From IMG/VR virus record IMGVR_UViG_3300009181_006602, positions 1 to 64,000 of that record: a DNA stretch of 64,000 nt, one strand, 5' to 3'. A program made the translations under genes and the position numbers. The notes under the pieces were generated by a model. It did no database searches. It was not told where the DNA came from and was given only the letters and a program-made list of their open reading frames with translations. Shown in pieces: positions 1-64,000 of the stretch. Positions within the stretch are counted from its first letter, which is position 1. Each line of letters begins with the position of its first letter. Origin of the DNA: a virus.

Positions 1-324
1 ACTGGCTGTTCTTAAAGCTTCAGGGTAATCTATCTCGCGCTCATCTAGTTCTGTCTTTTCTACTTGCGGTTTATTACCAGAACCTGTTGAAACAGAAGAA
101 GAAACATTTGACGTTTGATCTTCGCCTGATGTCACACCAGCTGATACTGATACGTTAGGCTTTACACCTCCGCTTCCTGTAGATAACGGTGTAGGACAAT
201 CGCTAAAAACAGCTGATGTATCACCAGCAATCTTATTGGGATTTGGTCTCTCGCAACCATACACCGTAAAAATCAAAGCGCATATAATCAATGACAAATG
301 TTGAACAAAATTTCTATTTTTCAT
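1..324 (-). CDS. Putative lipoprotein, 3' end outside window
   Basis: An open frame starts with ATG at 324 and runs off the left edge (108 residues visible). The N-terminus has a basic start (MKNRN), a hydrophobic stretch (about residues 9-22) and a lipobox-like VYGC, so Cys24 is a likely lipidation site for signal peptidase II. The mature part is rich in Ser, Gly and Thr and looks disordered. Phage lipoproteins include outer spanins and superinfection-exclusion proteins, but nothing here identifies which. The signal and lipobox are seen directly; the role is unknown. Confidence 0.6.
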   Translation of the reverse strand, partial: MKNRNFVQHLSLIICALIFTVYGCERPNPNKIAGDTSAVFSDCPTPLSTGSGGVKPNVSVSAGVTSGEDQTSNVSSSVSTGSGNKPQVEKTELDEREIDYPEALRTAS

Positions 325-360
325 TAACGTAATCTATAATCTACAATTATAACACAAAAG

Positions 361-708
361 CTATCGTTGGATATTATCTTTTTCAAATGATTCTTTTCGC
401 ATAACAACCATAGGATTATCTTTGATCTTCCAAAACTCTCGTTCTAATGGTGGATCTTCTCCAATGCGAAACCACATTAACTTTCTTCCGCCTGTTGATG
501 AATAAACACCAATAATTGTTATTTCACCTGCATGAATTAAATCATGACAAGTATGGCATACAACAGCCAAATTATGATTATCATTTGAACTCCTAGGATC
601 ACATCTAGGAATTATGTGATGAAAGTTCAGCGCCGCAGGCCTATCAAACTCGCAAATCTCGCAAAAATGCTTTATTAGCTTAGTCTGTCTAGAACTGCGG
701 CGCTTCAC
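361..708 (-). CDS. HNH endonuclease-like protein
   Basis: A 115-residue protein with a compact HNH fold signature: CEIC near residue 16, the FHHIIPR segment holding the catalytic His pair, an N-x-x-N-L segment, then CHTCHDLIH. The two CxxC pairs would bind structural zinc. Small HNH proteins in phages are free-standing homing nucleases or packaging-associated nucleases. This one lies next to a second homing-type gene and far from the terminase, which favours a selfish element. The start codon is GTG and no good ribosome-binding site precedes it, so the N-terminus is uncertain. Confidence 0.75.
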   Translation of the reverse strand: MKRRSSRQTKLIKHFCEICEFDRPAALNFHHIIPRCDPRSSNDNHNLAVVCHTCHDLIHAGEITIIGVYSSTGGRKLMWFRIGEDPPLEREFWKIKDNPMVVMRKESFEKDNIQR

Positions 709-743
709 TCAAGAATTATATTCTACTTTTGTTATTAATGATA

Positions 744-1184
744 TCAAGTTCCGTTTATCGCATGAGAACCTGAAGCTGCCATTAACAAAAATGATGCCCC
801 ATCGCTGATAAGCGCAACGGATGAACCTTGAACGGCAGAAAGTGTTAACTTACTTCCTTGTGAATCAGGAGTTGCACCAGCCTGGCCGGCAAAAACCTTA
901 GTTCCATTTGCTTCTTGAGAACCAGTTAGAATGTGAGCATGTGCTGAAGCTGTGCGAAACACAAATGTTCCACCTGGGACTGAAGATGCTAAAGGCATTA
1001 TCATTGTTAATGCACCAGCACCAGATAGTGTATAGGCTCCAGGACTAACTATCGTTTCAGCAACTGTCTTTGCAGAAACCGGCGTTGTTGGTAATGATGT
1101 CATTGAAACCGTAGAATCAATTTCTACGCCAGAACCTGAACTCTGGACTAAACCCTTTGAATCGTTCATTGTAACTTTTGGCAT
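744..1184 (-). CDS. Putative small virion structural protein
   Basis: The start is placed at the ATG at 1184 (MPKVTMNDSKG), not the upstream in-frame codon, because AAGGAGAT lies about seven bases before it, one of the best ribosome-binding sites in the window. The 146-residue product is rich in Gly, Ala, Ser and Thr with alternating small and hydrophobic residues and no Cys, as in beta-rich capsid-decoration or fibre proteins. It lies downstream of the capsid gene in the same direction, separated by a homing endonuclease. No family is recognised; the structural role is inferred from composition, strong translation signal and position. Confidence 0.5.
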   Translation of the reverse strand: MPKVTMNDSKGLVQSSGSGVEIDSTVSMTSLPTTPVSAKTVAETIVSPGAYTLSGAGALTMIMPLASSVPGGTFVFRTASAHAHILTGSQEANGTKVFAGQAGATPDSQGSKLTLSAVQGSSVALISDGASFLLMAASGSHAINGT

Positions 1185-1214
1185 TTTCGTGATCTCCTTT
1201 TTGTTCGCAAGATT

Positions 1215-1251
1215 CCGAATCACCGGCGAGGTCGGTTGATCACTGATTCGG
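1215..1251 (-). other. Inverted repeat in the leader of the small structural gene
   Basis: Perfect 8-bp arms CCGAATCA (1215-1222) and TGATTCGG (1244-1251) enclose a further short CCG/CGG pairing. The element lies 31 bases upstream of the ATG at 1184 and just before its strong ribosome-binding site. No T-run follows on the minus strand, so it does not look like an intrinsic terminator. It could be a 5' stabilising hairpin or an RNA-processing site. Confidence 0.4.
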
Positions 1252-1304
1252 GCCTATGATAAGTAATATCAACGTTTAAGATATTCATCTTTGAATAAAA
1301 GTAT

Positions 1305-2735
1305 TTATGAAAATGACAATGAAAATATTGAAGACCCGCATCCATGGATTCTAGAAACTTTCGAGTCTAATACAACTTGTTTTTCTGTCTTTCCATCCTT
1401 CGCTCGAAATTTAAACCTATCATAACGTAGATAGTTATCCGTATACCAATAATCAACAGCTGTTGCGCCTATACAATTAAATCCAGCAAGCTTGTATCCT
1501 TTCCCGTCACCAATCCGTCTATCGACATATGTCATGATACCTTTATAACCATTTTCAATGCACCACAACTTTGCTCGTTTCAATAATTTAGACAATCCAC
1601 CAGGAACAGATGTTTTTAAATAAGTGCTAAACCTAGCTATTTCTAAAAAGCCATCATACTTTTTTCCATGACGAGGAGCCCTTAATGATAAGGCAGCTAC
1701 AATGTCACCTTTTCTATCTCTCAAACCCCAAGTGATCTTTGACTGGACATGCCCAGAGATATGAGTAGAATTAAAGAAGTCTCTTTGTTCTTTTGCACTT
1801 AGCTCTACGACTTTTGTTGACCACGTTTTACATCGACCTTCATCTAACCCAAGCCTATGGAGAATCATAGATTTGCAGATCTCTCTTTTATCTCTCCACT
1901 CATCCTCAAATATCTGACATAACTTTATTCCCTTACCTGAAGTCAGCACAAATTTTTCTAGATGTTTGTTCTTATCAAAAACTTCATCTTGTTTGGCTCC
2001 TTCGCTGTGCCAATACAATCCGTGACATTCAATTCCAAATTTCTTGGAAGGAACATAAACGTCAATCTCTTTCGGAGAAATAACCCTTTTGTCTCCTGAT
2101 ACGGCATCTGGTGCAATTGACTGGACGTAAGAAAATACTTCTAATTCCCAATTAGATTTACCGACCGGATGGCATCTATAACATCTGCTACCCCTTTCAA
2201 ATGCCTGAAGGGTTTTTGGCTGTAACTCTCCACACTTAGTACACTGGAATGTTAGGTATTGTTCTTGCCTAGAGATGTATTGATCTATCAGTGTTATCAG
2301 GACGAACTCAGATTGCCTTATAGATAATCTTTCATTTAATGTTGAGGTTACCAATAGCTTGCTTAAACTAATTTTTTGTAAGGTATCCTGAGTGTGGCGA
2401 CGACCATAAAAAGGATTGCCCGCGCCTGTCATCTTTTCGGATTGTTGCTTGATTCTGCTGTCAGTCTGTTTGGTCTTACCATGGTTCCAAGCCTCGGCTT
2501 TTCCACCACGAGATCCGCCTTCTTTCATGGCAAAATGCGAATGATCCTTACAGAAAGTCTTAAAAGAGAAAGAAACATATCGAACAGGAGCTTGACATAC
2601 CTTGCAAGTTGGCTTTATTCCATTATGATAAACTTTTACCGTATAATCCTCTGAAGATAATCCATGTTCAGATCTGATGTGATTGGTTAGCTTCTTCAGA
2701 ACATCATGCTGAAATCTGCATAATTTACAATCCAT
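1305..2735 (-). CDS. Homing endonuclease, Vsr-like fold with zinc fingers
   Basis: A 476-residue free-standing homing endonuclease. In order: an N-terminal C2H2-like finger (CKLC ... HIRSEH, residues 3-24), a second Cys pair (CKVC), a NUMOD3-like DNA-binding motif (NPFYGRRHTQDTLQKIS, about 107-123), a zinc ribbon (CTKC ... CYRC, about 165-190), then the nuclease core EIDVYVPSKKFGIECHGLYW and an EDEW segment. This arrangement matches phage homing nucleases related to very-short-patch-repair (Vsr) enzymes. The C-terminal 150 residues resemble the acetyltransferase-like tail found on several of these proteins. It sits immediately downstream of the capsid gene, a typical site for such elements to spread by cutting genomes that lack them. 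Confidence 0.85.
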   Translation of the reverse strand: MDCKLCRFQHDVLKKLTNHIRSEHGLSSEDYTVKVYHNGIKPTCKVCQAPVRYVSFSFKTFCKDHSHFAMKEGGSRGGKAEAWNHGKTKQTDSRIKQQSEKMTGAGNPFYGRRHTQDTLQKISLSKLLVTSTLNERLSIRQSEFVLITLIDQYISRQEQYLTFQCTKCGELQPKTLQAFERGSRCYRCHPVGKSNWELEVFSYVQSIAPDAVSGDKRVISPKEIDVYVPSKKFGIECHGLYWHSEGAKQDEVFDKNKHLEKFVLTSGKGIKLCQIFEDEWRDKREICKSMILHRLGLDEGRCKTWSTKVVELSAKEQRDFFNSTHISGHVQSKITWGLRDRKGDIVAALSLRAPRHGKKYDGFLEIARFSTYLKTSVPGGLSKLLKRAKLWCIENGYKGIMTYVDRRIGDGKGYKLAGFNCIGATAVDYWYTDNYLRYDRFKFRAKDGKTEKQVVLDSKVSRIHGCGSSIFSLSFS

Positions 2736-2827
2736 ATCACCACGCCTTTCTATGGACTATATAATATCTTAAAAGTTAAAATTGTACTATTAAAATAGTA
2801 TGCGTTAACTGAACATTTATAAACTAC

Positions 2828-2851
2828 AAAGGCCACCAAAAGGTGGCCTTT
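2828..2851 (-). terminator. Probable intrinsic terminator after the capsid gene
   Basis: A perfect 10-bp stem, AAAGGCCACC and GGTGGCCTTT, closes a 4-base loop 37 bases past the capsid stop codon. The stem ends in TTT on either strand, so it could work both ways. The T-tract is short (TTTGTAGTTTA), so it may attenuate rather than stop transcription fully. A terminator after the most abundant structural gene is expected. Confidence 0.75.
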
Positions 2852-2888
2852 GCATATGTTCAAGCTATAAACTCAGATGACATTCATG

Positions 2889-4766
2889 TCATATTATATT
2901 CATGTCCAAACATGTGACCGTCCCGAAAAAGTCTGACCTCACCATTTTCTTACCGTAGCGAGTCATCACACCCTTGCGAGGAGTGAAATCTTCCGGTGCG
3001 AATATGGTTGGTGTGACGATGAGCGGAACGTAAGGAGCGTAGACATAACCTGTCTCTAGGTAGCTGCCGCCCTTATAACCGACGAGGATCTTGTTTCTGA
3101 CGAAATAGGGATCCTTGTAGATGGTGAAGCGGTTGCTGAGAGTACCGATTGCCTCTGCGCCGATTGTGAATGGCGAACCAACTTGTCCTTCGCCGTCCAA
3201 GGAGAACTTAGGCTTATAGAGCACTGAGGACTCGAGGATGGTTGCGACATCCGGGCCGCAAACCATAAAGTTTGCTGAACCGCGGAGGGTCTTACGATGG
3301 ATTGTGTTGGCAACGTCAATAATCGTCTCGATAAGTGTCTCGTACCACTCGCGAACCGTACCTGTGAAGGCCGGACCGATAGAGAGTGACGATGCGAGGG
3401 CGACAGGCGTTCCTGTTGTCTTGTTGACGAAGCGGCCTGGCGCACGCGACCAATAGTAGTTTGCACCATTGGCTTGTGTCACAAGGTCGCTAAGAATCTC
3501 GCGGTCAATCTCAAGAGCAATTTGCTCAGAGAGAATTGATGTTAACTCAACCTCTGCGTCCATCGAGTGATAGGCGTTGAGGTCTTGTGCGAGTTCTGGT
3601 GACCAACGAGCACGAAGCTTGCGGGTCTCAGCTGTAATCGCGATAGACTCAATTTTGATATCGATCTCAGGAATTGCAGGAGATGGATTCACATTGAAGT
3701 CAGATTCGAATGATGGGATCGTAACTGTTCCGCCCGATGATGAATCGACAGAAAGACCTGTCGAAACGACGAAGGACGCTCTAGTTGAACCGCCTAAGGA
3801 GAGATCTGCAGTGTTGGCTCCCTTGACAACAGTAAGAATGTGAGTTCCGTTAAGAGCGTCTGCCGTAAAGATAGAACCGTTCCAGTTACCACGTTTGTTA
3901 AGACGGCGGAGGTTAAGGACTCCAGAACCACCTTGGTATGTCTCGCCCCATGCTGTTGCGTTCGTCGCGCCGGCAAAAAGTGCTAGCGAGCTAGCTGTTG
4001 TCTTTTCCATGTTATCGAATCTAGAACCTGTGATTGGCACCATTAAGAATGCTAGATCGAGCTGTCCAAGTTCAAGAGCTGTCTCAACCTGTGAATCGAA
4101 ATCCGCGTATCGGGCATTGCTGCCTGAGAACATGGAATCCGACTTAACCTCAAGACCCACTGTCCAGGTATCTCCATCCACACCACCCCAAGCACCAAGC
4201 GACCAGGCGGAGGCATCACTGCTAGGACCTAGGTAAGTGCTTCCAGTGAAAGAACCTGACACTCTTGAATAACCTGCGCCGACGAGATCGTACATACCGC
4301 CAGCAGCTAGAGATCCTGAGCGTACCCCCTTGCCACCTGGGCTATTGTAGATTGATTCGCCGCGTGTATATGTTGAGTCGGCTGCTGATGTGCCTACGCT
4401 CGAGCCGTAAGTATAATCAAGATAGAAGATTAGACCTGATGGAAGGCTCATTGGTTGTATAGAAACGAGCTCGTTGGCAACGAGTCCGCCGAATACGCGA
4501 CGTACGATTGGGAATGCAATGTTGCTAAAACCTTGCATTTGTCCAGAACTAGAAAGGCCGCCGCCGCCACCTGAAAGTCCGCTGCTCTCTTTAAGAACCT
4601 GTGCAGCCTGGTTCTCGAGAAGCTGTGACATAACTTCGCGGCGATTGCCTTCTAGTCCACGAAGTAGGCCTGTGCGGGACCACTTCTCTGTTAGTCGTGC
4701 GCGCTCGGCGCCGACGTGTTTATCTTTGATACCCTGTGCTAAATGTTCAAGCGTAAAAGTTTTCAT
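2889..4766 (-). CDS. 23: Major capsid protein (T4 gp23-like)
   Basis: A 625-residue protein forming the hexameric lattice of the head. The N-terminal LLENQAAQVLKE corresponds to the IFENQ region of T4 gp23, and the segment around residues 80-115 (FPIVRRVFGGLVANELVSIQPM, then TGLIFYL-like LPSGLIFYL) matches the VRRAxPxLIAFDIxGVQPM core. The prohead-protease consensus L-x-E occurs at E60-S61, giving a likely 60-residue propeptide close to T4's 65; a glycine-rich linker follows. It is about 100 residues longer than T4 gp23, with extra beta-rich sequence around 165-350 in the insertion-domain region. The start follows AGGAGA by seven bases. The gene is clearly more GC-rich than its neighbours, as seen for very highly expressed phage genes. 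Confidence 0.92.
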   Translation of the reverse strand: MKTFTLEHLAQGIKDKHVGAERARLTEKWSRTGLLRGLEGNRREVMSQLLENQAAQVLKESSGLSGGGGGLSSSGQMQGFSNIAFPIVRRVFGGLVANELVSIQPMSLPSGLIFYLDYTYGSSVGTSAADSTYTRGESIYNSPGGKGVRSGSLAAGGMYDLVGAGYSRVSGSFTGSTYLGPSSDASAWSLGAWGGVDGDTWTVGLEVKSDSMFSGSNARYADFDSQVETALELGQLDLAFLMVPITGSRFDNMEKTTASSLALFAGATNATAWGETYQGGSGVLNLRRLNKRGNWNGSIFTADALNGTHILTVVKGANTADLSLGGSTRASFVVSTGLSVDSSSGGTVTIPSFESDFNVNPSPAIPEIDIKIESIAITAETRKLRARWSPELAQDLNAYHSMDAEVELTSILSEQIALEIDREILSDLVTQANGANYYWSRAPGRFVNKTTGTPVALASSLSIGPAFTGTVREWYETLIETIIDVANTIHRKTLRGSANFMVCGPDVATILESSVLYKPKFSLDGEGQVGSPFTIGAEAIGTLSNRFTIYKDPYFVRNKILVGYKGGSYLETGYVYAPYVPLIVTPTIFAPEDFTPRKGVMTRYGKKMVRSDFFGTVTCLDMNII

Positions 4767-4797
4767 TTTTTTGTCTCCTAAAATTTTGATTAACGAA

Positions 4798-6864
4798 TCA
4801 CTTCAAACCTGCGAGTCTTGCCCAGCGATCAGTCTCAACATTTTCGCTGAGAACTGTTGAAGCTGGACGAGTCGCTTGTGAAGACGAACCCATAATTTGA
4901 CGATTATTGCCTTCGCTCATTTGACGTGAAGATCTGGCGAGTGTCTTGATTAAGGTTTCGTATACGAGCTTAACTTCTCTTGTGCTTGATGTCTCATCGA
5001 GTTGCTCAATAATTTCTGCCTTCTGGCGTCTTGTGAGCGACTCATTTTGGAGGAGTTTGTTGCAGTAGAGAAGTTTCATGTTGAACAGATTCGTTTCCGC
5101 CAACTTCTTACGGAGATTTAAGGTTTCTGCCGTGGACCTTGTTGTGACGCCATTGTGACGAATCACTTTGCGGCTCTCTGCTAGTAGAACCGATCGCAAC
5201 TTGGCAGTGCGTCGCACTGACTCGTTGAAAATATTTGCATAGAAAACATAGGCTTCTTGCATTTTCTTGGCTTGCTTGGCTTGCTTTTGAGCCTCTTGCT
5301 TTGCCTTTTGAGCCTCTAATTGCTTCTTTTGTTTCAACTTTTGTTGAACTTCTTGTTGCTTTTGCTTCACCTTTTGTTGAGCTTCGCGTTGTTGCTTCTT
5401 AGCAGACTGAGCCTTCTTCTTGGCGCCGTCTTGAACGCGAGCTTCTCGGGTAAGCTGTCGGCGAGCTTCTTGAACTTGTTGTGTTTCTTCTTGCTTTTCA
5501 TCGGCTTCATCCTGTTGGTCATCGGCTTCATCCTGTTGCTGACCTTGCATTTTATGGCCTTGTTGCTTTTGTTGACCTTGCATTTTATGGCCTTGTTGCT
5601 TTTGTTGACCTTGTTGCTTTTGGCCTTGATCATCAGCTTCTTTCATCTTTTCGGCTTCATCGGCGGTTACATAACCGCTATCGATGCCAAGCTTCCACCA
5701 GCCTTCATCGCCACCTTGGCCTTCATCGAGTTCATCGGCTTCATCAACTTCTTGATCTTGTGCTTCATCAACTTCTTGATCTTGTGCTTCAGAAAGTTCA
5801 ATGTCTAATAATGGATCGCCTAGGTCTTCATCTTCAAGATCGCCAAGGTCACCAGCACCGTTGCCCCAAGATTGTGGTTTTGTCTCATCTGCCTCACGAA
5901 GCGTACGCATTCGAGATATCTCTCGACGAAGCATATTTTCATCAATTTCTACCACTAAATTATTTCTTAAACGGCGTGTTTCCATTTGGTGTCCTTCTTC
6001 TGCTACTTCTTCGCTATCATCGTCCGTGGAGTCTTCTTCGTCGCTACCGAGATCAAGCTCTTCATCGCCTTCCTCATCGCCACCTTCATCACCCTCTTCA
6101 TCGCCCTCTTCATCTTCCTCGCCGCCGCTGGCAACAAGGTCGACGCCAAGATCTCCTAATTGATCTTCGAGTTCGTCAGGAACGTTAGTGAGTTTAAGAT
6201 TTATTTCTGCTTCGGTTAACGACTTCAAGTTATTTTTCATATTATATTGCTCCACGAGCTTATTAAGTTTTTTGTATAGAGATTCCAACTTCCCTTCGTA
6301 GACCCCTTTGTCTTGAAGGTTTCTTACAGATTCCTGCAAGTATTCATACGTTTTTTCGATTTTAGAGACCATCTCTAAAACGCGATGCTGATAGTTCACG
6401 GTTTTCTTTAAGGTGCTACTGGCGTTTAGAAACTCTTGTACTGCTTCGTCTAAACGAAAGAGTCTAGATTCTATTTTCATATTAGCCGCTGAATTAAGCT
6501 TGTTAACAAGCGGATTAATTAACAAATTAACAGATTCATTGCTTAATTCGAATTCAGCTGCGTCGTCTGCGAGAGGTTGCACGTTTATTGCATCAAGATC
6601 GAGTGTTACTTTCCCTTCTTCATCAGGAGGAGATAACGCTGGAACGACACTAGGATCAACGTCGCCTGCTACAAATGGCAAAGGCTCATCGTCTAGCATA
6701 AGTTCATCATCTAGTTCTCCAGCCTCTCGAAGGAGTTCTGTTTCTATTAAATCTTTAATTCTAGGCGATATCGCTTCGATTAAAGACCTTTTAGCGTTGT
6801 CTTCTGCTATCTCCTTTAGCTTTTTTACATCAGCTAAAGCTTCTTCGTACAATTGCTTCGACAT
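4798..6864 (-). CDS. Prohead scaffold/core protein (gp22-like role)
   Basis: A 688-residue, highly charged protein directly upstream of the capsid gene, the position of T4 gp22. It has a helical N-terminus, a coiled-coil middle (about 120-230), long Asp/Glu runs (about 250-285 and 330-385), a Gln/Lys-rich stretch (about 410-530) and a conserved-looking end, DRWARLAGLK. The acidic, repetitive, helical composition fits a scaffold that is later degraded. Several L-x-E-A sites (LIEAI, LLREAG, LTEAEI, LREADE, LSEAQD) match the T4 prohead-protease consensus. The Gln/Lys segment is encoded partly by a 33-bp tandem duplication (5540-5605). It is far longer than T4 gp22 (269 residues). Role inferred from position and composition. 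Confidence 0.65.
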   Translation of the reverse strand: MSKQLYEEALADVKKLKEIAEDNAKRSLIEAISPRIKDLIETELLREAGELDDELMLDDEPLPFVAGDVDPSVVPALSPPDEEGKVTLDLDAINVQPLADDAAEFELSNESVNLLINPLVNKLNSAANMKIESRLFRLDEAVQEFLNASSTLKKTVNYQHRVLEMVSKIEKTYEYLQESVRNLQDKGVYEGKLESLYKKLNKLVEQYNMKNNLKSLTEAEINLKLTNVPDELEDQLGDLGVDLVASGGEEDEEGDEEGDEGGDEEGDEELDLGSDEEDSTDDDSEEVAEEGHQMETRRLRNNLVVEIDENMLRREISRMRTLREADETKPQSWGNGAGDLGDLEDEDLGDPLLDIELSEAQDQEVDEAQDQEVDEADELDEGQGGDEGWWKLGIDSGYVTADEAEKMKEADDQGQKQQGQQKQQGHKMQGQQKQQGHKMQGQQQDEADDQQDEADEKQEETQQVQEARRQLTREARVQDGAKKKAQSAKKQQREAQQKVKQKQQEVQQKLKQKKQLEAQKAKQEAQKQAKQAKKMQEAYVFYANIFNESVRRTAKLRSVLLAESRKVIRHNGVTTRSTAETLNLRKKLAETNLFNMKLLYCNKLLQNESLTRRQKAEIIEQLDETSSTREVKLVYETLIKTLARSSRQMSEGNNRQIMGSSSQATRPASTVLSENVETDRWARLAGLK

Positions 6865-6910
6865 GTATCAGACCTCTCTTATACTCATTAACTATTCTAT
6901 ACTATACGAG

Positions 6911-7399
6911 TTATTCGACAGAACTTTTACCCTTTTCAAGATTTTCGCCTAAAGAAACAGAACCTAAGCGTGGTGCCGTTGCTGTTGGTGACGCTGTATT
7001 AATACTCGGATTCGCGGGGTCAAAATTTGGTTTCACATCGATTGTATCAATGTTTGGATTTGCATCTTTTTGTACACCGTCTGTTTTTCCTGGACCAGGA
7101 GATGTAAGATCAGGTACATATGGATTAGCAGGATCTCCGGGGTTCTTCCAACCTACCTCAGATGTATCAGGTGCCTCCGCGTATACTAAAGATACGCCGG
7201 CTCCGAACATGTCTGGATCTCCTACGCCTTTTCTATTAGACTTCGCCACTGCAACTGCAGCTGCTGCTGCGTCTGTGTTGCTTTTAGCACCGCCGTATAA
7301 TTCATTCGAACCACCTTTGAATAGTTTCGAAAGTCTTTCAGTTTTTTCACTATTAACGGGTAAATAAGTCGTATATCTTCCGCTGCCTGGTGTTCCCAT
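6911..7399 (-). CDS. Unknown protein in head module
   Basis: A 162-residue protein rich in Gly, Pro, Asn and Ala, with many DPANP/PNFDPANP-like turns in its C-terminal half and an alanine run near residue 50. It looks largely disordered and lacks recognisable motifs. It lies between the scaffold and a leader-bearing small protein, within the run of genes from protease to capsid, so a minor head component is plausible. No family is recognised. Confidence 0.5.
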   Translation of the reverse strand: MGTPGSGRYTTYLPVNSEKTERLSKLFKGGSNELYGGAKSNTDAAAAAVAVAKSNRKGVGDPDMFGAGVSLVYAEAPDTSEVGWKNPGDPANPYVPDLTSPGPGKTDGVQKDANPNIDTIDVKPNFDPANPSINTASPTATAPRLGSVSLGENLEKGKSSVE

Positions 7400-7428
7400 A
7401 ACTATTACCTTTCAAGTAAGTTTTTAAA

Positions 7429-7668
7429 TCAAAGACTGCGAAGAATCCTGGTTCGCGTCTCAATGACTTTCTTAAGTCGACTGCGTATACGGGTTTCTTC
7501 AATCTTAAGAGCCTTAATAAAATCGATTTTTTTCTCAAGAGCTTTATCAGAACCTTGTTCATCAGCATCAACTTCTTCAGCCTCGACGTCAGAAACAACG
7601 CCAGCATCTTTAAAATTAGCTAATTCTTCTGCAATAATTTTTTTAAGTAATCGACTTGTAAGTTTCAT
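7429..7668 (-). CDS. Small leader-bearing protein, possible capsid cargo
   Basis: A 79-residue helical protein starting MKLTSRLLKKIIAEEL. The same pattern, a short beta-prone start followed by L-(K/R)-(K/R)-I-I-x-E-E, begins the proteins at 13341-13694 and 21610-22011 and, with an extension, 19547-20530. In T4 a short N-terminal tag ending in I-A-E directs internal proteins into the prohead. This leader could do the same, although here the residue after IAE is Glu and no L-x-E-G site follows. An acidic middle (VEAEEVDADEQ) leads to a basic, Arg-rich C-terminus that could touch nucleic acid. Function unknown. Confidence 0.55.
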   Translation of the reverse strand: MKLTSRLLKKIIAEELANFKDAGVVSDVEAEEVDADEQGSDKALEKKIDFIKALKIEETRIRSRLKKVIETRTRILRSL

Positions 7669-7732
7669 GTATTAATTCTCCGTGTAACACTTTAAATATC
7701 TTAGATAAAATAAAAATAATAGATTTAAAGCA

Positions 7733-8158
7733 CTATTTGTTAGATAATCTTGGAAATGCCAAATTTGCCCATTTTGAAGCTGCTTCTTCTCCGAATAATT
7801 CTTGCGGATCGTGAGAAGCTACGATGCTTTCAATCTTACCTGTCGCTTTTGGCGTTTTCATCCTATCATTCTCCAACATAGATGGCAAGGTTTTTTCTGC
7901 AGTGTCGGCTAAAATAGATGCCATGATGTCGTTTCCACCTGATTCAAGTCGAATTACTTCTTTTAATGTTGATGATTGCGCTTTTAAACGGGTCGCATTT
8001 TGTTGTATTGCAAGCGAATTTGAAGTAGTGGTATCTCGATAAACTTTCTTTTTTACTTCATTGATAGATTCACTTGTGCTAGAACCCATGCCTTCAGAAA
8101 GTATTTCTATGAGGCACTCTTTAACGATAGACTTTAGCTGCCCTTTTGTGATACCCAT
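7733..8158 (-). CDS. Leader-bearing head-module protein, possible capsid cargo
   Basis: A 141-residue protein beginning MGITKGQLKSIVKECLIEIL, a variant of the leader shared by several proteins here, followed by L20-S21-E22-G23, a textbook T4 prohead-protease cleavage sequence (L-x-E before G). The rest is helical with a C-terminal DPQELFGEEAASKWANLAF segment. It lies 159 bases upstream of the leader protein at 7429 and 1 base from the next gene, inside the protease-capsid block. Best guess: an internal or core-associated head protein processed by the gp21-like protease. No enzyme motif seen. Confidence 0.55.
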   Translation of the reverse strand: MGITKGQLKSIVKECLIEILSEGMGSSTSESINEVKKKVYRDTTTSNSLAIQQNATRLKAQSSTLKEVIRLESGGNDIMASILADTAEKTLPSMLENDRMKTPKATGKIESIVASHDPQELFGEEAASKWANLAFPRLSNK

Positions 8159-8159
8159 A

Positions 8160-8576
8160 TCAACCTACACCTTCCCAATATGTTGTACCACCGATTGATC
8201 CAGTTAATATAGGCATCATCGTAGAATCAATCATAGTAAGGTTTGCACAGATGCTAGTAGAGATATCTGTAGCGCCATCTCTTAAAAGATAAAGTTCTTT
8301 GACCCTAACGCCTAGAGTAATATTACTTCCACCGTTTACAATAATATAATTGGCTTCGGTTCCTGCTCGGCCGCTGATTCCATTTTCCGTGAATCCAACT
8401 CGTAAACGTTGAGTGGCCGCTGTGTTGTTGTTGATGATTAAAATGTCTTTTGTTACTTTTGGAAAAATATACCTAATAGCGGTACTGGATACTGTGCCTG
8501 ATAGTACCCATGGTAAACCGGACATCGTAAACTCAGCCGTTGTATTCAACCCTGATTTTGGATTATTTAATCCCAT
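8160..8576 (-). CDS. Putative structural protein of the head module
   Basis: A 138-residue protein with beta-rich sequence, no Lys/Glu-rich helices and a compact Ig- or jelly-roll-like composition (many Thr, Ile, Gly, Val). It starts MGLNNPKSGLNTTAEF and is packed between neighbours (1-base gap downstream, 2-base gap to the protease gene). Position and composition suggest a decoration or vertex protein. It is not similar enough to Hoc, Soc or gp24 to name. Confidence 0.5.
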   Translation of the reverse strand: MGLNNPKSGLNTTAEFTMSGLPWVLSGTVSSTAIRYIFPKVTKDILIINNNTAATQRLRVGFTENGISGRAGTEANYIIVNGGSNITLGVRVKELYLLRDGATDISTSICANLTMIDSTMMPILTGSIGGTTYWEGVG

Positions 8577-8578
8577 GA

Positions 8579-9190
8579 TTATTTGTCTCCATAAGAAATA
8601 ATATCGTTTAATATCCTATCGATTCTATCTGATTTATTAAAAACCTTTTGAAACTCCGTAGAAGTAATCCTACGCCCTTCGGGTAGCATAAAAGCACCTG
8701 GAGTTGATGGTTCTGATACGTAATCCCAACAAATAAGTTGAAAATCATCTTGAACAATATGATAATCGCCTTGTTTTTTTGTTGAGCCGACGCCTCGAGA
8801 TGATATACCAAGTTTTACACCTGAACTTACAAGAGATTGTAAAATCTTTCCTGCAGGTGTATCTAGGACTTCAATAGTCCCATAGACTACGTCCTTATCA
8901 AGATATGCTTCTCGTATAATGTGCGAAACATTCTTAAGGTTAACTACGGAGGAATCAGGATGATCTAGTTCGCCAAGCGCCCTATTCTCAATAATGAATT
9001 TTTGATAATTTCTAACTTCGCGATCAAGAACGTTTATTGGATAAATTCTACCATTTTGATTAAGCGTATCTGCTTTCTGTAGGATACCCTTCATCATCAC
9101 TTTTCCATCGTTCTTTTCTCGAGATTCTTTAATCATCTCAGGTGTATAATCAAAAACCTCGTACGAACTTAAAAGGCGTAAGTCTTTCAT
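8579..9190 (-). CDS. 21: Prohead core protease (T4 gp21-like)
   Basis: A serine protease of the T4 gp21 (S77) type that matures the prohead by cutting capsid, scaffold and internal proteins after L/I-x-E. The ATG at 9190 is chosen over the in-frame TTG at 9193; it overlaps the upstream stop as TGATG. The 203-residue product has the GELDHP motif with catalytic His77, the GISSRGVGS motif with the nucleophile Ser130 or Ser131, and an Asp-containing DDFQLICWDYVSEPS segment. NGRIYP near residue 48 is also typical. Its location upstream of scaffold and capsid genes is canonical. Confidence 0.92.
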   Translation of the reverse strand: MKDLRLLSSYEVFDYTPEMIKESREKNDGKVMMKGILQKADTLNQNGRIYPINVLDREVRNYQKFIIENRALGELDHPDSSVVNLKNVSHIIREAYLDKDVVYGTIEVLDTPAGKILQSLVSSGVKLGISSRGVGSTKKQGDYHIVQDDFQLICWDYVSEPSTPGAFMLPEGRRITSTEFQKVFNKSDRIDRILNDIISYGDK

Positions 9191-10056
9191 CAATCTTCTC
9201 CTTCATCAGTTGTTAACTCGTGACACAGCGTAGAATATAACATAAATCTAGACACAATAAAGTCATCGACATTTTCGAGTGACTCAGCAATTACCTTCGT
9301 CCTAACATCTCTTAGCTTATTTACAAGAAGCGTATCTTCTTTTTTCTGTTCGACATATTGATCTATAGATTCGAGTAAATCAATTCTAGTTTCTTTTAGT
9401 CTTTTCTTAATGTTCGATTGACTTTCATCAGTCGAAGAGAAAGCATATGCTTTAATAATTTCTCGTTGCTCATTATTAAGAGTAACAGAGTATTTTTCAT
9501 TCATTTTTTTCATCATCATCTTCATGACAAGACGAGTTGTGCCAGGAGTTTCATCAATAAGGACGTGATCTTCTTTTTTCTTTTCAACAAGTAACCATTC
9601 TCTTAATTGATTTTCGTAATTCGCTAAGGAAGTAATGTCAGCCGCCCCCGCGGGTTTTCTCCACTCATTTAAAAGAGTTTGAATCGTAGCATAAAGTCGA
9701 TACTCCGCAATCGGTTGATCATAAAAATGATCGTCCTTTAACATGTGATTTATATTACGAATTAATAATGATTTTTCGCGGGACAATTCATCTACGTCGG
9801 TACTGTTGGCCGCAGCACGTGCCTCAGATAAAATTGATGTAACAATCGAGTCTGAACTAATCGTGGTTTTTACAAGGGCATTAAAAAGTCTAAACTCTTT
9901 GTAAAGATGAGTACCTGGTTTATAGTGCTTACGAAGAATTCGTAAAGCAGTTGACGACCTTTTCTTATCACCTTCAACTAAGGCGCTAGAAATTGTTCTC
10001 ACCAAAAACTCGTATAATAGAGCAGTGTTACGTTTTTTATTGTGCGCTTTTGACAT
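9190..10056 (-). CDS. Conserved-looking unknown between portal and protease
   Basis: The start is set at the ATG at 10056 (MSKAHNKKRNT), preceded by GAAGGGT, rather than the TTG five codons earlier. The 288-residue product is almost wholly helical and charged with no Cys-rich or nucleotide-binding motif. The basic N-terminus (AHNKKRNTALLYEFLVR) and dense helices suggest a protein- or nucleic-acid-binding scaffold component. It fills the slot between gp20 and gp21, where T4 has the small core proteins gp67 and gp68, but it is much larger and not visibly related. Probably a prohead core or portal-associated protein; function unproven. Confidence 0.5.
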   Translation of the reverse strand: MSKAHNKKRNTALLYEFLVRTISSALVEGDKKRSSTALRILRKHYKPGTHLYKEFRLFNALVKTTISSDSIVTSILSEARAAANSTDVDELSREKSLLIRNINHMLKDDHFYDQPIAEYRLYATIQTLLNEWRKPAGAADITSLANYENQLREWLLVEKKKEDHVLIDETPGTTRLVMKMMMKKMNEKYSVTLNNEQREIIKAYAFSSTDESQSNIKKRLKETRIDLLESIDQYVEQKKEDTLLVNKLRDVRTKVIAESLENVDDFIVSRFMLYSTLCHELTTDEGED

Positions 10057-10067
10057 ACGTTGACCCT

Positions 10068-13000
10068 TCAATCTTCGTCTATAATAAATAAGTCGTTTTC
10101 ATTAGTCTGAGGCGAAAGTTTTTCATTTTCTGATAGAATACTTGAATTTTTGTGTTGTGTCATTTGCAGCGTCTTTGACATGTTTTGAAGAGTAGATTGT
10201 AACGTCATCGGTAGATTAGGTCTAACATAAGTATCATTACGCGATCTCGATTCATTTTTAAACGGGTTATTAACTGCGCTCTTAACATAATCCATGCCAA
10301 ATACATCTTTCATTCCCATACCATCGCCATCAAAGTCTGTCATTTTTTTAAAATCCGGCATATGATTTTGGTGCGTCTTTCTTCGACTACGATCATACAA
10401 TGCTTTCTTTAATTGCGATTTTGCCTTTACTGGCAATTTATCTTTTTCGAAAAGTGGCGGCATTAAGTCAAAGTCAAAATCGTCTTCACCAGACATTAAA
10501 AGTTCCGTTTCAGGTTCCTTCTTTTCTACATCATCGCCGGCGAAAAGATCTTCGGCGCCCTCTTCTCCACCAGCCTCATCGCCACCAGCTTCTTCTTCTC
10601 CACCAGCCTCATCGCCACCAGCTTCTTCTTCTCCACCAGCCTCATCTCCACCAGCTTCTTCTTCTCCGCCAGCTTCTTCTGGTTCCTCTTCGATTTTAGC
10701 TTCTTCAATAGCTTGATCAACTAATTTTTCTTCATATCGTTGTTCGTCAATTTCTTCTATTTGCTCGTCGGTTAAACCCCAAATCATTTTACGAGCGAAT
10801 CGTTTACTACCCATTCCTTCTGGGATAGTACCTGCAATCTCAAACTTAGATCGCCAAATTTCTAACTTTTGTTGTTGCGCTACCGTAGATGGATTTGAAA
10901 GATGAAGATTGAAGTTTTGTAATTCCTCAGAATCAAAGCCGTGAGCATATAAATGAATTATCGCAAGCTTATTTAATTCAGACAAAAGAACTTTTTGAAT
11001 TACGTTAATTGTACGAGAAAATCTTATGTCTTCTTGTGCAAGTGTAGCTTTAGAAGAAAGCATTTCATCATATCCAAGATATGCTCGCGGGATTTTTAGC
11101 GCTGCAAATAGCTTCTTTTGAATGTAGGCTACATCTTCGACCGCCGCGGCATTTTGACCACCTGCCAGCGTATCGATTCTTGTTCCTGATTCGCCGCCAC
11201 GGACAGGAATAAAATAATCATCTTCGATAGAAAGCGGGGCATAACGAAGGTCTAAACGTCCTGTAGCTCTATCGACGACTTGATTAGTACGAAGATTTTT
11301 ACGTTGTTCTTCGACATACATAGGTACATTTTCAGGAGGAATATTTGCGACGTCGATATAAAAAACTCGGCGTTCCGGCGCTCTAACAACGCGATAAACC
11401 AACATCGCATCTTCAATGAGAATTAATTGACGCCAAATACGGCGGCCTGCTTCAATAACTGATGAACCATAAGGAAGAAACATATCATTGCCAAGAAGAC
11501 GAAAATGAGTAACCTCCCAATTTTCCAATACTCTATTTCCTAAAGTGACCCAACGATAGCGAACAGCAAAAGGATCATTCGGATCGTAGTTTTCTTCACG
11601 TTCAATCTCATTTACGGGTATTGGAAATGCGTTAATAACGCCATATTGCGGCGAAACGTCATTATAAAGAAAAAAGTCGCCGTATTTAACAAGATTGCGA
11701 GCCCAGCAACGAAGATTAAACTCTACGTTAAGAGTATTATAGAAGAGATCCTCTAAAATGCTTTTAATTTTTTCATTATCGGAATAGATGTGAAGAACCC
11801 GACCCTTATCATCCTGCGCAACAGTTTCATCTGCGTAGATATCCATTGCAGCCGCAATTTCGGGTGTATTGTGAGAAATGACGGTATCTGTCGCAAAGTT
11901 TTTGTACCCATCTACGGTCAAGTCGTAGAGAGGAATCACTCCGTGGTATTCGACAGAGACAACCTTGAGGTTGTCATAGGTTTGAGAAAACTCTGTATAG
12001 TTCTTGTATCCTCGCTTCTTTAAACGATTATCAAGCACGGTAGCTGTAGTGTCTAAAGAAACTGCAAGCTGCTTCTTCGACATGCCTCTAGAAAAAGTAG
12101 AACATATTCTATCGAAGGTAACTGAATGGTTATATCGAGGATTATTCTTGTCCTGGTTGTCCCATCCTGCATTGTGCCAATCTGGGTTGTACGCCTTTGC
12201 GAATGTTTGGAAGTCTTGATATCCATGCTTTCGTAGTTTACGTTTGATCACATTCGAATCGGTATCAAGAACTTCGCACATTTTTCGAGAATTGAAGTTT
12301 GTTCTTTCAGCAATTTCTAGAATTCGACCGAAAGTGATGTCCTTCCGTTCGGCAGGATTGTTCTCAGACATAAACTTAGAATGATTGGTCTTGAACCTCT
12401 CGATCCATTCTGCATTTTGATCAGACCACTTTGCCCCGTTGATGATCTTCGTGTGAAGGCTTCTGTGATCGTGGTCCTTCATAATGCGTAAGTTTTCTGG
12501 TTTGTTATCATGCTTCGTAAAATTAACGTGATGCACAACCTCATCGACGGCGAGCTCGGAGCCTTTCATCATCTCACCGATGATCCTGTGTTCAGCGACC
12601 CAACCGTTCATATTTGAGCGTCGGTCCATCGTGTATATCCAGCGATAGCCCTCTCCCTCTTCTTTGCAGCCGTTGAATAAGTCTCTACGGTAGAAAGGCA
12701 TCATTGCGTCGCCGGACTTTAGGTCTTCTATCTTGCAGAAAGTACCATCGCGCTTCATGAGGCGGTGATTTGGTGTTCCAGTGATCTGTTGTCCATTATC
12801 AAAAGTAACCGTGTAAGCATGGTCGACTCGAGTCTGTCGAGCTTGCTTTCCCATCGCTGGAACGATCCTACCTAGATTGTGATCGTATGCATAGATTACG
12901 AATGTTCTGTTCGAATCCACCTTGCACTCCAAAGAAAGCTCTTCAATAGTCTTGTATCCACCTGGCACCGCGATCTTTGTGTCCTTATGCAGGCAATATT

Positions 13001-13238
13001 CCATTTCTTGAAAATCTTGATATCTCATCAAACGTTCTGAAAGGTTATACGCGCTGGATGTAATCGTTGCGTATGTTGGAGCTAGCGATTTTTGAAAAAG
13101 TAAAGCACCAGACGATTTCGTCTTATCGACTACCGCAATTGTAGTATCAAGATTTCTTATCTTTCTCTTAACAACAGGACCACTCTTAAAGAGTTTAGAA
13201 AGACGTTGAAATAATGTTTGATCTTTTTCTTTTACCAT
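10068..13238 (-). CDS. 20: Portal protein (T4 gp20-like) interrupted by an intein
   Basis: The precursor has 1056 residues; splicing would join residues 1-81 to 458-1056, giving a 680-residue portal. The extein joint reads DFQEMEY then TPEIAAAMDIYADE, matching the conserved gp20 region where the chain enters the portal core. Later blocks typical of gp20 include the WRQLILIEDAMLVYRVVRAP and YLGYDEMLSSKATLAQEDIRF segments. The portal dodecamer is the DNA entry channel and terminase docking site. The C-terminal part carries an acidic tandem repeat (A-G-G-D/E-E-A, encoded at about 10561-10680) absent from T4 gp20, plus a long tail. It overlaps no neighbour; an unknown gene starts 12 bases downstream of its stop. 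Confidence 0.92.
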   Translation of the reverse strand: MVKEKDQTLFQRLSKLFKSGPVVKRKIRNLDTTIAVVDKTKSSGALLFQKSLAPTYATITSSAYNLSERLMRYQDFQEMEYCLHKDTKIAVPGGYKTIEELSLECKVDSNRTFVIYAYDHNLGRIVPAMGKQARQTRVDHAYTVTFDNGQQITGTPNHRLMKRDGTFCKIEDLKSGDAMMPFYRRDLFNGCKEEGEGYRWIYTMDRRSNMNGWVAEHRIIGEMMKGSELAVDEVVHHVNFTKHDNKPENLRIMKDHDHRSLHTKIINGAKWSDQNAEWIERFKTNHSKFMSENNPAERKDITFGRILEIAERTNFNSRKMCEVLDTDSNVIKRKLRKHGYQDFQTFAKAYNPDWHNAGWDNQDKNNPRYNHSVTFDRICSTFSRGMSKKQLAVSLDTTATVLDNRLKKRGYKNYTEFSQTYDNLKVVSVEYHGVIPLYDLTVDGYKNFATDTVISHNTPEIAAAMDIYADETVAQDDKGRVLHIYSDNEKIKSILEDLFYNTLNVEFNLRCWARNLVKYGDFFLYNDVSPQYGVINAFPIPVNEIEREENYDPNDPFAVRYRWVTLGNRVLENWEVTHFRLLGNDMFLPYGSSVIEAGRRIWRQLILIEDAMLVYRVVRAPERRVFYIDVANIPPENVPMYVEEQRKNLRTNQVVDRATGRLDLRYAPLSIEDDYFIPVRGGESGTRIDTLAGGQNAAAVEDVAYIQKKLFAALKIPRAYLGYDEMLSSKATLAQEDIRFSRTINVIQKVLLSELNKLAIIHLYAHGFDSEELQNFNLHLSNPSTVAQQQKLEIWRSKFEIAGTIPEGMGSKRFARKMIWGLTDEQIEEIDEQRYEEKLVDQAIEEAKIEEEPEEAGGEEEAGGDEAGGEEEAGGDEAGGEEEAGGDEAGGEEGAEDLFAGDDVEKKEPETELLMSGEDDFDFDLMPPLFEKDKLPVKAKSQLKKALYDRSRRKTHQNHMPDFKKMTDFDGDGMGMKDVFGMDYVKSAVNNPFKNESRSRNDTYVRPNLPMTLQSTLQNMSKTLQMTQHKNSSILSENEKLSPQTNENDLFIIDED
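10561..10680 (-). repeat. 33-bp tandem repeat coding an acidic portal tail
   Basis: About three and a half copies of a 33-bp unit encode the 11-residue pattern AGGDEAGGEEE within the portal gene. Copies are nearly identical, with a few single-base changes (for example cgcc to tctcc), which suggests recent expansion by slippage. The encoded segment should be disordered and negatively charged. Confidence 0.85.
11868..12995 (-). mobile_element. Intein with HNH homing endonuclease in the portal gene
   Basis: The element spans residues 82-457 of the precursor (376 residues). Block A starts at Cys82 (CLHKDTKIAVPGGYKTIEEL). Block B is GTPNHRLM with its Thr and His. The C-terminal blocks F and G are YDLTVDGYKNFAT and VISHN, with His456-Asn457 and Thr458 as the first extein residue. 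These are the residues needed for self-splicing. Between them lies an HNH nuclease (AEHRIIGEMM ... VVHHVNFTKHDNKPENLRIM), then two related helical DNA-binding modules, each ending in a KRKLRKHGY/DNRLKKRGY sequence. The element looks complete and active and is more GC-rich than much of the extein. Confidence 0.95.
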
Positions 13239-13340
13239 TGTTAGTTGTGTCGTTCCAATCGTGGAAACGACTCTTTCGTAATTAGAACTAGATAATAACT
13301 TTTAAAAAGCCATAGTATACTTCTTTGTTTCTTTCTCGCG

Positions 13341-13694
13341 TCAGATGTTAGGTTTTATAGACACTTTTTTAGCAGACGGTGATTGCGATGCGGCGGGACT
13401 AGACGGAACTACATCGGGTTGTTTAGGACCATCAACATGCGTCATAGGAGAAGCAACAACTCTTTTTAACATTTTTTCAGTTTCTAAAAGATGTTTTTCT
13501 AGTGTTATGTTGGCCGCATCTGCGCTCGATAGAGCTTTCGAAGATGCTGACGACTTAAATAGCTCAATTGCTTTAAGAAGTTTACTAGCATTTTGTGCCA
13601 TTGCCGCGGCTTGATCTTCTTTTTCACCTTCTTTTAAAAGTGAAACTTCTTCTGCAATAATTTTTTTCAAGCGGGAAATTGTAAGCTTGTGCAT
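13341..13694 (-). CDS. Leader-bearing small protein, possible capsid cargo
   Basis: The ATG at 13694 (MHKLTISRLKKIIAEEV) is preferred over the upstream codon because TGAGGATT precedes it. The 117-residue protein begins with the shared leader and continues SLLKEG, where L20-K21-E22-G23 fits the prohead-protease consensus at exactly the same residue as in the protein at 7733-8158. Mature sequence would be helical and Ala/Ser/Lys-rich with a Pro/Ser-rich end (SPAASQSPSAKKVSIKPNI). It lies between terminase and portal genes. I infer an internal head protein; enzyme function is not evident. Confidence 0.55.
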   Translation of the reverse strand: MHKLTISRLKKIIAEEVSLLKEGEKEDQAAAMAQNASKLLKAIELFKSSASSKALSSADAANITLEKHLLETEKMLKRVVASPMTHVDGPKQPDVVPSSPAASQSPSAKKVSIKPNI

Positions 13695-13741
13695 ATTAAT
13701 CCTCAATGTCAATTAATAGATATTAGTTCAAAAATTTTTAA

Positions 13742-15355
13742 TTAGCGATAAAGCCAAGAAAAATCAGAAACGTCAACATGACGAACCATAGAAGGGTCTT
13801 TTGGTTTTAATGGATCACGAAAAGTTGAATTTAAGCCTCTAATGCTCGGATTAACTAATGGTTGCGCAGAATTTATATTACCTGGCATATTGGTATTGCG
13901 TTCTACTTTCGTAGCCTTTAACATAGCCATTGATAACGCCGTTGCGTGTTCATTAACGTTTGAATCTCCGGCTACCAGCCACGTCGCAATAGCTAAACTT
14001 ATTATTAAGTCATCATGAGCATCTTTAGATGCCATTGCCTTAGACCCATTCCAAATAAATGCTTGAAGTTGATCGTAAAGTCTTTGAGAATAAACCTTAA
14101 GAATAGAATTGCGCGCAAGTTCTTCTAGTTTCGCCAATATTTGAGATCTTGTTTTTGTTTGTGTAGAAAAACCAGGAACTGCATTAGGATCCGTTGGTTT
14201 AAAATTGAATAGGTCACCTGATGAACCTTGATAATACAAATGAGGATAACCGTCATCTCGAAGTTTAACACATGTAAAATAACCAAACGTATTTTGTTCG
14301 GGACAAATTAATGCTTCATTATACATTTTGCCATATTCAAACAACAAGTCTGCTAATTTGTCAGGAGGAATTTTACCCATGTACTCAGCAACGACCTCGC
14401 AAGACGAGTCATCGACTATGTGAAATGTTGAAAAGTCTTTGGCATCGCCTCTTGAGATATCAGCTGCTAGAACATATTTCTTACCAGGCTCTGGTTTTCG
14501 CCAAATCCATACAGCAGATTGTGGGCCTGTTTTTTCTATAGGCGGGCGGATGGCTTCTCTAATAGACTCGAGTTCGCTCGGTTGTAAAAATGTATCTCCT
14601 GAGGATATAAAGTCGCACAAAAACTCCTGAGCGACTTTTCTCCTTGGAAGGTTTTTTGTTTCTCTAGCGAACCATTCTTCATCATGTTCAGGATGAACCC
14701 ACCACGACAATTTTATAGTATTAAACTCATTTTGTTTTGTTTCTGCGTCCATCCAAAGTCGATAATACTGACCGCCAACGCCATTTGGTGTAGAGATAAT
14801 AATGGCATTACCGCCCGTGGATAGAGTAGGATAAAGTCCTGTCCAAATATCTTCAAAGTCTCTAATGAAAGCTGCCTCGTCGACGATAAGGAGCGAAAGC
14901 GCTTCGGAGCGTCCGGCATCAGGAGATGTTGGAATAGCGGTGATTTGTGAACCATTATCGAATCTAATTGATTGTTTAGTTGGTTCAAATTTTGTAAGTA
15001 ATAACCACTTAGGCAAACAATCTAACATGATTCTAACTTTTTTAATAAAATTCATCGCAGTCGATAATTTCGTAGCGATGACGAGAACATTTTTATCTTT
15101 TTTAAAGATAGAAAACCACACAGCATATGCAGCAGTGATTGTAGACAAACCTAGCTGGCGGGATTTAAGCGCTATGTTAAAACGATTATTCTGAAATTGT
15201 TTAATACAATCTTCCTGAAAATCGTACGTCGCAAAAGGTATAAGCCCTCGCACCGTATGTTGAATTTTTACATAGCGATTCATAAAGTAAACCGGATCCT
15301 TACCACATCGTAAGATCTCGTTTACTTGGTCACTTCTAGTTAGCGTTTGTTGCAT
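13742..15355 (-). CDS. 17: Terminase large subunit (T4 gp17-like)
   Basis: A 537-residue packaging motor. The N-terminal ATPase shows the Walker A-like SRQLGLST (65-72), Walker B LLIVDE (155-160, catalytic Glu160) and the coupling motif ISTPNG (about 187-192). The C-terminal RNase H-like nuclease shows Asp299 in AADISRGD, Glu353 in CPEQNTFGY and the Asp pair in SKDAHDDL (448-449). Size is a little below T4 gp17 (610); the N-terminal region before the ATPase is short. Start and upstream stop overlap as TAATG, so it is translationally coupled to the small gene before it. No small terminase subunit was recognised in the window. Confidence 0.95.
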   Translation of the reverse strand: MQQTLTRSDQVNEILRCGKDPVYFMNRYVKIQHTVRGLIPFATYDFQEDCIKQFQNNRFNIALKSRQLGLSTITAAYAVWFSIFKKDKNVLVIATKLSTAMNFIKKVRIMLDCLPKWLLLTKFEPTKQSIRFDNGSQITAIPTSPDAGRSEALSLLIVDEAAFIRDFEDIWTGLYPTLSTGGNAIIISTPNGVGGQYYRLWMDAETKQNEFNTIKLSWWVHPEHDEEWFARETKNLPRRKVAQEFLCDFISSGDTFLQPSELESIREAIRPPIEKTGPQSAVWIWRKPEPGKKYVLAADISRGDAKDFSTFHIVDDSSCEVVAEYMGKIPPDKLADLLFEYGKMYNEALICPEQNTFGYFTCVKLRDDGYPHLYYQGSSGDLFNFKPTDPNAVPGFSTQTKTRSQILAKLEELARNSILKVYSQRLYDQLQAFIWNGSKAMASKDAHDDLIISLAIATWLVAGDSNVNEHATALSMAMLKATKVERNTNMPGNINSAQPLVNPSIRGLNSTFRDPLKPKDPSMVRHVDVSDFSWLYR

Positions 15356-15732
15356 TAGACTAATTCAAACGTTGTTTTCCTACGGAAATATGCTGTTCTT
15401 TTTGGATTATGTACATTAAACCCGATGATTTCAACAGACGTATTTGTAGAACGCTCCTTTATAGGGAGCGTCTCGCCTGTTATGTTTTTATAGACTGTCT
15501 TAACGTTTTTCACAACAGCGTTAACGATATCGATGGATTCCTTTTCATATGTCATATTCATTATGCTCATATCTTTTTCTGAAACGAAATTAACGATAGC
15601 TTGATATGAAGCTAATAAAACGTCACCTGCTAGTGTGAATTTAACTGAATAAGACGATGTCTTAGACGTTGACGACCTTCCCCACGTCGTATCTATAGCT
15701 TGTCCAAGTGCATTATAATCGATTTTAGGCAT
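15355..15732 (-). CDS. Unknown protein coupled to terminase
   Basis: A 125-residue protein starting MPKIDYNALGQAIDTTW with a good ribosome-binding site (GGTGGAG). Mixed alpha/beta composition; C-terminal half is basic (NPKRTAYFRRKTTFELV). Its stop overlaps the terminase start, so the two are translated together. That position might suit a small terminase or neck protein, but it lacks a clear helix-turn-helix and coiled coil, so I make no assignment. Confidence 0.5.
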   Translation of the reverse strand: MPKIDYNALGQAIDTTWGRSSTSKTSSYSVKFTLAGDVLLASYQAIVNFVSEKDMSIMNMTYEKESIDIVNAVVKNVKTVYKNITGETLPIKERSTNTSVEIIGFNVHNPKRTAYFRRKTTFELV

Positions 15733-15760
15733 AGTATCTCCACCCTTAAATATACAACAT

Positions 15761-16078
15761 TCACTCTAAGACAATATTTGAATCGACAAAACTTCTTCTT
15801 GCTATCACATTTTTTACAATATCTGTTGCAGGTCGCCAACCCATTTCCCATTTTTCCTTATTTGAATAAGCCCAAGTGTCTGCACAAGGCGAGCAACAAC
15901 CAAACTTTTTATAAGTAAACTCGTCTTCTTTGTGACCAAAACGAATGTCACAAACATCACAAAATAATGGCATATTTCTTCTTTCATTTTCATCATAAGA
16001 AGAAGGAACTATCACTACATAATTTTCTCTATAACAAATTTTTCTATCACGAGGATAAGGTTGCCATGTGTGTTTCAT
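15761..16078 (-). CDS. Small zinc-binding protein
   Basis: A 105-residue protein with two Cys pairs, CDVC (about residue 40) and CCSPC (about 61-65), spaced as in a treble-clef or zinc-ribbon fold, surrounded by aromatic residues. Its ATG overlaps the stop of the gp46-like gene (ATGA), so it is coupled to the recombination genes. No catalytic motif; a DNA- or protein-binding adaptor is plausible. Confidence 0.5.
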   Translation of the reverse strand: MKHTWQPYPRDRKICYRENYVVIVPSSYDENERRNMPLFCDVCDIRFGHKEDEFTYKKFGCCSPCADTWAYSNKEKWEMGWRPATDIVKNVIARRSFVDSNIVLE

Positions 16079-18663
16079 AGATCTACCCCAAAAACAATTT
16101 TTGAATCTTTTTCGCTTTTCGTAATTTCTAAAATATGATCAACAACATCCTTGACACCATCTATATGAGTGATTATTAAAATTGTCTTAAAATATTTCTT
16201 AAAAGAAACCAATAATCTATTACATGCTTCAATAGCAGCATCGTCTAGTGTGCCAAATCCTTCGTCGATCACGAAGATATTGGGCTTAGACAAAGAAGAG
16301 ATGTTAATCATCGCAACTCGAAGAGCCAATGATGCAATTGTCTTTTCCATGCCTGAACATAACTCTATGACTCGGCGGCTATCTCCATAGTTGATATAAA
16401 TCTCTGAAGAATCCGTATTCTCGTCATTCTCCAGCTCGATAGTAAAATCTACGATGCCATGAAGAATTTTGGCTATTTCAATGTTAATAACGGGTAGTTG
16501 CGACTTAGTGATGATTAGTGGCAAACCTTTTTTGGAAAATGCAGTAGTAACCAATTCGCGGACCTTCATTTTCTCTAATAGATTATCTCTTGCAACTTTT
16601 TCTTCATTTATTTTTTCAAGATTAGCAAAGAGCTTTCCTTTACGCGTGGCGCTATCAAATTTATCAGTTGTAAGCGCATCTATAATGTTAGAAATATCTT
16701 CTATATTTGACTTAATAGAAACTGCATCTGCATTATCGTTATTTTTTAAAGCCTTCTCAAACGTCGTTAGCTTTTCTCTTGACGCTTTTAACTCTACTTC
16801 TTGAGAATGATAAATAGCTTTAAACTTTTCAAGTTCAATTTCTTTCTTCGAGATATCTAAAAGCAATTTAGTTTCTAAAGACAATAACTTCTCTATTTTT
16901 TCCAAACGATTGACTAAATTTTCTTTTCCAAGCTTTTCAAAAGACTTTTTTACTTTTTCTAGTTTCTTTTGTGATTGTTCTACTTCGCGTTGTTGGTCAA
17001 CGAGCTTTGACTTATTGATGTGGGCGTCTTTGATAAATTTGCAGGTTGGATAATTATCTTCACAAGGTACCTCATCAAGAATTTTAAGAGATTTTTTTTG
17101 TTGTTCAAAAAGTGTATTTTCTTTCTCAAAAATAAACTTTAAAGATGTCAATGAAGTTTCAAGATCTTTAAGCGATGCTAGCTGAAGTCGTAATTGCGAT
17201 ATATCATTTTCTGACTTAATGGTTTCTATCGTTTTTAGTTTTTCGCTATTGTTATTTATTTCTGATTCTAAATTTGAGATGCTATCAAGGCAAGTTTTAC
17301 ATCGATTTTCAAGGACAACTAGTTGCTTAGCAAAAGACTCAACCTGGGATTTAGTAACTGGTATACCTTTGTGTTTAGATAGCTCAATCTGTAATTGAGA
17401 AAGAACTTGTTGTTTATCTTTTATTAGTTGGTGGCTGTCACTAATTTTTGTATCGACATCAACAATGTCATTTTCGTATTGTCTTATTAACGCGATCCAG
17501 TCTCTATCAGGATAATTTTTTAATTGTGACTTGTAGTTTGTAAGTTCTTTATTTGACAATTCATACATTTTGTCAAATATGTCAAGATCAAGAAATCTGG
17601 ACAATACTGCCCGGCGTTTCATAGAACCTTGTTCTATGAATTGATTCATTTCTCCTTGCGCCGCCAAAGACGTTGTCATAAAATCTTCTTGATTTCCAAT
17701 TAGCGTTCTAATAATCTTTTCCGTCTCTGCGCGTTGTTCACCTGCCAAATCTTCCGCTTCGCCATTTTCTTTGATCCTAAAAACATTTAAGGCAGTAGAT
17801 GCGCTTAATACGCCTTTTTTACTTTCGCTCTTAACAGTTTGACGCTCAATAACATAATCGGTGCCATCATGATTGATAATAGCCTTTGACGAACAATAAG
17901 GCTTGCGAATATTACAAACATGAATATTTTTTATTGAGCCTCGGTCAGTTGTATTAAACAAGGAATACATCAATGCGCCAACGATAGACGACTTACCGAC
18001 CCGATTAGGACCAAACACCCCGACAATACCATTTAGCTTATCGAAATTGATCATATTTCCTTCGCCATAGGCAAACATATTGTCAAACGATAAATATCTA
18101 AGTGACCATTTAGAATTATGCGGAAGCTCTTCAGTTAAAATCACAGTAGAAAGACAAGACTTCACTTGTTCAAAAACGATTTTCCATTGCTCAACGGTTA
18201 TTTGAGTTCCAGAATAATAGTCATTGATTAACTTAAAAAGAACATCGGCATTCCTTAGATCGGCTTTTTCTAGCGTTGTTGTATTAGTTTTTATTATTGA
18301 TTTATCAATAACAAAATCAGATTTAAACGTTACCTCAGTGGCTAATTTTGTATTCTTTAATGATTCGCTAATTAAGCTAAAATCTTTTTGTCCTAAGATA
18401 TCGAAAGATCTAATTCGAAATCTAGTACCATCAGGATGTTTCGAAGCAGACGAAATTAAGTCTTCGATTGAACCGCGCCACGGAATCGTTACATACGGTT
18501 TGGGATTAGGCAACTTTTTAAAAGTAACATCCCATGCTAGCGAACTACTAATATCCCACAACAAATAACCATGATCTAAATCCTCTGCGTAATTTTGTTG
18601 TATAGGAGTTCCGCAAAAGCCTATCCACGGCTTTTTTACCTTTATTTTTATTTTTTTTCCCAT
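16075..18663 (-). CDS. 46: gp47 C-terminal domain fused to gp46 (SbcC/Rad50-like)
   Basis: Residues about 185-862 are a complete gp46/SbcC ATPase: Walker A GPNRVGKSS (218-226), long coiled coil with a hook-like CEDNYPTC, ABC signature CSGMEKTIASLAL, Walker B IFVIDEGFGTLD and the H-loop THIDG. Residues about 10-184 do not belong to gp46. KPWIGFCGTPIQQNYAEDLD and the following GYLLWDI correspond to the segment after the last phosphoesterase motif of gp47/SbcD (usually YPGSxxQ-N-GE), then its capping and partner-binding part. So the C-terminal part of gp47 is joined in frame to gp46. The gp47 catalytic part is the next gene upstream, separated by one in-frame TAA plus 24 bases. The protein would act with it to resect DNA ends for recombination-dependent replication. 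Confidence 0.85.
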   Translation of the reverse strand: MGKKIKIKVKKPWIGFCGTPIQQNYAEDLDHGYLLWDISSSLAWDVTFKKLPNPKPYVTIPWRGSIEDLISSASKHPDGTRFRIRSFDILGQKDFSLISESLKNTKLATEVTFKSDFVIDKSIIKTNTTTLEKADLRNADVLFKLINDYYSGTQITVEQWKIVFEQVKSCLSTVILTEELPHNSKWSLRYLSFDNMFAYGEGNMINFDKLNGIVGVFGPNRVGKSSIVGALMYSLFNTTDRGSIKNIHVCNIRKPYCSSKAIINHDGTDYVIERQTVKSESKKGVLSASTALNVFRIKENGEAEDLAGEQRAETEKIIRTLIGNQEDFMTTSLAAQGEMNQFIEQGSMKRRAVLSRFLDLDIFDKMYELSNKELTNYKSQLKNYPDRDWIALIRQYENDIVDVDTKISDSHQLIKDKQQVLSQLQIELSKHKGIPVTKSQVESFAKQLVVLENRCKTCLDSISNLESEINNNSEKLKTIETIKSENDISQLRLQLASLKDLETSLTSLKFIFEKENTLFEQQKKSLKILDEVPCEDNYPTCKFIKDAHINKSKLVDQQREVEQSQKKLEKVKKSFEKLGKENLVNRLEKIEKLLSLETKLLLDISKKEIELEKFKAIYHSQEVELKASREKLTTFEKALKNNDNADAVSIKSNIEDISNIIDALTTDKFDSATRKGKLFANLEKINEEKVARDNLLEKMKVRELVTTAFSKKGLPLIITKSQLPVINIEIAKILHGIVDFTIELENDENTDSSEIYINYGDSRRVIELCSGMEKTIASLALRVAMINISSLSKPNIFVIDEGFGTLDDAAIEACNRLLVSFKKYFKTILIITHIDGVKDVVDHILEITKSEKDSKIVFGVDL

Positions 18664-18687
18664 AATACTTCTGTGAAGAATATTAAA

Positions 18688-19335
18688 TTAACCTACGATA
18701 ACGCAATCAGGATATTTAGACAAATCTGCTTCGTCTATTTCTATCTCTACATCTCGATATCCAAGATATTGCATCTTGTGTATATCGCCAAGAAACACAT
18801 AAGAGTAATCCTTAAAAAAGTCGATAGTAATTTTGGTTTCGTCCAATTCCCAGCCTGATTCTGTTACGCAACCTTGAACAGGACCATGATAACATGCAAT
18901 ATTGACCTTGCCTGGTTCTGGTTTGACATTGTTCCATCCTTCTTCGTCGAAAAGAGAATAAACACACCAATTAAAACCAGGGTGAAACTCATACACTCCG
19001 CTCTTCTTGTAAAGATGAATACGCGGATTGTTCATTGCAACTACGATTGGAGATACAGCATCTTGGCGAGAAAGATTAACTAAATTCCCGTCATGATTAC
19101 CAAGCGTTAAGTGTACTGGTGCTACTTCCGCCATGGCATTTAACCACCATGTTAGAAAATCAATATATTCAGGAGAAATACCTGAGGTTTTTGTATGAAA
19201 AATATCGCCGCCAACAAAAATGTGATCAACTTTATTTTTCTTACAGTCATCAATAAATGCAGAAAATATATCGCGATATTCAGCATGTCGAGAGAGCGAC
19301 CGAATATGGATATCCGAAGTGTGAGCTATTCTCAT
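18688..19335 (-). CDS. 47: gp47-like nuclease (SbcD/Mre11), catalytic part only
   Basis: A 215-residue calcineurin-type phosphoesterase with all five metal-binding motifs: SDIHI (8-12), GGDIFH (about 42-47), GNHDGN (about 79-84), CYHGPV (about 148-153) and LGDIHK (about 181-186). It ends with YPDCVIVG and TAA, about 125 residues shorter than T4 gp47. The missing capping region is present in the same frame 27 bases downstream, at the start of the gp46-like product. Thus the nuclease could work as two chains, or be restored by stop readthrough. It is read with gp46 as one transcript. A 211-bp gap with no visible gene lies upstream (19336-19546). Confidence 0.88.
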   Translation of the reverse strand: MRIAHTSDIHIRSLSRHAEYRDIFSAFIDDCKKNKVDHIFVGGDIFHTKTSGISPEYIDFLTWWLNAMAEVAPVHLTLGNHDGNLVNLSRQDAVSPIVVAMNNPRIHLYKKSGVYEFHPGFNWCVYSLFDEEGWNNVKPEPGKVNIACYHGPVQGCVTESGWELDETKITIDFFKDYSYVFLGDIHKMQYLGYRDVEIEIDEADLSKYPDCVIVG

Positions 19336-19546
19336 AAGTTATCTTTTTCGAAAATGCGATTTAATAATATCGCGCAACTAAAATAATTTTTGCAACTTTT
19401 ATATTGCGATACCTTCGTATATCAATATCGTTTTAATAAGCAACATAGACGAATTAATAGTTAACATAACAATACGCTTATTTTACGTAGATGTTCAATT
19501 ACTGTTTAAAATCGTAGTCTTACGACATGACTATTCGTTATAAAAA

Positions 19547-20530
19547 CTAAAGATTGCTGGCAGCGACGGCGCTAGCTCCGGCTTTAACTATATTCGCAAC
19601 TTCCTTTGCGCCTATAGCTAATTCGACGCCCTTAACAGCAGTAGCGCCACCTTCGATAAAACCTAAAAGCGAAGCTCCTGCTTTAAGTACACCGACTAAA
19701 CCATTCACTGCGAAATAGATTAATAATACCTTATAGACAAGCCCATCTGTTTTTTTTCTTGCGCCTGATTTGTCTGAATCATCTTTATATTGTTCGTACG
19801 TTATAATTTTTTTGTTTTTGGTTACATGATAACCTTTATTATTTAAAAACTTATATATTTGATAAGATAATGCATCTGGTATGATGTAGTCAATTACTTT
19901 TTCTTCTATCGCATGAGTAACATGCTCTGCTTTTTTAAATAGCGCAGCAGCTTTTGGTGCATTAAGAAAATTTGCTAATTTAAAAAGTCCTTTAAATAAT
20001 AAAGGTAAGCCTCCAACAATAGCTAGCCCAAAACCCGCTATCATTTCAACGCCTGTTTCTCTTAAGATTTTTTGATGATTGATGTATTCATTTGTAGTAA
20101 GAATTGAATATGCTTCGCCGAGAGCGGCGCCAGTTTGAAGCTTTTTTGCCTTATCTTTTACAGGACCTTCTAGATCGCTTTGAACAACATCCAATGCTGA
20201 CTCTTTGCTTAATTCTTTCGCCATTTTTAAAATATCGTTAAGAACGATAGAATCACCAGACGCTGCCATTCCTTGTTTAATAGCAGACATCACTAAATCT
20301 AATTCTTCTGGTTTATTAGTCAATGCTTCTATTTTTTCACTAATTGTATTAGCCCATTCACTAGCAGCAGACTTAAATTTTTCGCTAACATAATTTGATA
20401 ATTTTTTTACGCCGTCTTTAACATCGTCCCATAGCCCTTCTTCGATAAGATATTTTCTTTGTAGTTCTTCTTGAATTATCTTTCGGATGCGCGCTTCAGA
20501 TATCACGTTTGCGTAAATAACATTTTTCAT
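19547..20530 (-). CDS. Hydrophobic leader-bearing protein, possible ejected internal protein
   Basis: A 327-residue protein starting MKNVIYANVISEARIRKII. I10-S11-E12-A13 fits the T4 prohead-protease site and echoes the MKTYQEFIAEA tag of T4 internal proteins. The shared leader core (IRKIIQEEL) and a second site (IEE-G at 31-32) follow. The middle is helical (about 40-150), then come hydrophobic helices: about 165-195 (GVEMIAGFGLAIVGGLPLLF) and about 270-327, with Gly/Ala-rich stretches. The mix of a processing tag and membrane-active helices suits a protein packaged in the head and inserted into the host envelope on infection. That role is inference; no homologue is recognised. Confidence 0.55.
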   Translation of the reverse strand: MKNVIYANVISEARIRKIIQEELQRKYLIEEGLWDDVKDGVKKLSNYVSEKFKSAASEWANTISEKIEALTNKPEELDLVMSAIKQGMAASGDSIVLNDILKMAKELSKESALDVVQSDLEGPVKDKAKKLQTGAALGEAYSILTTNEYINHQKILRETGVEMIAGFGLAIVGGLPLLFKGLFKLANFLNAPKAAALFKKAEHVTHAIEEKVIDYIIPDALSYQIYKFLNNKGYHVTKNKKIITYEQYKDDSDKSGARKKTDGLVYKVLLIYFAVNGLVGVLKAGASLLGFIEGGATAVKGVELAIGAKEVANIVKAGASAVAASNL

Positions 20531-20542
20531 CGCTATTAAATA

Positions 20543-21562
20543 TTATATTCTAAAATTAATTTCTGCAGACTTCTTTAGTTTATTATAAAAAGTATCGTTC
20601 CATGTTAACGGTTTAGCTTCTGCTAGCGCGTTTTCAAACTCAGACTTTGACATATTGCCAGGATCTCCCCACGGTCTAACATCAACTACAACAACATCAA
20701 CGTTGTATTCCTGCAATTTCTTAACTATTTTTGGCATCTTTTTATACCACATATCACCATCAAGAGCCAAAGCTATTGGCGTATTATACATCAATATTTT
20801 ATTAAATATTTCATGGCGCTCGTCAAGGTCAGAGCCTAATAACGCAGTTGAATTTTCTGTACATTTAACCAAATCAAATGGGCCTTCACATAAGACTAGC
20901 CTTTTTGTCCAATCCAAATTAATTTCATTAAAGACTATTGGGTTTTTATCAACATCAGGATTATCATACTTGGGTTTTTTATTTTTATCTATCGCTCGAG
21001 CTGCAAAATAATTCAATTCACCAATAGAATCAAAGGATGGCATAAGAATTCTTCTCTTCCACCTTGGTTCATCAGAAACCCCGAACTTAAAATACCAAGC
21101 ATCTCTATCCGTTAACCCTCTAGAATAAATGTATCTCCATGCTGCTTTAACATCAGGATCAGATTCATCGGCTAATGTTAACAATCGAAAATCCTTTGGA
21201 AGCTCTATTTTTTCGACACGATCAACATCAGCTGTTATTAGATTGGTTCCTGTGCCTTGTCCAGTTAATTCCCGATATAAATTAAGGTGTTCCTGCGTTC
21301 CATATTTACGAATTAAAGGAGCGAGGCTACGGGCCTTCCATCCACATGCCCAACAGTGATTTGCGTCATCGGTTGTACGAATGGCTAGTTTTTTCTTGGT
21401 TGGATCTGTCGGGGCACAAATCGGGCATTTAACATCAAAATTAAGCCCATTACCTGAAATTCGACCTCGACCAAAAATCGACTCATAAAATTTCAGCTTA
21501 TCCGTGAGAGAATGAACCACAATATAACAATATAATGCTATATCATGGTTGTTCACAAACAA
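20543..21562 (-). CDS. DNA primase (gp61/DnaG-like)
   Basis: A 339-residue primase that would lay RNA primers for lagging-strand synthesis. A zinc ribbon (CPIC at 46-49, CWAC at 70-73) is followed by a linker and a Toprim domain with LVLCEGPFDLVK and, further on, ALDGDMW. This is the layout of T4 gp61 and T7 gp4 primase domains; no helicase domain follows. The start is uncertain: the frame opens with TTG at 21562 after GAGGTG, with GTG alternatives at 21556 and 21520 and no ATG ahead of the zinc ribbon. A replicative helicase partner is not in the window. Confidence 0.85.
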   Translation of the reverse strand: MFVNNHDIALYCYIVVHSLTDKLKFYESIFGRGRISGNGLNFDVKCPICAPTDPTKKKLAIRTTDDANHCWACGWKARSLAPLIRKYGTQEHLNLYRELTGQGTGTNLITADVDRVEKIELPKDFRLLTLADESDPDVKAAWRYIYSRGLTDRDAWYFKFGVSDEPRWKRRILMPSFDSIGELNYFAARAIDKNKKPKYDNPDVDKNPIVFNEINLDWTKRLVLCEGPFDLVKCTENSTALLGSDLDERHEIFNKILMYNTPIALALDGDMWYKKMPKIVKKLQEYNVDVVVVDVRPWGDPGNMSKSEFENALAEAKPLTWNDTFYNKLKKSAEINFRI

Positions 21563-21609
21563 GAAACACCTCGAAAAGAGGCACCTCTGCTAAACTACGC
21601 TTTACTATT

Positions 21610-22011
21610 TCAAATCTCTTCGACGCAATTGACGAAGCTGTCTTCATCATCGATTGATTGTGCGCCACCCATGAGCTCATTATCGAGCAACGCTGCAAAC
21701 TTCATGAGTGAGGTGTAGGATCCATATCCCAACAGACTATCGTATTCAGCGGAATAACCATCTCCTTCGCCTTGTGGTCCTTCAAAGTTAACAACAATTG
21801 CGTTTTTTCGGGCGACGCCTTTAATCATGGTAACTAACTTTTTTAAAGGCATTTCAAGATTGTCAGCAATCTCAGAAATGTTAGGAATTTCGATTTGCCC
21901 ATCAACTTCCGGCTCTGGCATTGGCATTTTTCTTGCCGGCATTTCTCTTAATGCCGATCGCTTTACTTCTTCCTTGATAATCCTGCGGAGCTGATTGATT
22001 GTAATTTTCAT
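21610..22011 (-). CDS. Leader-bearing small protein, possible capsid cargo
   Basis: A 133-residue protein starting MKITINQLRRIIKEEV, the clearest copy of the shared leader, followed by L21-R22-E23, a possible protease site at the same distance as in the copies at 7733 and 13341 (although Met follows). A Pro/Met-rich linker precedes a folded mixed alpha/beta part from about residue 40. It sits among replication genes, not head genes, so the tag is not just a feature of head-gene neighbours. Function unknown. Confidence 0.55.
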   Translation of the reverse strand: MKITINQLRRIIKEEVKRSALREMPARKMPMPEPEVDGQIEIPNISEIADNLEMPLKKLVTMIKGVARKNAIVVNFEGPQGEGDGYSAEYDSLLGYGSYTSLMKFAALLDNELMGGAQSIDDEDSFVNCVEEI

Positions 22012-22055
22012 GCGTATTATCTTTCATGCGTAGATGGTTAAACTATATATATCGG

Positions 22056-22104
22056 CAAATAGCAAATAGCAAATAGCAAATAGTGAATAGTGAATAGTGA
22101 ATAT
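22056..22104. repeat. 7-bp tandem repeat
   Basis: Seven consecutive 7-bp units: four CAAATAG, then two TGAATAG and one TGAATAT. The array fills most of the gap between the leader-bearing gene at 21610 and the RuvC-like gene, ending at the latter's stop codon (22104). It is too regular for chance, and the shift from one unit type to another shows stepwise expansion. Confidence 0.9.
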
Positions 22105-22670
22105 TAAATATTATTTTGAGTTAAACAAGCAGCCCGGGCAATCACATAGGAATCACACATGTCACGAGAAGCATCAATAGGCTTACCGTTCTTTTTTGTT
22201 GGCCATTGGATATGTTTCAAATCATGCTCAGACATATACTTAAAAACTTGTTCTTTTCCGCTCATACCTGCTATTGATGTCCGTTGCATCTTTATTCCAC
22301 AAAGTTTTCTTGCATGAGATGCCGAAATATATTCAGGATCAACTTTGAATATTTCCCTAGAAATGTAGGAGCATATTCCGTTAAATCTCATTAATGTTGT
22401 GATTGTTGCTGCTGATGACATTCCCGTACGAAACCCCATGAGTGGTTGCTCGAGAACGATTCTATATTCGCCAGGAAACTTCTTTAATAATTTAGAAAGT
22501 TCTAAAGCAGTAAGGTCGGCTTTTTCCCAAAGCGTTTTACACTTCTTAAATTCAAGTCTATCAAGATAAAGAATGTGGGATCCTTGATTGTTTAAGGACA
22601 ACTCAGGATCAACAATACAAATTCCAGTTACAGAAGTAGAAACATCTAACCCAAGAACCAAGGATCCCAC
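22104..22670 (-). CDS. RuvC-like Holliday junction resolvase
   Basis: A 188-residue RNase H-fold nuclease. Asp9 in LGLDVSTSVTG, Glu74 in VLEQPL and Asp170/Asp173 in RDMCDSYVIARA form the metal-binding acidic set of RuvC-type resolvases. It should resolve branched DNA before packaging, the job done in T4 by the unrelated gp49. The frame begins with GTG at 22670; a TTG lies three codons on, and no clear ribosome-binding site is seen, so the exact start is unsure. Its neighbours are primase and a head-completion nuclease. Confidence 0.82.
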   Translation of the reverse strand: MGSLVLGLDVSTSVTGICIVDPELSLNNQGSHILYLDRLEFKKCKTLWEKADLTALELSKLLKKFPGEYRIVLEQPLMGFRTGMSSAATITTLMRFNGICSYISREIFKVDPEYISASHARKLCGIKMQRTSIAGMSGKEQVFKYMSEHDLKHIQWPTKKNGKPIDASRDMCDSYVIARAACLTQNNI

Positions 22671-22710
22671 ATAGCTATTATTAACTTAGAATGACCTTAG
22701 TAAAATCTAG

Positions 22711-23121
22711 TTAAAGAAGACCCATATCTTTTAATTCTATTTCTGTAAGTATTTTGTAGGTCATATTATGCATCATACACCATTCTTTGGCGGCCTTTGT
22801 CTTCTTAACAATGACTGCCTGATTTAGTTTACGAGACGGTTTGACCTCTACCACAACTTTGCTACCATCTTTATATTCTATCTGGAAGTCTGGATAATAT
22901 TTGCGAATCTTTTGCGTTTTCACATTCGAAACATACTCGATAATAAGCTTCTCGTACGACCACATGACGACATCGGGATTTTCATCCAAATGGACCATAT
23001 ACTTTTGTTCCCAGCCGGAACGATACTTACATTCTCCAGCAATTGGTGAAACATGTAAGCCTCGATGGTAACGGCCTTTCTTTTTTTTTCTCTTCGCAGT
23101 TTTTTTCTTTGGCGCGACCAT
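22711..23121 (-). CDS. 4: Head completion nuclease (T4 gp4-like)
   Basis: A 136-residue basic protein. After a Lys-rich start (KKKTAKRKKKKGR) it has a restriction-nuclease-like core: WEQKYMVHLDENPDVVMWSYE, then YPDFQIEYKDGSKVVVEVKP with the PD and E-x-K residues that bind metal. This pattern is shared by T4 gp4 (gp50/65) and TnsA-like endonucleases. T4 gp4 is a head-completion protein of similar length (150) needed for heads to accept tails. Lying just upstream of the structural module fits this role. Confidence 0.75.
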   Translation of the reverse strand: MVAPKKKTAKRKKKKGRYHRGLHVSPIAGECKYRSGWEQKYMVHLDENPDVVMWSYEKLIIEYVSNVKTQKIRKYYPDFQIEYKDGSKVVVEVKPSRKLNQAVIVKKTKAAKEWCMMHNMTYKILTEIELKDMGLL

Positions 23122-23221
23122 GGTTTAAAGTATTCCTCTCGACACAAGATCATATGCCATCGCTTGTTGTTCTCACAGTAGTAGGACACTTATGTATGCA
23201 TAAACGAGCTGAATCTACCTG

Positions 23222-25726
23222 TCACCAATCAAATGTGACTTTAAATAGAATGCGATCACCTTCACGTTTCATAACAGGTTGAGCTAATACTGCTTTAGCC
23301 ACAACATTTAAGTTTTCGTCGTGAAAATTCAAACCTGAAATATAAACAAACTTTTCTTTATCATTTAAATCTAGCGAAGCGCTAATAGAATTTTCCGTTG
23401 CGATATATGAAGGATTAGAAGAAGAGTTTAAGAAGCCTCTAGGCGCCAAGATCTCATATTTAGAGGTAAATAATTTTTGTTCTCCTTTAAATGACATTTC
23501 ATATGCCTCCTTACCAAAGAAGTATAGGTGAGGACTTTTAATTAAGACGACGCCTTCATCATAAAAAATATTACCAACAGAATTCCAAACGCAATGAGGT
23601 GTCAAAGAGTCAGCACGATAAATATTGCCGAATCCATCGTCTTTTAACTTAATGGAAATCGTTCCATTCGAACCTGACAAAGAAGAGTCTGTAATTTCAA
23701 AACTACCTGGCATAATTCTGCAACCATAGAAGAGGTTGCTAATATCGAAAAATGTAACCTGATTAGATGACGGGTCTTTTAATCGTTGAAAAATAGTTAA
23801 TGGTACATCTCTTTGAACGCCTGGGCCATAATTGCCTTCATCAGTAGTTATTATTTCCTCTATTCTTTTCTTGGTATTAACAACAGCGGTGCCAGGAGAG
23901 TTTCCTGGATTTTCTGGTGTGAATCCTATTTGCTGGTTAGATAACGTTTGATCGCGGGCATCATCATGAATTTTACTAAAAAGTAATGATGACGTACTTA
24001 ACAAATTATCAAGACTAATCATGCTTAAGTCAATTCGATCCCAGGCATCTCGAGCCTTATTATTAATTTCGTTTTTTATGATTTGATAGTTAGGCTGAAA
24101 CGTTCCATCATCGCAAGGTAAAATAGTTAAATTTCTTTTTCTAACAAAAGAATCGTTATATAAAAATTCGTTAGCAGGTATTGCGTCAGTCGTATAATCT
24201 AACGCCGTTCCCGACAAATGGTGCAATCTTGGAAAAACGTTATTCGCAAAATCTTTAGTAAAATTTTCTAAGTTAATATAATGACCATTAACACCGAATG
24301 CCATCGCAACGTTAAACGGGTCATCAGTAGAACCGTCTATTTCGAAGAATGGAGTTTGCAAAATACCACCATAGGCTTTACCGCCGGCTGAAGGAGCGTT
24401 GGTATATCTACGAATATTAGTGTTTTCAATGAAAAAAGGTGGAACATAAAATGCCAGCTTTTTAGCATCTGCAGTACCAGGATTACTTGCTGAAGTTTCT
24501 AAAATTTGACGATCGCTTAAATAATCTCTACGAATCATCGGAGTGTGTAGTTCGGCTTTTAGAGGATGATTAAATCGATAATAATCAGGTTGATCGAGCG
24601 ATCCAGCGCTATCTACGAGTTCTTCTAGACCTTCCCGAGTAGAAGATATGTCACTAAAAAAATACACTTGACTTCCATTGTTCGAATTTATACCTTCGTA
24701 AAAGTTGCCCAAGCAAAGAACGTTTGGGTCTTCCTTAGAGGTATACGTCTTAGGCATAATTGTACCTGATGGTATAACAAAAATCCCCTTATCAATGCCA
24801 TTGATATTAAATGAACCAGTTCCATCATTGATTAAATTTGTGCCCCAACGGACAACAACACGTTGCCACTTATTCCACTCTAGACTATTGTCTTCTGATA
24901 AGAAAATTAAGTCGTTCGGATAGTTTCCATAAATAGCTCGCGAAGGGGGAATATCGGCACTATGACTTAGTTGCAACATTAATCTAAAATAAGCTGGCAA
25001 ACCGTTTTCGTCTTTTCGAGAGCCTGTAATTAATGACAATGCATAACTTGAAGATAAGTGAAATATTGTGCCGGCTTTAAAGTGTCCTTGCGTTATTTCA
25101 TCTTTTTTATATCGAGGATTTATGTGAAAATCGAAAGAAAAAGCTCCTGATAGCGCATATGTTCCGCTTACATAGCTAACATGCTCGGGTAAATCAGCAT
25201 TCTCTAAACTAGGATATAAAAGTACTGAAGAAGTTGGAATAGTTTGATTAGAGAAAAAATTTAAACTATGATAATTGGTATATGCCCATTGCGCAGTCGG
25301 ATATGACATGCGATAATAAGGCATTAACATATCTTTTGTATTTAATTTTTTTACGGTGTTTGATGTGAATGAAACACTCGGCGTGAAACGAGTTATATCT
25401 AAGCGTTTTTGTTTTTTTATAGAAGAAGGCTGTTGATTTATTTCGTCTAAATAATCAGTCATGTTTGTATAAAACGAACCGCTTATAGGCGTTTTTTTTG
25501 CGATTGATAAGACGGCCTGTCTATACAACTCTATATCTTCGTCATTAATAGTAGAAAAAGAAAAGTTAGATAAAGGTCTAACTTCTTTTTCTATCTTAGA
25601 AAAACGAGCAAAAACGTTAACAGATCCTGTCACTCCTAAAATGCTAGAAGAAATATACGATCGTTTAGGATTGATAATTGTAGTAAAAAATTCTACGTCA
25701 TCTGATGTAACAGGTAATATTGCCAT
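23222..25726 (-). CDS. Large virion structural protein, unknown part
   Basis: An 834-residue beta-rich protein, last gene (3' end) of a seven-gene structural run. It has a central region with LamG/concanavalin-like features (about 200-330: alternating strands, W-x-x-V-V-V-R-W and a GIDKG turn). The C-terminal 40 residues (from YISGLNF to KVTFDW) align without gaps to the C-terminus of the next structural protein upstream, with about 12 identities by eye. This suggests a shared docking or assembly module. No catalytic motif. Probably tail, baseplate or fibre; the exact part cannot be named. Confidence 0.6.
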   Translation of the reverse strand: MAILPVTSDDVEFFTTIINPKRSYISSSILGVTGSVNVFARFSKIEKEVRPLSNFSFSTINDEDIELYRQAVLSIAKKTPISGSFYTNMTDYLDEINQQPSSIKKQKRLDITRFTPSVSFTSNTVKKLNTKDMLMPYYRMSYPTAQWAYTNYHSLNFFSNQTIPTSSVLLYPSLENADLPEHVSYVSGTYALSGAFSFDFHINPRYKKDEITQGHFKAGTIFHLSSSYALSLITGSRKDENGLPAYFRLMLQLSHSADIPPSRAIYGNYPNDLIFLSEDNSLEWNKWQRVVVRWGTNLINDGTGSFNINGIDKGIFVIPSGTIMPKTYTSKEDPNVLCLGNFYEGINSNNGSQVYFFSDISSTREGLEELVDSAGSLDQPDYYRFNHPLKAELHTPMIRRDYLSDRQILETSASNPGTADAKKLAFYVPPFFIENTNIRRYTNAPSAGGKAYGGILQTPFFEIDGSTDDPFNVAMAFGVNGHYINLENFTKDFANNVFPRLHHLSGTALDYTTDAIPANEFLYNDSFVRKRNLTILPCDDGTFQPNYQIIKNEINNKARDAWDRIDLSMISLDNLLSTSSLLFSKIHDDARDQTLSNQQIGFTPENPGNSPGTAVVNTKKRIEEIITTDEGNYGPGVQRDVPLTIFQRLKDPSSNQVTFFDISNLFYGCRIMPGSFEITDSSLSGSNGTISIKLKDDGFGNIYRADSLTPHCVWNSVGNIFYDEGVVLIKSPHLYFFGKEAYEMSFKGEQKLFTSKYEILAPRGFLNSSSNPSYIATENSISASLDLNDKEKFVYISGLNFHDENLNVVAKAVLAQPVMKREGDRILFKVTFDW

Positions 25727-25765
25727 CTTCTTCGTTTCATATCAAAAGATAGTGATTATTCGATT

Positions 25766-27025
25766 TCAAAAATCTAATCTAACTCTAAATGTTAAATCTC
25801 TTTCTGGACTCTTTTCGACTGGACGACTTAGTTTAGCAACAGCGAGAAGATTACCTGCAGCATCGTACAAGCCGATCCCTGTTACGAATGTAAACGATTC
25901 TTGTTTATCTTCCTCGCCTGGATCAATAACTACAAGGCGACCTCGCGAGTTGTTTGAAGTATCAACAAATGTTGGATTAGACGAGTAGTTAAATTCGTCT
26001 GCCGGTGCACGACAAAATATTAATGATGAATTAATATTAGTTACATTTTGAAATGTGATTGCTGTAAGTGAGCCTGATTGAAAACGAGTTCCGGCAAGAT
26101 GGTCGATTATATTATCGATACTACCAGAAGTAATAAAGTCAGGAATAAATTTAGATGTATTTGCTGTTTCGGTACCTGGGTTACCAAGTACCATTGTCCC
26201 GAGAGGATGCATCGCGTCGATGGAGCCTGACATAAACTGGCTACCTGAAACTATTTGTGCGAGGTCAAATACTGCGATACCGGCGTCATAAAACATTAAG
26301 CCAACTTGACGAGAAGTTTTTGCAGAATCTACGATGATTCCGTATTGACCTCCTGCTACGTTAAATTTTTGCGTTGAAGCTCCTAAATCAGTAAATATTA
26401 CAGATCCTGATAGCGACGTTGAATCAAGATTGGTTTTACCGGCAAGATCATCAGCAAAAGGAGGCTGATCAGTGTCGCCAACTTTTGAAGGATTCGAAGC
26501 AGTTTGATAAAATCTCATCGCAAAAGTTTCGCGCTTAATTTGATCTCTTGAAAACAAGCGCTTAAATGCAATAAACATTGCTGAGTCAACAGTAGTCGTA
26601 GTCGTTCCTTCAAGCGGCACTTTAAACAATGAATCGCTATTGCCTAAAAGCGTTTGTGCAAACTGTCGATAAACATCAACTTTTTCGCGCATCATTAATG
26701 AGCTACTGGGATACAAGGCTTTTCCTGTAGCATCAACATCAGTTTTAGTAATTGCAGCTATTCCTGTTGTAAGTGATCCTTCAGGCGCAATACCGACAGT
26801 TATATCAAACACGGCATTCGCTGTTTGTAACGTAAAGTCTTGATCATAAACAGTTTGAAATAACGATGAAGTGACGCCAGGACCGACCCCGCCTGTCACG
26901 AAATGCTGATATTTTCTTCTAGATGTTGAACCGCTTATATCTTCTTGTAAAACATCAATAAGCTGATTTAAAAAAGATCTTGCAGTCTTTATATCGCCAG
27001 GTGCTAATTCGTGAAATGTCGCCAT
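25766..27025 (-). CDS. Virion structural protein with shared C-terminal module
   Basis: A 419-residue protein starting MATFHELAPGDIKTARSFLN. The helical N-terminus is followed by long beta-rich sequence with many Ser, Thr and Gly and repeated SGS turns (SGSQFMSGS, TSGSID, QSGSL). The last 40 residues (FVTGIGL to RVRLDF) are related to the end of the protein at 23222-25726. It lies 39 bases from that gene. Composition and context indicate a tail or baseplate component. Not identifiable further. Confidence 0.55.
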   Translation of the reverse strand: MATFHELAPGDIKTARSFLNQLIDVLQEDISGSTSRRKYQHFVTGGVGPGVTSSLFQTVYDQDFTLQTANAVFDITVGIAPEGSLTTGIAAITKTDVDATGKALYPSSSLMMREKVDVYRQFAQTLLGNSDSLFKVPLEGTTTTTVDSAMFIAFKRLFSRDQIKRETFAMRFYQTASNPSKVGDTDQPPFADDLAGKTNLDSTSLSGSVIFTDLGASTQKFNVAGGQYGIIVDSAKTSRQVGLMFYDAGIAVFDLAQIVSGSQFMSGSIDAMHPLGTMVLGNPGTETANTSKFIPDFITSGSIDNIIDHLAGTRFQSGSLTAITFQNVTNINSSLIFCRAPADEFNYSSNPTFVDTSNNSRGRLVVIDPGEEDKQESFTFVTGIGLYDAAGNLLAVAKLSRPVEKSPERDLTFRVRLDF

Positions 27026-27054
27026 CTTAATTTCCTCGTAATTTAGATCTTATA

Positions 27055-27762
27055 TCAACGCATCGATGAAGTAATAGTAACGGGTAATTCGACTACTGAG
27101 CCAGAACTTCTACCAACTATCTTGATAGATGTTGTTATTATCCGGGCGCTGTCTGTAGTGATTCTACCATAAGTAGTAAAAATTGTTGATGTTAATGGTT
27201 TGACTTTAAGACTAAATTCCAATGTTGGAACTGTCCCGCCATTCGTGGTTCTAATAACGTACTTTGCGATTTTATTAGAATCGGGAGAACCTACGGCTGA
27301 TTGATTCAGTATGGTCAAAAATAGATCAGGTATATACACGTCAAAGTTAGTTTCGATTATATCTGCGTCAATTGTCGATTCGCCACCTTGTGGTTGTTGT
27401 TCTATTTTGATCGAAGCGGTAACATTTTCTCCGCTAGTAGATAATACCACGGAAGTTTGAGTCGTTGGTACTAATGTCAATCTAGGTAAGTAAATAAATG
27501 GTCTCGGAGCACTAATCATTCTATATTTAAGACCTAGATTTTGATTAGTAAATGCTTCAAAAATCGGAGTATTTTTTTCAATTTTCTCTCTTCCGATTGT
27601 TCTGCCGTATTTTGTAATAATGCCATAATTGACTTCGTCGTCGCCTAAAGAAAATTTTGCGACTCTAAAAGAACCGTCATTTCTTGCTAGCGCTTGCCGA
27701 CCGAAATCCGTTAGTACTGCGTCTAATATGATATTGTTCGTTGAATTATCTAAATAGCCCAA
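27055..27762 (-). CDS. Virion structural protein with LDN-type N-terminal module
   Basis: A 235-residue beta-rich protein. Its N-terminus, LDNSTNNIILDAVLTDFGRQ followed by ALARNDGSFRVAKFSLGDDEV, closely parallels the start of the protein at 36411-37409 (LDNKSRVIDAIITHEGRRQL then AANTFSINYATFTD). The shared core is L-D-N, a helix with D-A-(V/I)-(L/I)-T, G-R-x-x-L-A and a strand. The rest is strands only. It therefore belongs to a small paralogous set in this structural block; the assembly it serves is unknown. Confidence 0.6.
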   Translation of the reverse strand: MGYLDNSTNNIILDAVLTDFGRQALARNDGSFRVAKFSLGDDEVNYGIITKYGRTIGREKIEKNTPIFEAFTNQNLGLKYRMISAPRPFIYLPRLTLVPTTQTSVVLSTSGENVTASIKIEQQPQGGESTIDADIIETNFDVYIPDLFLTILNQSAVGSPDSNKIAKYVIRTTNGGTVPTLEFSLKVKPLTSTIFTTYGRITTDSARIITTSIKIVGRSSGSVVELPVTITSSMR

Positions 27763-27825
27763 TTTGAAGCCTCCACATGCATAATCTTACAATAGATATC
27801 GAATCAATAAAATTATAGCTCTAAA

Positions 27826-29967
27826 TTAAACCGTTGTCAATTCATAAGGGTCATCTATGACAATCTTTAATGAATCACTTTTTTGATTTTGAAGATTAAT
27901 AAATTGAATCTTATAATAAGCATTGTCTTGTTTCGTAGAAACCATTCGCTGAATTAATCCAGTTTCATTGATTATCTTAAAATATTCAGGCATAAAATAA
28001 ACCTTTAGTTTAGTAGAACTAAATCCATCAGTCTTTATAACGTCTTTAAACGCGTCGACGTTTATGTGCAAGTTCGGATAAGGTTTCGGTGCACCGGCCG
28101 AACTAATCAATTTTTTCACCAAAATATTTTTAAAAAAATCAAAAGTAACTTCAAACTGCGAACCATAGTTTGAAGACATCCCGTGTGCATCGATTGAAGT
28201 AATAGCGTAAATATATTTAGAAGATTTTTGACTTTCAACGTCGATCTTAAAATCTTCATCTATAAAAAACAATACAGGTTGATCAGAATATTCAACAAAC
28301 TGTAGAACTTCTGGGGACATATTTTTAGCGTTGCCGTCGACAACTTCTCCGGTACGATACTTTAATTTAGATTGATCAAAGCACTTTTGTACGATTAATT
28401 CAAACGGTTCTTCAATCTTTTCTCTTCTAAAAACTTGAAATTGTGTAATGTCTCTTTGCGAATTAACCGGCATGCCCCAGGCAACTTGTAGGCTTTTTTT
28501 CCTATAATCCCATATAAAATTTAGTTCTACTGGATGAGGAGGTGGAACAAATTCAAAGGTTTTGACTGTAGTCGTAACAGGATGCGATCCTATATAATAT
28601 TGAATTTCCCTTATTTCATTTGTTTCTTCGTCATAACCCGTTGTAGAAATTCTTACAATCGATCTAATAGAATAAAAATACTCTTTACCTAAAAGAATAG
28701 ACGTATCAATAAAATCGAGTACATAAGCATTTTCTACTGTGTAAGTTTTATCCTTTTCATAACCATCTGCAGTATAGATGGATCTTTCTATCAGATAACC
28801 GATTAATCCTGCAGAAGTTTCAAAAGCATCAGGCGTTTGTATCGCAGGACCGACATACACAGGTTGTGTGTATACGTCGTCTATCTCTGCAGTTTCTTTA
28901 TGGACAAGCGTATAGTTTTTATTTATTTTTTTCCTTTCGTGAGGAAATAAAGAAGATGAAGCAAATATGTCTATTGCAGCTAATTTATTAATCTGCAAAT
29001 TTAACGGATTTTTATTTGCTTTAGCTTTTAATGCTTCATATCCGGAATTAATTTTTATTTGATTATTACTAGAATCATAAAAAGTTATACCATGACTACG
29101 CGCAGAATCAGTAGCAATATCCTCTACGCTTTTTACCGAGGATGCTATATTTAAAAACTTATCCTTTTCCGATACAGCGCCTCTAATTGTTTGATTAGTT
29201 AAAGAATAGTTTTTTAGTGAATTTTTGTTATATGTATCGACAAGTTTTGATAAGCTAAATCCTGAATCGCCTAGTTCATCATTTGATAACGAATATTGTT
29301 GTTGTTTATTTATTTGATTAATAGAATTAGGAAATGTGTCTCTAGCTTGTCGCGCAGGTTGAGCAGCAGTTATAACTTTTGGAATACCCATAGGCGAGCT
29401 ATAGTCTATAGAAGTTTTATTTTGCGTGAAACTTGTATTAGTCATTGATGATTGAGGAACATCCATGGAGTCTTTGCTAGTGCCGGCCGCTATCTCAGGA
29501 AAAGCATCTTCTATCCCAGGATATAACTTTCCGCCGAGACTCATTATCTCAGAACTTGCGTCTCGAATAGAATCATAATTTGAAACAGAGTGAGAAGAAA
29601 ACTTCGATTTTAAAAAAGATTCTTCGGTTTGAATTTTATCTAAATTTGATTCAATCGAAGTAGCCGGGCTGTTGGCAAGAAGAAGTCCTGCAGGTGCAAT
29701 AGACCCTACAGGACCGTGCCATTGAAGTTTAATGTATCGTGGAATACGGAGCGAGAAATCTATAACTTCAGAATTGATTTGTTCTATAGACTTTCTTTTT
29801 AAATGATTGGGGATATTAGAATTTTCATTAGTTCGTTCATCTATTGTGTAATAGTTGTAAAAAAAATTTGAAATAAACTCAGTAACGTTGGGTACCTTCA
29901 TAGAAACTACAGGCGACGATGGCTTAGAAAAACTAGACATTACTGTTTCTGGTTTAGAAAATGTCAT
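27826..29967 (-). CDS. Virion structural protein with fibronectin-like domain
   Basis: A 713-residue protein. The N-terminal half is Ser/Asn-rich and repetitive; the C-terminal half holds at least one fibronectin type III-like domain (about 485-600: LQVAWGMPVNSQRDITQFQV, then KYIYAITSIDAHGMSSNYGS). Such domains are common in tail and fibre proteins and help surface contact. Its start overlaps the stop of the giant upstream gene (ATGA), so both are co-translated. No enzyme motif. Confidence 0.55.
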   Translation of the reverse strand: MTFSKPETVMSSFSKPSSPVVSMKVPNVTEFISNFFYNYYTIDERTNENSNIPNHLKRKSIEQINSEVIDFSLRIPRYIKLQWHGPVGSIAPAGLLLANSPATSIESNLDKIQTEESFLKSKFSSHSVSNYDSIRDASSEIMSLGGKLYPGIEDAFPEIAAGTSKDSMDVPQSSMTNTSFTQNKTSIDYSSPMGIPKVITAAQPARQARDTFPNSINQINKQQQYSLSNDELGDSGFSLSKLVDTYNKNSLKNYSLTNQTIRGAVSEKDKFLNIASSVKSVEDIATDSARSHGITFYDSSNNQIKINSGYEALKAKANKNPLNLQINKLAAIDIFASSSLFPHERKKINKNYTLVHKETAEIDDVYTQPVYVGPAIQTPDAFETSAGLIGYLIERSIYTADGYEKDKTYTVENAYVLDFIDTSILLGKEYFYSIRSIVRISTTGYDEETNEIREIQYYIGSHPVTTTVKTFEFVPPPHPVELNFIWDYRKKSLQVAWGMPVNSQRDITQFQVFRREKIEEPFELIVQKCFDQSKLKYRTGEVVDGNAKNMSPEVLQFVEYSDQPVLFFIDEDFKIDVESQKSSKYIYAITSIDAHGMSSNYGSQFEVTFDFFKNILVKKLISSAGAPKPYPNLHINVDAFKDVIKTDGFSSTKLKVYFMPEYFKIINETGLIQRMVSTKQDNAYYKIQFINLQNQKSDSLKIVIDDPYELTTV

Positions 29968-32900
29968 GATGCTTCCGTCCCTTCATACGTTTCTAACGCT
30001 ACATAATATTTGTCGAATGTAGGTTCATTTATGTCATTTCTACTTAACGAAGAAATGTCGCCTGTCGAGCCAATATACTTTTCTATTACGCTTTGTGGCG
30101 TCCTTTCATCAATTTCGAAATCGTCTGGATCGAAGATAATGTGAAATGCTCTGTCAAACTTTTTTGGTAAAATTAACGATCTTATCATTGATAAATCGCT
30201 AGTTAGCAACGTGTCATCATTATAGAAGTTTTCTGCGGTGCTTTTCATAGCAGTGCTGCCTCCAGGCAATTCGGCAACAAACTTAGAGAATTGAGATTGA
30301 GATTTTTGAGAGATAACATTATATTGTTGATATTTGTGTTCGTCAAAAGGCAGGTCTGTAGTGAGTCGTAAATACTCTTCCATTAAAAAGCTTGTCGAAT
30401 GATTATCAAAAATTTCACTAAAATCTTTATCTGATAAAAATGAATAATCTGTATCTTTAAGAGACGATTTTTCTAATGCATCTATCAATTTAAAATTATA
30501 ATCTTCTGTATTTTTCAAATGTGGTATATTTTCGATTACGTTTTTATCAAACAACTGAAATGAAGAAGCTTCTGACATCATCCCGCGGGGAGAATTTGAT
30601 GGACCTGTTGTTGTAAATATATCTTCGCTTTCTGATACGCTAAATCCATTATCAACGAAGTTTTTCAAAATTCTAGTCGGAAACAATCCTAGATCGAAAA
30701 GATATTTTTTTGGTCTATAGATCACATCCGGTAAAAATGAATTTACTCTATAGATACACAAATTAACCAAACTATTTCTATGTCGAAGTCCGCTTAAGTT
30801 AGAAGAATTTATTCTCATTCTTCTGTGCAGCTTTTGAGGTATACCTATCGAAATAATTTTTTTATTAGAACCTACACCTTCGACAAATTCTTTGGATGCT
30901 AAAAACCCCTTTAAAAAAGTGTTCCAGGCGACGAGATGAACATCTTCTATAGGCAACACACTTTCGATATTATTAACATCTCTTAGACTTTGAAAATGAG
31001 GATTTGAATCTCTAATAGGAGAAATGTAATCTTTTGCTAGTCTAGTTGCATAATCTTCAAATTTACTTCTCATCAATAAGAGTTGTTCTTCAGACAATAA
31101 AGATCTAGCTAACGCTGGATTGCCTATTTGTCTAGACAATATAAGCAATGTTCTTCCGTATAATCCTGATTTGAGCGACAAATTATTTTTTAATAACGTA
31201 AATTCACTTTTTAGTTGATAAACGAATGAATAAAATTTATCAATAAATCTAGTCGTTTTTGTATTGTAATCCGTCAACATGTTTTCTACCTTAACAATAA
31301 TTTCATCATAATGTAGCGCAACTAATTGAGGAACATTCGAATTAGAGGGTAGGTCAAAAATCCTAATTTCACGTTTAAATGTTGGTGGCAATTCAAAAAC
31401 TCTTATGTTTTGTTTAGGCGTATTTATTTTTTTAATTCCGGTTATCGAAGAATTATAGACTTTATTTGCACTTGAGAATAAAGTTGGCGAGTTGGGAAGT
31501 CCAAAAGATTGATTTTTATACACATCGTTTTCAATTAAATTAAACTTAGTAATCCCTTGATTCGCCTCTGACGCGCTAAGAAAAACTTGAACAACTGAAT
31601 TTTTTATCTTATTAATCGTTATTTTGTGGCTTGATTCTCCGCGCGCGGAAGGCTTCTTTATTGACCCTAATCTCTCAGGATTAGCAAGATGAACCATTAA
31701 GCAGCATAATTTGAATATAGAAATTAGATATAAGGTTTTTTGAATTCCTGTGTATGTTGATTTTTTATCTGCTGAAAAACCTGTATTGTTATTAGTGATA
31801 TTTAAAATTTGAGTTGCAGCGGCAAAATTACTTCTATTTTGATCTAGAAAAAATCTTCCGTTAGTTTTTGAATTTTGGTTATCAACATCAAAATTTTCAT
31901 TAAATTGAGTCAGCAGCGCGCCAATCTTACTTAATATTTTTAAACCTGAAGAGCCATTAGAATTATATTGAGACAATAGTGCTTGTTTTATTACGTTAAG
32001 CGACAAAACAGTTTCTTCGCGGACCTTTGATGTAGCGTCTATGACTTCTTCAACAAATAAGCTTTTAACTCTTTTCATGATAGTCTCTACCAGGATTATT
32101 CTAATAGTACTATCAGCAGGAGCAGAAACATCACCATAGTTTGATTCATTCGCCGTCGAAAATGCATTTGCAGAATACATCTGTAGTAAAAACAATAAAG
32201 ACTGTAATTCAGCGTCGTCTTTATCCAATGCCAGTGAAATCAATAATGCGCTCACATCGTTATCTTTATCTTTAAATTGCTTATTAGTCCATAACTTAGG
32301 ACCGCCGCTTCGCCTTAATAAACCTGATCCGTCTAAAATATTTTTTTCTATATGTCTAAGCAAATTCACAGGATTAGAAAGAGAATCTTTTATGTCTTCT
32401 TGCAGTCGATTTTTTGCGCTCGCCGAGTTTACTTCGGCTGAGAGTCGCACAAATGTATTAGTTAGTGAGACGCCTGATTCTGAAGCTTTCGTAATTTTGT
32501 TCAATGCGCTTGAATATGGAATTGCTGGCTTAAATGATAAATCATCTTTAACCATCTTTAACATATTCGTGGCGGAATTTAGTCTTGATGAATATCGATC
32601 TAAACGCGTGGCATCGAACCCTCCTTTAACTGGGTTTATAGAACTCTCAAGATAATAAATCGTTCCAGGTGTTATTACTACGTTAGGTCTTACAGTACCT
32701 ACATTGTCGTTAATATATCTATCCTCAAATGACAACACCTCTACTCCATCTGGTTCTATGGTTTGTGCTAAACTAACCAGTGACTTGCCACCCCCAAGAG
32801 GCGTCGGCGCAATATCTGTTATATCGTCGCCGACTTGTCCAATAAAATAATTCCAGATATTAGAGTTTTTACCGCCAAAATTGAATGGATAACCGTAATC

Positions 32901-33971
32901 AGTAACGATCGTTGATCTCATTTTAGTAGAATAAACGTACTCTTTACATAAAAGATGACTTAGCTTTGCTATCGATTCATCTATACTAGAGGCATCAGAA
33001 AATATTTTTTCATTAAAAATAGAACTATTGATATCGTTTGAACTAAACGCAGCAGCGGTAACTGTTATAATCGCGCCGATAGAACCAGCATCGCTTTTTA
33101 ATAAACTTTGTATAGGGTAAGTTAGCACTTGTTTTTCATTAAATTTAAACTTTTTTATTAATGAAGACCTAGCAGGATTAAGACTAAGTGCGTCGTAATA
33201 AGAAGAATTATAAGGATCTATTCCTAAAGCCGTACCGTCAGATAAAAAAGACTGAGGCATTCCATTAGCTAAAATTTCTTTTAATTCTAGACAACTTTGC
33301 AGCCAGATCTTAGTCGGTGTCCACGAATTAGTAACATTAGAAGACTCGTTTAATATATCTTCAACGCTTAGTGGTAGCGAATTAGCATAAAAATTTTGCG
33401 CGTCCGGATCAGTCAAGTCGTAATCAGATGGAAGTATATCAATAAGCTTTAATATATTAATGTCGATCGGATATCTAAAATCCAACTTTTTTCTAATTGA
33501 TGAAAAATGATTTAAAAGTTCCTCAATCCCGCTAGAATGTGTCAGCAGATATTCGGATATTCGATCAGCGCGACCTTCGGCATCAGCTTGTAAAGAGTTT
33601 CCGACTAAAGGATTAGTAAGTAAATCTTGTATAATTTTTGATGATCTAATAAGAATAGAATCTTGTTTCGTTTGTAAATATTCTCCGAATTCGTTTAATC
33701 GATTTTGACTATCGTAAACAGGTAAGAAACTTGAAAAAGCTATAATCTCAGGACTATTACTAATAATACCTGTAGTCGTATCAAAAGGCTCAACTTTTTT
33801 TTGTTGATTTATGCTAGGAATCGTAAACGTTTCATCTAAATTAGTCTTTGAAGTTTCATAAGAAACACTAGAAGGCTTAGGAATTTCAAAATTAGCAATA
33901 TTATGAGCAGAACCCCCGATGGATTGAGCAACTACGTTTCCGTGTCTTAAGACTCTAGATTTTGATAACAT
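29964..33971 (-). CDS. Giant virion structural protein, 1335 residues
   Basis: The largest gene in the window. It is mostly helical with long Ser/Leu/Asn-rich stretches, few Cys and no recognisable enzyme, coiled-coil tape-measure periodicity or transmembrane belt. It is locked to both neighbours: its ATG is adjacent to the stop of the gene at 33972, and its stop overlaps the next start. The absence of hydrophobic belts argues against a typical tape-measure protein. Best guess: a large baseplate, neck or whisker protein. No homologue is named. Confidence 0.5.
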   Translation of the reverse strand: MLSKSRVLRHGNVVAQSIGGSAHNIANFEIPKPSSVSYETSKTNLDETFTIPSINQQKKVEPFDTTTGIISNSPEIIAFSSFLPVYDSQNRLNEFGEYLQTKQDSILIRSSKIIQDLLTNPLVGNSLQADAEGRADRISEYLLTHSSGIEELLNHFSSIRKKLDFRYPIDINILKLIDILPSDYDLTDPDAQNFYANSLPLSVEDILNESSNVTNSWTPTKIWLQSCLELKEILANGMPQSFLSDGTALGIDPYNSSYYDALSLNPARSSLIKKFKFNEKQVLTYPIQSLLKSDAGSIGAIITVTAAAFSSNDINSSIFNEKIFSDASSIDESIAKLSHLLCKEYVYSTKMRSTIVTDYGYPFNFGGKNSNIWNYFIGQVGDDITDIAPTPLGGGKSLVSLAQTIEPDGVEVLSFEDRYINDNVGTVRPNVVITPGTIYYLESSINPVKGGFDATRLDRYSSRLNSATNMLKMVKDDLSFKPAIPYSSALNKITKASESGVSLTNTFVRLSAEVNSASAKNRLQEDIKDSLSNPVNLLRHIEKNILDGSGLLRRSGGPKLWTNKQFKDKDNDVSALLISLALDKDDAELQSLLFLLQMYSANAFSTANESNYGDVSAPADSTIRIILVETIMKRVKSLFVEEVIDATSKVREETVLSLNVIKQALLSQYNSNGSSGLKILSKIGALLTQFNENFDVDNQNSKTNGRFFLDQNRSNFAAATQILNITNNNTGFSADKKSTYTGIQKTLYLISIFKLCCLMVHLANPERLGSIKKPSARGESSHKITINKIKNSVVQVFLSASEANQGITKFNLIENDVYKNQSFGLPNSPTLFSSANKVYNSSITGIKKINTPKQNIRVFELPPTFKREIRIFDLPSNSNVPQLVALHYDEIIVKVENMLTDYNTKTTRFIDKFYSFVYQLKSEFTLLKNNLSLKSGLYGRTLLILSRQIGNPALARSLLSEEQLLLMRSKFEDYATRLAKDYISPIRDSNPHFQSLRDVNNIESVLPIEDVHLVAWNTFLKGFLASKEFVEGVGSNKKIISIGIPQKLHRRMRINSSNLSGLRHRNSLVNLCIYRVNSFLPDVIYRPKKYLFDLGLFPTRILKNFVDNGFSVSESEDIFTTTGPSNSPRGMMSEASSFQLFDKNVIENIPHLKNTEDYNFKLIDALEKSSLKDTDYSFLSDKDFSEIFDNHSTSFLMEEYLRLTTDLPFDEHKYQQYNVISQKSQSQFSKFVAELPGGSTAMKSTAENFYNDDTLLTSDLSMIRSLILPKKFDRAFHIIFDPDDFEIDERTPQSVIEKYIGSTGDISSLSRNDINEPTFDKYYVALETYEGTEAS

Positions 33972-36398
33972 TTATTTCTCCGAAATTTGTTGTTTAAAAT
34001 ACAACTCTTCTGGATCTACGACAACAGCATTAGATCTTAACGCTGTACCTACTGAAAAGTCATATAAAACAGGAATCACATAATAAATAATTGTTCCTAC
34101 GTCTGCTGGACCTAAAAAGTCGAATAATTCTTGTCCTATGAACGCGCCTAATAATTGTCTAGTCGAATTAGCTTCTTTGACAACAACAAAATGATCAAAC
34201 TCAGATAAATTACCCGTTAGGCTCCAGTGTAGTCTAATTTTATTTGCATCGATCCTTTCAGCAGCGAGCGAATTAATCATATATAGCTTATTCATGCCCG
34301 TCAGCAAATAGGTCGCTGTTACGCCTATCTCTCCATCCTCATCTATTTTTTTCATTATCATGTTATCTTGTTCATCAATAGCGGGAATGGTTCCACTTTC
34401 CAAATAAGAAGGTTGTCTCCACTTGTGAGGCTTATAACTAAAGGTCGATGGTGGCTCGCCGCCGTGATGGGGCAGATTCACTAAATGAACCAGCCCTTTA
34501 ATCATAGTAGCTGGATTTCTAGCATACGTTCTTACTTCATATAGATAATCGGCCGTGACATCTAAGTCTTCTATTCCATGCATCTTTCTATTGCTCATAT
34601 CATCATTAAGAAAATATTCGCTTTGGCTATTTCCCAATGATGCGTTCGATGTCAAATCGCTAAAAAATTCTCTAACTCCATTTTTTAAATTTATTCTTGC
34701 AACTTTATGATAGACTATATCGTCTAGTTTGTCTAAACCAGTATTTGGATTTACCTCTATAGAAACACCTGGGGCGTTTGCTGCAATAAGGCCGATTTTG
34801 TCAGAAACATAAGACCGAGTGCTGGTAATATTAAATCTGAAATTAGGACGACCATCAACTAAAGTTGATGTATGATTAGACGTTGCAACAGCAATTCCTT
34901 TATTATTAATTTTAAAATATTGATGTATCTTGCTAATGGATTGCCTTACTTCGCCAGTCGTCGTTTTATAACTCAAAAAATATTCATATATATCTCCACT
35001 TTTTACTTGGTCATCTACTAATAAAGTAGTGTCTCCTTCAAAATCTCTATATGGAATAATCACTTCTTTTTTTTCAAAAGAAGAACCGTTCCATGTAGAT
35101 CTACTAATTTGAAATTGTGCTGCATAAGATGGCGGATAGTTTAATGTAATCTCTACAGCGTCTGTCACACCAACATTTAATTTATCAGTAACTATCAAAG
35201 TTACGGTATCAATAGGCGTATTTTGTCCAGAAATTACGCCATCAGCGCGCGGATTCAACGTTGTAGTTAAGGCATCGCCTGTGATACATCTAAATATATT
35301 AAATTTGTTGTCAGGTATAGCTTCGCTTATAGCACATTCATCACCAACCACTAAAGTAGTATATTCGCTAGCTATACTATAGCGAGTACATTCTCCACGA
35401 TTATTCATTTCCTTTTTTTCTATTCTTATGTAACTAGAATTAGGATCATTTTGTATAACGCTAACTTCTTGACGGTCTTTCGTCGGTGCCGCAAGTTTAG
35501 GACGAATAATCGGTTGCTTAAAAAACTTTAAGTGTTTTGTAAGATTGACCGAAGTCGTCTTTCTTTCGACAGGAACTTCGTTTACAATAAGTCTTGCTTT
35601 TTTATTTCTTTCTAGTTTAAAAAGTTCTAATTGTACTTCGAAACTTCCTTGCACCAGATTTTTTGGTATCAATAGATACACTGGTATAGACACCTTATCA
35701 ACAAGCTTTCTTTTTTTTGCTGACCGATAATAGGCACTTTCGCGAGGCAAAGATTGCAGCGCATCGCGTATATAATATTTTCTAATCGAGTTAATAATTT
35801 CGTAATCAGTCCTATCAAGTTGTAAATTGACAACTTTCATCGGATGGACAAGAAAATTAGAAATTAATTCTAGATTAAGTTTTCTAATATCACCTTGATC
35901 GACATCGGATGAATCGTATAATGCATTACGGTTATTAACTAATTCTAAACTATCTAAATAAGAATACATCCCTTCTATCTGAGATGCATGTACTCCAGAC
36001 TGTAGCGCGCGCGCTACCTCGGGGTCTATATAATCGCGTAGATTAGCAACGCCTTCTGCAATTACACTATTGCTTTTTGCTATAGCTTGTTTCACTTGTC
36101 TAACGTGTTTAAATTGAATATTTTCAATTTCAAACTTGCCTTGTTGTGCTATAATGGCTTTTTTCTTTGGAGGCTGCGCACTTAATTTTTGAATATTAGA
36201 ATTGTCTTCAATAAAAACATTTTGATTAATACACTTGATGACTACTTTACTAAGGAATTTATTGGCTATCGCTATTTTAGAAACTCTAAAAACGAATTCA
36301 AAAACGTATGCTTCTTCGATTTCGTCAATTAACGTTGCGAAATGAGGCGTAAATTCTATTAGGTTTTTTTGTTTATTCGTAAAAGAATATGATTGCAT
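33972..36398 (-). CDS. Virion structural protein with fibronectin-like domains
   Basis: An 808-residue protein. After a basic helical N-terminal third, strand-rich domains follow with fibronectin type III features: about 415-500 (VEITLNYPPSYAAQFQISRS ... IYEYFLSYKTTTGEV) and the C-terminal 90 residues (NKIRLHWSLTGNLSEFDHFV ... IIYYVIPVLYD). It abuts the giant structural gene with no gap. Multi-domain beta proteins of this kind in a run of structural genes are usually tail or baseplate peripheral proteins. Confidence 0.55.
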   Translation of the reverse strand: MQSYSFTNKQKNLIEFTPHFATLIDEIEEAYVFEFVFRVSKIAIANKFLSKVVIKCINQNVFIEDNSNIQKLSAQPPKKKAIIAQQGKFEIENIQFKHVRQVKQAIAKSNSVIAEGVANLRDYIDPEVARALQSGVHASQIEGMYSYLDSLELVNNRNALYDSSDVDQGDIRKLNLELISNFLVHPMKVVNLQLDRTDYEIINSIRKYYIRDALQSLPRESAYYRSAKKRKLVDKVSIPVYLLIPKNLVQGSFEVQLELFKLERNKKARLIVNEVPVERKTTSVNLTKHLKFFKQPIIRPKLAAPTKDRQEVSVIQNDPNSSYIRIEKKEMNNRGECTRYSIASEYTTLVVGDECAISEAIPDNKFNIFRCITGDALTTTLNPRADGVISGQNTPIDTVTLIVTDKLNVGVTDAVEITLNYPPSYAAQFQISRSTWNGSSFEKKEVIIPYRDFEGDTTLLVDDQVKSGDIYEYFLSYKTTTGEVRQSISKIHQYFKINNKGIAVATSNHTSTLVDGRPNFRFNITSTRSYVSDKIGLIAANAPGVSIEVNPNTGLDKLDDIVYHKVARINLKNGVREFFSDLTSNASLGNSQSEYFLNDDMSNRKMHGIEDLDVTADYLYEVRTYARNPATMIKGLVHLVNLPHHGGEPPSTFSYKPHKWRQPSYLESGTIPAIDEQDNMIMKKIDEDGEIGVTATYLLTGMNKLYMINSLAAERIDANKIRLHWSLTGNLSEFDHFVVVKEANSTRQLLGAFIGQELFDFLGPADVGTIIYYVIPVLYDFSVGTALRSNAVVVDPEELYFKQQISEK

Positions 36399-36410
36399 CG
36401 TAACTTCTCT

Positions 36411-37409
36411 CTAAAAATCTTCTTCATTAGATCCGAAGACTAAAGTAAATAAATGTATGAAACAATCAGATCCCGAATCATCGACTATAAGTTTTCCAAT
36501 AAAAAACACGTGATGACTTGCTACTTTGATAGATTGCGAATTATTATAAACCTTGCCGTAGTCAATAACGTCTAGTTTTCTTACTTCGTTATTTGTTATT
36601 TCAAAAAATTGTGCAACAATATCATTATCTCTTGATGTTGGATCGAAATAAATTACTCTTGAGTTTTCTTCATAGCTCTTTAGTTCTTGCGTTATTCTTT
36701 TAAACGTAAGTTTTTCAATTTTCCCCCATGGAGGATAGTTTCCTAACCCATATCCGCTATTAATTAAAGCTGAGATGTTCGTTTTGTCAGCGGTGCCTGG
36801 TCTTGTCTTCTTAATAGGTGGCAGCCATTTAAAGTTAATTAAATTTCTTAACTTTTCATCATTAAATAGTGAGTCTATTAAAGACGTATTCGTTGGTTGA
36901 ATTAATTGAATCGTTTCTTTATTAGGTACGATTTTAAATTCTACCTCGTTAGGGCTCAAGGCAAATTGATCATCATTAAACAATCTGTCTATCGTACTTA
37001 AAATTTGTAGTTGTTTGAAACTATCTATAGAGGAACTTAATATACCTTCTATTTGAGAAGCGAATTTAGATCCAGAGACTATGGTATCGGAAATGGAGCC
37101 AGATATAAAATTCGTCTCTACTTTTTTTAATTTCCCGCGACTAATGTTATGAGTAGGATTGTATGAATTTAATAAACCTGAATCATCTGCTTCAAAAGTT
37201 ATTTGATCTTGTGGAACGTTAAACGCTTCAAGATATATTTTCCTAGTCGGGTCTATGTGGCCTTCTAATGTATCTGATTCATAAACAACATGAGCGTCGG
37301 TAAACGTAGCGTAATTGATACTAAACGTGTTAGCAGCAAGTTGACGTCTACCTTCATGCGTTATAATCGCATCAATCACTCTAGATTTATTATCTAATAT
37401 TCCGCTCAT
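36411..37409 (-). CDS. Virion structural protein with LDN-type N-terminal module
   Basis: The start is placed at the ATG at 37409 (MSGILDNKSRVIDAIITHEG), since the upstream frame opens only with TTG. The 332-residue product shares its N-terminal module with the protein at 27055-27762 (LDN, D-A-I-I-T, G-R-R-Q-L-A). It is the first gene of the 14-kb structural run, and 50 bases separate its start from the PhoH gene. The rest is mixed and strand-rich. Placement suggests that two related proteins frame the tail/baseplate module. Confidence 0.55.
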   Translation of the reverse strand: MSGILDNKSRVIDAIITHEGRRQLAANTFSINYATFTDAHVVYESDTLEGHIDPTRKIYLEAFNVPQDQITFEADDSGLLNSYNPTHNISRGKLKKVETNFISGSISDTIVSGSKFASQIEGILSSSIDSFKQLQILSTIDRLFNDDQFALSPNEVEFKIVPNKETIQLIQPTNTSLIDSLFNDEKLRNLINFKWLPPIKKTRPGTADKTNISALINSGYGLGNYPPWGKIEKLTFKRITQELKSYEENSRVIYFDPTSRDNDIVAQFFEITNNEVRKLDVIDYGKVYNNSQSIKVASHHVFFIGKLIVDDSGSDCFIHLFTLVFGSNEEDF

Positions 37410-37459
37410 GTTTCTACATACCAAATATGTAAGATTGTTAGAATGTGGCCTATTTAGTG

Positions 37460-38875
37460 CTAGAGTATCTTGGATGCCAAGGTGGCTAATTCCGAGCGCT
37501 CGCCCTTAATAAGACTAACATGACCTGCGATGCTATGTTCTTTAAACTTTTCAACTGCATAAGTTAAGCCATTTGTAAAAGTATCAACGTGAACGTTGTC
37601 AATCTGTTCAATGTCTCCAGTGAGAACTATTTTAGTTCCGTCGCCAACTCGAGTAATAATAGTCTTCAATTCATGCATCGAAAGATTTTGAGCCTCATCA
37701 ATAATAACATAAGCGTTTGGAATTGATCGACCTCGAATAAATGTAATCGCCTCTATTTCAATAAGCCCTTTTTCTTGCATTAGTGCCAAATAATATTCAT
37801 CGCTAATTCTAGACTTTGCTGAGTCGGCCACAGCACGTTTTTTATTTCCTTTTCTATTATTCATTAAGAAATTAATATTATCTCTAATTGGTGCTATCCA
37901 TGGTTCCATTTTTTCTTCGAGTGTGCCTGGAAGAAATCCGATGTCTTTACCGACAGGCTGGACAGGTCTAGTCACAATAAGCTTTTCATATTTAGCATGG
38001 TCAGGACTTCCTATTCCTTTAAGCTGTTCTAGTGCAGCCGCAATAGCCAATAAAGTTTTTCCTGTACCTGATGGACCAGTTAGCGTAAGAAGTTTAATAT
38101 CATTGTCGAATAGTAGATCTAACGAAAATGTTTGTTCTTTGTTACGAGGCTTAAGTCCAAAAGCTTGTTCAATTTTAGCAATAGGAATTAACGGTTGCGA
38201 AGGCTCAATACACTTTGTCAACGCTGATCTTGTCGTCTTTCCGTCTATGCCTGTGTTTTTTATTACAACTATTTGATTTGGATACAACGAGTTGTTGCTT
38301 GCTTCTTCAGGCGAAAGTAATAACTCACTTTCTTTATAAAATTGTTCTACACGATTCTCATTGACCTCGACAACAGCAACGCCTCTATAGAAGTGCTCGG
38401 CGTCAGGAGTTACTCTCATGTTTAAATAATCCTCGCACTTGATTCCTAAAGAATCGCACTTAATTCTAACATTAATATCCTTACTAACAAGAATAGCAAA
38501 CTTACTATTCTCATAATTGTTAAAGACGCTTTCTTGCTTAAGCTGCAACATAAAAGAAATAATCATGTTATCTACCTTGGAAGATGATAGCTCAGGAGGC
38601 AAATTAATTAAGCTTCCAGGATTTATTGCGGCAATTCTTAACGTGCCACCTCTTTGTAGCGCAACGCCTTCAACTAAACTACCTTTTAATCGCAGCGCGT
38701 CGAGTGTCTTAGATGTTTGTCTAGCATTTCTTCCAACCTCATCAAGACGACTTTTATGATGATCAAGTTCTTCGAGTACTGCCATCGGTATAATAAGATC
38801 ATTGTCTTCAAATGAAAATATCGCAGATGGATCACTAAGCAAAACGTTGGTGTCTAAAACGTATGTTTTTTTCAT
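37460..38875 (-). CDS. phoH: PhoH-like ATPase with N-terminal PIN domain
   Basis: The start is at the ATG at 38875 (MKKTYVLDTNVLLSDP). Residues 1-150 are a PIN nuclease domain: Asp8 in VLDTN, EELDHHK, and later acidic residues near SKDIN. Residues about 250-471 are a PhoH/RecD-like ATPase: Walker A GPSGTGKT (267-274), Walker B YVIIDEAQN and the sensor segment VLTGDIEQID. The PIN-PhoH arrangement (PhoH2 type) has RNA helicase/ribonuclease activity in bacterial relatives; phage copies are common but their role is unsettled. It is divergently oriented to the small sigma-like gene, with a shared upstream region containing a long palindrome. Confidence 0.9.
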   Translation of the reverse strand: MKKTYVLDTNVLLSDPSAIFSFEDNDLIIPMAVLEELDHHKSRLDEVGRNARQTSKTLDALRLKGSLVEGVALQRGGTLRIAAINPGSLINLPPELSSSKVDNMIISFMLQLKQESVFNNYENSKFAILVSKDINVRIKCDSLGIKCEDYLNMRVTPDAEHFYRGVAVVEVNENRVEQFYKESELLLSPEEASNNSLYPNQIVVIKNTGIDGKTTRSALTKCIEPSQPLIPIAKIEQAFGLKPRNKEQTFSLDLLFDNDIKLLTLTGPSGTGKTLLAIAAALEQLKGIGSPDHAKYEKLIVTRPVQPVGKDIGFLPGTLEEKMEPWIAPIRDNINFLMNNRKGNKKRAVADSAKSRISDEYYLALMQEKGLIEIEAITFIRGRSIPNAYVIIDEAQNLSMHELKTIITRVGDGTKIVLTGDIEQIDNVHVDTFTNGLTYAVEKFKEHSIAGHVSLIKGERSELATLASKIL

Positions 38876-38922
38876 ATAACCTATAAACAATTATACTATA
38901 TAATTAAACAATTAAATACTGA

Positions 38923-38959
38923 TTTCATAGGATTGTCTAAGTTAGACAATCCTATGAAA
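38923..38959. promoter_or_regulatory. Perfect 37-nt palindrome over a start codon
   Basis: Two 18-bp arms around a single central G (38941). The left arm reads TTTCATAGGATTGTCTAA and the right arm is its exact complement. It lies between the divergent PhoH gene and the small sigma-like gene, and the likely start codon of the latter (ATG, 38954-38956) sits inside the right arm. It could be an operator for a dimeric repressor. Folded in RNA it would hide the start codon. No T-run follows, so it is not a terminator. Confidence 0.75.
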
Positions 38960-39223
38960 AGAAAAAAACTAAAAACGATATCAGATAATACTTGTTTTTC
39001 ACTTCATGAACATTACAATGTTGAATGTCAAAAAAAGACTTGCAACAATTGGATCAATTATTCAGAAGGAAAAAACTGTGTTGTAATATCTTCAAAGTCT
39101 GGTCCTAAAACTCTTCAGGAGATTGGTCAAATCTATAATTTAACTAGAATGAGAATTTGCCAAATAGAAAAAAATATCTATGAAAAAGTAAAAAACTTAA
39201 TCATTCAAGAAATTCAAGAATAA
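38954..39223 (+). CDS. Small sigma-region-4-like DNA-binding protein
   Basis: About 89 residues from the ATG at 38954 (a TTG seven codons upstream is possible). The C-terminal half, TLQEIGQIYNLTRMRICQIE followed by KNIYEKVKN, matches the helix-turn-helix of sigma-70 region 4.2, which reads the -35 element. The N-terminal half holds Cys pairs (CFSLHEHYNVEC ... CNN ... NC) that may bind zinc. It lacks region 2 and so cannot be a full sigma factor; it may be a transcription adaptor for phage promoters. It is one of only two plus-strand genes before 46.5 kb. Convergent with the next gene, with no gap and no terminator. Confidence 0.65.
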   Translation: MKRKKLKTISDNTCFSLHEHYNVECQKKTCNNWINYSEGKNCVVISSKSGPKTLQEIGQIYNLTRMRICQIEKNIYEKVKNLIIQEIQE

Positions 39224-39808
39224 TCATTTTTTGTTATTCGTCAATCTTGAAGTCTTATCTCGCTTTTTTTGCTTTGGCATTATGCTGTTGATAACCTCGA
39301 CAGCTTCTACAGCTTCTACAGATTCTACAGCTTCTACAGCTTCTACAGACTCTACAGCCTCTACAGATTCTACAGCCTCTACAGATTCTACAGCCTCTAC
39401 AGATTCTACAGCCTCTACAGATTCTACAGCCTCTACAGATTCTACAGCTTCTATAACGTCTATAGTCTCGATAGCTTCGAGAACTGCAGGAAGTACATAA
39501 GACGTATTTTCTAAGAGCTCACTTGTCTTAGTAACTTCGGCTGCTGAAGCGAAATGTAAACCATTTTTAACTTCAGCAGCTATCGTTAACTTTTCGTTTA
39601 ACGAAATATGATTAGTGACAGGTGCTAGCACGGAAGACGTTACTTTAAAAGACGATTCTTCTACTTTTTGCTCAGGCTCAAGTTTTAGTTTCGTCTTAGC
39701 AGATTCGTCAACAAGACAGCCAGACTTGTTAGTCTTAGTGTGACATTTTTTAGGATCTAATTCTAGATTAAAAATATCAGCTAATATTGCTTTGTTGTGC
39801 GCAGGCAT
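39224..39808 (-). CDS. Repeat protein with VEAVES tandem units
   Basis: About 194 residues from the ATG at 39808 (MPAHNKAILADIF). The N-terminal 100 residues are ordinary, with two Cys. Residues about 120-170 consist of V-E-A and V-E-S triplets in tandem, encoded by the 9-bp repeat array; a basic tail follows (KQKKRDKTSRLTNNKK). The repeat could form a long acidic helix. The reverse strand also stays open through the array, but that follows from the 9-bp period. It is next to a histone-like gene. Function unknown. Confidence 0.6.
   Translation of the reverse strand: MPAHNKAILADIFNLELDPKKCHTKTNKSGCLVDESAKTKLKLEPEQKVEESSFKVTSSVLAPVTNHISLNEKLTIAAEVKNGLHFASAAEVTKTSELLENTSYVLPAVLEAIETIDVIEAVESVEAVESVEAVESVEAVESVEAVESVEAVESVEAVEAVESVEAVEAVEVINSIMPKQKKRDKTSRLTNNKK
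39306..39449 (-). repeat. 9-bp tandem array, 16 units
   Basis: Sixteen units of TCTACAG plus two variable bases (CT, AT, CC, AC) run head to tail without a break. Because nine is a multiple of three the array stays in frame, coding for V-E-(A/S) units on the minus strand. Much of the array alternates AT and CC endings, so an 18-bp higher-order unit has been duplicated. Confidence 0.95.
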
Positions 39809-39813
39809 AAAAA

Positions 39814-40002
39814 TCAATCTTTCTTATCAGTCTCAATTGTCAACTTAACAAGCTCTTTAGACTTTGTTTGAAGTTGACGAAGACCTTTTCTAGCCCGAAC
39901 GCCTGCTGCGGCTGTACCGTTCGCATTTTTTAACATGTCTGGTTCGAGAGCTTCAACTAGCGTCTTAAATTCGTTCCACTTATCTAAAACTGTATTTTCC
40001 AT
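39814..40002 (-). CDS. Histone H1-like (Hc1-type) small protein
   Basis: A 62-residue protein: an N-terminal helix, then NANGTAAAGVRARKGLRQLQ and TKSKELVKLTI. The pattern G-(T/N)-x-A-A-G-x-R-(A/V)-R-K-G-(L/M)-(Q/R)-x-L is the core of small histone H1-like proteins (Hc1 family) of some bacteria and phages. It is basic overall in its C-terminal half. Such proteins bind DNA non-specifically. The stop lies just ahead of the repeat-protein start (39808), so the two are expressed together. Confidence 0.55.
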   Translation of the reverse strand: MENTVLDKWNEFKTLVEALEPDMLKNANGTAAAGVRARKGLRQLQTKSKELVKLTIETDKKD

Positions 40003-40063
40003 ATTTTTTTCCTAAGCGTATCTAGAACATATTCATATAAATTGTGTAACAGTAAATATAAAT

Positions 40064-41710
40064 TCAACAACTAATATTAAACTCTTTTAGAAATAGGTTT
40101 CTATTCATTTTATAAAATCTTTCCCAATCGCTATCGAGAATATAAGACGCGGCATGGTCGGTTTCATTTCTAATAGATCTGCCTAAGGATTGAATGATAG
40201 ACTTAGCAGTCATATAAGAATACCACTTTTCGTTTTTTTCCATGCGCTTCTTAACCACTAAACTACCGAGGTAAGGAAAAGGCACTTTACATATAATCTG
40301 AAATCTACTTAAATCATCCCGTAAGTCTACGCCTTCCATCATTGATGGACTTAACAAAACAGTCGGATCTTTACTACTAATATGAATATTTAAAACTTCG
40401 TCTCTATTAATCGAATCATGAAGCAATAATCGAGGGGAGTTAATATTCTCCTTGACGTATTTCGCAATCCTATAGTTCGTACAATGAATGATACCTTTGT
40501 CATTTGAGTGCTTCTCTAAAAGCATCTTAACAGTTTCTACCATAACGGGTAATGTTTTATCTATCATGGATTTTGACATACTTCCAACAGGAATATAATG
40601 AATTGGTCTATTTTCTATCGGAAATGGCGAAGGAATAGACAAGTAAGCTACATCGTTTAAATCTAGACCTAGTGAAGAACAAAAAATGTTTTTATCTACG
40701 ATAGTAGCAGACATCATGAGTATCCTGCCTCCAAGCTTAAAAAGTGTATCATGACTATAAGGAGAAACATTGATAGATTTAAATTCGTATTTCTTACCTG
40801 CATTTTTACTATCAGATGCTGGGATAGCTACGTTCATCGTCCAGTTTTCAGTATTATAAACCTCAATAAATTTATCGATTTTATTAAGATGTTTATCTAG
40901 TAACTCATATTGTTTTGAATAAATTCCGTATCCTTCAATATCATTACTAAGTTTTAATAGCGACTTTTCTATTGAGCGCATATGCTTTTTTAGTGCCTTT
41001 AGATAAGTCGTCTTTACCCATTCGTGGATGATTGTTTGCGAATCTGAGCGTGGTGGTTTACACTTAACAATATCTCTCGCAAACTTTTCAGAAAAAGTAA
41101 CTTCGATAAATTTGCTTAATTCAGATTCTGTATTGTGAGCTTCATCAATAACCAATAACGCTCTAGGTTCTAATTTGCCTGAATATGCAGATTCAGCAAG
41201 AATATACGGAAAATTCGTTATAGAAATAGGCGAGTCAATAAACTGTTGCTTTTCTATTGAATATGGACAATTAGTCTTGCAATGCTTTTGAAATTCAGTA
41301 CCTACCAACTGTTTTGTCAATTTAGACAACACTCTTTTAGATTCTGCGCAGGTTTGATCTTCATAAAACCCACAATGATAATTACTGGAAGACTTGATAG
41401 ACTTAACTAGATTTTTCTCTGACGTCGGTCCAAAATCGTTTAAATACTGTTGTTGCAATATTTTTTGTGTAGTGACGATATAAGTCCCTGTGAGCGTGTC
41501 ACCATTTTGATCGCGTAAAGAAGATCCATGCGCATCCATATATCTAGCTACACATACGCCCGTAGCTGATTTACCTACGCCTGTGCCTAGTTCTAGGACT
41601 ACGTATTTTTTCCCGCTTTCGAATGCATCAAGAACATATTCAATAGCTTTTCCTTGTTCGGGTCTAATTTTTGAGAAAGGAAAGTATCGTATATAGTCAT
41701 GAAGAGGCAT
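40064..41710 (-). CDS. DinG/XPD-like superfamily 2 helicase
   Basis: A 548-residue helicase. Walker A ELGTGVGKSAT (40-50), four Cys around residues 112-160 (HCGFYEDQTC ... HCKTNC) in the position of the XPD/DinG iron-sulphur cluster, DEAH box VIDEAHN, motif V region SPSMMEGVDLRDD and motif VI QSLGRSIRNE. These enzymes unwind DNA 5' to 3' in repair and may remove R-loops or RNA-DNA hybrids. Short compared with E. coli DinG (716). T4 uses the unrelated Dda and UvsW, so this is a non-T4 acquisition. Confidence 0.88.
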   Translation of the reverse strand: MPLHDYIRYFPFSKIRPEQGKAIEYVLDAFESGKKYVVLELGTGVGKSATGVCVARYMDAHGSSLRDQNGDTLTGTYIVTTQKILQQQYLNDFGPTSEKNLVKSIKSSSNYHCGFYEDQTCAESKRVLSKLTKQLVGTEFQKHCKTNCPYSIEKQQFIDSPISITNFPYILAESAYSGKLEPRALLVIDEAHNTESELSKFIEVTFSEKFARDIVKCKPPRSDSQTIIHEWVKTTYLKALKKHMRSIEKSLLKLSNDIEGYGIYSKQYELLDKHLNKIDKFIEVYNTENWTMNVAIPASDSKNAGKKYEFKSINVSPYSHDTLFKLGGRILMMSATIVDKNIFCSSLGLDLNDVAYLSIPSPFPIENRPIHYIPVGSMSKSMIDKTLPVMVETVKMLLEKHSNDKGIIHCTNYRIAKYVKENINSPRLLLHDSINRDEVLNIHISSKDPTVLLSPSMMEGVDLRDDLSRFQIICKVPFPYLGSLVVKKRMEKNEKWYSYMTAKSIIQSLGRSIRNETDHAASYILDSDWERFYKMNRNLFLKEFNISC

Positions 41711-41762
41711 AAGTATATACTACGACTATTACGAAAAACTTTGCACCAGTTACATCAAGAAT

Positions 41763-42359
41763 TTATTCGGCGCCGATAATTTTATCTACAATTCCCATTT
41801 CAACGGCTTGTTGAGGCGTCAAGAAAAAGTCATGACCAGCTTTCATAAGTTTGTCAATATTTTCTTTTTTCATCTTTGTTTCTGACATGAGAGCTGTAAC
41901 CATTAGTTCATGCAATCTTTCAAATTCCTTCATTTCGTTCATGGCCTCGAATACGTTGCCAAGCACTCCACCTGAAATAGGATGAATCATAATTCTAGCA
42001 GAACGTCCTATCATTCTCTTGCCTTTGACACCAGAAGCAAGAAGCAAAACACCGGCTGACATAACCTTACCTAATGCTATGGTATAGACATCGCATGGGA
42101 GGAATTTAATGGTATCATAAAGAGAGAACATCTCATCGACTGATCCACCATAAGTTGAAATTACAAGATGAATTGGTTTGTGATTTTGATTTGCGAGATG
42201 AAGAAGTTGAACAATTACGCTGGATATTGAGTGTTCATTAACTTCCCCATGAAGAACTACCAGTCTATCATCAGCGCCATGGGCGAGACTAGAGACGTAG
42301 TACGAATCATCGCTACTATTTGATTTATTTTTATAAGCTGCGCTAACTGATCTACCCAT
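41763..42359 (-). CDS. clpP: ClpP-like serine protease
   Basis: The ATG at 42359 (MGRSVSAAYKN) follows GAAGGA by eight bases and is preferred to the upstream start. The 198-residue protein has the ClpP triad: Ser101 in GKVMSAGVLLLASG, His126 in RIMIHPISGG, and an Asp near 174 (AGHDFFLTPQQ). The strand ISTYGGSVDEM and the ending AVEMGIVDKI are also characteristic. It would form a barrel peptidase that works with a Clp ATPase, probably the host's, since none is seen here. The gene overlaps the upstream small gene by eight bases. Confidence 0.92.
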   Translation of the reverse strand: MGRSVSAAYKNKSNSSDDSYYVSSLAHGADDRLVVLHGEVNEHSISSVIVQLLHLANQNHKPIHLVISTYGGSVDEMFSLYDTIKFLPCDVYTIALGKVMSAGVLLLASGVKGKRMIGRSARIMIHPISGGVLGNVFEAMNEMKEFERLHELMVTALMSETKMKKENIDKLMKAGHDFFLTPQQAVEMGIVDKIIGAE

Positions 42360-42594
42360 TGTGTATTCCTTCGTATATACCAGCAATCGTTAAGTTTGGT
42401 ACTAACTCTTTTAAAAAGCCAGAAATATTCTGTGCCTTTTCGATATCTTCTAACTCTAAACTCAAATAATACATAATGAGATATTTTTGTCTTTCTGATA
42501 TTCCAAATTGATATATCTCACCAATAATTTTACGAGCAATAATGCTTTCTTCAGCTAGTTTATCTGCATTTGTTGAACCATAAAGTTCGCTCAT
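42352..42594 (-). CDS. Small unknown helical protein upstream of clpP
   Basis: An 80-residue, wholly helical, acidic protein (SERQKYLIMYYLSLELEDIE is typical). Start overlaps the stop of the gene before it (ATGA-type, 4 bases), and its own end overlaps the clpP start, so translation of all three is coupled. No motif is recognised. A regulator or adaptor of the protease is possible only by position. Confidence 0.5.
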   Translation of the reverse strand: MSELYGSTNADKLAEESIIARKIIGEIYQFGISERQKYLIMYYLSLELEDIEKAQNISGFLKELVPNLTIAGIYEGIHNG

Positions 42595-43061
42595 ATTAAT
42601 AGCCCAGATGATCTAGTGAATACTTCTACTTTACAAAGAGAATCACTTAAAATTACGATATACTTACCATGAATTTCTTCACCTTCAGTTTCTGTAGTCA
42701 TAATTGCAAATTCTCCCCATTTTTTATTTTCTACAATAAATCTTGTAGCTTCCCAAGTTGCAAGATCAGCGAAACTGGCTTCGAGTACATTAGCAAAGTT
42801 AGGGTGCAAAGATGATTTGATGTCTTCAATTTTCATTAAAGAGTTCATGTTTTCCTTGGTGGGTAATACCTCAGACTTACACACATCGGTAACCTTATGT
42901 ATGATTCCGCAATTGTTGCATTGCGCATATTTAGCAACAACATTCTCATCGTCATCTAGAACTGAAAAAACAACAAATTGATGTGGTGGTGGATTCTCTA
43001 ACTTTTTAAATTGAGGTAGAACGCAGCGACACCTAATAAGATGTTTTTGTCCTCTACTCAT
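42591..43061 (-). CDS. Unknown protein with zinc-ribbon-like Cys
   Basis: A 156-residue protein with CRC near residue 12 and CNNCGIIHKVTDVC at about 48-61, a likely zinc-ribbon. Then comes a helical segment and a beta-rich C-terminus (TTETEGEEIHGKYIVILSDS). It is the second gene in an overlapping four-gene set with clpP. No catalytic residues are evident; a nucleic-acid- or protein-binding role is plausible. Confidence 0.5.
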   Translation of the reverse strand: MSRGQKHLIRCRCVLPQFKKLENPPPHQFVVFSVLDDDENVVAKYAQCNNCGIIHKVTDVCKSEVLPTKENMNSLMKIEDIKSSLHPNFANVLEASFADLATWEATRFIVENKKWGEFAIMTTETEGEEIHGKYIVILSDSLCKVEVFTRSSGLLI

Positions 43062-43321
43062 TTTTTCTTTTTTGGCGTTTCGTCGGTGACGCCTTCCACG
43101 AACGTTGTCTTCAACGAACGTTGAAAATTACTTAAACCTCTTTGATAACCTTGTGTTATAGAAATATCAACCATATCAACCACCAGTCTAAGTTGGTCAT
43201 CTGTTAATTTTTGTCCGAGTGCGCCGGTGCTATTAGCAGAACTTAAATTAGCTTTAGTTAAATCTTTAGAATAATTAAGTAAGTTCAAAACTTCTTTAGA
43301 AACTTTATCTATTTTGTTCAT
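43058..43321 (-). CDS. Small unknown helical protein
   Basis: An 87-residue helical protein starting MNKIDKVSKEVLNLLNY and ending in a basic tail (TPKKKK). It overlaps the next gene by four bases. The 66-bp region upstream is shared with a divergent plus-strand gene and should hold both promoters. No family recognised. Confidence 0.45.
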   Translation of the reverse strand: MNKIDKVSKEVLNLLNYSKDLTKANLSSANSTGALGQKLTDDQLRLVVDMVDISITQGYQRGLSNFQRSLKTTFVEGVTDETPKKKK

Positions 43322-43387
43322 TTGTGTACCGTATAAAAAGAATAATGTATTTATTGATGCAGGTAAACGTCGGGAGCCAGAAATACT

Positions 43388-44560
43388 ATGAAAACATTAA
43401 AACAAGAATATAAATTAAAAAAAATAAATGAGCTTAAGCACAGAGTAAGGAAATCAGAACTAATCTTAATAGAAAACGATAAAGATATTCAAACGTCTTT
43501 GCTGCTCGAGGCGCTCGATGAGGATGAGTATAAAAAGGCTACAGAAGTCATAGAAAAACTTAGAAAAATTTCTGGCGTAGCTAAAAGTCTGAATTTAAGC
43601 ATATTACCTAAAGCTATAGAGGATTGTGTTAAGGATATAAATACATTCGCTGGTGGCGACTTCAAAACAAAGGCTATGGGACAATTGGCTTCTTTATTTA
43701 GCAAATCAGCTCCTTCTAGTAACCCTATATTAAAAGGATTGTCTTTTGCTAGCGCACTAGAAGCTGGTTTTAAATCACTTCAAACAGTCGTAAAAAATAA
43801 CATCAAAGACATTCAAAACAAGATGGACGTTTCGATCATCAAATCATCGGAAGAAGATCCTGCGATACAAAAAAACATCTCTAATGCGCTGACTAAATCA
43901 TTTATACCAGCCGGTGTATTCGGAAAGTTATTCGGTAAAATTCCTTATATTGCTGATTCTAAAAAATTGATCGAAGAAATAATGACATTAACGCCTGACC
44001 AGATTAATCAGATATATGAGCCGCTCAATAGCGGTACTAAGGCCGCTGATGTCGATCAAAACATAACAGACGAAGATGCCAACGATGCTGCAGCTAAAGA
44101 AATAGGAGACAAAGAAGGCGGTAAGGAGGCTGGCGAAGATGAAGCTAAGGAGACTAGTTCTGGTAAATCACAAAAAGGTAAAGCAAAAGATGCGCTAGTA
44201 AGTGCAACACAAAAGGCTGCGAAAAGTGCTGGCATAACTGATGGCGAGGCTATGAATTCTTTAATGAAAGAATTAGGTTATGAACTAGGCTCTTTCGAGG
44301 GGTCTTTAGTCGCACCTGCATTAACAGAGTTGATGGCAGATAAAAATATAGATGCTGATCAAATAGACGGATTCATTAAGGGCATGATGACGGATTTTGA
44401 AACAGAATTTAAAAATGATATTGATAAAAAAATAAAAGCAAACGCTGACAAAATTAAAAAGGACGCAGCTGCTAAAGCTAAAAAAGCCAGTGGTGATTCA
44501 AAGAAAACACCTAGCGCTGCTGAAATTCAACAAGCTTTTATAGACAGCGTAGAGGTGTAA
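43388..44560 (+). CDS. Helical Lys/Ala-rich protein, possible internal virion protein
   Basis: A 390-residue protein on the plus strand, isolated among minus-strand genes and followed at once by its own terminator. The N-terminus (MKTLKQEYKLKKINELK) is basic and helical; L-L-E-A at about residue 41-42 (SLLLEALDE) fits the prohead-protease consensus. A helical middle with one Gly/Ala-rich stretch leads to an acidic, Gly/Lys-rich linker (about 225-265) and a helical end with a Lys/Ala-rich tail. Possible internal or ejected protein. No recognised domain. Confidence 0.5.
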   Translation: MKTLKQEYKLKKINELKHRVRKSELILIENDKDIQTSLLLEALDEDEYKKATEVIEKLRKISGVAKSLNLSILPKAIEDCVKDINTFAGGDFKTKAMGQLASLFSKSAPSSNPILKGLSFASALEAGFKSLQTVVKNNIKDIQNKMDVSIIKSSEEDPAIQKNISNALTKSFIPAGVFGKLFGKIPYIADSKKLIEEIMTLTPDQINQIYEPLNSGTKAADVDQNITDEDANDAAAKEIGDKEGGKEAGEDEAKETSSGKSQKGKAKDALVSATQKAAKSAGITDGEAMNSLMKELGYELGSFEGSLVAPALTELMADKNIDADQIDGFIKGMMTDFETEFKNDIDKKIKANADKIKKDAAAKAKKASGDSKKTPSAAEIQQAFIDSVEV

Positions 44561-44577
44561 GAGTCATATAATAAATT

Positions 44578-44607
44578 AATCCGTATTCTTTAGATGCGGA
44601 TTTTTTT
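44578..44607 (+). terminator. Rho-independent terminator
   Basis: AATCCG and CGGATT pair with three further internal pairs (one G-T), closing a 7-base loop, followed directly by seven T residues. It starts 17 bases after the plus-strand gene's stop and sits between convergent genes. It is the clearest intrinsic terminator in the window. Confidence 0.88.
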
Positions 44608-44626
44608 ATTAAAGAACTATAAATCG

Positions 44627-45781
44627 TTATGATATTATACAACCAAGACGATTATATTCTTTAAAAAAGGAACTGTAATAATGCTCGGCTACCTTTAGTG
44701 ACGTTAACGGATATAAGTTACCATTGTATTCAATGACACCATGGGTAGCAGCTATCTTAATCGCTCGAAGCGCTCTATCAATCATGAAACTTCTTTTATA
44801 CGTATTGTGATCTGCTTTTAACGATATTGTTACTCTATTCGATCCTAGATTTTTTATTCTTTTTGCCATCAACTCTTTCGTTGCTGTTAATTCAACTTCT
44901 AGTAATTTTTTTTGAAGTAATAATATATGTCGATCAACGTCAAGTCTAGTATTACATTTTTCTACTAAAATACCGGCTTCACTAATGTTAATATAGTCAA
45001 CACGAGGGGCTAATGATATATCGACATTGTTAATCAATTGTCCTTTTAAAGTTGATATTAGATCGCCACCAGAAACTATTGCAATATCGTTCAATAAATT
45101 AACACCGTCTAAATCATACTTGACTATAAATGGCAATATGGATAGCGAACCTCTTTCGCAGTTAACCTTGATAGTATGTGCTACATCATCAGACATGCCT
45201 CGTACAAAAAGAAAAACATTGTCCTTTATTTGTGAAGCGTCTTCTAGTATGCGATGTATTTCTGAAACTGATTCTACATATCCATCGATGCATATCACCT
45301 TAGGACCTAGATATTTCGAATTTTTTAATTTTAATATTGAAACAACATCAGGGAAAAAGCTACCATCATTTAGCTCAACTACGTCTTCATTGTGTTGCTG
45401 GTTTAATAAAACGACTTTACCGTTTAGACCAGCTAAACATATTGCCTCGTGTACAAGATCTGCTAGCCCTTTATCAACATATGTTGATATAAGCGTTTTT
45501 AAGTTAACGCCATCCAACTTTTGACAAAAGTTGTTGCAATCGATCTTGTTATTTTTATCTACGTTTAAAAGAAGCTGCAACATTAAATCAGATGCCCCAG
45601 CTGAGAGAGTCTCTACTTTGATTAAGTACGTTAACAATAAATTAGAAATCGCAGTTTTTGTGGATGTTTCAAATTTTAATTGTTGCAGCGCTTGTAGTCC
45701 TAAGTTTGTATTAAGACAATTTTTATAATTTTTTAAAATGCTAGCTAAATGTACGTCAAGTTCTTTTGTAACTATTTCCAC
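44627..45781 (-). CDS. Divergent GroEL-like chaperonin, truncated
   Basis: A 384-residue protein whose order of segments follows GroEL. About 100-145 (KGLADLVHEAICLAGLNGKV then VELNDGSFFP) matches the E-x-V-G-x-x-I-A-E-A ... G-M-x-F-D-R-G region. About 160-245 matches the apical domain, ending in NLLNDIAIVSGGDLIST (GroEL: LxDIAILTGGxVIS). About 280-355 (DRHILLLQKKL, KRIKNLGSNRVTISLKA, RALRAIKIAATHGVI) matches the returning intermediate and equatorial segments. The nucleotide-binding G-D-G-T-T-T is replaced by SAGASD (60-65), and the last 150 or so equatorial residues are missing. It is therefore unlikely to be a normal ATP-driven chaperonin; it might modify the host complex or act as a structural chaperone. 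Confidence 0.68.
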   Translation of the reverse strand: MEIVTKELDVHLASILKNYKNCLNTNLGLQALQQLKFETSTKTAISNLLLTYLIKVETLSAGASDLMLQLLLNVDKNNKIDCNNFCQKLDGVNLKTLISTYVDKGLADLVHEAICLAGLNGKVVLLNQQHNEDVVELNDGSFFPDVVSILKLKNSKYLGPKVICIDGYVESVSEIHRILEDASQIKDNVFLFVRGMSDDVAHTIKVNCERGSLSILPFIVKYDLDGVNLLNDIAIVSGGDLISTLKGQLINNVDISLAPRVDYINISEAGILVEKCNTRLDVDRHILLLQKKLLEVELTATKELMAKRIKNLGSNRVTISLKADHNTYKRSFMIDRALRAIKIAATHGVIEYNGNLYPLTSLKVAEHYYSSFFKEYNRLGCIIS

Positions 45782-45818
45782 ATATAGATGTTATTCATTT
45801 ATAGCGAAAAAGTACAAA

Positions 45819-46358
45819 CTATGGAGAGTTTTTTATCGAACTAAAAAATAACTTTAAAACGACAGCAATAAGGCCACCTCCTAAAGCAGCACCGACCCAT
45901 TTGATGCCAGAAAATAGAACATTTTGAAACTTTTCAACATTACTCATTGAAATTTCAAGCTTTTGTATTTTTATTTGCATCAATCCAGATTCTTTTTCTA
46001 GTGTATCTTCAGCTTCGTTAGATAGTCGCTTCCACGTTGAATATTCTATAAGCTGTTTTTCTATTTCTGTCACCGAATCAATATTAGCAGCCTTGTTTAA
46101 AGCGATTCTAGAAAAAAGTCCATCATCAGGATCGTAAATCGCTTCGTGTATTTTATCAACTTTTTGAATGATTTGAGCTTGACATTTTTCTATATTATCA
46201 ACATTAAATAACAACTTATCAAATCCGCCATTTAAGGCCGGACTTATATCCAGCTTGGCATAAATATTTTTTAATAAATCCTTGGACTCTTGATCATCCA
46301 AAGAGTCGTCTTCTTTTTCGATTTTTAAAGATCTTTTATGAAAAGTTTTTTTGTTCAT
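45819..46358 (-). CDS. Coiled-coil protein with C-terminal membrane anchor
   Basis: A 179-residue protein. Charged helices and a coiled coil (about 55-145) are followed by one hydrophobic segment near the C-terminus (WVGAALGGGLIAVVLKLFF, about 152-171) and a short polar tail. The layout, with DPDDGLFSRI and an N-out coiled coil before one membrane helix, resembles XhlA-type phage lysis/membrane proteins. It is the first gene of the minus-strand series, facing the strand switch. Exact role unknown. Confidence 0.55.
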   Translation of the reverse strand: MNKKTFHKRSLKIEKEDDSLDDQESKDLLKNIYAKLDISPALNGGFDKLLFNVDNIEKCQAQIIQKVDKIHEAIYDPDDGLFSRIALNKAANIDSVTEIEKQLIEYSTWKRLSNEAEDTLEKESGLMQIKIQKLEISMSNVEKFQNVLFSGIKWVGAALGGGLIAVVLKLFFSSIKNSP

Positions 46359-46405
46359 ATCGATTATTTATAAGTAACTTATAATTAAGAAAATTTTAAG
46401 ATTAT

Positions 46406-46484
46406 TTATCTTATCTTATCTTATCTTATCTTATCTTATCTTATCTTTATCTTAGATCTTATCTTATCTTTATCTTAGATCTTA
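46406..46484. repeat. TTATC microsatellite with 21-bp direct repeat
   Basis: Eight perfect TTATC units (46406-46445) run into two copies of a 21-bp sequence, TTATCTTTATCTTAGATCTT plus A (46441-46461 and 46464-46484). The array lies in the 223-bp divergent region between the minus-strand and plus-strand halves of the window. Copy number should vary by slippage and would change the spacing of flanking signals. Confidence 0.95.
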
Positions 46485-46492
46485 GGTGTCTT

Positions 46493-46516
46493 TATTAAAT
46501 GTACATTTAATATAAT
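46493..46516 (+). promoter_or_regulatory. 20-bp palindrome overlapping a TATAAT box
   Basis: TATTAAATGTACATTTAATA (46493-46512) is a perfect 20-bp palindrome, and TATAAT (46511-46516), the consensus -10 hexamer, overlaps its right end. A good -35 is not visible, so an activator or a weak promoter is likely. The start codon of the glycan operon is 66 bases downstream. The region fits an operator-controlled promoter for the whole plus-strand operon. Confidence 0.5.
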
Positions 46517-46581
46517 AATTCAAAGTATAGAAACCTTCTTAACTAATTTAAGAAATATTATTAATATCAAAGAATATAAAT

Positions 46582-48534
46582 ATGCCAACATTTAATACCA
46601 AAGACGAGATATTTGGATCTAAAATAAAAGACCAGCATCAAGTGATCTTTGTCGCCGACCTTTTCGTTGAGGATTATATCGGTGGAGCAGAATTAACATC
46701 AGAGGCCCTTATTTCTGAATCGCCTTATGGCGTTTTGAAGCTTAAATCGCAAGACGTTACTATGGATCTCTTGCAGCAAGGTGCCGATAAGTTTTGGATT
46801 TTTGGAAATTTTTCTGCGCTTAACCCGCAACTAATCCCCAGCATAGTAGCTAATCTTAAATATTCAGTGCTTGAATACGACTACAAGTATTGTCGCTATC
46901 GATCCCCAGAAAAACACTTGTCCGTTACAGAAAAATCTTGCGACTGTCATGAACAAATTAATGGTAAATTGATATCTGCTTTTTATTGCGGAGCACAAGG
47001 GATGTGGTGGATGTCAGAAGGACAAAAAGACCATTACACTAGTTTGTTTCCGTTTTTATTAGAAAAATCAAACGTTGTTCTATCCAGCGTTTTTAATAAA
47101 AAAACTTTAGGGACCATCAGGGCGCTCAGAGAAGGCATTCTAAAGTCAAAAGAGGAACGTAAAAAGTGGATTGTTCTTGGGTCAGAATCGTGGATAAAAG
47201 GTTTTGATGATGCAAAAAGTTGGTGTAAGGAAAATGTTAAAGACGTCGATGTGTTATGGAACATGTCTTATGAAACGACTTTAACAAAAATTGCTATAGC
47301 CGAAGGATTTGTTTATTTACCACGAGGTAAAGACACCTGCCCACGAATGGTTATTGAAGCTAAACTATTAGGTTGCACGCTACACATTAATGATAACGTT
47401 CAACACAAAAATGAAGAATGGTTCGCTACTGATGACATTGAATCGATTGAAGCATATCTTTATGCAGCGCCTGGTTTATTTTGGAATGGAATTAGAAGTA
47501 TGATGAACTATAAACCAACCATCAGCGGATACACACAAACTCGAAACTGTATTGAACAAAATTACCCGTGGGAACAATCTATTAAGTCGTTACTAGGATT
47601 TTGTAATGAGGTTATTATAGTAGACGGAGGTTCAACAGACGGTACTTGGGAAAGACTTTTAGAGATTCAGCAAATCGAACCTCGAGTGAAGCCATTTCAA
47701 ATAACAAGAGATTGGAATGATAAACGCTTTGCTCTTTTCAATGGGCAACAAAAAGCTGAAGCCCGATCTAAATGTATAAGCGAATTTTGCTGGCAGGTCG
47801 ATATCGATGAAGTCGTACACGAAGATGACTATTCTAAGATAATTGACCTCGTAACGAAATTTCCAAAAGGTGTCGATCTTATAGCACTCCCAGTTGTTGA
47901 ATATTGGGGTGGACCTGAAAAGGTTCGCGTTGATGTTAATCCTTGGAAATGGAGATTAAGCCGTAATAATCCTAACATTACGCACGGTTTACCAAAGTCC
48001 CATCGTAGATTTGATGATGAGGGTACCATGTTCTCTATTGGCTCAGATGGAGATGACTATATCTACAAGGATACTTTGGAAAATGTACCGTGCGTATCAT
48101 TCTACACGAACGAAGTTGATTCTGCTCGCCAAGCGGCGATGAGCGGCAATAAACAAGCTCTTGTGGCTTATGAAAATTGGCTTAATCAAGTTGTCGAACA
48201 ACTTCCAGGAGTCTATCATTATTCATGGTATGATCTCGAGAGAAAGATCCACACATATAAGGGTTTTTGGTCGCGCCACTGGACGTCGCTCTATAATCAA
48301 GTACAAGAAGATGTATCAGAGAACAACAAGTTTTTTGACAAGAAGTGGTCCGACGTGAATGACGAAGAGATTAAAGATCTTGCAGTTCGTATGAAGGCCG
48401 AGCTGGGTGGCTGGATATTTCACCATCGTGTTGACTTTTCCAAACCGACACCATGGTTAATCATCAAAAAATCAGAGCCGGCAGTAATGACAACCAGGGG
48501 ACAAGTGTTTAGTTCGGAGATCGCCACCACATGA
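46582..48534 (+). CDS. Two-domain glycosyltransferase (GT-B-like plus GT2)
   Basis: First gene of the glycan operon, 650 residues. Residues about 15-300 resemble a GT-B retaining transferase (GxxSWIKG region, then LPRGKDTCPRMVIEAKLLGC with the E-x-x-x-x-G-x sugar-nucleotide signature). Residues about 310-600 are a GT2-type GT-A domain: EVIIVDGGSTDGTWE, then QVDIDEVVHEDD with the D-x-D metal site. The second domain resembles those that attach or extend sugars in lipooligosaccharide synthesis. The combination could build two linkages in one protein. The stop overlaps the next start. Confidence 0.75.
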   Translation: MPTFNTKDEIFGSKIKDQHQVIFVADLFVEDYIGGAELTSEALISESPYGVLKLKSQDVTMDLLQQGADKFWIFGNFSALNPQLIPSIVANLKYSVLEYDYKYCRYRSPEKHLSVTEKSCDCHEQINGKLISAFYCGAQGMWWMSEGQKDHYTSLFPFLLEKSNVVLSSVFNKKTLGTIRALREGILKSKEERKKWIVLGSESWIKGFDDAKSWCKENVKDVDVLWNMSYETTLTKIAIAEGFVYLPRGKDTCPRMVIEAKLLGCTLHINDNVQHKNEEWFATDDIESIEAYLYAAPGLFWNGIRSMMNYKPTISGYTQTRNCIEQNYPWEQSIKSLLGFCNEVIIVDGGSTDGTWERLLEIQQIEPRVKPFQITRDWNDKRFALFNGQQKAEARSKCISEFCWQVDIDEVVHEDDYSKIIDLVTKFPKGVDLIALPVVEYWGGPEKVRVDVNPWKWRLSRNNPNITHGLPKSHRRFDDEGTMFSIGSDGDDYIYKDTLENVPCVSFYTNEVDSARQAAMSGNKQALVAYENWLNQVVEQLPGVYHYSWYDLERKIHTYKGFWSRHWTSLYNQVQEDVSENNKFFDKKWSDVNDEEIKDLAVRMKAELGGWIFHHRVDFSKPTPWLIIKKSEPAVMTTRGQVFSSEIATT

Positions 48535-49268
48535 AGAATCGTTTTGTCTTCGTCGTTCCGTATTACAATGCGGAAGAAGACATATCAAAGACCCTCCACT
48601 CTATAATGGCCCAAAGTTATGATGAGTGGAGGGCTATTGTTATCAACGATATGTCTACCGACAATGGATCTAATCTCACCTCGCGAATAGTCGATGGGTC
48701 CATCCATCGAGACAAATTTACTCTCGTAGACAGGGTAGAGAAGCATGGAGAAGTTCGTAATACTCTTGTATCGTTAGATTCGATAGAAGATGATGAGGTT
48801 GTATGTCGATTGGACGGCGGAGACTGGCTACTGGAAAACGATCTACTATGGGTGCTTAACGAAACGTACAATGATCCATCTCAGGCGGTCGCCTGGACAG
48901 CGCACAGGTGGAGCTATACAACAAGAAATATCTCTGGACCTTTAAATTTACAATCGAGTCAAACTGTCTATCAACACCCGTGGGTTTCAAGTCACCTGAA
49001 GACATTTCGTGCAGGACAACTTCGTAAAGTTCCAAAAGCTAACTTTTTTACAGACTCAGGCGAGTACATAATGATTGCATGCGATCAAGCGATATTCTTA
49101 CCAATGATGCATCTCTCCCATGGAGAAGGAAAAAAGTTGAACTTCGTACCTATTGTCGGATACCATTACAATATCAATCTAGGAAATAAAAATTTATTTA
49201 CTTCGAATAGAGCGATCAATCAAAAGATGTCAGCTGAGACGATCCGCGAAAGAGGATTTTTAGAGTGA
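48531..49268 (+). CDS. Glycosyltransferase family 2
   Basis: A 245-residue GT-A protein. FVVPYYNAEEDISKTLHSI, INDMSTDNGS and VCRLDGGDWL are the N-terminal nucleotide-sugar motifs of family 2 (usually V-S-x-Y-N, DD-x-S-x-D and a D-x-D/D-G-D). It is inverting by family. Acceptor and donor are unknown. Coupled to the genes on both sides through 4-base overlaps; the next gene starts with GTG. Confidence 0.8.
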   Translation: MKNRFVFVVPYYNAEEDISKTLHSIMAQSYDEWRAIVINDMSTDNGSNLTSRIVDGSIHRDKFTLVDRVEKHGEVRNTLVSLDSIEDDEVVCRLDGGDWLLENDLLWVLNETYNDPSQAVAWTAHRWSYTTRNISGPLNLQSSQTVYQHPWVSSHLKTFRAGQLRKVPKANFFTDSGEYIMIACDQAIFLPMMHLSHGEGKKLNFVPIVGYHYNINLGNKNLFTSNRAINQKMSAETIRERGFLE

Positions 49269-50155
49269 AGATATTGTTAGACAACGTTGATATCAATTCT
49301 TCCTCAGGCCCAAACTCTTTTGGTCGATTGTTATCAGAAGAACTCAAAAGAGTTGGTCACCATATTAGCTCGCGATTAATAGATCCAGACGTTCAACTTT
49401 CTTTTATAGTCGCATCTCAAAAAAAAGCTAAACTAGCTTTACGCCTTGATGGAATATACTTTAACTCTCGACAAGATTGGGAATCCATGAATTCGTCTAT
49501 TAAGAATTCGTTTAATCTTGCAGACGTAGTAATATACCAATCTAATTTTAATAAAACATTGACTGAAAAGTTTTTTGGATATGCAAAAAACTCATTCGTA
49601 ATAAATAATGGTACTTGTTTAGAAACTATTCGTAGTATTAATCCATTAGCTCAACAAGAGCTTGACGAGTATTCAGAAGTATGGTCGTGTGCATCCTCTT
49701 GGAGACCTCACAAAAGACTAAAGGAAAATATCGGTTATTTTTTAGAAAAAGCGCCTATTGATTCTTGTCTTATTGTTGCCGGTGAAAATCCAGATCACGT
49801 CATTAAGCACCCTAGGATATTTTATGTAGGACAACTTTCTTGGAGAGATTGCATATCTCTATATAAAAGATCAACTACTTTTTTACATTTAGCATTTTTA
49901 GATCACTGTCCTAATGTTGTTATCGACGCTGTTGCTTCTGGTTGTAAGTTGATTGTGGCATCTAGCGGAGGAACAAGCGAGATTGCAGGACTTAATGCTT
50001 TGGTCATTAAAGATTTGGATTGGGATATGTCGCCGCTTGACCTTTATTCGCCGCCTGCTTTAGATTACTCTAAAGAAAAGCAAAATTGTGTTATATCAAA
50101 TATTAATATAATCGATGTCGGCACTCGCTATATAAATGCGCTAGGATCAATATGA
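49265..50155 (+). CDS. Glycosyltransferase, GT4-type
   Basis: A 296-residue GT-B transferase with a GTG start overlapping the previous stop. Shown by SGPNSFGRLLSEELKRVGH at the N-terminus (family 4 acceptor-side loop), SWRPHKRLKENIGYF, IFYVGQLSWRD and HCPNVVIDAVASGCKLIVAS, where the E of E-x-x-A-x-G is replaced by D (DAVASG). Shorter than the usual 350-400. Likely adds hexose to a glycan chain. Confidence 0.75.
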   Translation: MKILLDNVDINSSSGPNSFGRLLSEELKRVGHHISSRLIDPDVQLSFIVASQKKAKLALRLDGIYFNSRQDWESMNSSIKNSFNLADVVIYQSNFNKTLTEKFFGYAKNSFVINNGTCLETIRSINPLAQQELDEYSEVWSCASSWRPHKRLKENIGYFLEKAPIDSCLIVAGENPDHVIKHPRIFYVGQLSWRDCISLYKRSTTFLHLAFLDHCPNVVIDAVASGCKLIVASSGGTSEIAGLNALVIKDLDWDMSPLDLYSPPALDYSKEKQNCVISNINIIDVGTRYINALGSI

Positions 50156-50508
50156 AAAACATACACGAATCTGTTAGTTGTTTGTTGACAGCAAAGCTTG
50201 TTAAATACAAAAACGAGAAATTGAACGTCGCCACTTGTACTTTAATATATCAAGATATATTTGAAACTTTCGTTGATGTAATTCAAGAATCACAAATCGA
50301 AATAAGCAATGAAGCAATGAATATGATATGTCAAATGTATTATGACGTAGTTGCCATCAACGGAAATCAAGAGTTGGATCCAAACATTTTCTCACAAAGA
50401 GCTAGCGTAAAAAATATAGAAACAAAAGAACTAGCATTGTTAGCTAGCATTTTTTCTAATACGCCTTTTGCTGTGCCTTTTATTCTTGAAGTAAAAAAGA
50501 GGTCGTAA
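50152..50508 (+). CDS. Unknown small protein in glycan operon
   Basis: A 118-residue helical protein with no motif recognised. It starts MKNIHESVSCLLTAKLVKYK and is coupled to the transferase before it (ATGA). It contains three Cys, none paired in a zinc pattern. Its place inside the operon suggests it serves glycan synthesis, but nothing in the sequence shows how. Confidence 0.4.
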   Translation: MKNIHESVSCLLTAKLVKYKNEKLNVATCTLIYQDIFETFVDVIQESQIEISNEAMNMICQMYYDVVAINGNQELDPNIFSQRASVKNIETKELALLASIFSNTPFAVPFILEVKKRS

Positions 50509-50509
50509 T

Positions 50510-51502
50510 ATGAGTAAGCGTGCTTTCATAACAGGCGTAACTGGTCAGGATGGTAGCTATCTTGTTGATCTTTTGGCATCAAAAGGTTACGAAGTACACG
50601 GTCTTATCAGACAATCTACGCAATTTACGCCTGATCGTTGGGGACACTTAAAAGGAGCAATGTTGTCTAAAAAGCTAGAAGTTCATCATGGCGATCTAAT
50701 GGACGCATCAGGAATGAGAGTAATATTAGAAACCATTCAACCTGACGAAGTTTATAATCTCGCAGCGCAAAGCCATGTTGGTATATCTTTTGAACAGCCA
50801 GTTAATACTTCAGAAGTTACAGCTCTTGGCACGCTTTATCTATTAGATGCGATCAAACGTTCTAAATTAAATTGTAAATTTTATCAGGCATCATCAAGCG
50901 AGATGTTCGGAAAAGTTAAACTGACTCCGCAAAACGAAGAAACGCCTTTTTATCCTAGAAGCCCATACGGTTGCGCAAAAGTATACGCTCATTATATTAC
51001 ACAAAACTATAGAGAATCCTATGACATCTTTGCATGCTCAGGCATTTTATTCAATCATGAATCCGAGCGAAGAGGAGAAAACTTTGTGACTCGTAAAATC
51101 ACAAGAGCCATTGGTCGTATTAAAGCTGGTTTGCAAAACGAGTTGCGAATGGGAAATACGACGGCGCTTAGAGACTGGGGATATGCACCTGAATACGTTG
51201 AAGCAATGTGGCTAATGTTGCAACAAGATCAGCCTAACGATTATGTGATAGGTACAGGAACGCAACACTCTGTTCAAGAATTTATCGATGCAGCTTTCGC
51301 CATCGCCGGCCTTGATAAAGATCAATATATCAAAATAGATCAGAAATTTATGAGACCGTCGGAAGTAGATACACTTATCGCCGATACTTCGAAGGCTAAA
51401 GAAGTTTTGGGTTGGACACCTCAAGTTGACTTTAACACGCTTGTTAAAAAGATGGTAGAGCATGATATTGCGTTGGCAGAGAAGGAAAAATCTCTTTTCT
51501 AA
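50510..51502 (+). CDS. gmd: GDP-mannose 4,6-dehydratase
   Basis: A 330-residue short-chain dehydrogenase converting GDP-D-mannose to GDP-4-keto-6-deoxymannose, precursor of fucose, rhamnose and perosamine. Rossmann motif ITGVTGQDGSYL (8-19), NLAAQSHVGISF, catalytic SSSEMFGKV and YGCAKVYAHYI (Tyr and Lys of Y-x-x-x-K), and NHESERRGENFVTRKITRAI, the family's substrate segment. Full length for the family. A GDP-fucose synthase (WcaG) is not seen in the window. A ribosome-binding site AAGAGGTC precedes the ATG. Confidence 0.92.
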   Translation: MSKRAFITGVTGQDGSYLVDLLASKGYEVHGLIRQSTQFTPDRWGHLKGAMLSKKLEVHHGDLMDASGMRVILETIQPDEVYNLAAQSHVGISFEQPVNTSEVTALGTLYLLDAIKRSKLNCKFYQASSSEMFGKVKLTPQNEETPFYPRSPYGCAKVYAHYITQNYRESYDIFACSGILFNHESERRGENFVTRKITRAIGRIKAGLQNELRMGNTTALRDWGYAPEYVEAMWLMLQQDQPNDYVIGTGTQHSVQEFIDAAFAIAGLDKDQYIKIDQKFMRPSEVDTLIADTSKAKEVLGWTPQVDFNTLVKKMVEHDIALAEKEKSLF

Positions 51503-51507
51503 TAATC

Positions 51508-52407
51508 ATGAATAAAGTTTTTGTATTAAGACCATCAGAAGATTGGATCGTCGATAGACTAGTCGATGAATGGTACACGGGCAATTCTGATATGTCAGTC
51601 CATGATTCAAATCAAGCAGATGTGATATGGTTACTCGCAAACTGGTGTTATAAGCGTATTGATAGAAATTTATTGATAAGCAAAAAAGTGATCACTACTA
51701 TTCATCATGTTGTTAGTGAGAAATTTGATCAAGCTAAATTGTTAGATTTTCAGTATAGAGACTCTATAACCAGTGTTTATCATGTACCCAATGGTCACAC
51801 AGAAAGTATCGTAAAACAATTAACTAAAAAAGCTATACATGTAATTCCATATTGGGCTAATCAAAACATCTGGAGACAAACTGGCGACAAGTTAATGTTA
51901 AGAGAAAAATACGGTTTGACTATCGACGGATATTTGATAGGGTCATTTCAAAGAGATACAGAAGGACATGATTTAAAGACTCCAAAACTAGAAAAGGGTC
52001 CTGACCTACTGGTAGATGCTATAGAAAAGCTTTGGATAACTAATAAATCAATTCATGTTGTTTTAGCTGGTTGGCGCCGACAATATGTGATATCTAGACT
52101 TGAGCAAGCTGGTATACCTTATACATACTTTGATCGACCTTCGCAAGAAACAATAAATGAGTTATACCAAACGTTGGATCTATATCCTGTCACCGCTAGA
52201 GCAGAAGGTGGGCCACAGTCTCTAATAGAATGCGGATTATTGAACATCCCAGTAGTTTCTAGAGATATTGGTATAGCAAGTCAAGTTCTTCCTAAAGAAT
52301 CAATTTCAGCTGACGTTGCGAGTGCTACACCGAATATACCGACAATAGATAACTTAAAATTGCCTAGTGGATATCTTAGCTATAGAAATTTGATAAACTC
52401 GCTATAA
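51508..52407 (+). CDS. Glycosyltransferase, GT4-type
   Basis: A 299-residue GT-B protein. TTIHHVVSEKFD, VYHVPNGHTESIV, IPYWANQNIW and LYPVTARAEGGPQSLIECGL (E-G-G-P-x-x-x-I-E-C-G) are the acceptor and donor-phosphate motifs of retaining family 4 transferases. It starts five bases after the GDP-mannose dehydratase stop, so it may transfer the deoxy-sugar derived from that product. Donor unproven. Confidence 0.72.
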   Translation: MNKVFVLRPSEDWIVDRLVDEWYTGNSDMSVHDSNQADVIWLLANWCYKRIDRNLLISKKVITTIHHVVSEKFDQAKLLDFQYRDSITSVYHVPNGHTESIVKQLTKKAIHVIPYWANQNIWRQTGDKLMLREKYGLTIDGYLIGSFQRDTEGHDLKTPKLEKGPDLLVDAIEKLWITNKSIHVVLAGWRRQYVISRLEQAGIPYTYFDRPSQETINELYQTLDLYPVTARAEGGPQSLIECGLLNIPVVSRDIGIASQVLPKESISADVASATPNIPTIDNLKLPSGYLSYRNLINSL

Positions 52408-52446
52408 AAACGTTGGCGTGTTTCATTGACGAAGTTGGAGTTTAAA

Positions 52447-53262
52447 ATGCAAAACAATTGGTATGATGATTTGTGCGAATATTATAAAGTGACGCCTGAA
52501 GTCGCGACACAACTAGGTACGCGTAGCGCCGGTAGAAAACCAAATTTACCAGGATCATCTACAACACATGCTGTTAGCAACAAGACATTTGAAGAGATAT
52601 GGGCTTCGGCGCCTAGAGACAACGAAGAACAAATTTTTCAATTTTATAAAGATCAAGGTGCATGGTCGGCTTTTAGACAAGTCGTTCGACATAAAGATAT
52701 GACGAACCTACACTTAGATCTTTTGTCTAGAACAATAAAAACAAATTCTACTTTTTGTGAGTATGGTTGTGGAGTAGCGCCATTTACTTATACATTGTTA
52801 AAAAATATTGATGTTAATGAATGTTTAAACATTTATATTTCAGATGTAGAAAGTGAACATTTTACATTTGGTGCTTGGCGATTAAAAAAATTAATAGAGT
52901 CTAGAGATTTAAAAAATATAAAGTTTGAACCGGTAACTATATTGCCTAATTCATTACCTCAATATTCAAAAATGTTAGATATAGTTTTTATATTCGAGGT
53001 CTTAGAACACGTTCCTAACCCAGTAACATTATTAAAAAATCTTTCGTCACAAATGAGTGCCGGCGGATTATTTTGCGAAAACTTTATCAAACATGTTCAT
53101 GATCCGAACGAACAACCCGGACCTGATTTAGAATCAGCTGCAATGTTAAGAGATCAATATTATGAAAACTTGAGTACGGACTTTAAATTATTTATTGGCG
53201 AATTTCCCAGTCTTAGTCCGAATCAAACTAGGGTTTGGAAAAAAAATGAAAATCTATTTTAA
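52447..53262 (+). CDS. SAM-dependent methyltransferase
   Basis: The ATG at 52447 follows GGAG by about seven bases and is preferred to the TTG at 52426. The 271-residue product has a class I core: FCEYGCGVAPFTYTLL (motif I), IYISDVESEHFTFG, DIVFIFEVLEHVPNP (motif II/III with the E-H-V-x-x-P signature). Members of this group methylate sugars or small acceptors. In this operon it may methylate a glycan residue. It overlaps the next gene by 17 bases. Confidence 0.75.
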   Translation: MQNNWYDDLCEYYKVTPEVATQLGTRSAGRKPNLPGSSTTHAVSNKTFEEIWASAPRDNEEQIFQFYKDQGAWSAFRQVVRHKDMTNLHLDLLSRTIKTNSTFCEYGCGVAPFTYTLLKNIDVNECLNIYISDVESEHFTFGAWRLKKLIESRDLKNIKFEPVTILPNSLPQYSKMLDIVFIFEVLEHVPNPVTLLKNLSSQMSAGGLFCENFIKHVHDPNEQPGPDLESAAMLRDQYYENLSTDFKLFIGEFPSLSPNQTRVWKKNENLF

Positions 53263-54166
53263 TAGACGACCTGTTAAAGGTCCTTGGGGAGGCGGTTCTA
53301 AAGTGCTTTCTTCCGTCGTAGAAGAATGTCACAAGCGTAATCATGCAGTGATATTCGAAGAACAATTAGATCTTACTAATGGAGATGTTGATCTAATCGT
53401 GTGCTTGGATCCTAGACCTAATCAAAGCGTTGATTTTAAAAAGATGCTTGAATACAAGGAGAAGTTTGGAAAAAAAATTCTTCAAAGAGTCGGTGATCTT
53501 GGTACACATGGGAAACCAGAACTTTTTGAACTTTTGAAAAAAACTACGCCACTAGTAGATGTTCTCGTATTTCCTAGTAACTGGGCAAAAAAATATTTAA
53601 ATCAAGACGACTCAATACAACAATATGTAATTAAAAATGCGCCATTACCAGCGTTTGTCTTTAGCAAGAATTACGAAAAATCATTTGATGAGAAAATAAA
53701 TCTTGTAACTCATCACTGGTCTGATAATGTCAATAAAGGATTCGACTTTTATCAAGAGTTAGACAATTATTGTTTAAATTCTAAAAAGTTTACATTTACA
53801 TATATCGGAAGGGCTCCTCGAAATATTTCCTTTAATAGACACCTACCTCCACACGATGTAAGCGGATTAATCGATGAGTTGCCAAATTATCACATATACG
53901 TTACAGCTTCTAAACTTGAGGCTGGCGCTAATCATGTTCTTGAGGCATTAGCGTTGAATTTGCCTGTACTTTATCACAGCGATGGAGGCAGCATACATGA
54001 ATATTGCAAAGATCATGGATTTTCTTATACCAATTTAGAAGAATTAACGTATATCTTAGAAAACCATATTGAACACATCTATTCCATTTTTATAAAAATG
54101 TCTGTAACCAGGCAATCCTTAGACATGGCAAAAGAATACGTAAATTTATTTGAGACCCTCGCGTGA
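53246..54166 (+). CDS. Glycosyltransferase, GT4-type
   Basis: The ATG at 53246 (MKIYFNRRPVKGPWGGGSKV) gives 306 residues; the longer frame lacks a plausible start. GPWGGGSKVLSSVVEEC is the family 4 N-terminal glycine loop, DVLVFPSNWAKKYL and YVTASKLEAGANHVLEALALNLPVLYH (E-A-G-x-x-x-x-L-E-A) form the donor side. It overlaps both neighbours. Donor and acceptor unknown. Confidence 0.72.
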   Translation: MKIYFNRRPVKGPWGGGSKVLSSVVEECHKRNHAVIFEEQLDLTNGDVDLIVCLDPRPNQSVDFKKMLEYKEKFGKKILQRVGDLGTHGKPELFELLKKTTPLVDVLVFPSNWAKKYLNQDDSIQQYVIKNAPLPAFVFSKNYEKSFDEKINLVTHHWSDNVNKGFDFYQELDNYCLNSKKFTFTYIGRAPRNISFNRHLPPHDVSGLIDELPNYHIYVTASKLEAGANHVLEALALNLPVLYHSDGGSIHEYCKDHGFSYTNLEELTYILENHIEHIYSIFIKMSVTRQSLDMAKEYVNLFETLA

Positions 54167-54870
54167 AAATTAATATTAGTATAGACGATGTTTCTCCGCA
54201 TCCCCTTTCTTCTATACGCGTTATAGAAAGATGTAATGAGATTATATCGATATTCCCAAGCGTAAAGTTTAGTCTCTTTGTTCCGGTCGCCTATTGGCGA
54301 ACAGTTAAACATGGAACTACCACTGACAAACCTTTAAATATCGATCTTTTTCCTGATTTTTGTAATTTTATTAGTAAACTTTCAAAAGAAAATTTTGAAA
54401 TTTGTTATCATGGATTTTATCATGGTATACCTGGTATAAGCGACAACGATGAATTTCAACGATTAAATGCAGACGAGGCTAAACAAAAATTTCAAACCAT
54501 GTTTGAAGTTGTTGATCGAGCAGGCTTAGGGACTATTTTTAAGCCTATATTTAGACCGCCTGCGTGGAGAATGTCGCCAGACGCTATTAACGTTGCTCAA
54601 TTATCAGGTATAGAAATATTAGCTCTTTCTCCAAAGACATATGCTAGAAAAATTTACGACGGCGCAGAAAATACTTTTGATAAAATTGTTTATTATAATT
54701 GCAATCCTCCGTTTGATGAGCTTAACGCTTTTTCTCCTTATACCGAAATTGTCTACCACGCTTGTGAATGGGACTCGAATTATTTAAGCAAAGAAAAAAC
54801 AATAGAATTAAAAAACTTTTTGCAATTACAAAACAATGCAGAATTTTGTTTTATGAAAGATCTTATATGA
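54163..54870 (+). CDS. Polysaccharide deacetylase-like protein
   Basis: A 235-residue NodB-fold protein with a GTG start. Motif 1 ISIDDVSPHP (D-D metal site), motif 2 CYHGFYHG (H-x-x-x-H), motif 3 FRPPAWRMSP (R-P-P-x-W), and a late H (VYHACEWDS). It lacks a signal peptide, so it should act in the cytoplasm, on nucleotide-linked or lipid-linked sugars rather than wall polymer. Coupled to the transferase before it and the cupin gene after it. Confidence 0.75.
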   Translation: MKINISIDDVSPHPLSSIRVIERCNEIISIFPSVKFSLFVPVAYWRTVKHGTTTDKPLNIDLFPDFCNFISKLSKENFEICYHGFYHGIPGISDNDEFQRLNADEAKQKFQTMFEVVDRAGLGTIFKPIFRPPAWRMSPDAINVAQLSGIEILALSPKTYARKIYDGAENTFDKIVYYNCNPPFDELNAFSPYTEIVYHACEWDSNYLSKEKTIELKNFLQLQNNAEFCFMKDLI

Positions 54871-55304
54871 TAATCTTAAAAAAGATTCAAAAGATAAAAA
54901 CGCCGGATGGTTGTATGATTCCCATATATAGAAATTGGGATAATGAAACCAACGAAGGTCATGAACCTAAAATGGTTTATGCTACAATGATAATGTCTAA
55001 AACAGAAAAAGATATTATACTTCACGAACGTAGAATTGCTTATATGACCTGCATACAAGGCGTTGTCCAATTAGAAACTCACGTTGAAAATACGATTAAG
55101 ACAACTTCGCTGTCTTCTAAAGAAGATGTAAACGGGATGATCGACCTTGTTATTATTCCTGCCAATATGCCAATAAAGTTGTCAAATCATGGTGACGAAA
55201 CGGCGATTATCATAAATTGCCCCAGCCCGTCTTGGCATCCAAATGATCCTGACACCATAAAATTTAAAAATTGGAGTGAATTTAAAAAATGGAAAAAAGA
55301 CTAA
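54867..55304 (+). CDS. Cupin sugar epimerase/isomerase-like protein
   Basis: The ATG at 54867 overlaps the previous stop and gives 145 residues; the longer frame is rejected. The cupin core shows ILHERRIAYMTCIQGVVQLE and LVIIPANMPIKLSNHGDETA, then NCPSPSWHPNDPD. This is the pattern of dTDP-4-keto-6-deoxyhexose 3,5-epimerases and FdtA/WxcM-type 3,4-ketoisomerases. The next gene is a dTDP-glucose 4,6-dehydratase-like enzyme that would make its substrate. Confidence 0.65.
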   Translation: MIILKKIQKIKTPDGCMIPIYRNWDNETNEGHEPKMVYATMIMSKTEKDIILHERRIAYMTCIQGVVQLETHVENTIKTTSLSSKEDVNGMIDLVIIPANMPIKLSNHGDETAIIINCPSPSWHPNDPDTIKFKNWSEFKKWKKD

Positions 55305-56263
55305 AAAAACCTTGTCACTTTTTAGTGACAGGCGGTTTGGGGTTTATAGGTAGCTTCTTCATAGAAAAATGCTTGTCTTTAGGTCATAGCGTAACGAACA
55401 TCGATAAGATCACCTATGCTTCGAATACTGATATAAAGTTTATCGGAGAATATAAATTCATTCAAGAAGACATATGCGACATTAAAGAAATACCCAACTG
55501 TGACATTATAGTAAATTTCGCCGCCGAGTCACATGTAGATAATTCAATAACTGAAAGCTTTAACTTTTTGAATTCCAACGTTAAGGGTATTTATAACTTG
55601 TTGGAAATAATAAAGAACAACAAAATAAAAAGTGCTTTGGCGGCTCAAAAATATGCTAGTCCATTATTTGTACAGATTAGCACCGACGAAGTCTTTGGAG
55701 ATATAGCTGAAGGATTTTTTAAGGAAGAAGATAGACACAAAGCCAGCAATCCTTATTCGGCGACTAAAGCCGCCGCAGAACAAATATTATTTGCGTGGGC
55801 CAGAACTTATGATATACCTTTTTTGATGACTAGAACAACGAACAATTATGGTAAAAGGCAACATCCTGAAAAGTTGATACCGAGAGTTATAACGAAGTTA
55901 CTAGCAGGAGAAAAAGCCCCTATTCACGGTAACGGTTCATATATTAGAAACTGGATTCACGTCGAAGATAATATCGAAGCGATATTACGAGTTATCGATC
56001 TTGGAACTCTAAATGAAGTTTATCATATTGCTTCCGAAGAAGAATATACTGTTAATGAAGTTGTCGAGCGAATTTGTAGAGTTTTAAATTTAAACTTTAA
56101 AGACAGAACAGACTATAGTTCAGATAGAGCCGGTGCTGATTCAAGGTATGCACTTGATTTTCAAAAGATAACAAAACTAGGCTGGGTTCCAAAGAGAAGC
56201 CTTGAAGAATCACTAATAGAAATCGTAGAACACTATAGAAATAAAAATGATACCACTTTTTAA
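55289..56263 (+). CDS. rmlB: dTDP-glucose 4,6-dehydratase-like enzyme
   Basis: A 324-residue short-chain dehydrogenase: FLVTGGLGFIGSFFIEKCL, NIDKITYASN, NFAAESHVDNSI, QISTDEVFGD, NPYSATKAAAEQI (Tyr-x-x-x-Lys) and TRTTNNYGKRQHPEKLIPRV. These are RmlB signatures for dTDP-glucose to dTDP-4-keto-6-deoxyglucose. It overlaps the next gene by 17 bases and the previous one by 16. An RmlA thymidylyltransferase is not in view; the host could supply dTDP-glucose. Confidence 0.88.
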   Translation: MEKRLKKPCHFLVTGGLGFIGSFFIEKCLSLGHSVTNIDKITYASNTDIKFIGEYKFIQEDICDIKEIPNCDIIVNFAAESHVDNSITESFNFLNSNVKGIYNLLEIIKNNKIKSALAAQKYASPLFVQISTDEVFGDIAEGFFKEEDRHKASNPYSATKAAAEQILFAWARTYDIPFLMTRTTNNYGKRQHPEKLIPRVITKLLAGEKAPIHGNGSYIRNWIHVEDNIEAILRVIDLGTLNEVYHIASEEEYTVNEVVERICRVLNLNFKDRTDYSSDRAGADSRYALDFQKITKLGWVPKRSLEESLIEIVEHYRNKNDTTF

Positions 56264-57338
56264 GATTCATTCGCCCGCAGGCGTCGGAACAAAAATACAA
56301 GAAGTTTTTGATGCAGGAGTTATAACTGAAGGAGAATTCTCTGATAAATTCGAAAGCGAGTTTGGTTCTTACGTTGGTAATTCAAACTGCTCTTTAGTTA
56401 ATAGTTGTACTTCGGCTTTGACACTTGCATATAGATTATCAGATCTAGGTCCTGATACGGAAATTATCACGACCCCTATGACCTGTATGGCAACCAACGA
56501 ACCAGCCCATCTAACAGGAGCAAAGCTGGTTTTTGCTGACATTGACCCGACAACAGGTAATATTGATCCAGAATCAATAAAGAAAAGGTTATCAAAACGA
56601 ACTAAAGCAGTCGTCGCCGTTCATTGGTCTGGTCAACCTTTCGATATTAACTCAGTACGACATGTCGTTAAACAATATAATCCAAATATCAAGATTATAG
56701 AAGACGCCGCCCATGCGCTTGGAGCGTCTTATGAAAACAAACCTATAGGAGGTCATTCTGATTATGTTTGTTTTTCATTTCAAGCTATCAAACACCTAAC
56801 GACCGTTGATGGTGGAGCAGTATGTTCTCTTTTAACAAATGACGACGCCAGGATAAAAAAAATTCGTTGGTTCGGTTTAGATAGAAAATACGTTGGTCCG
56901 CGGTGGGAACAAGATATAACAGAATCAGGTTATAAGTTTCACATGAATAACGTAAATGCTATCATCGGATTAGAACAGATGAAGCATTTAGACTTTATTG
57001 TTAATTCTCATAAGAAAAATGGTAAACTATACGATACAAGGATAAACAATCCTAAAATCGAAAAGCTTCGTCGAGATAGTTGCGCAGAGTCTTCTTACTG
57101 GATCTATTCGTTACTCGTTGACAACAAAGAAAAATTCAAACAACATCTTGCTATGAACGGGATAGCTTCAGATGTAGTTCACGTGCGTAACGATCACTAT
57201 AGCGTCTTTGGAGATTTTAAACAACAAGACCTCAGCGGGACCGATAAGTTTTGTAATAAGATGATTAATATACCTGTAGGTTGGTGGTTGAGCGATGCCG
57301 ATTTAGATAAAATAGTCGATGTCGTTAATAACTACTAA
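56247..57338 (+). CDS. DegT/DnrJ-type sugar aminotransferase
   Basis: A 363-residue PLP enzyme of the DegT/DnrJ/EryC1/StrS family that aminates keto-sugar nucleotides. VNSCTSALTLAYRL, TPMTCMATNEPAHL, DIDPTTGNIDP, IEDAAHALGASY and SFQAIKHLTTVDGGAV, where Lys binds PLP, are all present. With the dehydratase, cupin and acetyltransferase around it, it would make a 3- or 4-amino-deoxyhexose. Confidence 0.88.
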   Translation: MIPLFKIHSPAGVGTKIQEVFDAGVITEGEFSDKFESEFGSYVGNSNCSLVNSCTSALTLAYRLSDLGPDTEIITTPMTCMATNEPAHLTGAKLVFADIDPTTGNIDPESIKKRLSKRTKAVVAVHWSGQPFDINSVRHVVKQYNPNIKIIEDAAHALGASYENKPIGGHSDYVCFSFQAIKHLTTVDGGAVCSLLTNDDARIKKIRWFGLDRKYVGPRWEQDITESGYKFHMNNVNAIIGLEQMKHLDFIVNSHKKNGKLYDTRINNPKIEKLRRDSCAESSYWIYSLLVDNKEKFKQHLAMNGIASDVVHVRNDHYSVFGDFKQQDLSGTDKFCNKMINIPVGWWLSDADLDKIVDVVNNY

Positions 57339-57809
57339 ATGTATATGATGATAAGTTTAAGACGCGTTAATAAAAGCGATCTTGGTTTTATTAACACCAT
57401 TAGAAATGACACGTCGACAAGAAGTCAGTTAGAGAATACTAATACTATTTCTTTAGAAGAAACAGTCAAATGGTTTAATGAAAAATCTCCAATTTGGTTT
57501 ATTATTAATCGCGAAATTGAACAAGTAGGTTATATTAGAACTAGCTTCGATACGGGTACTTCTATCTGTATAGGCTGTGATATAGCGCCAGCACAAAGAG
57601 GAAAAGGATATGCCGAGGCAGCATATCGACACTTGATTCCTGAGCTATATGAAAAAGGCTATTCAATAATTTGGTTAGATGTATATCGTGACAATATACC
57701 TGCATATAACTTATATAAAAAACTAGGATTCTATGAAGTCGGATCAAGTTGTAGAATTATTAATAATAGAGAATACATCACGATGATCCACGCGAGGAAG
57801 AATACGTGA
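57339..57809 (+). CDS. GNAT acetyltransferase (sugar N-acetyltransferase-like)
   Basis: A 156-residue GNAT with ISLRRVNKSDLGFINTIRND at the start, IGCDIAPAQRGKGYAEAAYR holding the acetyl-CoA loop (Q/R-x-x-G-x-G/A), and WLDVYRDNIPAYNLYKKLGF at the end. It follows the aminotransferase without a gap, the arrangement in PseH and FdtC-type steps that acetylate an amino-sugar. Alternative ATGs at 57345 and 57348 are possible starts. Confidence 0.78.
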   Translation: MYMMISLRRVNKSDLGFINTIRNDTSTRSQLENTNTISLEETVKWFNEKSPIWFIINREIEQVGYIRTSFDTGTSICIGCDIAPAQRGKGYAEAAYRHLIPELYEKGYSIIWLDVYRDNIPAYNLYKKLGFYEVGSSCRIINNREYITMIHARKNT

Positions 57810-58612
57810 CAGTAGATTTGCAAATAGCGATACCGTGTGGTCCTAATAGCGAAAGATTCGCCAACTTTTTAATTAAGACTATCGAATCCACAATATCGAA
57901 AACATTGAATTATCGTTTTTTAATAGGTGTCAATAAACCTAAAGTCGATAAGACCATAATAATCGGTGACCATCCTGCAAATAAATTTGATTTTATAGAA
58001 GAATTTTCGCAAGAGACAAGTAGCCTAGGCCACGCGCATTGTCTTAATCTCATGTTAAAAAACATGAATTCTAAGTTTGGATTTTTTTTAGATTCTGACG
58101 TGGCAGTTCTAGAAAAAAATTGGGATATTCTATTATTGGATAAGTTAAAAGATAGAACTATCATGATAGGTAGCGAATATCATCACTCTGATGGCAAGAT
58201 GGTGAAAAAGCCTAATGTTATTACTTGCGCGTTTGACATCGAAATCTTTAAAAAACTAAAGCTAAACTTTACGCCTTCTTTAAAAAAGATAGTTACGACT
58301 CATGAAACAGCACAGTTTTATGGAACACAAATTGGGCAATCCATTATGTTGGATACAGGTTGCGAAATTATGGAAACTATCTCAAAAAACGGATATGAAA
58401 CAGACACTCTAAAAATAGTGTCTTCTCGTTATCAAGAAACCGTGTCTGAATTAAAGGTCTTAGATTCTTATCAACGCGGTGAAGAATATCATCTAAACGA
58501 TAAGCCTATTTGTACTCATATAGGACGATCATTAACTAGAGATTTCAAAAAAGACCCTATCGTCAAGGCGTGGAAAGATAGCGTTGAACATTGGCTTTAT
58601 GGGAAAATCTGA
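57806..58612 (+). CDS. Putative GT-A glycosyltransferase
   Basis: A 268-residue protein with a GTG start. LQIAIPCGPNSERFANFLIK at the start and GFFLDSDVAVLEKNWDILLL with a D-x-D resemble a GT-A fold, as does LGHAHCLNLMLKN before it. It lacks the standard family 2 N-terminal signature, so I hold it as a distant relative. A His near the C-terminus (CTHIGRSLT) may complete the metal site. Confidence 0.6.
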   Translation: MTVDLQIAIPCGPNSERFANFLIKTIESTISKTLNYRFLIGVNKPKVDKTIIIGDHPANKFDFIEEFSQETSSLGHAHCLNLMLKNMNSKFGFFLDSDVAVLEKNWDILLLDKLKDRTIMIGSEYHHSDGKMVKKPNVITCAFDIEIFKKLKLNFTPSLKKIVTTHETAQFYGTQIGQSIMLDTGCEIMETISKNGYETDTLKIVSSRYQETVSELKVLDSYQRGEEYHLNDKPICTHIGRSLTRDFKKDPIVKAWKDSVEHWLYGKI

Positions 58613-59231
58613 TCCTATTATACTCAAGGAATATGCCAGATTTCTTGAAAGCGAAATAAGTTTATGTAACTCGGTGGCATTTTTAGGATTTAATCAAGAG
58701 AATTCTTTTACGCTTGGTGTCAAGGCAGATGTAAGACATTTTTATGATGCGCAATTAAACAATTGGGATATTAACGATGACTGGTCATTGAAACAAAATT
58801 ACGATTTAATCGTGTGTACGCGGTGTGCTTATTTCTCAAAAGAACCTTCAAGGTTTATAGAAAAGTGTAAACAACATCTTAACGATGCCGGCCTTGCGAT
58901 GGTCGACTGGGGCTTAGGCGACCATTGGAGATTTAACAACTACAAGGTAGGTTGGTTACGAGATGGGGAACACGAGTTTGCCTACAAACAAGAAAATTTT
59001 TTGTATTCTTGCTTTTGGAATGAAAATCTACGAAAAGACGTTAATGTAGAATTATTTTGGAACCAGATTTTAACAAACAAAAAATTTGGCTACACGTTAA
59101 ATAACGACTTAGAAGAAGTCATAAAAGAAGAGGTGCCGAGCTTAGTCAATTATGACATAAAAAAAATTAAAACTATTTTTCTTTGGCCTGAATCTCCGCA
59201 ACTTTATATTATTACATTAATTCAAAAATGA
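58599..59231 (+). CDS. Methyltransferase-like protein
   Basis: The ATG at 58599 (MGKSDPIILKEYARF) is preferred to the TTG at 58584. The 210-residue product has LIVCTRCAYFSKEPSRFIEK and LNDAGLAMVDWGLGDHWRF, which match the later half of a class I methyltransferase (strand 4 to strand 5). The usual glycine-rich motif I is absent or strongly changed (VAFLGFNQENSF). It may be a degenerate methyltransferase. It overlaps the gene before it by 14 bases. Confidence 0.45.
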   Translation: MGKSDPIILKEYARFLESEISLCNSVAFLGFNQENSFTLGVKADVRHFYDAQLNNWDINDDWSLKQNYDLIVCTRCAYFSKEPSRFIEKCKQHLNDAGLAMVDWGLGDHWRFNNYKVGWLRDGEHEFAYKQENFLYSCFWNENLRKDVNVELFWNQILTNKKFGYTLNNDLEEVIKEEVPSLVNYDIKKIKTIFLWPESPQLYIITLIQK

Positions 59232-59238
59232 GCGAGAT

Positions 59239-60222
59239 ATGACAGCAATGCCAAAACTAGGATTTATTCTTGACGGAATGACATATTTGAAGTATTACAT
59301 TCCATTGATAGAGGAAGCAAACACACGTGGCTTTCACTCAACTTTTTTAATTTCTAGAAGCTACAAATATAACTGTCCTTATGTAAGTGACCACCAGCAG
59401 ATATTAAAAAATATTTGCGATATCTATAATATAGACTTACAAATCCTCGATGAAAAAATCACTAAAAAGCTTGACGTTATATTCACTGTAGAAGGAACAA
59501 AGATACAACACATCGAAAAATCTAAAATCTTTTCTTTGTGTTACTCAACAGACTTTACATTATCGTATGAATCTTATATTGATAACGTAAAATACGCGAT
59601 TATGTCTAGCAAGTTTATTGCGAACTATTATGGGAAAACAAAAAGCAATAATCTTTATCTTGGAACTCCAAAGTTTGATGTCAAGTTAGATGATGCAATA
59701 ATTAGAAATAAATACAATTTAGATAACGATAAATATGTCACCATATTTTATCCGCGTTTAAGAGACATCTCGAGCGCGCCTTTAAGAAAAATAACGGAAG
59801 ATTTAAATAAATTAGGTTATAAGCCTATTCTTAAAACTAGATTAAAAGATCCTATCGCAGAGGCTGATTATCATTTGTCTAAATTTAATTTTGCAGACGC
59901 TTCATGGCATCCCCATACATCGCTTGAATTAATAAAAATTAGCGATTTTGTTATTAATTTTAGTTCCAGCGCAATAGAAGAAACTACAGCATTACAAACA
60001 CCACTAATTAATTTCCATATTAAGCCATTTAAAAAGCCTTTTGAATTCTTATATGAGTCTTCTTTCGTTCAAAATATGGACACAAATTATTCATTACAGG
60101 AATTCAAAAATGCGGTTGATAGACTAACAACGCTTGATTTTTCTAATGATTTCTTTGAAGCTAATAAAAAAATGTTCGATACAAAAGTTTCATCAAAAGA
60201 TATTATTGACAAAATAACATGA
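59239..60222 (+). CDS. GT-B-fold glycosyl/glycerophosphotransferase-like protein
   Basis: A 327-residue protein. YVTIFYPRLRDIS (resembling the start of the second Rossmann fold) and ISDFVINFSSSAIEETTALQ, then TPLINFHIKPF, follow the pattern of CDP-glycerol glycerophosphotransferases and UDP-GlcNAc 2-epimerase-like enzymes, where the Ser and Glu contact the donor phosphate. It could transfer a polyol phosphate or a sugar. An ATG at 59248 is an alternative start. Coupled to the CMP-sugar synthetase gene (ATGA). Confidence 0.55.
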   Translation: MTAMPKLGFILDGMTYLKYYIPLIEEANTRGFHSTFLISRSYKYNCPYVSDHQQILKNICDIYNIDLQILDEKITKKLDVIFTVEGTKIQHIEKSKIFSLCYSTDFTLSYESYIDNVKYAIMSSKFIANYYGKTKSNNLYLGTPKFDVKLDDAIIRNKYNLDNDKYVTIFYPRLRDISSAPLRKITEDLNKLGYKPILKTRLKDPIAEADYHLSKFNFADASWHPHTSLELIKISDFVINFSSSAIEETTALQTPLINFHIKPFKKPFEFLYESSFVQNMDTNYSLQEFKNAVDRLTTLDFSNDFFEANKKMFDTKVSSKDIIDKIT

Positions 60223-60779
60223 AAGTTACAGTAATCATTCCAGCCCGCGGAGGTTCAAAAAGATTAAAAAATAAAAACGTGTACCTAGTTTGGGGTATGC
60301 CTATGATTTATTGGGCAATTAAAGCATGCAAGGAATCTAAGCATAATCTTGATGTATGGGTCACAACTGACACGTCAGACATAGCAAAAATAGCTGAATC
60401 ATTCGGTGCTAATATTATTATGCGAGATGATTCTACTTCTAATGATTTAACATTTAAGCAAGTTGCCATTAGAGAAGCCGCCGCTAAAATAGATTCACAA
60501 AAGGGTCAAAGCGAAATTTATATTTCATTGCAACCAAATTCTCCTGAAATTAAATCTATCGATCTTGATGGTGCCATAGATTGCTTATTGAAAAACAATA
60601 AAGATGAAATAATTAGCGTAGACTCAAACTTTATGCAAAATGGAGCGTTTAGAATTTTCAAAGGAAAATATGTTTATCAACAAGATCTATCAACAAATTG
60701 CGGGTTTTATATTTGCAATTTAAAGGACATACATACAGTTAAAGATGTTGAGGCCTTGATAGACGAAAAGAAAAATTAG
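60219..60779 (+). CDS. neuA: CMP-nonulosonate (acylneuraminate) cytidylyltransferase-like
   Basis: A 186-residue nucleotidyltransferase. VIIPARGGSKRLKNKNV (4-20) is the CTP-binding signature of NeuA/PseF/LegF; VWVTTDTSDIAKIAESFGAN and YISLQPNSPEI (the LQPTSP-like substrate loop) follow. The family is usually 220-230 residues; the shortfall is in the C-terminal half, which forms the dimer arm and part of the sugar site. Activity may differ or the reaction may be served by another sugar acid. It lies next to NeuB. Confidence 0.8.
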   Translation: MKVTVIIPARGGSKRLKNKNVYLVWGMPMIYWAIKACKESKHNLDVWVTTDTSDIAKIAESFGANIIMRDDSTSNDLTFKQVAIREAAAKIDSQKGQSEIYISLQPNSPEIKSIDLDGAIDCLLKNNKDEIISVDSNFMQNGAFRIFKGKYVYQQDLSTNCGFYICNLKDIHTVKDVEALIDEKKN

Positions 60780-60857
60780 ATTTATAGATTGCAGTGCGAA
60801 TATCGGTCAATCAATAGAGCGGGCAATTAAATGCTTTAATTAAATAGGATTAATAAC

Positions 60858-61547
60858 ATGACATATATTATAAGCGAAATTTGTGGTCAGTGGGGCGGTT
60901 CAGAGAGAAAAGCAGAACAAATGATTCTTCAATCGAAGATGATGGGAGCCGATGCAGTTAAAGTACAACTATTCGACACATATAAACTGCCAGGACAAGA
61001 TCGACACCTATGGGAATATTTGTCGATGAAGAGAGAATGTTTTATTCGTTTGGCTGAGTTTAGTAAGAGATTGAATATTGATTTTTTTGCTTCCGCTTTT
61101 GACGAAGAGAGGTTTCAATGGATTCAAGACGCCAATCTAAAATATAATAAAATAGCAAGTTCATTAATAGAACTTGATCCAGATCTTTGCAGAGTTATGT
61201 TAGATTCTAATATGAAAACTTTTTTCTCTTTAGGTAAGTGGAACAATACAAACTTACCTTTCGAAGATACTAATATTGAATATTTTCATTGCGTAGCAAA
61301 GTATCCGCATACATTCGAAGAAGCGCTTCAAACCTTGCCACAAACTTTTGATAATAGAGTGTCTGGTTACTCAGATCATGTAGTCGGAATAGATGCAGCG
61401 AAAGAAGCTGCTCGCCGTGGCGCAAAATATATTGAGAAACACTTTACGTTAGACAAAAATTCGCAATCTAAGACTGAAGGAGCCCACGCGTGCAGTATGG
61501 ACATGGAAGACTTAAGATGTTTGAGATTATTTTGTGATTCGCTATGA
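60858..61547 (+). CDS. neuB: Nonulosonate (sialic acid) synthase, NeuB-like, truncated
   Basis: A 229-residue TIM-barrel enzyme related to NeuB/PseI/LegI, which condense a hexosamine with phosphoenolpyruvate. ISEICGQWGG, MGADAVKVQLFDTYKL, FASAFDEERFQW, KIASSLI, FSLGKWNN, CVAKYPHTFEEAL, SGYSDHVVGIDAAKEAARRG and IEKHFTLDK are barrel motifs. The C-terminal SAF/antifreeze-like domain (about 60 residues) of full-length NeuB (about 340) is absent. In known NeuB dimers that domain covers the partner's active site, so this enzyme may be altered. AGGATTAATAAC precedes the start; a short inverted repeat (60825-60841) lies just before that. Confidence 0.82.
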   Translation: MTYIISEICGQWGGSERKAEQMILQSKMMGADAVKVQLFDTYKLPGQDRHLWEYLSMKRECFIRLAEFSKRLNIDFFASAFDEERFQWIQDANLKYNKIASSLIELDPDLCRVMLDSNMKTFFSLGKWNNTNLPFEDTNIEYFHCVAKYPHTFEEALQTLPQTFDNRVSGYSDHVVGIDAAKEAARRGAKYIEKHFTLDKNSQSKTEGAHACSMDMEDLRCLRLFCDSL

Positions 61548-62329
61548 TAGATTTTTCTATAATCGTCACAATAAAAAATAGAAAAGAACATTTTTTAAAA
61601 ACGTTTTCTTCTTTGGTTACCCAACAACAACCATGGTCATACGAGGTTAATTTTATCGATTATGGTTCTCAGGATGGCTTTGGCGAATCTTTAAAAAAAG
61701 AGACGATAAGATACACGGATCTTTTTTCAGATTCGCTTAAAGCGATTAATAGAATCTTTATAGAAGACGATCTTAAGTTCAATAGCGGCAAAGCAAAAAA
61801 CATAGGTTCTTATTTTTCTAGTGGGAATTTTGTTTCATTCTCCGACGTTGATGTATTTCTTGGTATGGATTATCATCGACATTGGCTTCAGCTGTTGATG
61901 TATAATGACAAACACTTTTTTTCTTCTCGTGTACAAGAAACTACAGAAAGATGTTCTAGACGATTAACTTCAAAAACCAATTATGGAAATATGATAGTTG
62001 CTAAATCTAGCTTTAATGTTGTGGGTGGTTTCGATGAAAATAATCCGACGTGGGGCGGCGATGATGATGATATCGTTCATAGATTAAAGTTATATGGATT
62101 AAGAGAAATTAATCCTCATGATGTTTATGAATCACATCACACTAGCATTATTCATGATGACGAGCTTAGAACTAAATTTCTTGAATCATCGGAAAAAGAT
62201 TCTATAATATCAAAACAAAAGCTAATTGCTATTTATAATAATACAAGTTTTATTAATCCCAATTTTTTGTTTTTTTACAATGATATAAAAAGTTTAGTTA
62301 AAGTTGAAAAAATATATGAACGTACCTGA
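61544..62329 (+). CDS. Glycosyltransferase, GT2/GT27-C type
   Basis: A 261-residue GT-A transferase. FSIIVTIKNRKEHFLKTFSS at the start, FNSGKAKNIGSYFSSGNFVS (asparagine-rich acceptor loop of chondroitin polymerase-type enzymes), SFSDVDVFLG with the D-x-D, and GGFDENNPTWGGDDDDIVHR, which matches the G-W-G-x-E-D-x-D family 7/27 C-terminal motif. The donor may be an N-acetylhexosamine. Coupled to NeuB (4-base overlap). Confidence 0.75.
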   Translation: MIDFSIIVTIKNRKEHFLKTFSSLVTQQQPWSYEVNFIDYGSQDGFGESLKKETIRYTDLFSDSLKAINRIFIEDDLKFNSGKAKNIGSYFSSGNFVSFSDVDVFLGMDYHRHWLQLLMYNDKHFFSSRVQETTERCSRRLTSKTNYGNMIVAKSSFNVVGGFDENNPTWGGDDDDIVHRLKLYGLREINPHDVYESHHTSIIHDDELRTKFLESSEKDSIISKQKLIAIYNNTSFINPNFLFFYNDIKSLVKVEKIYERT

Positions 62330-62936
62330 TGTTTCAATAATCGTTACTAACTATAACTATGCGCCTTATCTTCAGCGTTGTTTAAGAAGCATTTTAAATC
62401 AAGAAAGTATTAATCATGAAATCATTGTTATCGATGATTGTTCTACAGATAATTCTTTAGAGACACTAAACGTTTTTAAAAATGACGTCAAAATTCTTTC
62501 GACACAAACAAATTCTGGCGTAGCAGCAGCCGCTAACATCGGTATAAAAGCAGCCCGCGGACAATTTATAATAAGAGTTGATGCAGATGACTACGTGTCT
62601 TCTAACATGTGCTATTTCATGAAAACATATTTAGAATCAAATCATGATGCATTCTGTGTGTCATGCGATTATCATATAGTCGATAATCACGAAAACTCCG
62701 TACAAAGAAAATACGCAGAAAAAGATCCTATCTCATGCGGTATTATGTATAGAAAAGATCTTTTCTTACAACTTGGCGGATACAACGACGCTATGAGACA
62801 TAGAGAAGAAGAAGAACTTCGAAAAAGATTAGGCGAATATTATCAAATACATCACCTAAAAATCCCATTCTATCGTTATAGAATGCACAATAGTAACAAG
62901 ACAAAAACGTCAGAATATAGTGAATGCAAAATTTAA
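62316..62936 (+). CDS. Glycosyltransferase family 2
   Basis: The ATG at 62316 (MNVPDVSIIVTNYNYAPYLQ) is preferred to the TTG at 62304. The 206-residue product has IVTNYNYAPYLQRCLRSILN, IVIDDCSTDNSLE and RVDADDYVSS (D-x-D), a textbook family 2 core, then FLQLGGYNDAMRHREEEEL (the E-D/E-E acceptor helix). Complete N-terminal fold but short C-terminal part. Confidence 0.82.
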   Translation: MNVPDVSIIVTNYNYAPYLQRCLRSILNQESINHEIIVIDDCSTDNSLETLNVFKNDVKILSTQTNSGVAAAANIGIKAARGQFIIRVDADDYVSSNMCYFMKTYLESNHDAFCVSCDYHIVDNHENSVQRKYAEKDPISCGIMYRKDLFLQLGGYNDAMRHREEEELRKRLGEYYQIHHLKIPFYRYRMHNSNKTKTSEYSECKI

Positions 62937-62955
62937 TATTAAAAATCGAGGTTTT

Positions 62956-63711
62956 ATGAGAGTCGGTATTCTTGGATATGGAGAGATAGGACAAGCTATT
63001 CATAAGTTGTATAGCAATTCATGCAATAACTTGAATACGCAAATATTCATTAAAGATTTAAATAGAAATGATGAATTTCAAAATTTAGATGTTTTAAACG
63101 TGTCTATTCCATATAATGATTCTTTCAATTTTATAGATGTTGTAAGCACCATTGCGATTGAATCAAATGCAAAAATGTTGATTGTTCACTCGACGATACA
63201 GGTCGGCACTATTAAAAAATTAAAAGAAATATTGCCGAATACAAAAATTGCGCATTCTCCGTGCAGAGGAATTCATCCAAATCTTTATGAAGGATTATTA
63301 ACATTTCCAAAATTCGTTGGAGCAACATCAACGTTAGACGCTGACGAAGTTGCGCAACATTTGCATTTAATTAATATTAAAACTTTTATTTGCAAAAATT
63401 CTGAAACAACAGAATTAGCTAAATTATTAGATACAAGTTATTATGGAATCTGTATCGCGTTTCATGGAGAAGCTTTTAAAATATGCGAAAAAGCTAATGC
63501 AGACTTTGAACAAGCCATGACTATATACAACACATCATACAACGATGGATATACAAAATTAGGAAAACAAAACGTTGTAAGACCAGTTCTTACTTCCCCC
63601 GTTGACGGAATCGGTGGCCACTGCGTTGTAGAAAATGCAGAATTGTTATTAAAACAATTTAACTCGACTGCATTAAATTTGATTGTTGAATATAAAAAGG
63701 AAAACAAATGA
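62956..63711 (+). CDS. UDP-sugar dehydrogenase-like protein, short
   Basis: The ATG at 62956 (MRVGILGYGEIGQAIHKLYS) follows GAGG and is preferred to the upstream start. The 251-residue product has a Rossmann GYGEIG, then HSTIQVGTIKKL, SPCRGIHP and VDGIGGHCVVEN, where Cys fits the G-x-G-G-x-C of UDP-glucose/UDP-ManNAc dehydrogenases. It lacks the last 150 or so residues (second Rossmann fold) of full enzymes. It could be a nucleotide-sugar or 6-phosphogluconate-type dehydrogenase remnant. The next gene is a related dehydrogenase. Confidence 0.65.
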   Translation: MRVGILGYGEIGQAIHKLYSNSCNNLNTQIFIKDLNRNDEFQNLDVLNVSIPYNDSFNFIDVVSTIAIESNAKMLIVHSTIQVGTIKKLKEILPNTKIAHSPCRGIHPNLYEGLLTFPKFVGATSTLDADEVAQHLHLINIKTFICKNSETTELAKLLDTSYYGICIAFHGEAFKICEKANADFEQAMTIYNTSYNDGYTKLGKQNVVRPVLTSPVDGIGGHCVVENAELLLKQFNSTALNLIVEYKKENK

Positions 63712-64000
63712 CACCAATTGCGATTGCAATTATCGGACAAGGTTTTGTAGGAGGGTCTTTAGCTACTATTTTTTCCGAACGAGGTTTTGATGTTTATGCT
63801 TATGATAAAGCAGGAAAGTATGCAAAAGGATCTCTACCAAGCCATGGAGATCCAGTTGCAAGTTACCCAGGATCCATTGCAGAATTAATTGGGGATAATG
63901 AGAATGGTGGAACACCGGGGTTTTCTAATGTTTATTTTGTGTGTCTTCCAACACCAATGAATGAAGATGGATCAGCCGATCTTTCTATCGTAGAAGGTGC
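63708..64000 (+). CDS. UDP-glucose/UDP-ManNAc dehydrogenase-like, 3' end outside window
   Basis: The frame opens with ATG at 63708, preceded by AAAAAGGAAAACAA, overlaps the previous stop and runs off the right edge (97 residues seen). AIAIIGQGFVGGSLATIF is the NAD-binding loop, and VYFVCLPTPMNEDGSADLS is the C-x-P-T-P segment typical of UDP-sugar dehydrogenases (family Ugd/WbpA). It would oxidise the C6 of a UDP-hexose to a uronic acid, using NAD. It adjoins a related shorter gene, so the two are a tandem pair. Confidence 0.82.
   Translation, partial: MTPIAIAIIGQGFVGGSLATIFSERGFDVYAYDKAGKYAKGSLPSHGDPVASYPGSIAELIGDNENGGTPGFSNVYFVCLPTPMNEDGSADLSIVEG

Follow-up and report, generated by a model that had tools for sequence, protein, structure and literature searches.

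The internal proteins (IPs) of phage T4 are made with propeptides of 10–19 residues that target them to the core; gp21 removes these propeptides, and many IPs, along with Alt, enter the host (PMC9026906). The CTS of IPI, IPII, IPIII and Alt resembles the leader described here in being a short N-terminal propeptide on unrelated small proteins and in being cut after Glu by an S77 protease; there too, the cargo set varies among related phages (PMC9026906, PMC5694885). Head proteins of SPN3US and phiKZ likewise have N-terminal propeptides removed after Glu by the prohead protease, and the paralogues gp53/gp54 have identical N-termini (PMC5694885). These propeptides, however, are mostly much longer than the leader (>100 residues in several SPN3US proteins), the SPN3US cut motif is A-x-E, unlike that of the leader, ejection proteins are not always processed, and a genome-wide common tag is not described in PMC5694885. 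For phage P1 it was shown that the N-terminal 30 residues of DarB suffice to send a reporter into the head (PMC9024508); a consensus was not found for the Dar proteins, whereas the leader is one consensus on many proteins.

The leader was seen in a window of 64 000 nt, the whole stretch of DNA analysed here (positions 1 to 64 000 of the 90.5-kb IMG/VR record IMGVR_UViG_3300009181_006602). As in T4, a predicted N-terminal propeptide is common to proteins with unrelated mature parts, and an S77 protease is encoded by the same phage. The leader differs from the CTS in sequence (I-T-x3-L-[KR]-x-I-I-x-E-E, in a helix of ∼20–23 residues) and in number, with up to 42 carriers per genome compared with about four in T4; the T4-type CTS pattern had no match in 1.84 Mb of leader-phage DNA. 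The leader peptides were not found in the literature text searched, the coverage of which stops short of figures, most subscription journals and preprints. In our assessment the leader is probably a propeptide that targets proteins to the capsid and is cleaved off, similar to the T4 CTS in its working, of a different and longer sequence, and greatly expanded in a largely uncultured clade.

Leader genes and head genes of the record

Five genes of the minus strand, A to E, carry the leader. Gene A (7429–7668, 79 aa; leader MKLTSRLLKKIIAEEL, residues 1–16) encodes a small acidic protein, adjoins the scaffold and protease genes and is gp67-like in size and place; it has no [LIV]-x-E where the remaining four leaders terminate. 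Gene B (7733–8158, 141 aa) has a leader of residues 1–22 (8093–8158; MGITKGQLKSIVKECLIEILSE followed by G) with a predicted cut at E22/G23 and terminates in a SKWANLAF motif, which also terminates the gp22-like scaffold. In gene C (13341–13694, 117 aa), situated with the portal gene on one side and the terminase gene on the other, the leader is formed by residues 1–22 (13629–13694; MHKLTISRLKKIIAEEVSLLKE followed by G) and the predicted cut is LKE22/G23. Gene D (19547–20530, 327 aa) has a leader of residues 1–31 (20438–20530; MKNVIYANVISEARIRKIIQEELQRKYLIEE followed by G), with a predicted cut at IEE31/G32; its cargo is helical, with hydrophobic segments. Gene E (21610–22011, 133 aa) has a leader of residues 1–23 (21943–22011; MKITINQLRRIIKEEVKRSALRE followed by M) with a possible cut at LRE23/M24, thus Met as P1′. 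Altogether, B, C and D, as well as the clade overall, have a hydrophobic-x-Glu site where the propeptide would end; in E this site is doubtful.

All five genes are true ORFs on the minus strand with the coordinates that the initial annotation had assigned to them, and its reading of the site residues, E22-G23 (B and C), E31-G32 (D) and E23 (E), is correct. When the 90.5-kb record was searched over its full length in six frames with a loose regular expression, exactly five matches were obtained, all at the starts of these genes; the leader HMM also found five copies in the record. That the mature parts are unrelated to each other was borne out by pairwise blastp (E ≥ 0.2). Scans of the five proteins against Pfam and PHROGs gave no convincing family, and a tblastn search with gene E against phage isolates gave nothing relevant.

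The protease reported among the leader genes as gp21-like is indeed a gp21-type prohead protease (Peptidase_S77; 8579–9193, minus strand) and the predicted processing enzyme. The other head genes, all on the minus strand, code for a major capsid protein of the Gp23 family (2889–4766; propeptide residues 1–60, 4587–4766; predicted cut VLKE60/S61), a gp22-like scaffold identified by position and features (4798–6864), a portal protein of the gp20 family with an intein (10068–13238) and the terminase large subunit (13742–15355). With a Gp23 capsid, an S77 protease, Portal_T4 and a T4-type terminase all present, the phage falls into the T4-type (gp23/gp21/gp20/gp17) head lineage. The intein lies between residues ∼80 and ∼457 of the portal gene product and has an HNH domain (Intein_splicing 5e-12, HNH_3). 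On the plus strand of the window, positions 46582–63711 hold a long run of sugar genes, for glycosyltransferases, an epimerase, an aminotransferase, and NeuB-family and UDP-sugar dehydrogenase-like proteins.

The C-terminal site of the gp22-like scaffold, STVLSE/NVETDRWARLAGLK, was used to calibrate the protease grammar. In relatives, [LIVM]xE[GASN] stands immediately before the RWAxLAG tail of this protein in 23/23 cases. T4 gp21 cleaves at the gp23 boundary (PMC5694885), and the corresponding propeptide boundary reads VLKE/[SA] or equivalent in nearly all relatives, with a variable linker after it. Both places have an [LIV]-x-E signature identical to that of the leaders in the same phages. 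A C-terminal [RK]WAxLA motif is common to the scaffold and family B, in the window and in ORFs of the relatives; of the 57 occurrences of this pattern, 56 lie no more than 25 residues from a C-terminus.

Conservation and distribution of the leader

Using the terminase as query, we recruited 80 related loci. All five families recur in these relatives with the leader retained. The leader HMM matched 33/33 homologues of B and 66/68 homologues of C, with weaker leaders visible in the remaining two; in families A and D the leader was seen by eye in full-length homologues, the D variant being mostly missed by the HMM. The copy at 7733 (gene B) had been described as a weaker one; it is no weak one-off, because both its leader and E22-G23 show little or no variation among 26 homologues. 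Alignment of the leaders across related phages, proposed as a check in the initial annotation, gave E-G at the site in 26/26 aligned B sequences and in 18/18 aligned D sequences. In the latter E31-G32 is invariant at identities as low as 21%, while the residue preceding E varies; in family C, [LIVM]xE[GA] was present in 33/46 sequences.

Beyond the window, hundreds of small IMG/VR proteins begin with the leader, in phages whose capsid is of the gp23 type and which encode a gp21 (S77) protease. A degenerate pattern of the leader DNA occurred in at least 120 stretches in IMG/VR and in only seven stretches of 257 Gb of prokaryotic (bacterial or archaeal) genomes; these seven were in five contigs, all from MAGs, some of which hold many copies. 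The S77 protease was also encoded in two of the three leader-bearing MAGs tested. Among IMG/VR records it was found in 26 of 29 with the leader versus one of 18 random records (drawn with a random 14-mer), a small control; the three leader records without S77 are all fragments of <100 kb. Gp23 was found in all 25 leader records tested, and two genomes (G002 and G009) have two Gp23-family capsid genes side by side.

The leader HMM found 3–42 copies per leader record (42 in G004, 33 in G002, 29 each in G001 and G006) and no copies in 12 random IMG/VR records, one of which has S77 and a conventional Gp23; therefore, the tag is a feature of a subset of gp23 phages. No matches to the HMM were found in T4, P-SSM2, KVP40, HTVC008M, S-SSM7 and RM378, and the matches in Syn9 (E 0.016) and Mel-JY01 (E 0.044) were weak. 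In a tblastn search with consensus leaders against 50 697 phage records, where short queries limit sensitivity, the only match was to LR756508.1, an uncultured 484-kb phage with 21 leader copies by HMM. In the cultured Flavobacterium phage immuto, the closest isolate detected whose protein start resembles the leader, gp080 (L365; NC_055915.1, 113188–113946) begins with MKKSQLRQIIKEALDAS and is the sole match to the leader HMM in this phage (E 1.3e-5).

Position and specificity of the predicted cut

To characterize the end of the leader we used 225 non-redundant carriers picked by the leader pattern alone; their cargo falls into 192 unrelated clusters. The strict pattern fixes index 0–12 from the motif start, and only the later, unconstrained positions were counted as evidence for a site. 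A peak of [LIVM]-x-E was observed at index 18–19, in 108 of the 225 leaders versus 10.4 ± 3.1 in 1000 shuffles. This peak is not built in, since the pattern fixes positions only to index 12. Exactly at index 18–19, [LIVM]xE is absent from about half of the sampled leaders; 158/225 have it somewhere in index 15–24. Information content stays high as far as index 12 and drops to the background level right after the site at index 18–19.

If index 17 is hydrophobic, index 19 is E in 75% of cases, K in 3%, D in 3% and Q in 1%. Such specificity for Glu fits, at the level of sequence, what a protease would need, while a mere amphipathic helix would be expected to tolerate K, D or Q. A preference for G/A/S at P1′ is modest (36% versus 21% at other sites). 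The position of the leader is strict as well: 521 of the 525 HMM matches with at least 22 bits begin within three codons of the start codon. In the AlphaFold2 model of gene B product the leader is a single helix (residues 5–23) that ends at the predicted cut and is followed by disorder. In the model of gene D product a first helix up to residue 30 is followed by another from residue 34, with low confidence in this region; the model (mean pLDDT 61) had no match in PDB and BFVD at E ≤ 0.001.

Proposed packaging, core assembly and other possible destinations

The initial annotation had proposed a reusable packaging tag, processed by gp21, with a modular set of cargo; this is the best-supported reading, which comparative tests failed to break. 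It is favoured because the cut signature is positioned, E-specific, conserved and matches the signature of gp22 and gp23, and because phages with the leader encode S77 and gp23, core enzymes lack the tag and the cargo is swapped. In the mechanism that we propose, a basic amphipathic helix of ∼20 residues (M-K-[IL]-T-x-x-x-L-[KR]-x-I-I-x-E-E...) would dock the carrier on the prohead core; once the shell has closed, the gp21-type S77 protease would cut after [LIV]-x-E, releasing the unrelated mature protein inside the head. The mature proteins of accessory carriers would then probably enter the host together with the ejected DNA, and injection of such cargo is the likely purpose of the tag. Virion location, docking, cleavage and injection of the carriers are predictions made from comparison of sequences.

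The products of genes A and B would probably have another role, that of gp67/gp68-like core components assembling via the same helix. The position of these two genes and the C-terminal motif of B and scaffold suggest that their products may belong to the prohead core and not to the injected cargo. The same observations, the shared motif, the location of A and B in the head module with gp21 on one side and gp22 on the other, and their size, which matches that of T4 gp67/gp68, could be taken to mean that the leader is a scaffold or core assembly helix and nothing else, the carriers being structural core proteins digested in maturation, with nothing useful kept or injected. We consider this unlikely for carriers in general, as most of them are accessory and fast-changing (573 carriers formed 291 cargo clusters) and proteins with folded domains (a kinase, a pentapeptide-repeat protein) are found among them. 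Also, most carriers sit in arrays far from the head module (in G004 the protease is at 82 kb and the carriers are at 184–189 and 273–284 kb), and the free swapping in a non-head slot described below is not expected of core components.

The carriers are short (4% longer than 250 aa versus 25% of neighbours). T4 internal proteins are basic, whereas the cargo here is mostly acidic (17% net positive), behind basic leaders. In 146 tagged representatives Pfam recognized seven families in about five proteins: pentapeptide repeats, AAA_33 kinase, a marginal tRNA-ligase phosphodiesterase, DUF6745 and a ribosome modulation factor-like match were among the cargo identified. In 146 length-matched untagged neighbours it recognized 45 families, including DnaB, DNA polymerase A, RecA, gp32, dUTPase, thymidylate kinase, baseplate and the S77 protease itself. 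An equal occurrence of the leader on non-virion enzymes, regarded at the outset as evidence against a packaging tag, was not seen: core replication or metabolic enzymes account for none of the 146 tagged proteins, as judged by Pfam.

Basic amphipathic helices can bind membranes, and gene D has hydrophobic segments; one may suppose, then, that the leader targets a site other than the capsid, for example a replication compartment or a membrane of the host, and that [LIV]xE only marks the end of the helix. We find this very improbable: the site is E-specific and copies that of gp22 and gp23 in the same phages, and the presence of S77 and gp23 in leader records and the untagged state of core replication enzymes speak against it too.

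Exchange of cargo behind the leader

Gene E occupies a slot flanked by a RuvC-like gene and a primase gene, which is empty in most of the sister phages compared. Tagged and mutually unrelated cargoes were found in this slot in the window, L009, L083 and L084; L008 is nearly the same phage as the window and is counted with it. In a comparison of the window with L009, identity is 93% for the upstream DNA and 94% for the leader; from the junction onward the cargo is unrelated. Such comparisons show cargo genes to be swapped, by their sequences, behind a constant leader, in one case at a sharp junction. In another lineage (L046, L050, L053 and L062) the slot has a different family (GYYDI...) with divergent leader-like N-termini that terminate in LAEG, IIEG or IQES.

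Carriers are often arranged in tandem arrays, and codon identity at common leader residues (0.49–0.69) exceeds the expectation from codon usage (0.37–0.46). One could speculate that all carriers belong to a single gene family that has duplicated many times, with fast-diverging C-termini and an N-terminus conserved by descent only. We find this very improbable, and simple expansion of a gene family was rejected: the junction between a near-identical leader and unrelated cargo is sharp in the window and L008 versus L009, four unrelated tagged cargoes share a single, otherwise mostly empty slot, kinase and pentapeptide-repeat domains cannot have one ancestor, and conservation stops at the cut.

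Within single genomes, 31–51% of identical leader residues are encoded by different codons; therefore, selection acts on the peptide. Although the common stretch is short, chance or similarity at the DNA level (e.g. a translation-enhancing 5′-end) has a negligible probability and was excluded by the shuffling and codon results: residue shuffling of the 63 window proteins gives an expectation of 0.0045 N-terminal leader matches per proteome, residues stay while synonymous codons differ, and the scarcity of the pattern in cellular genomes as opposed to viral contigs also speaks against it.

Candidate injected proteins

Proteins injected by phages are known for few phages, and for uncultured phages they could not be told from sequence. 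With a tag that has a fixed position and a cut site and can be detected by machine, hundreds of small genes without a name become candidates for virion cargo, a list that can be tested and in which the mature ends are predicted. Candidate proteins for host takeover and counter-defence may be sought in this pool, and the loading of protein into heads can be studied with one more natural tag in addition to the T4 CTS and P1 DarB. We see an about even chance that one cleavable tag serves a largely uncultured gp23 clade as a general loading signal for dozens of injected proteins, with some multi-tag polyproteins. If so, the tag would reveal the injected proteome from nothing more than the sequence, and the arsenal would include factors of host takeover and counter-defence, e.g. 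the RNA-repair pair and the pentapeptide-repeat protein described next.

In L131, a tagged gene with a weak match to tRNA-ligase phosphodiesterase (297–794) adjoins a tagged gene with an AAA_33/polynucleotide kinase match (794–1510), which suggests a packaged RNA-repair pair. Enzyme-like carriers of this kind, the polynucleotide kinase-like ATPase and the protein with the weak phosphodiesterase match, could also act inside the producing cell. The tagged pentapeptide-repeat protein of L149 (14–586) matches Qnr/MfpA-type families and is possibly a DNA mimic acting on gyrase. A tagged protein of 356 aa in L104 (2900–3967) has DEDD exonuclease-like motifs recognizable by eye, without Pfam or PDB support. 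PADLOC produced only marginal matches for the cargo. Finally, ORFs in L133, L157, L336, L339, L162 and L166 have internal second copies of the leader; these rare copies, placed between cargo modules, look like tag-cargo-tag-cargo polyproteins, or multi-tag fusions.
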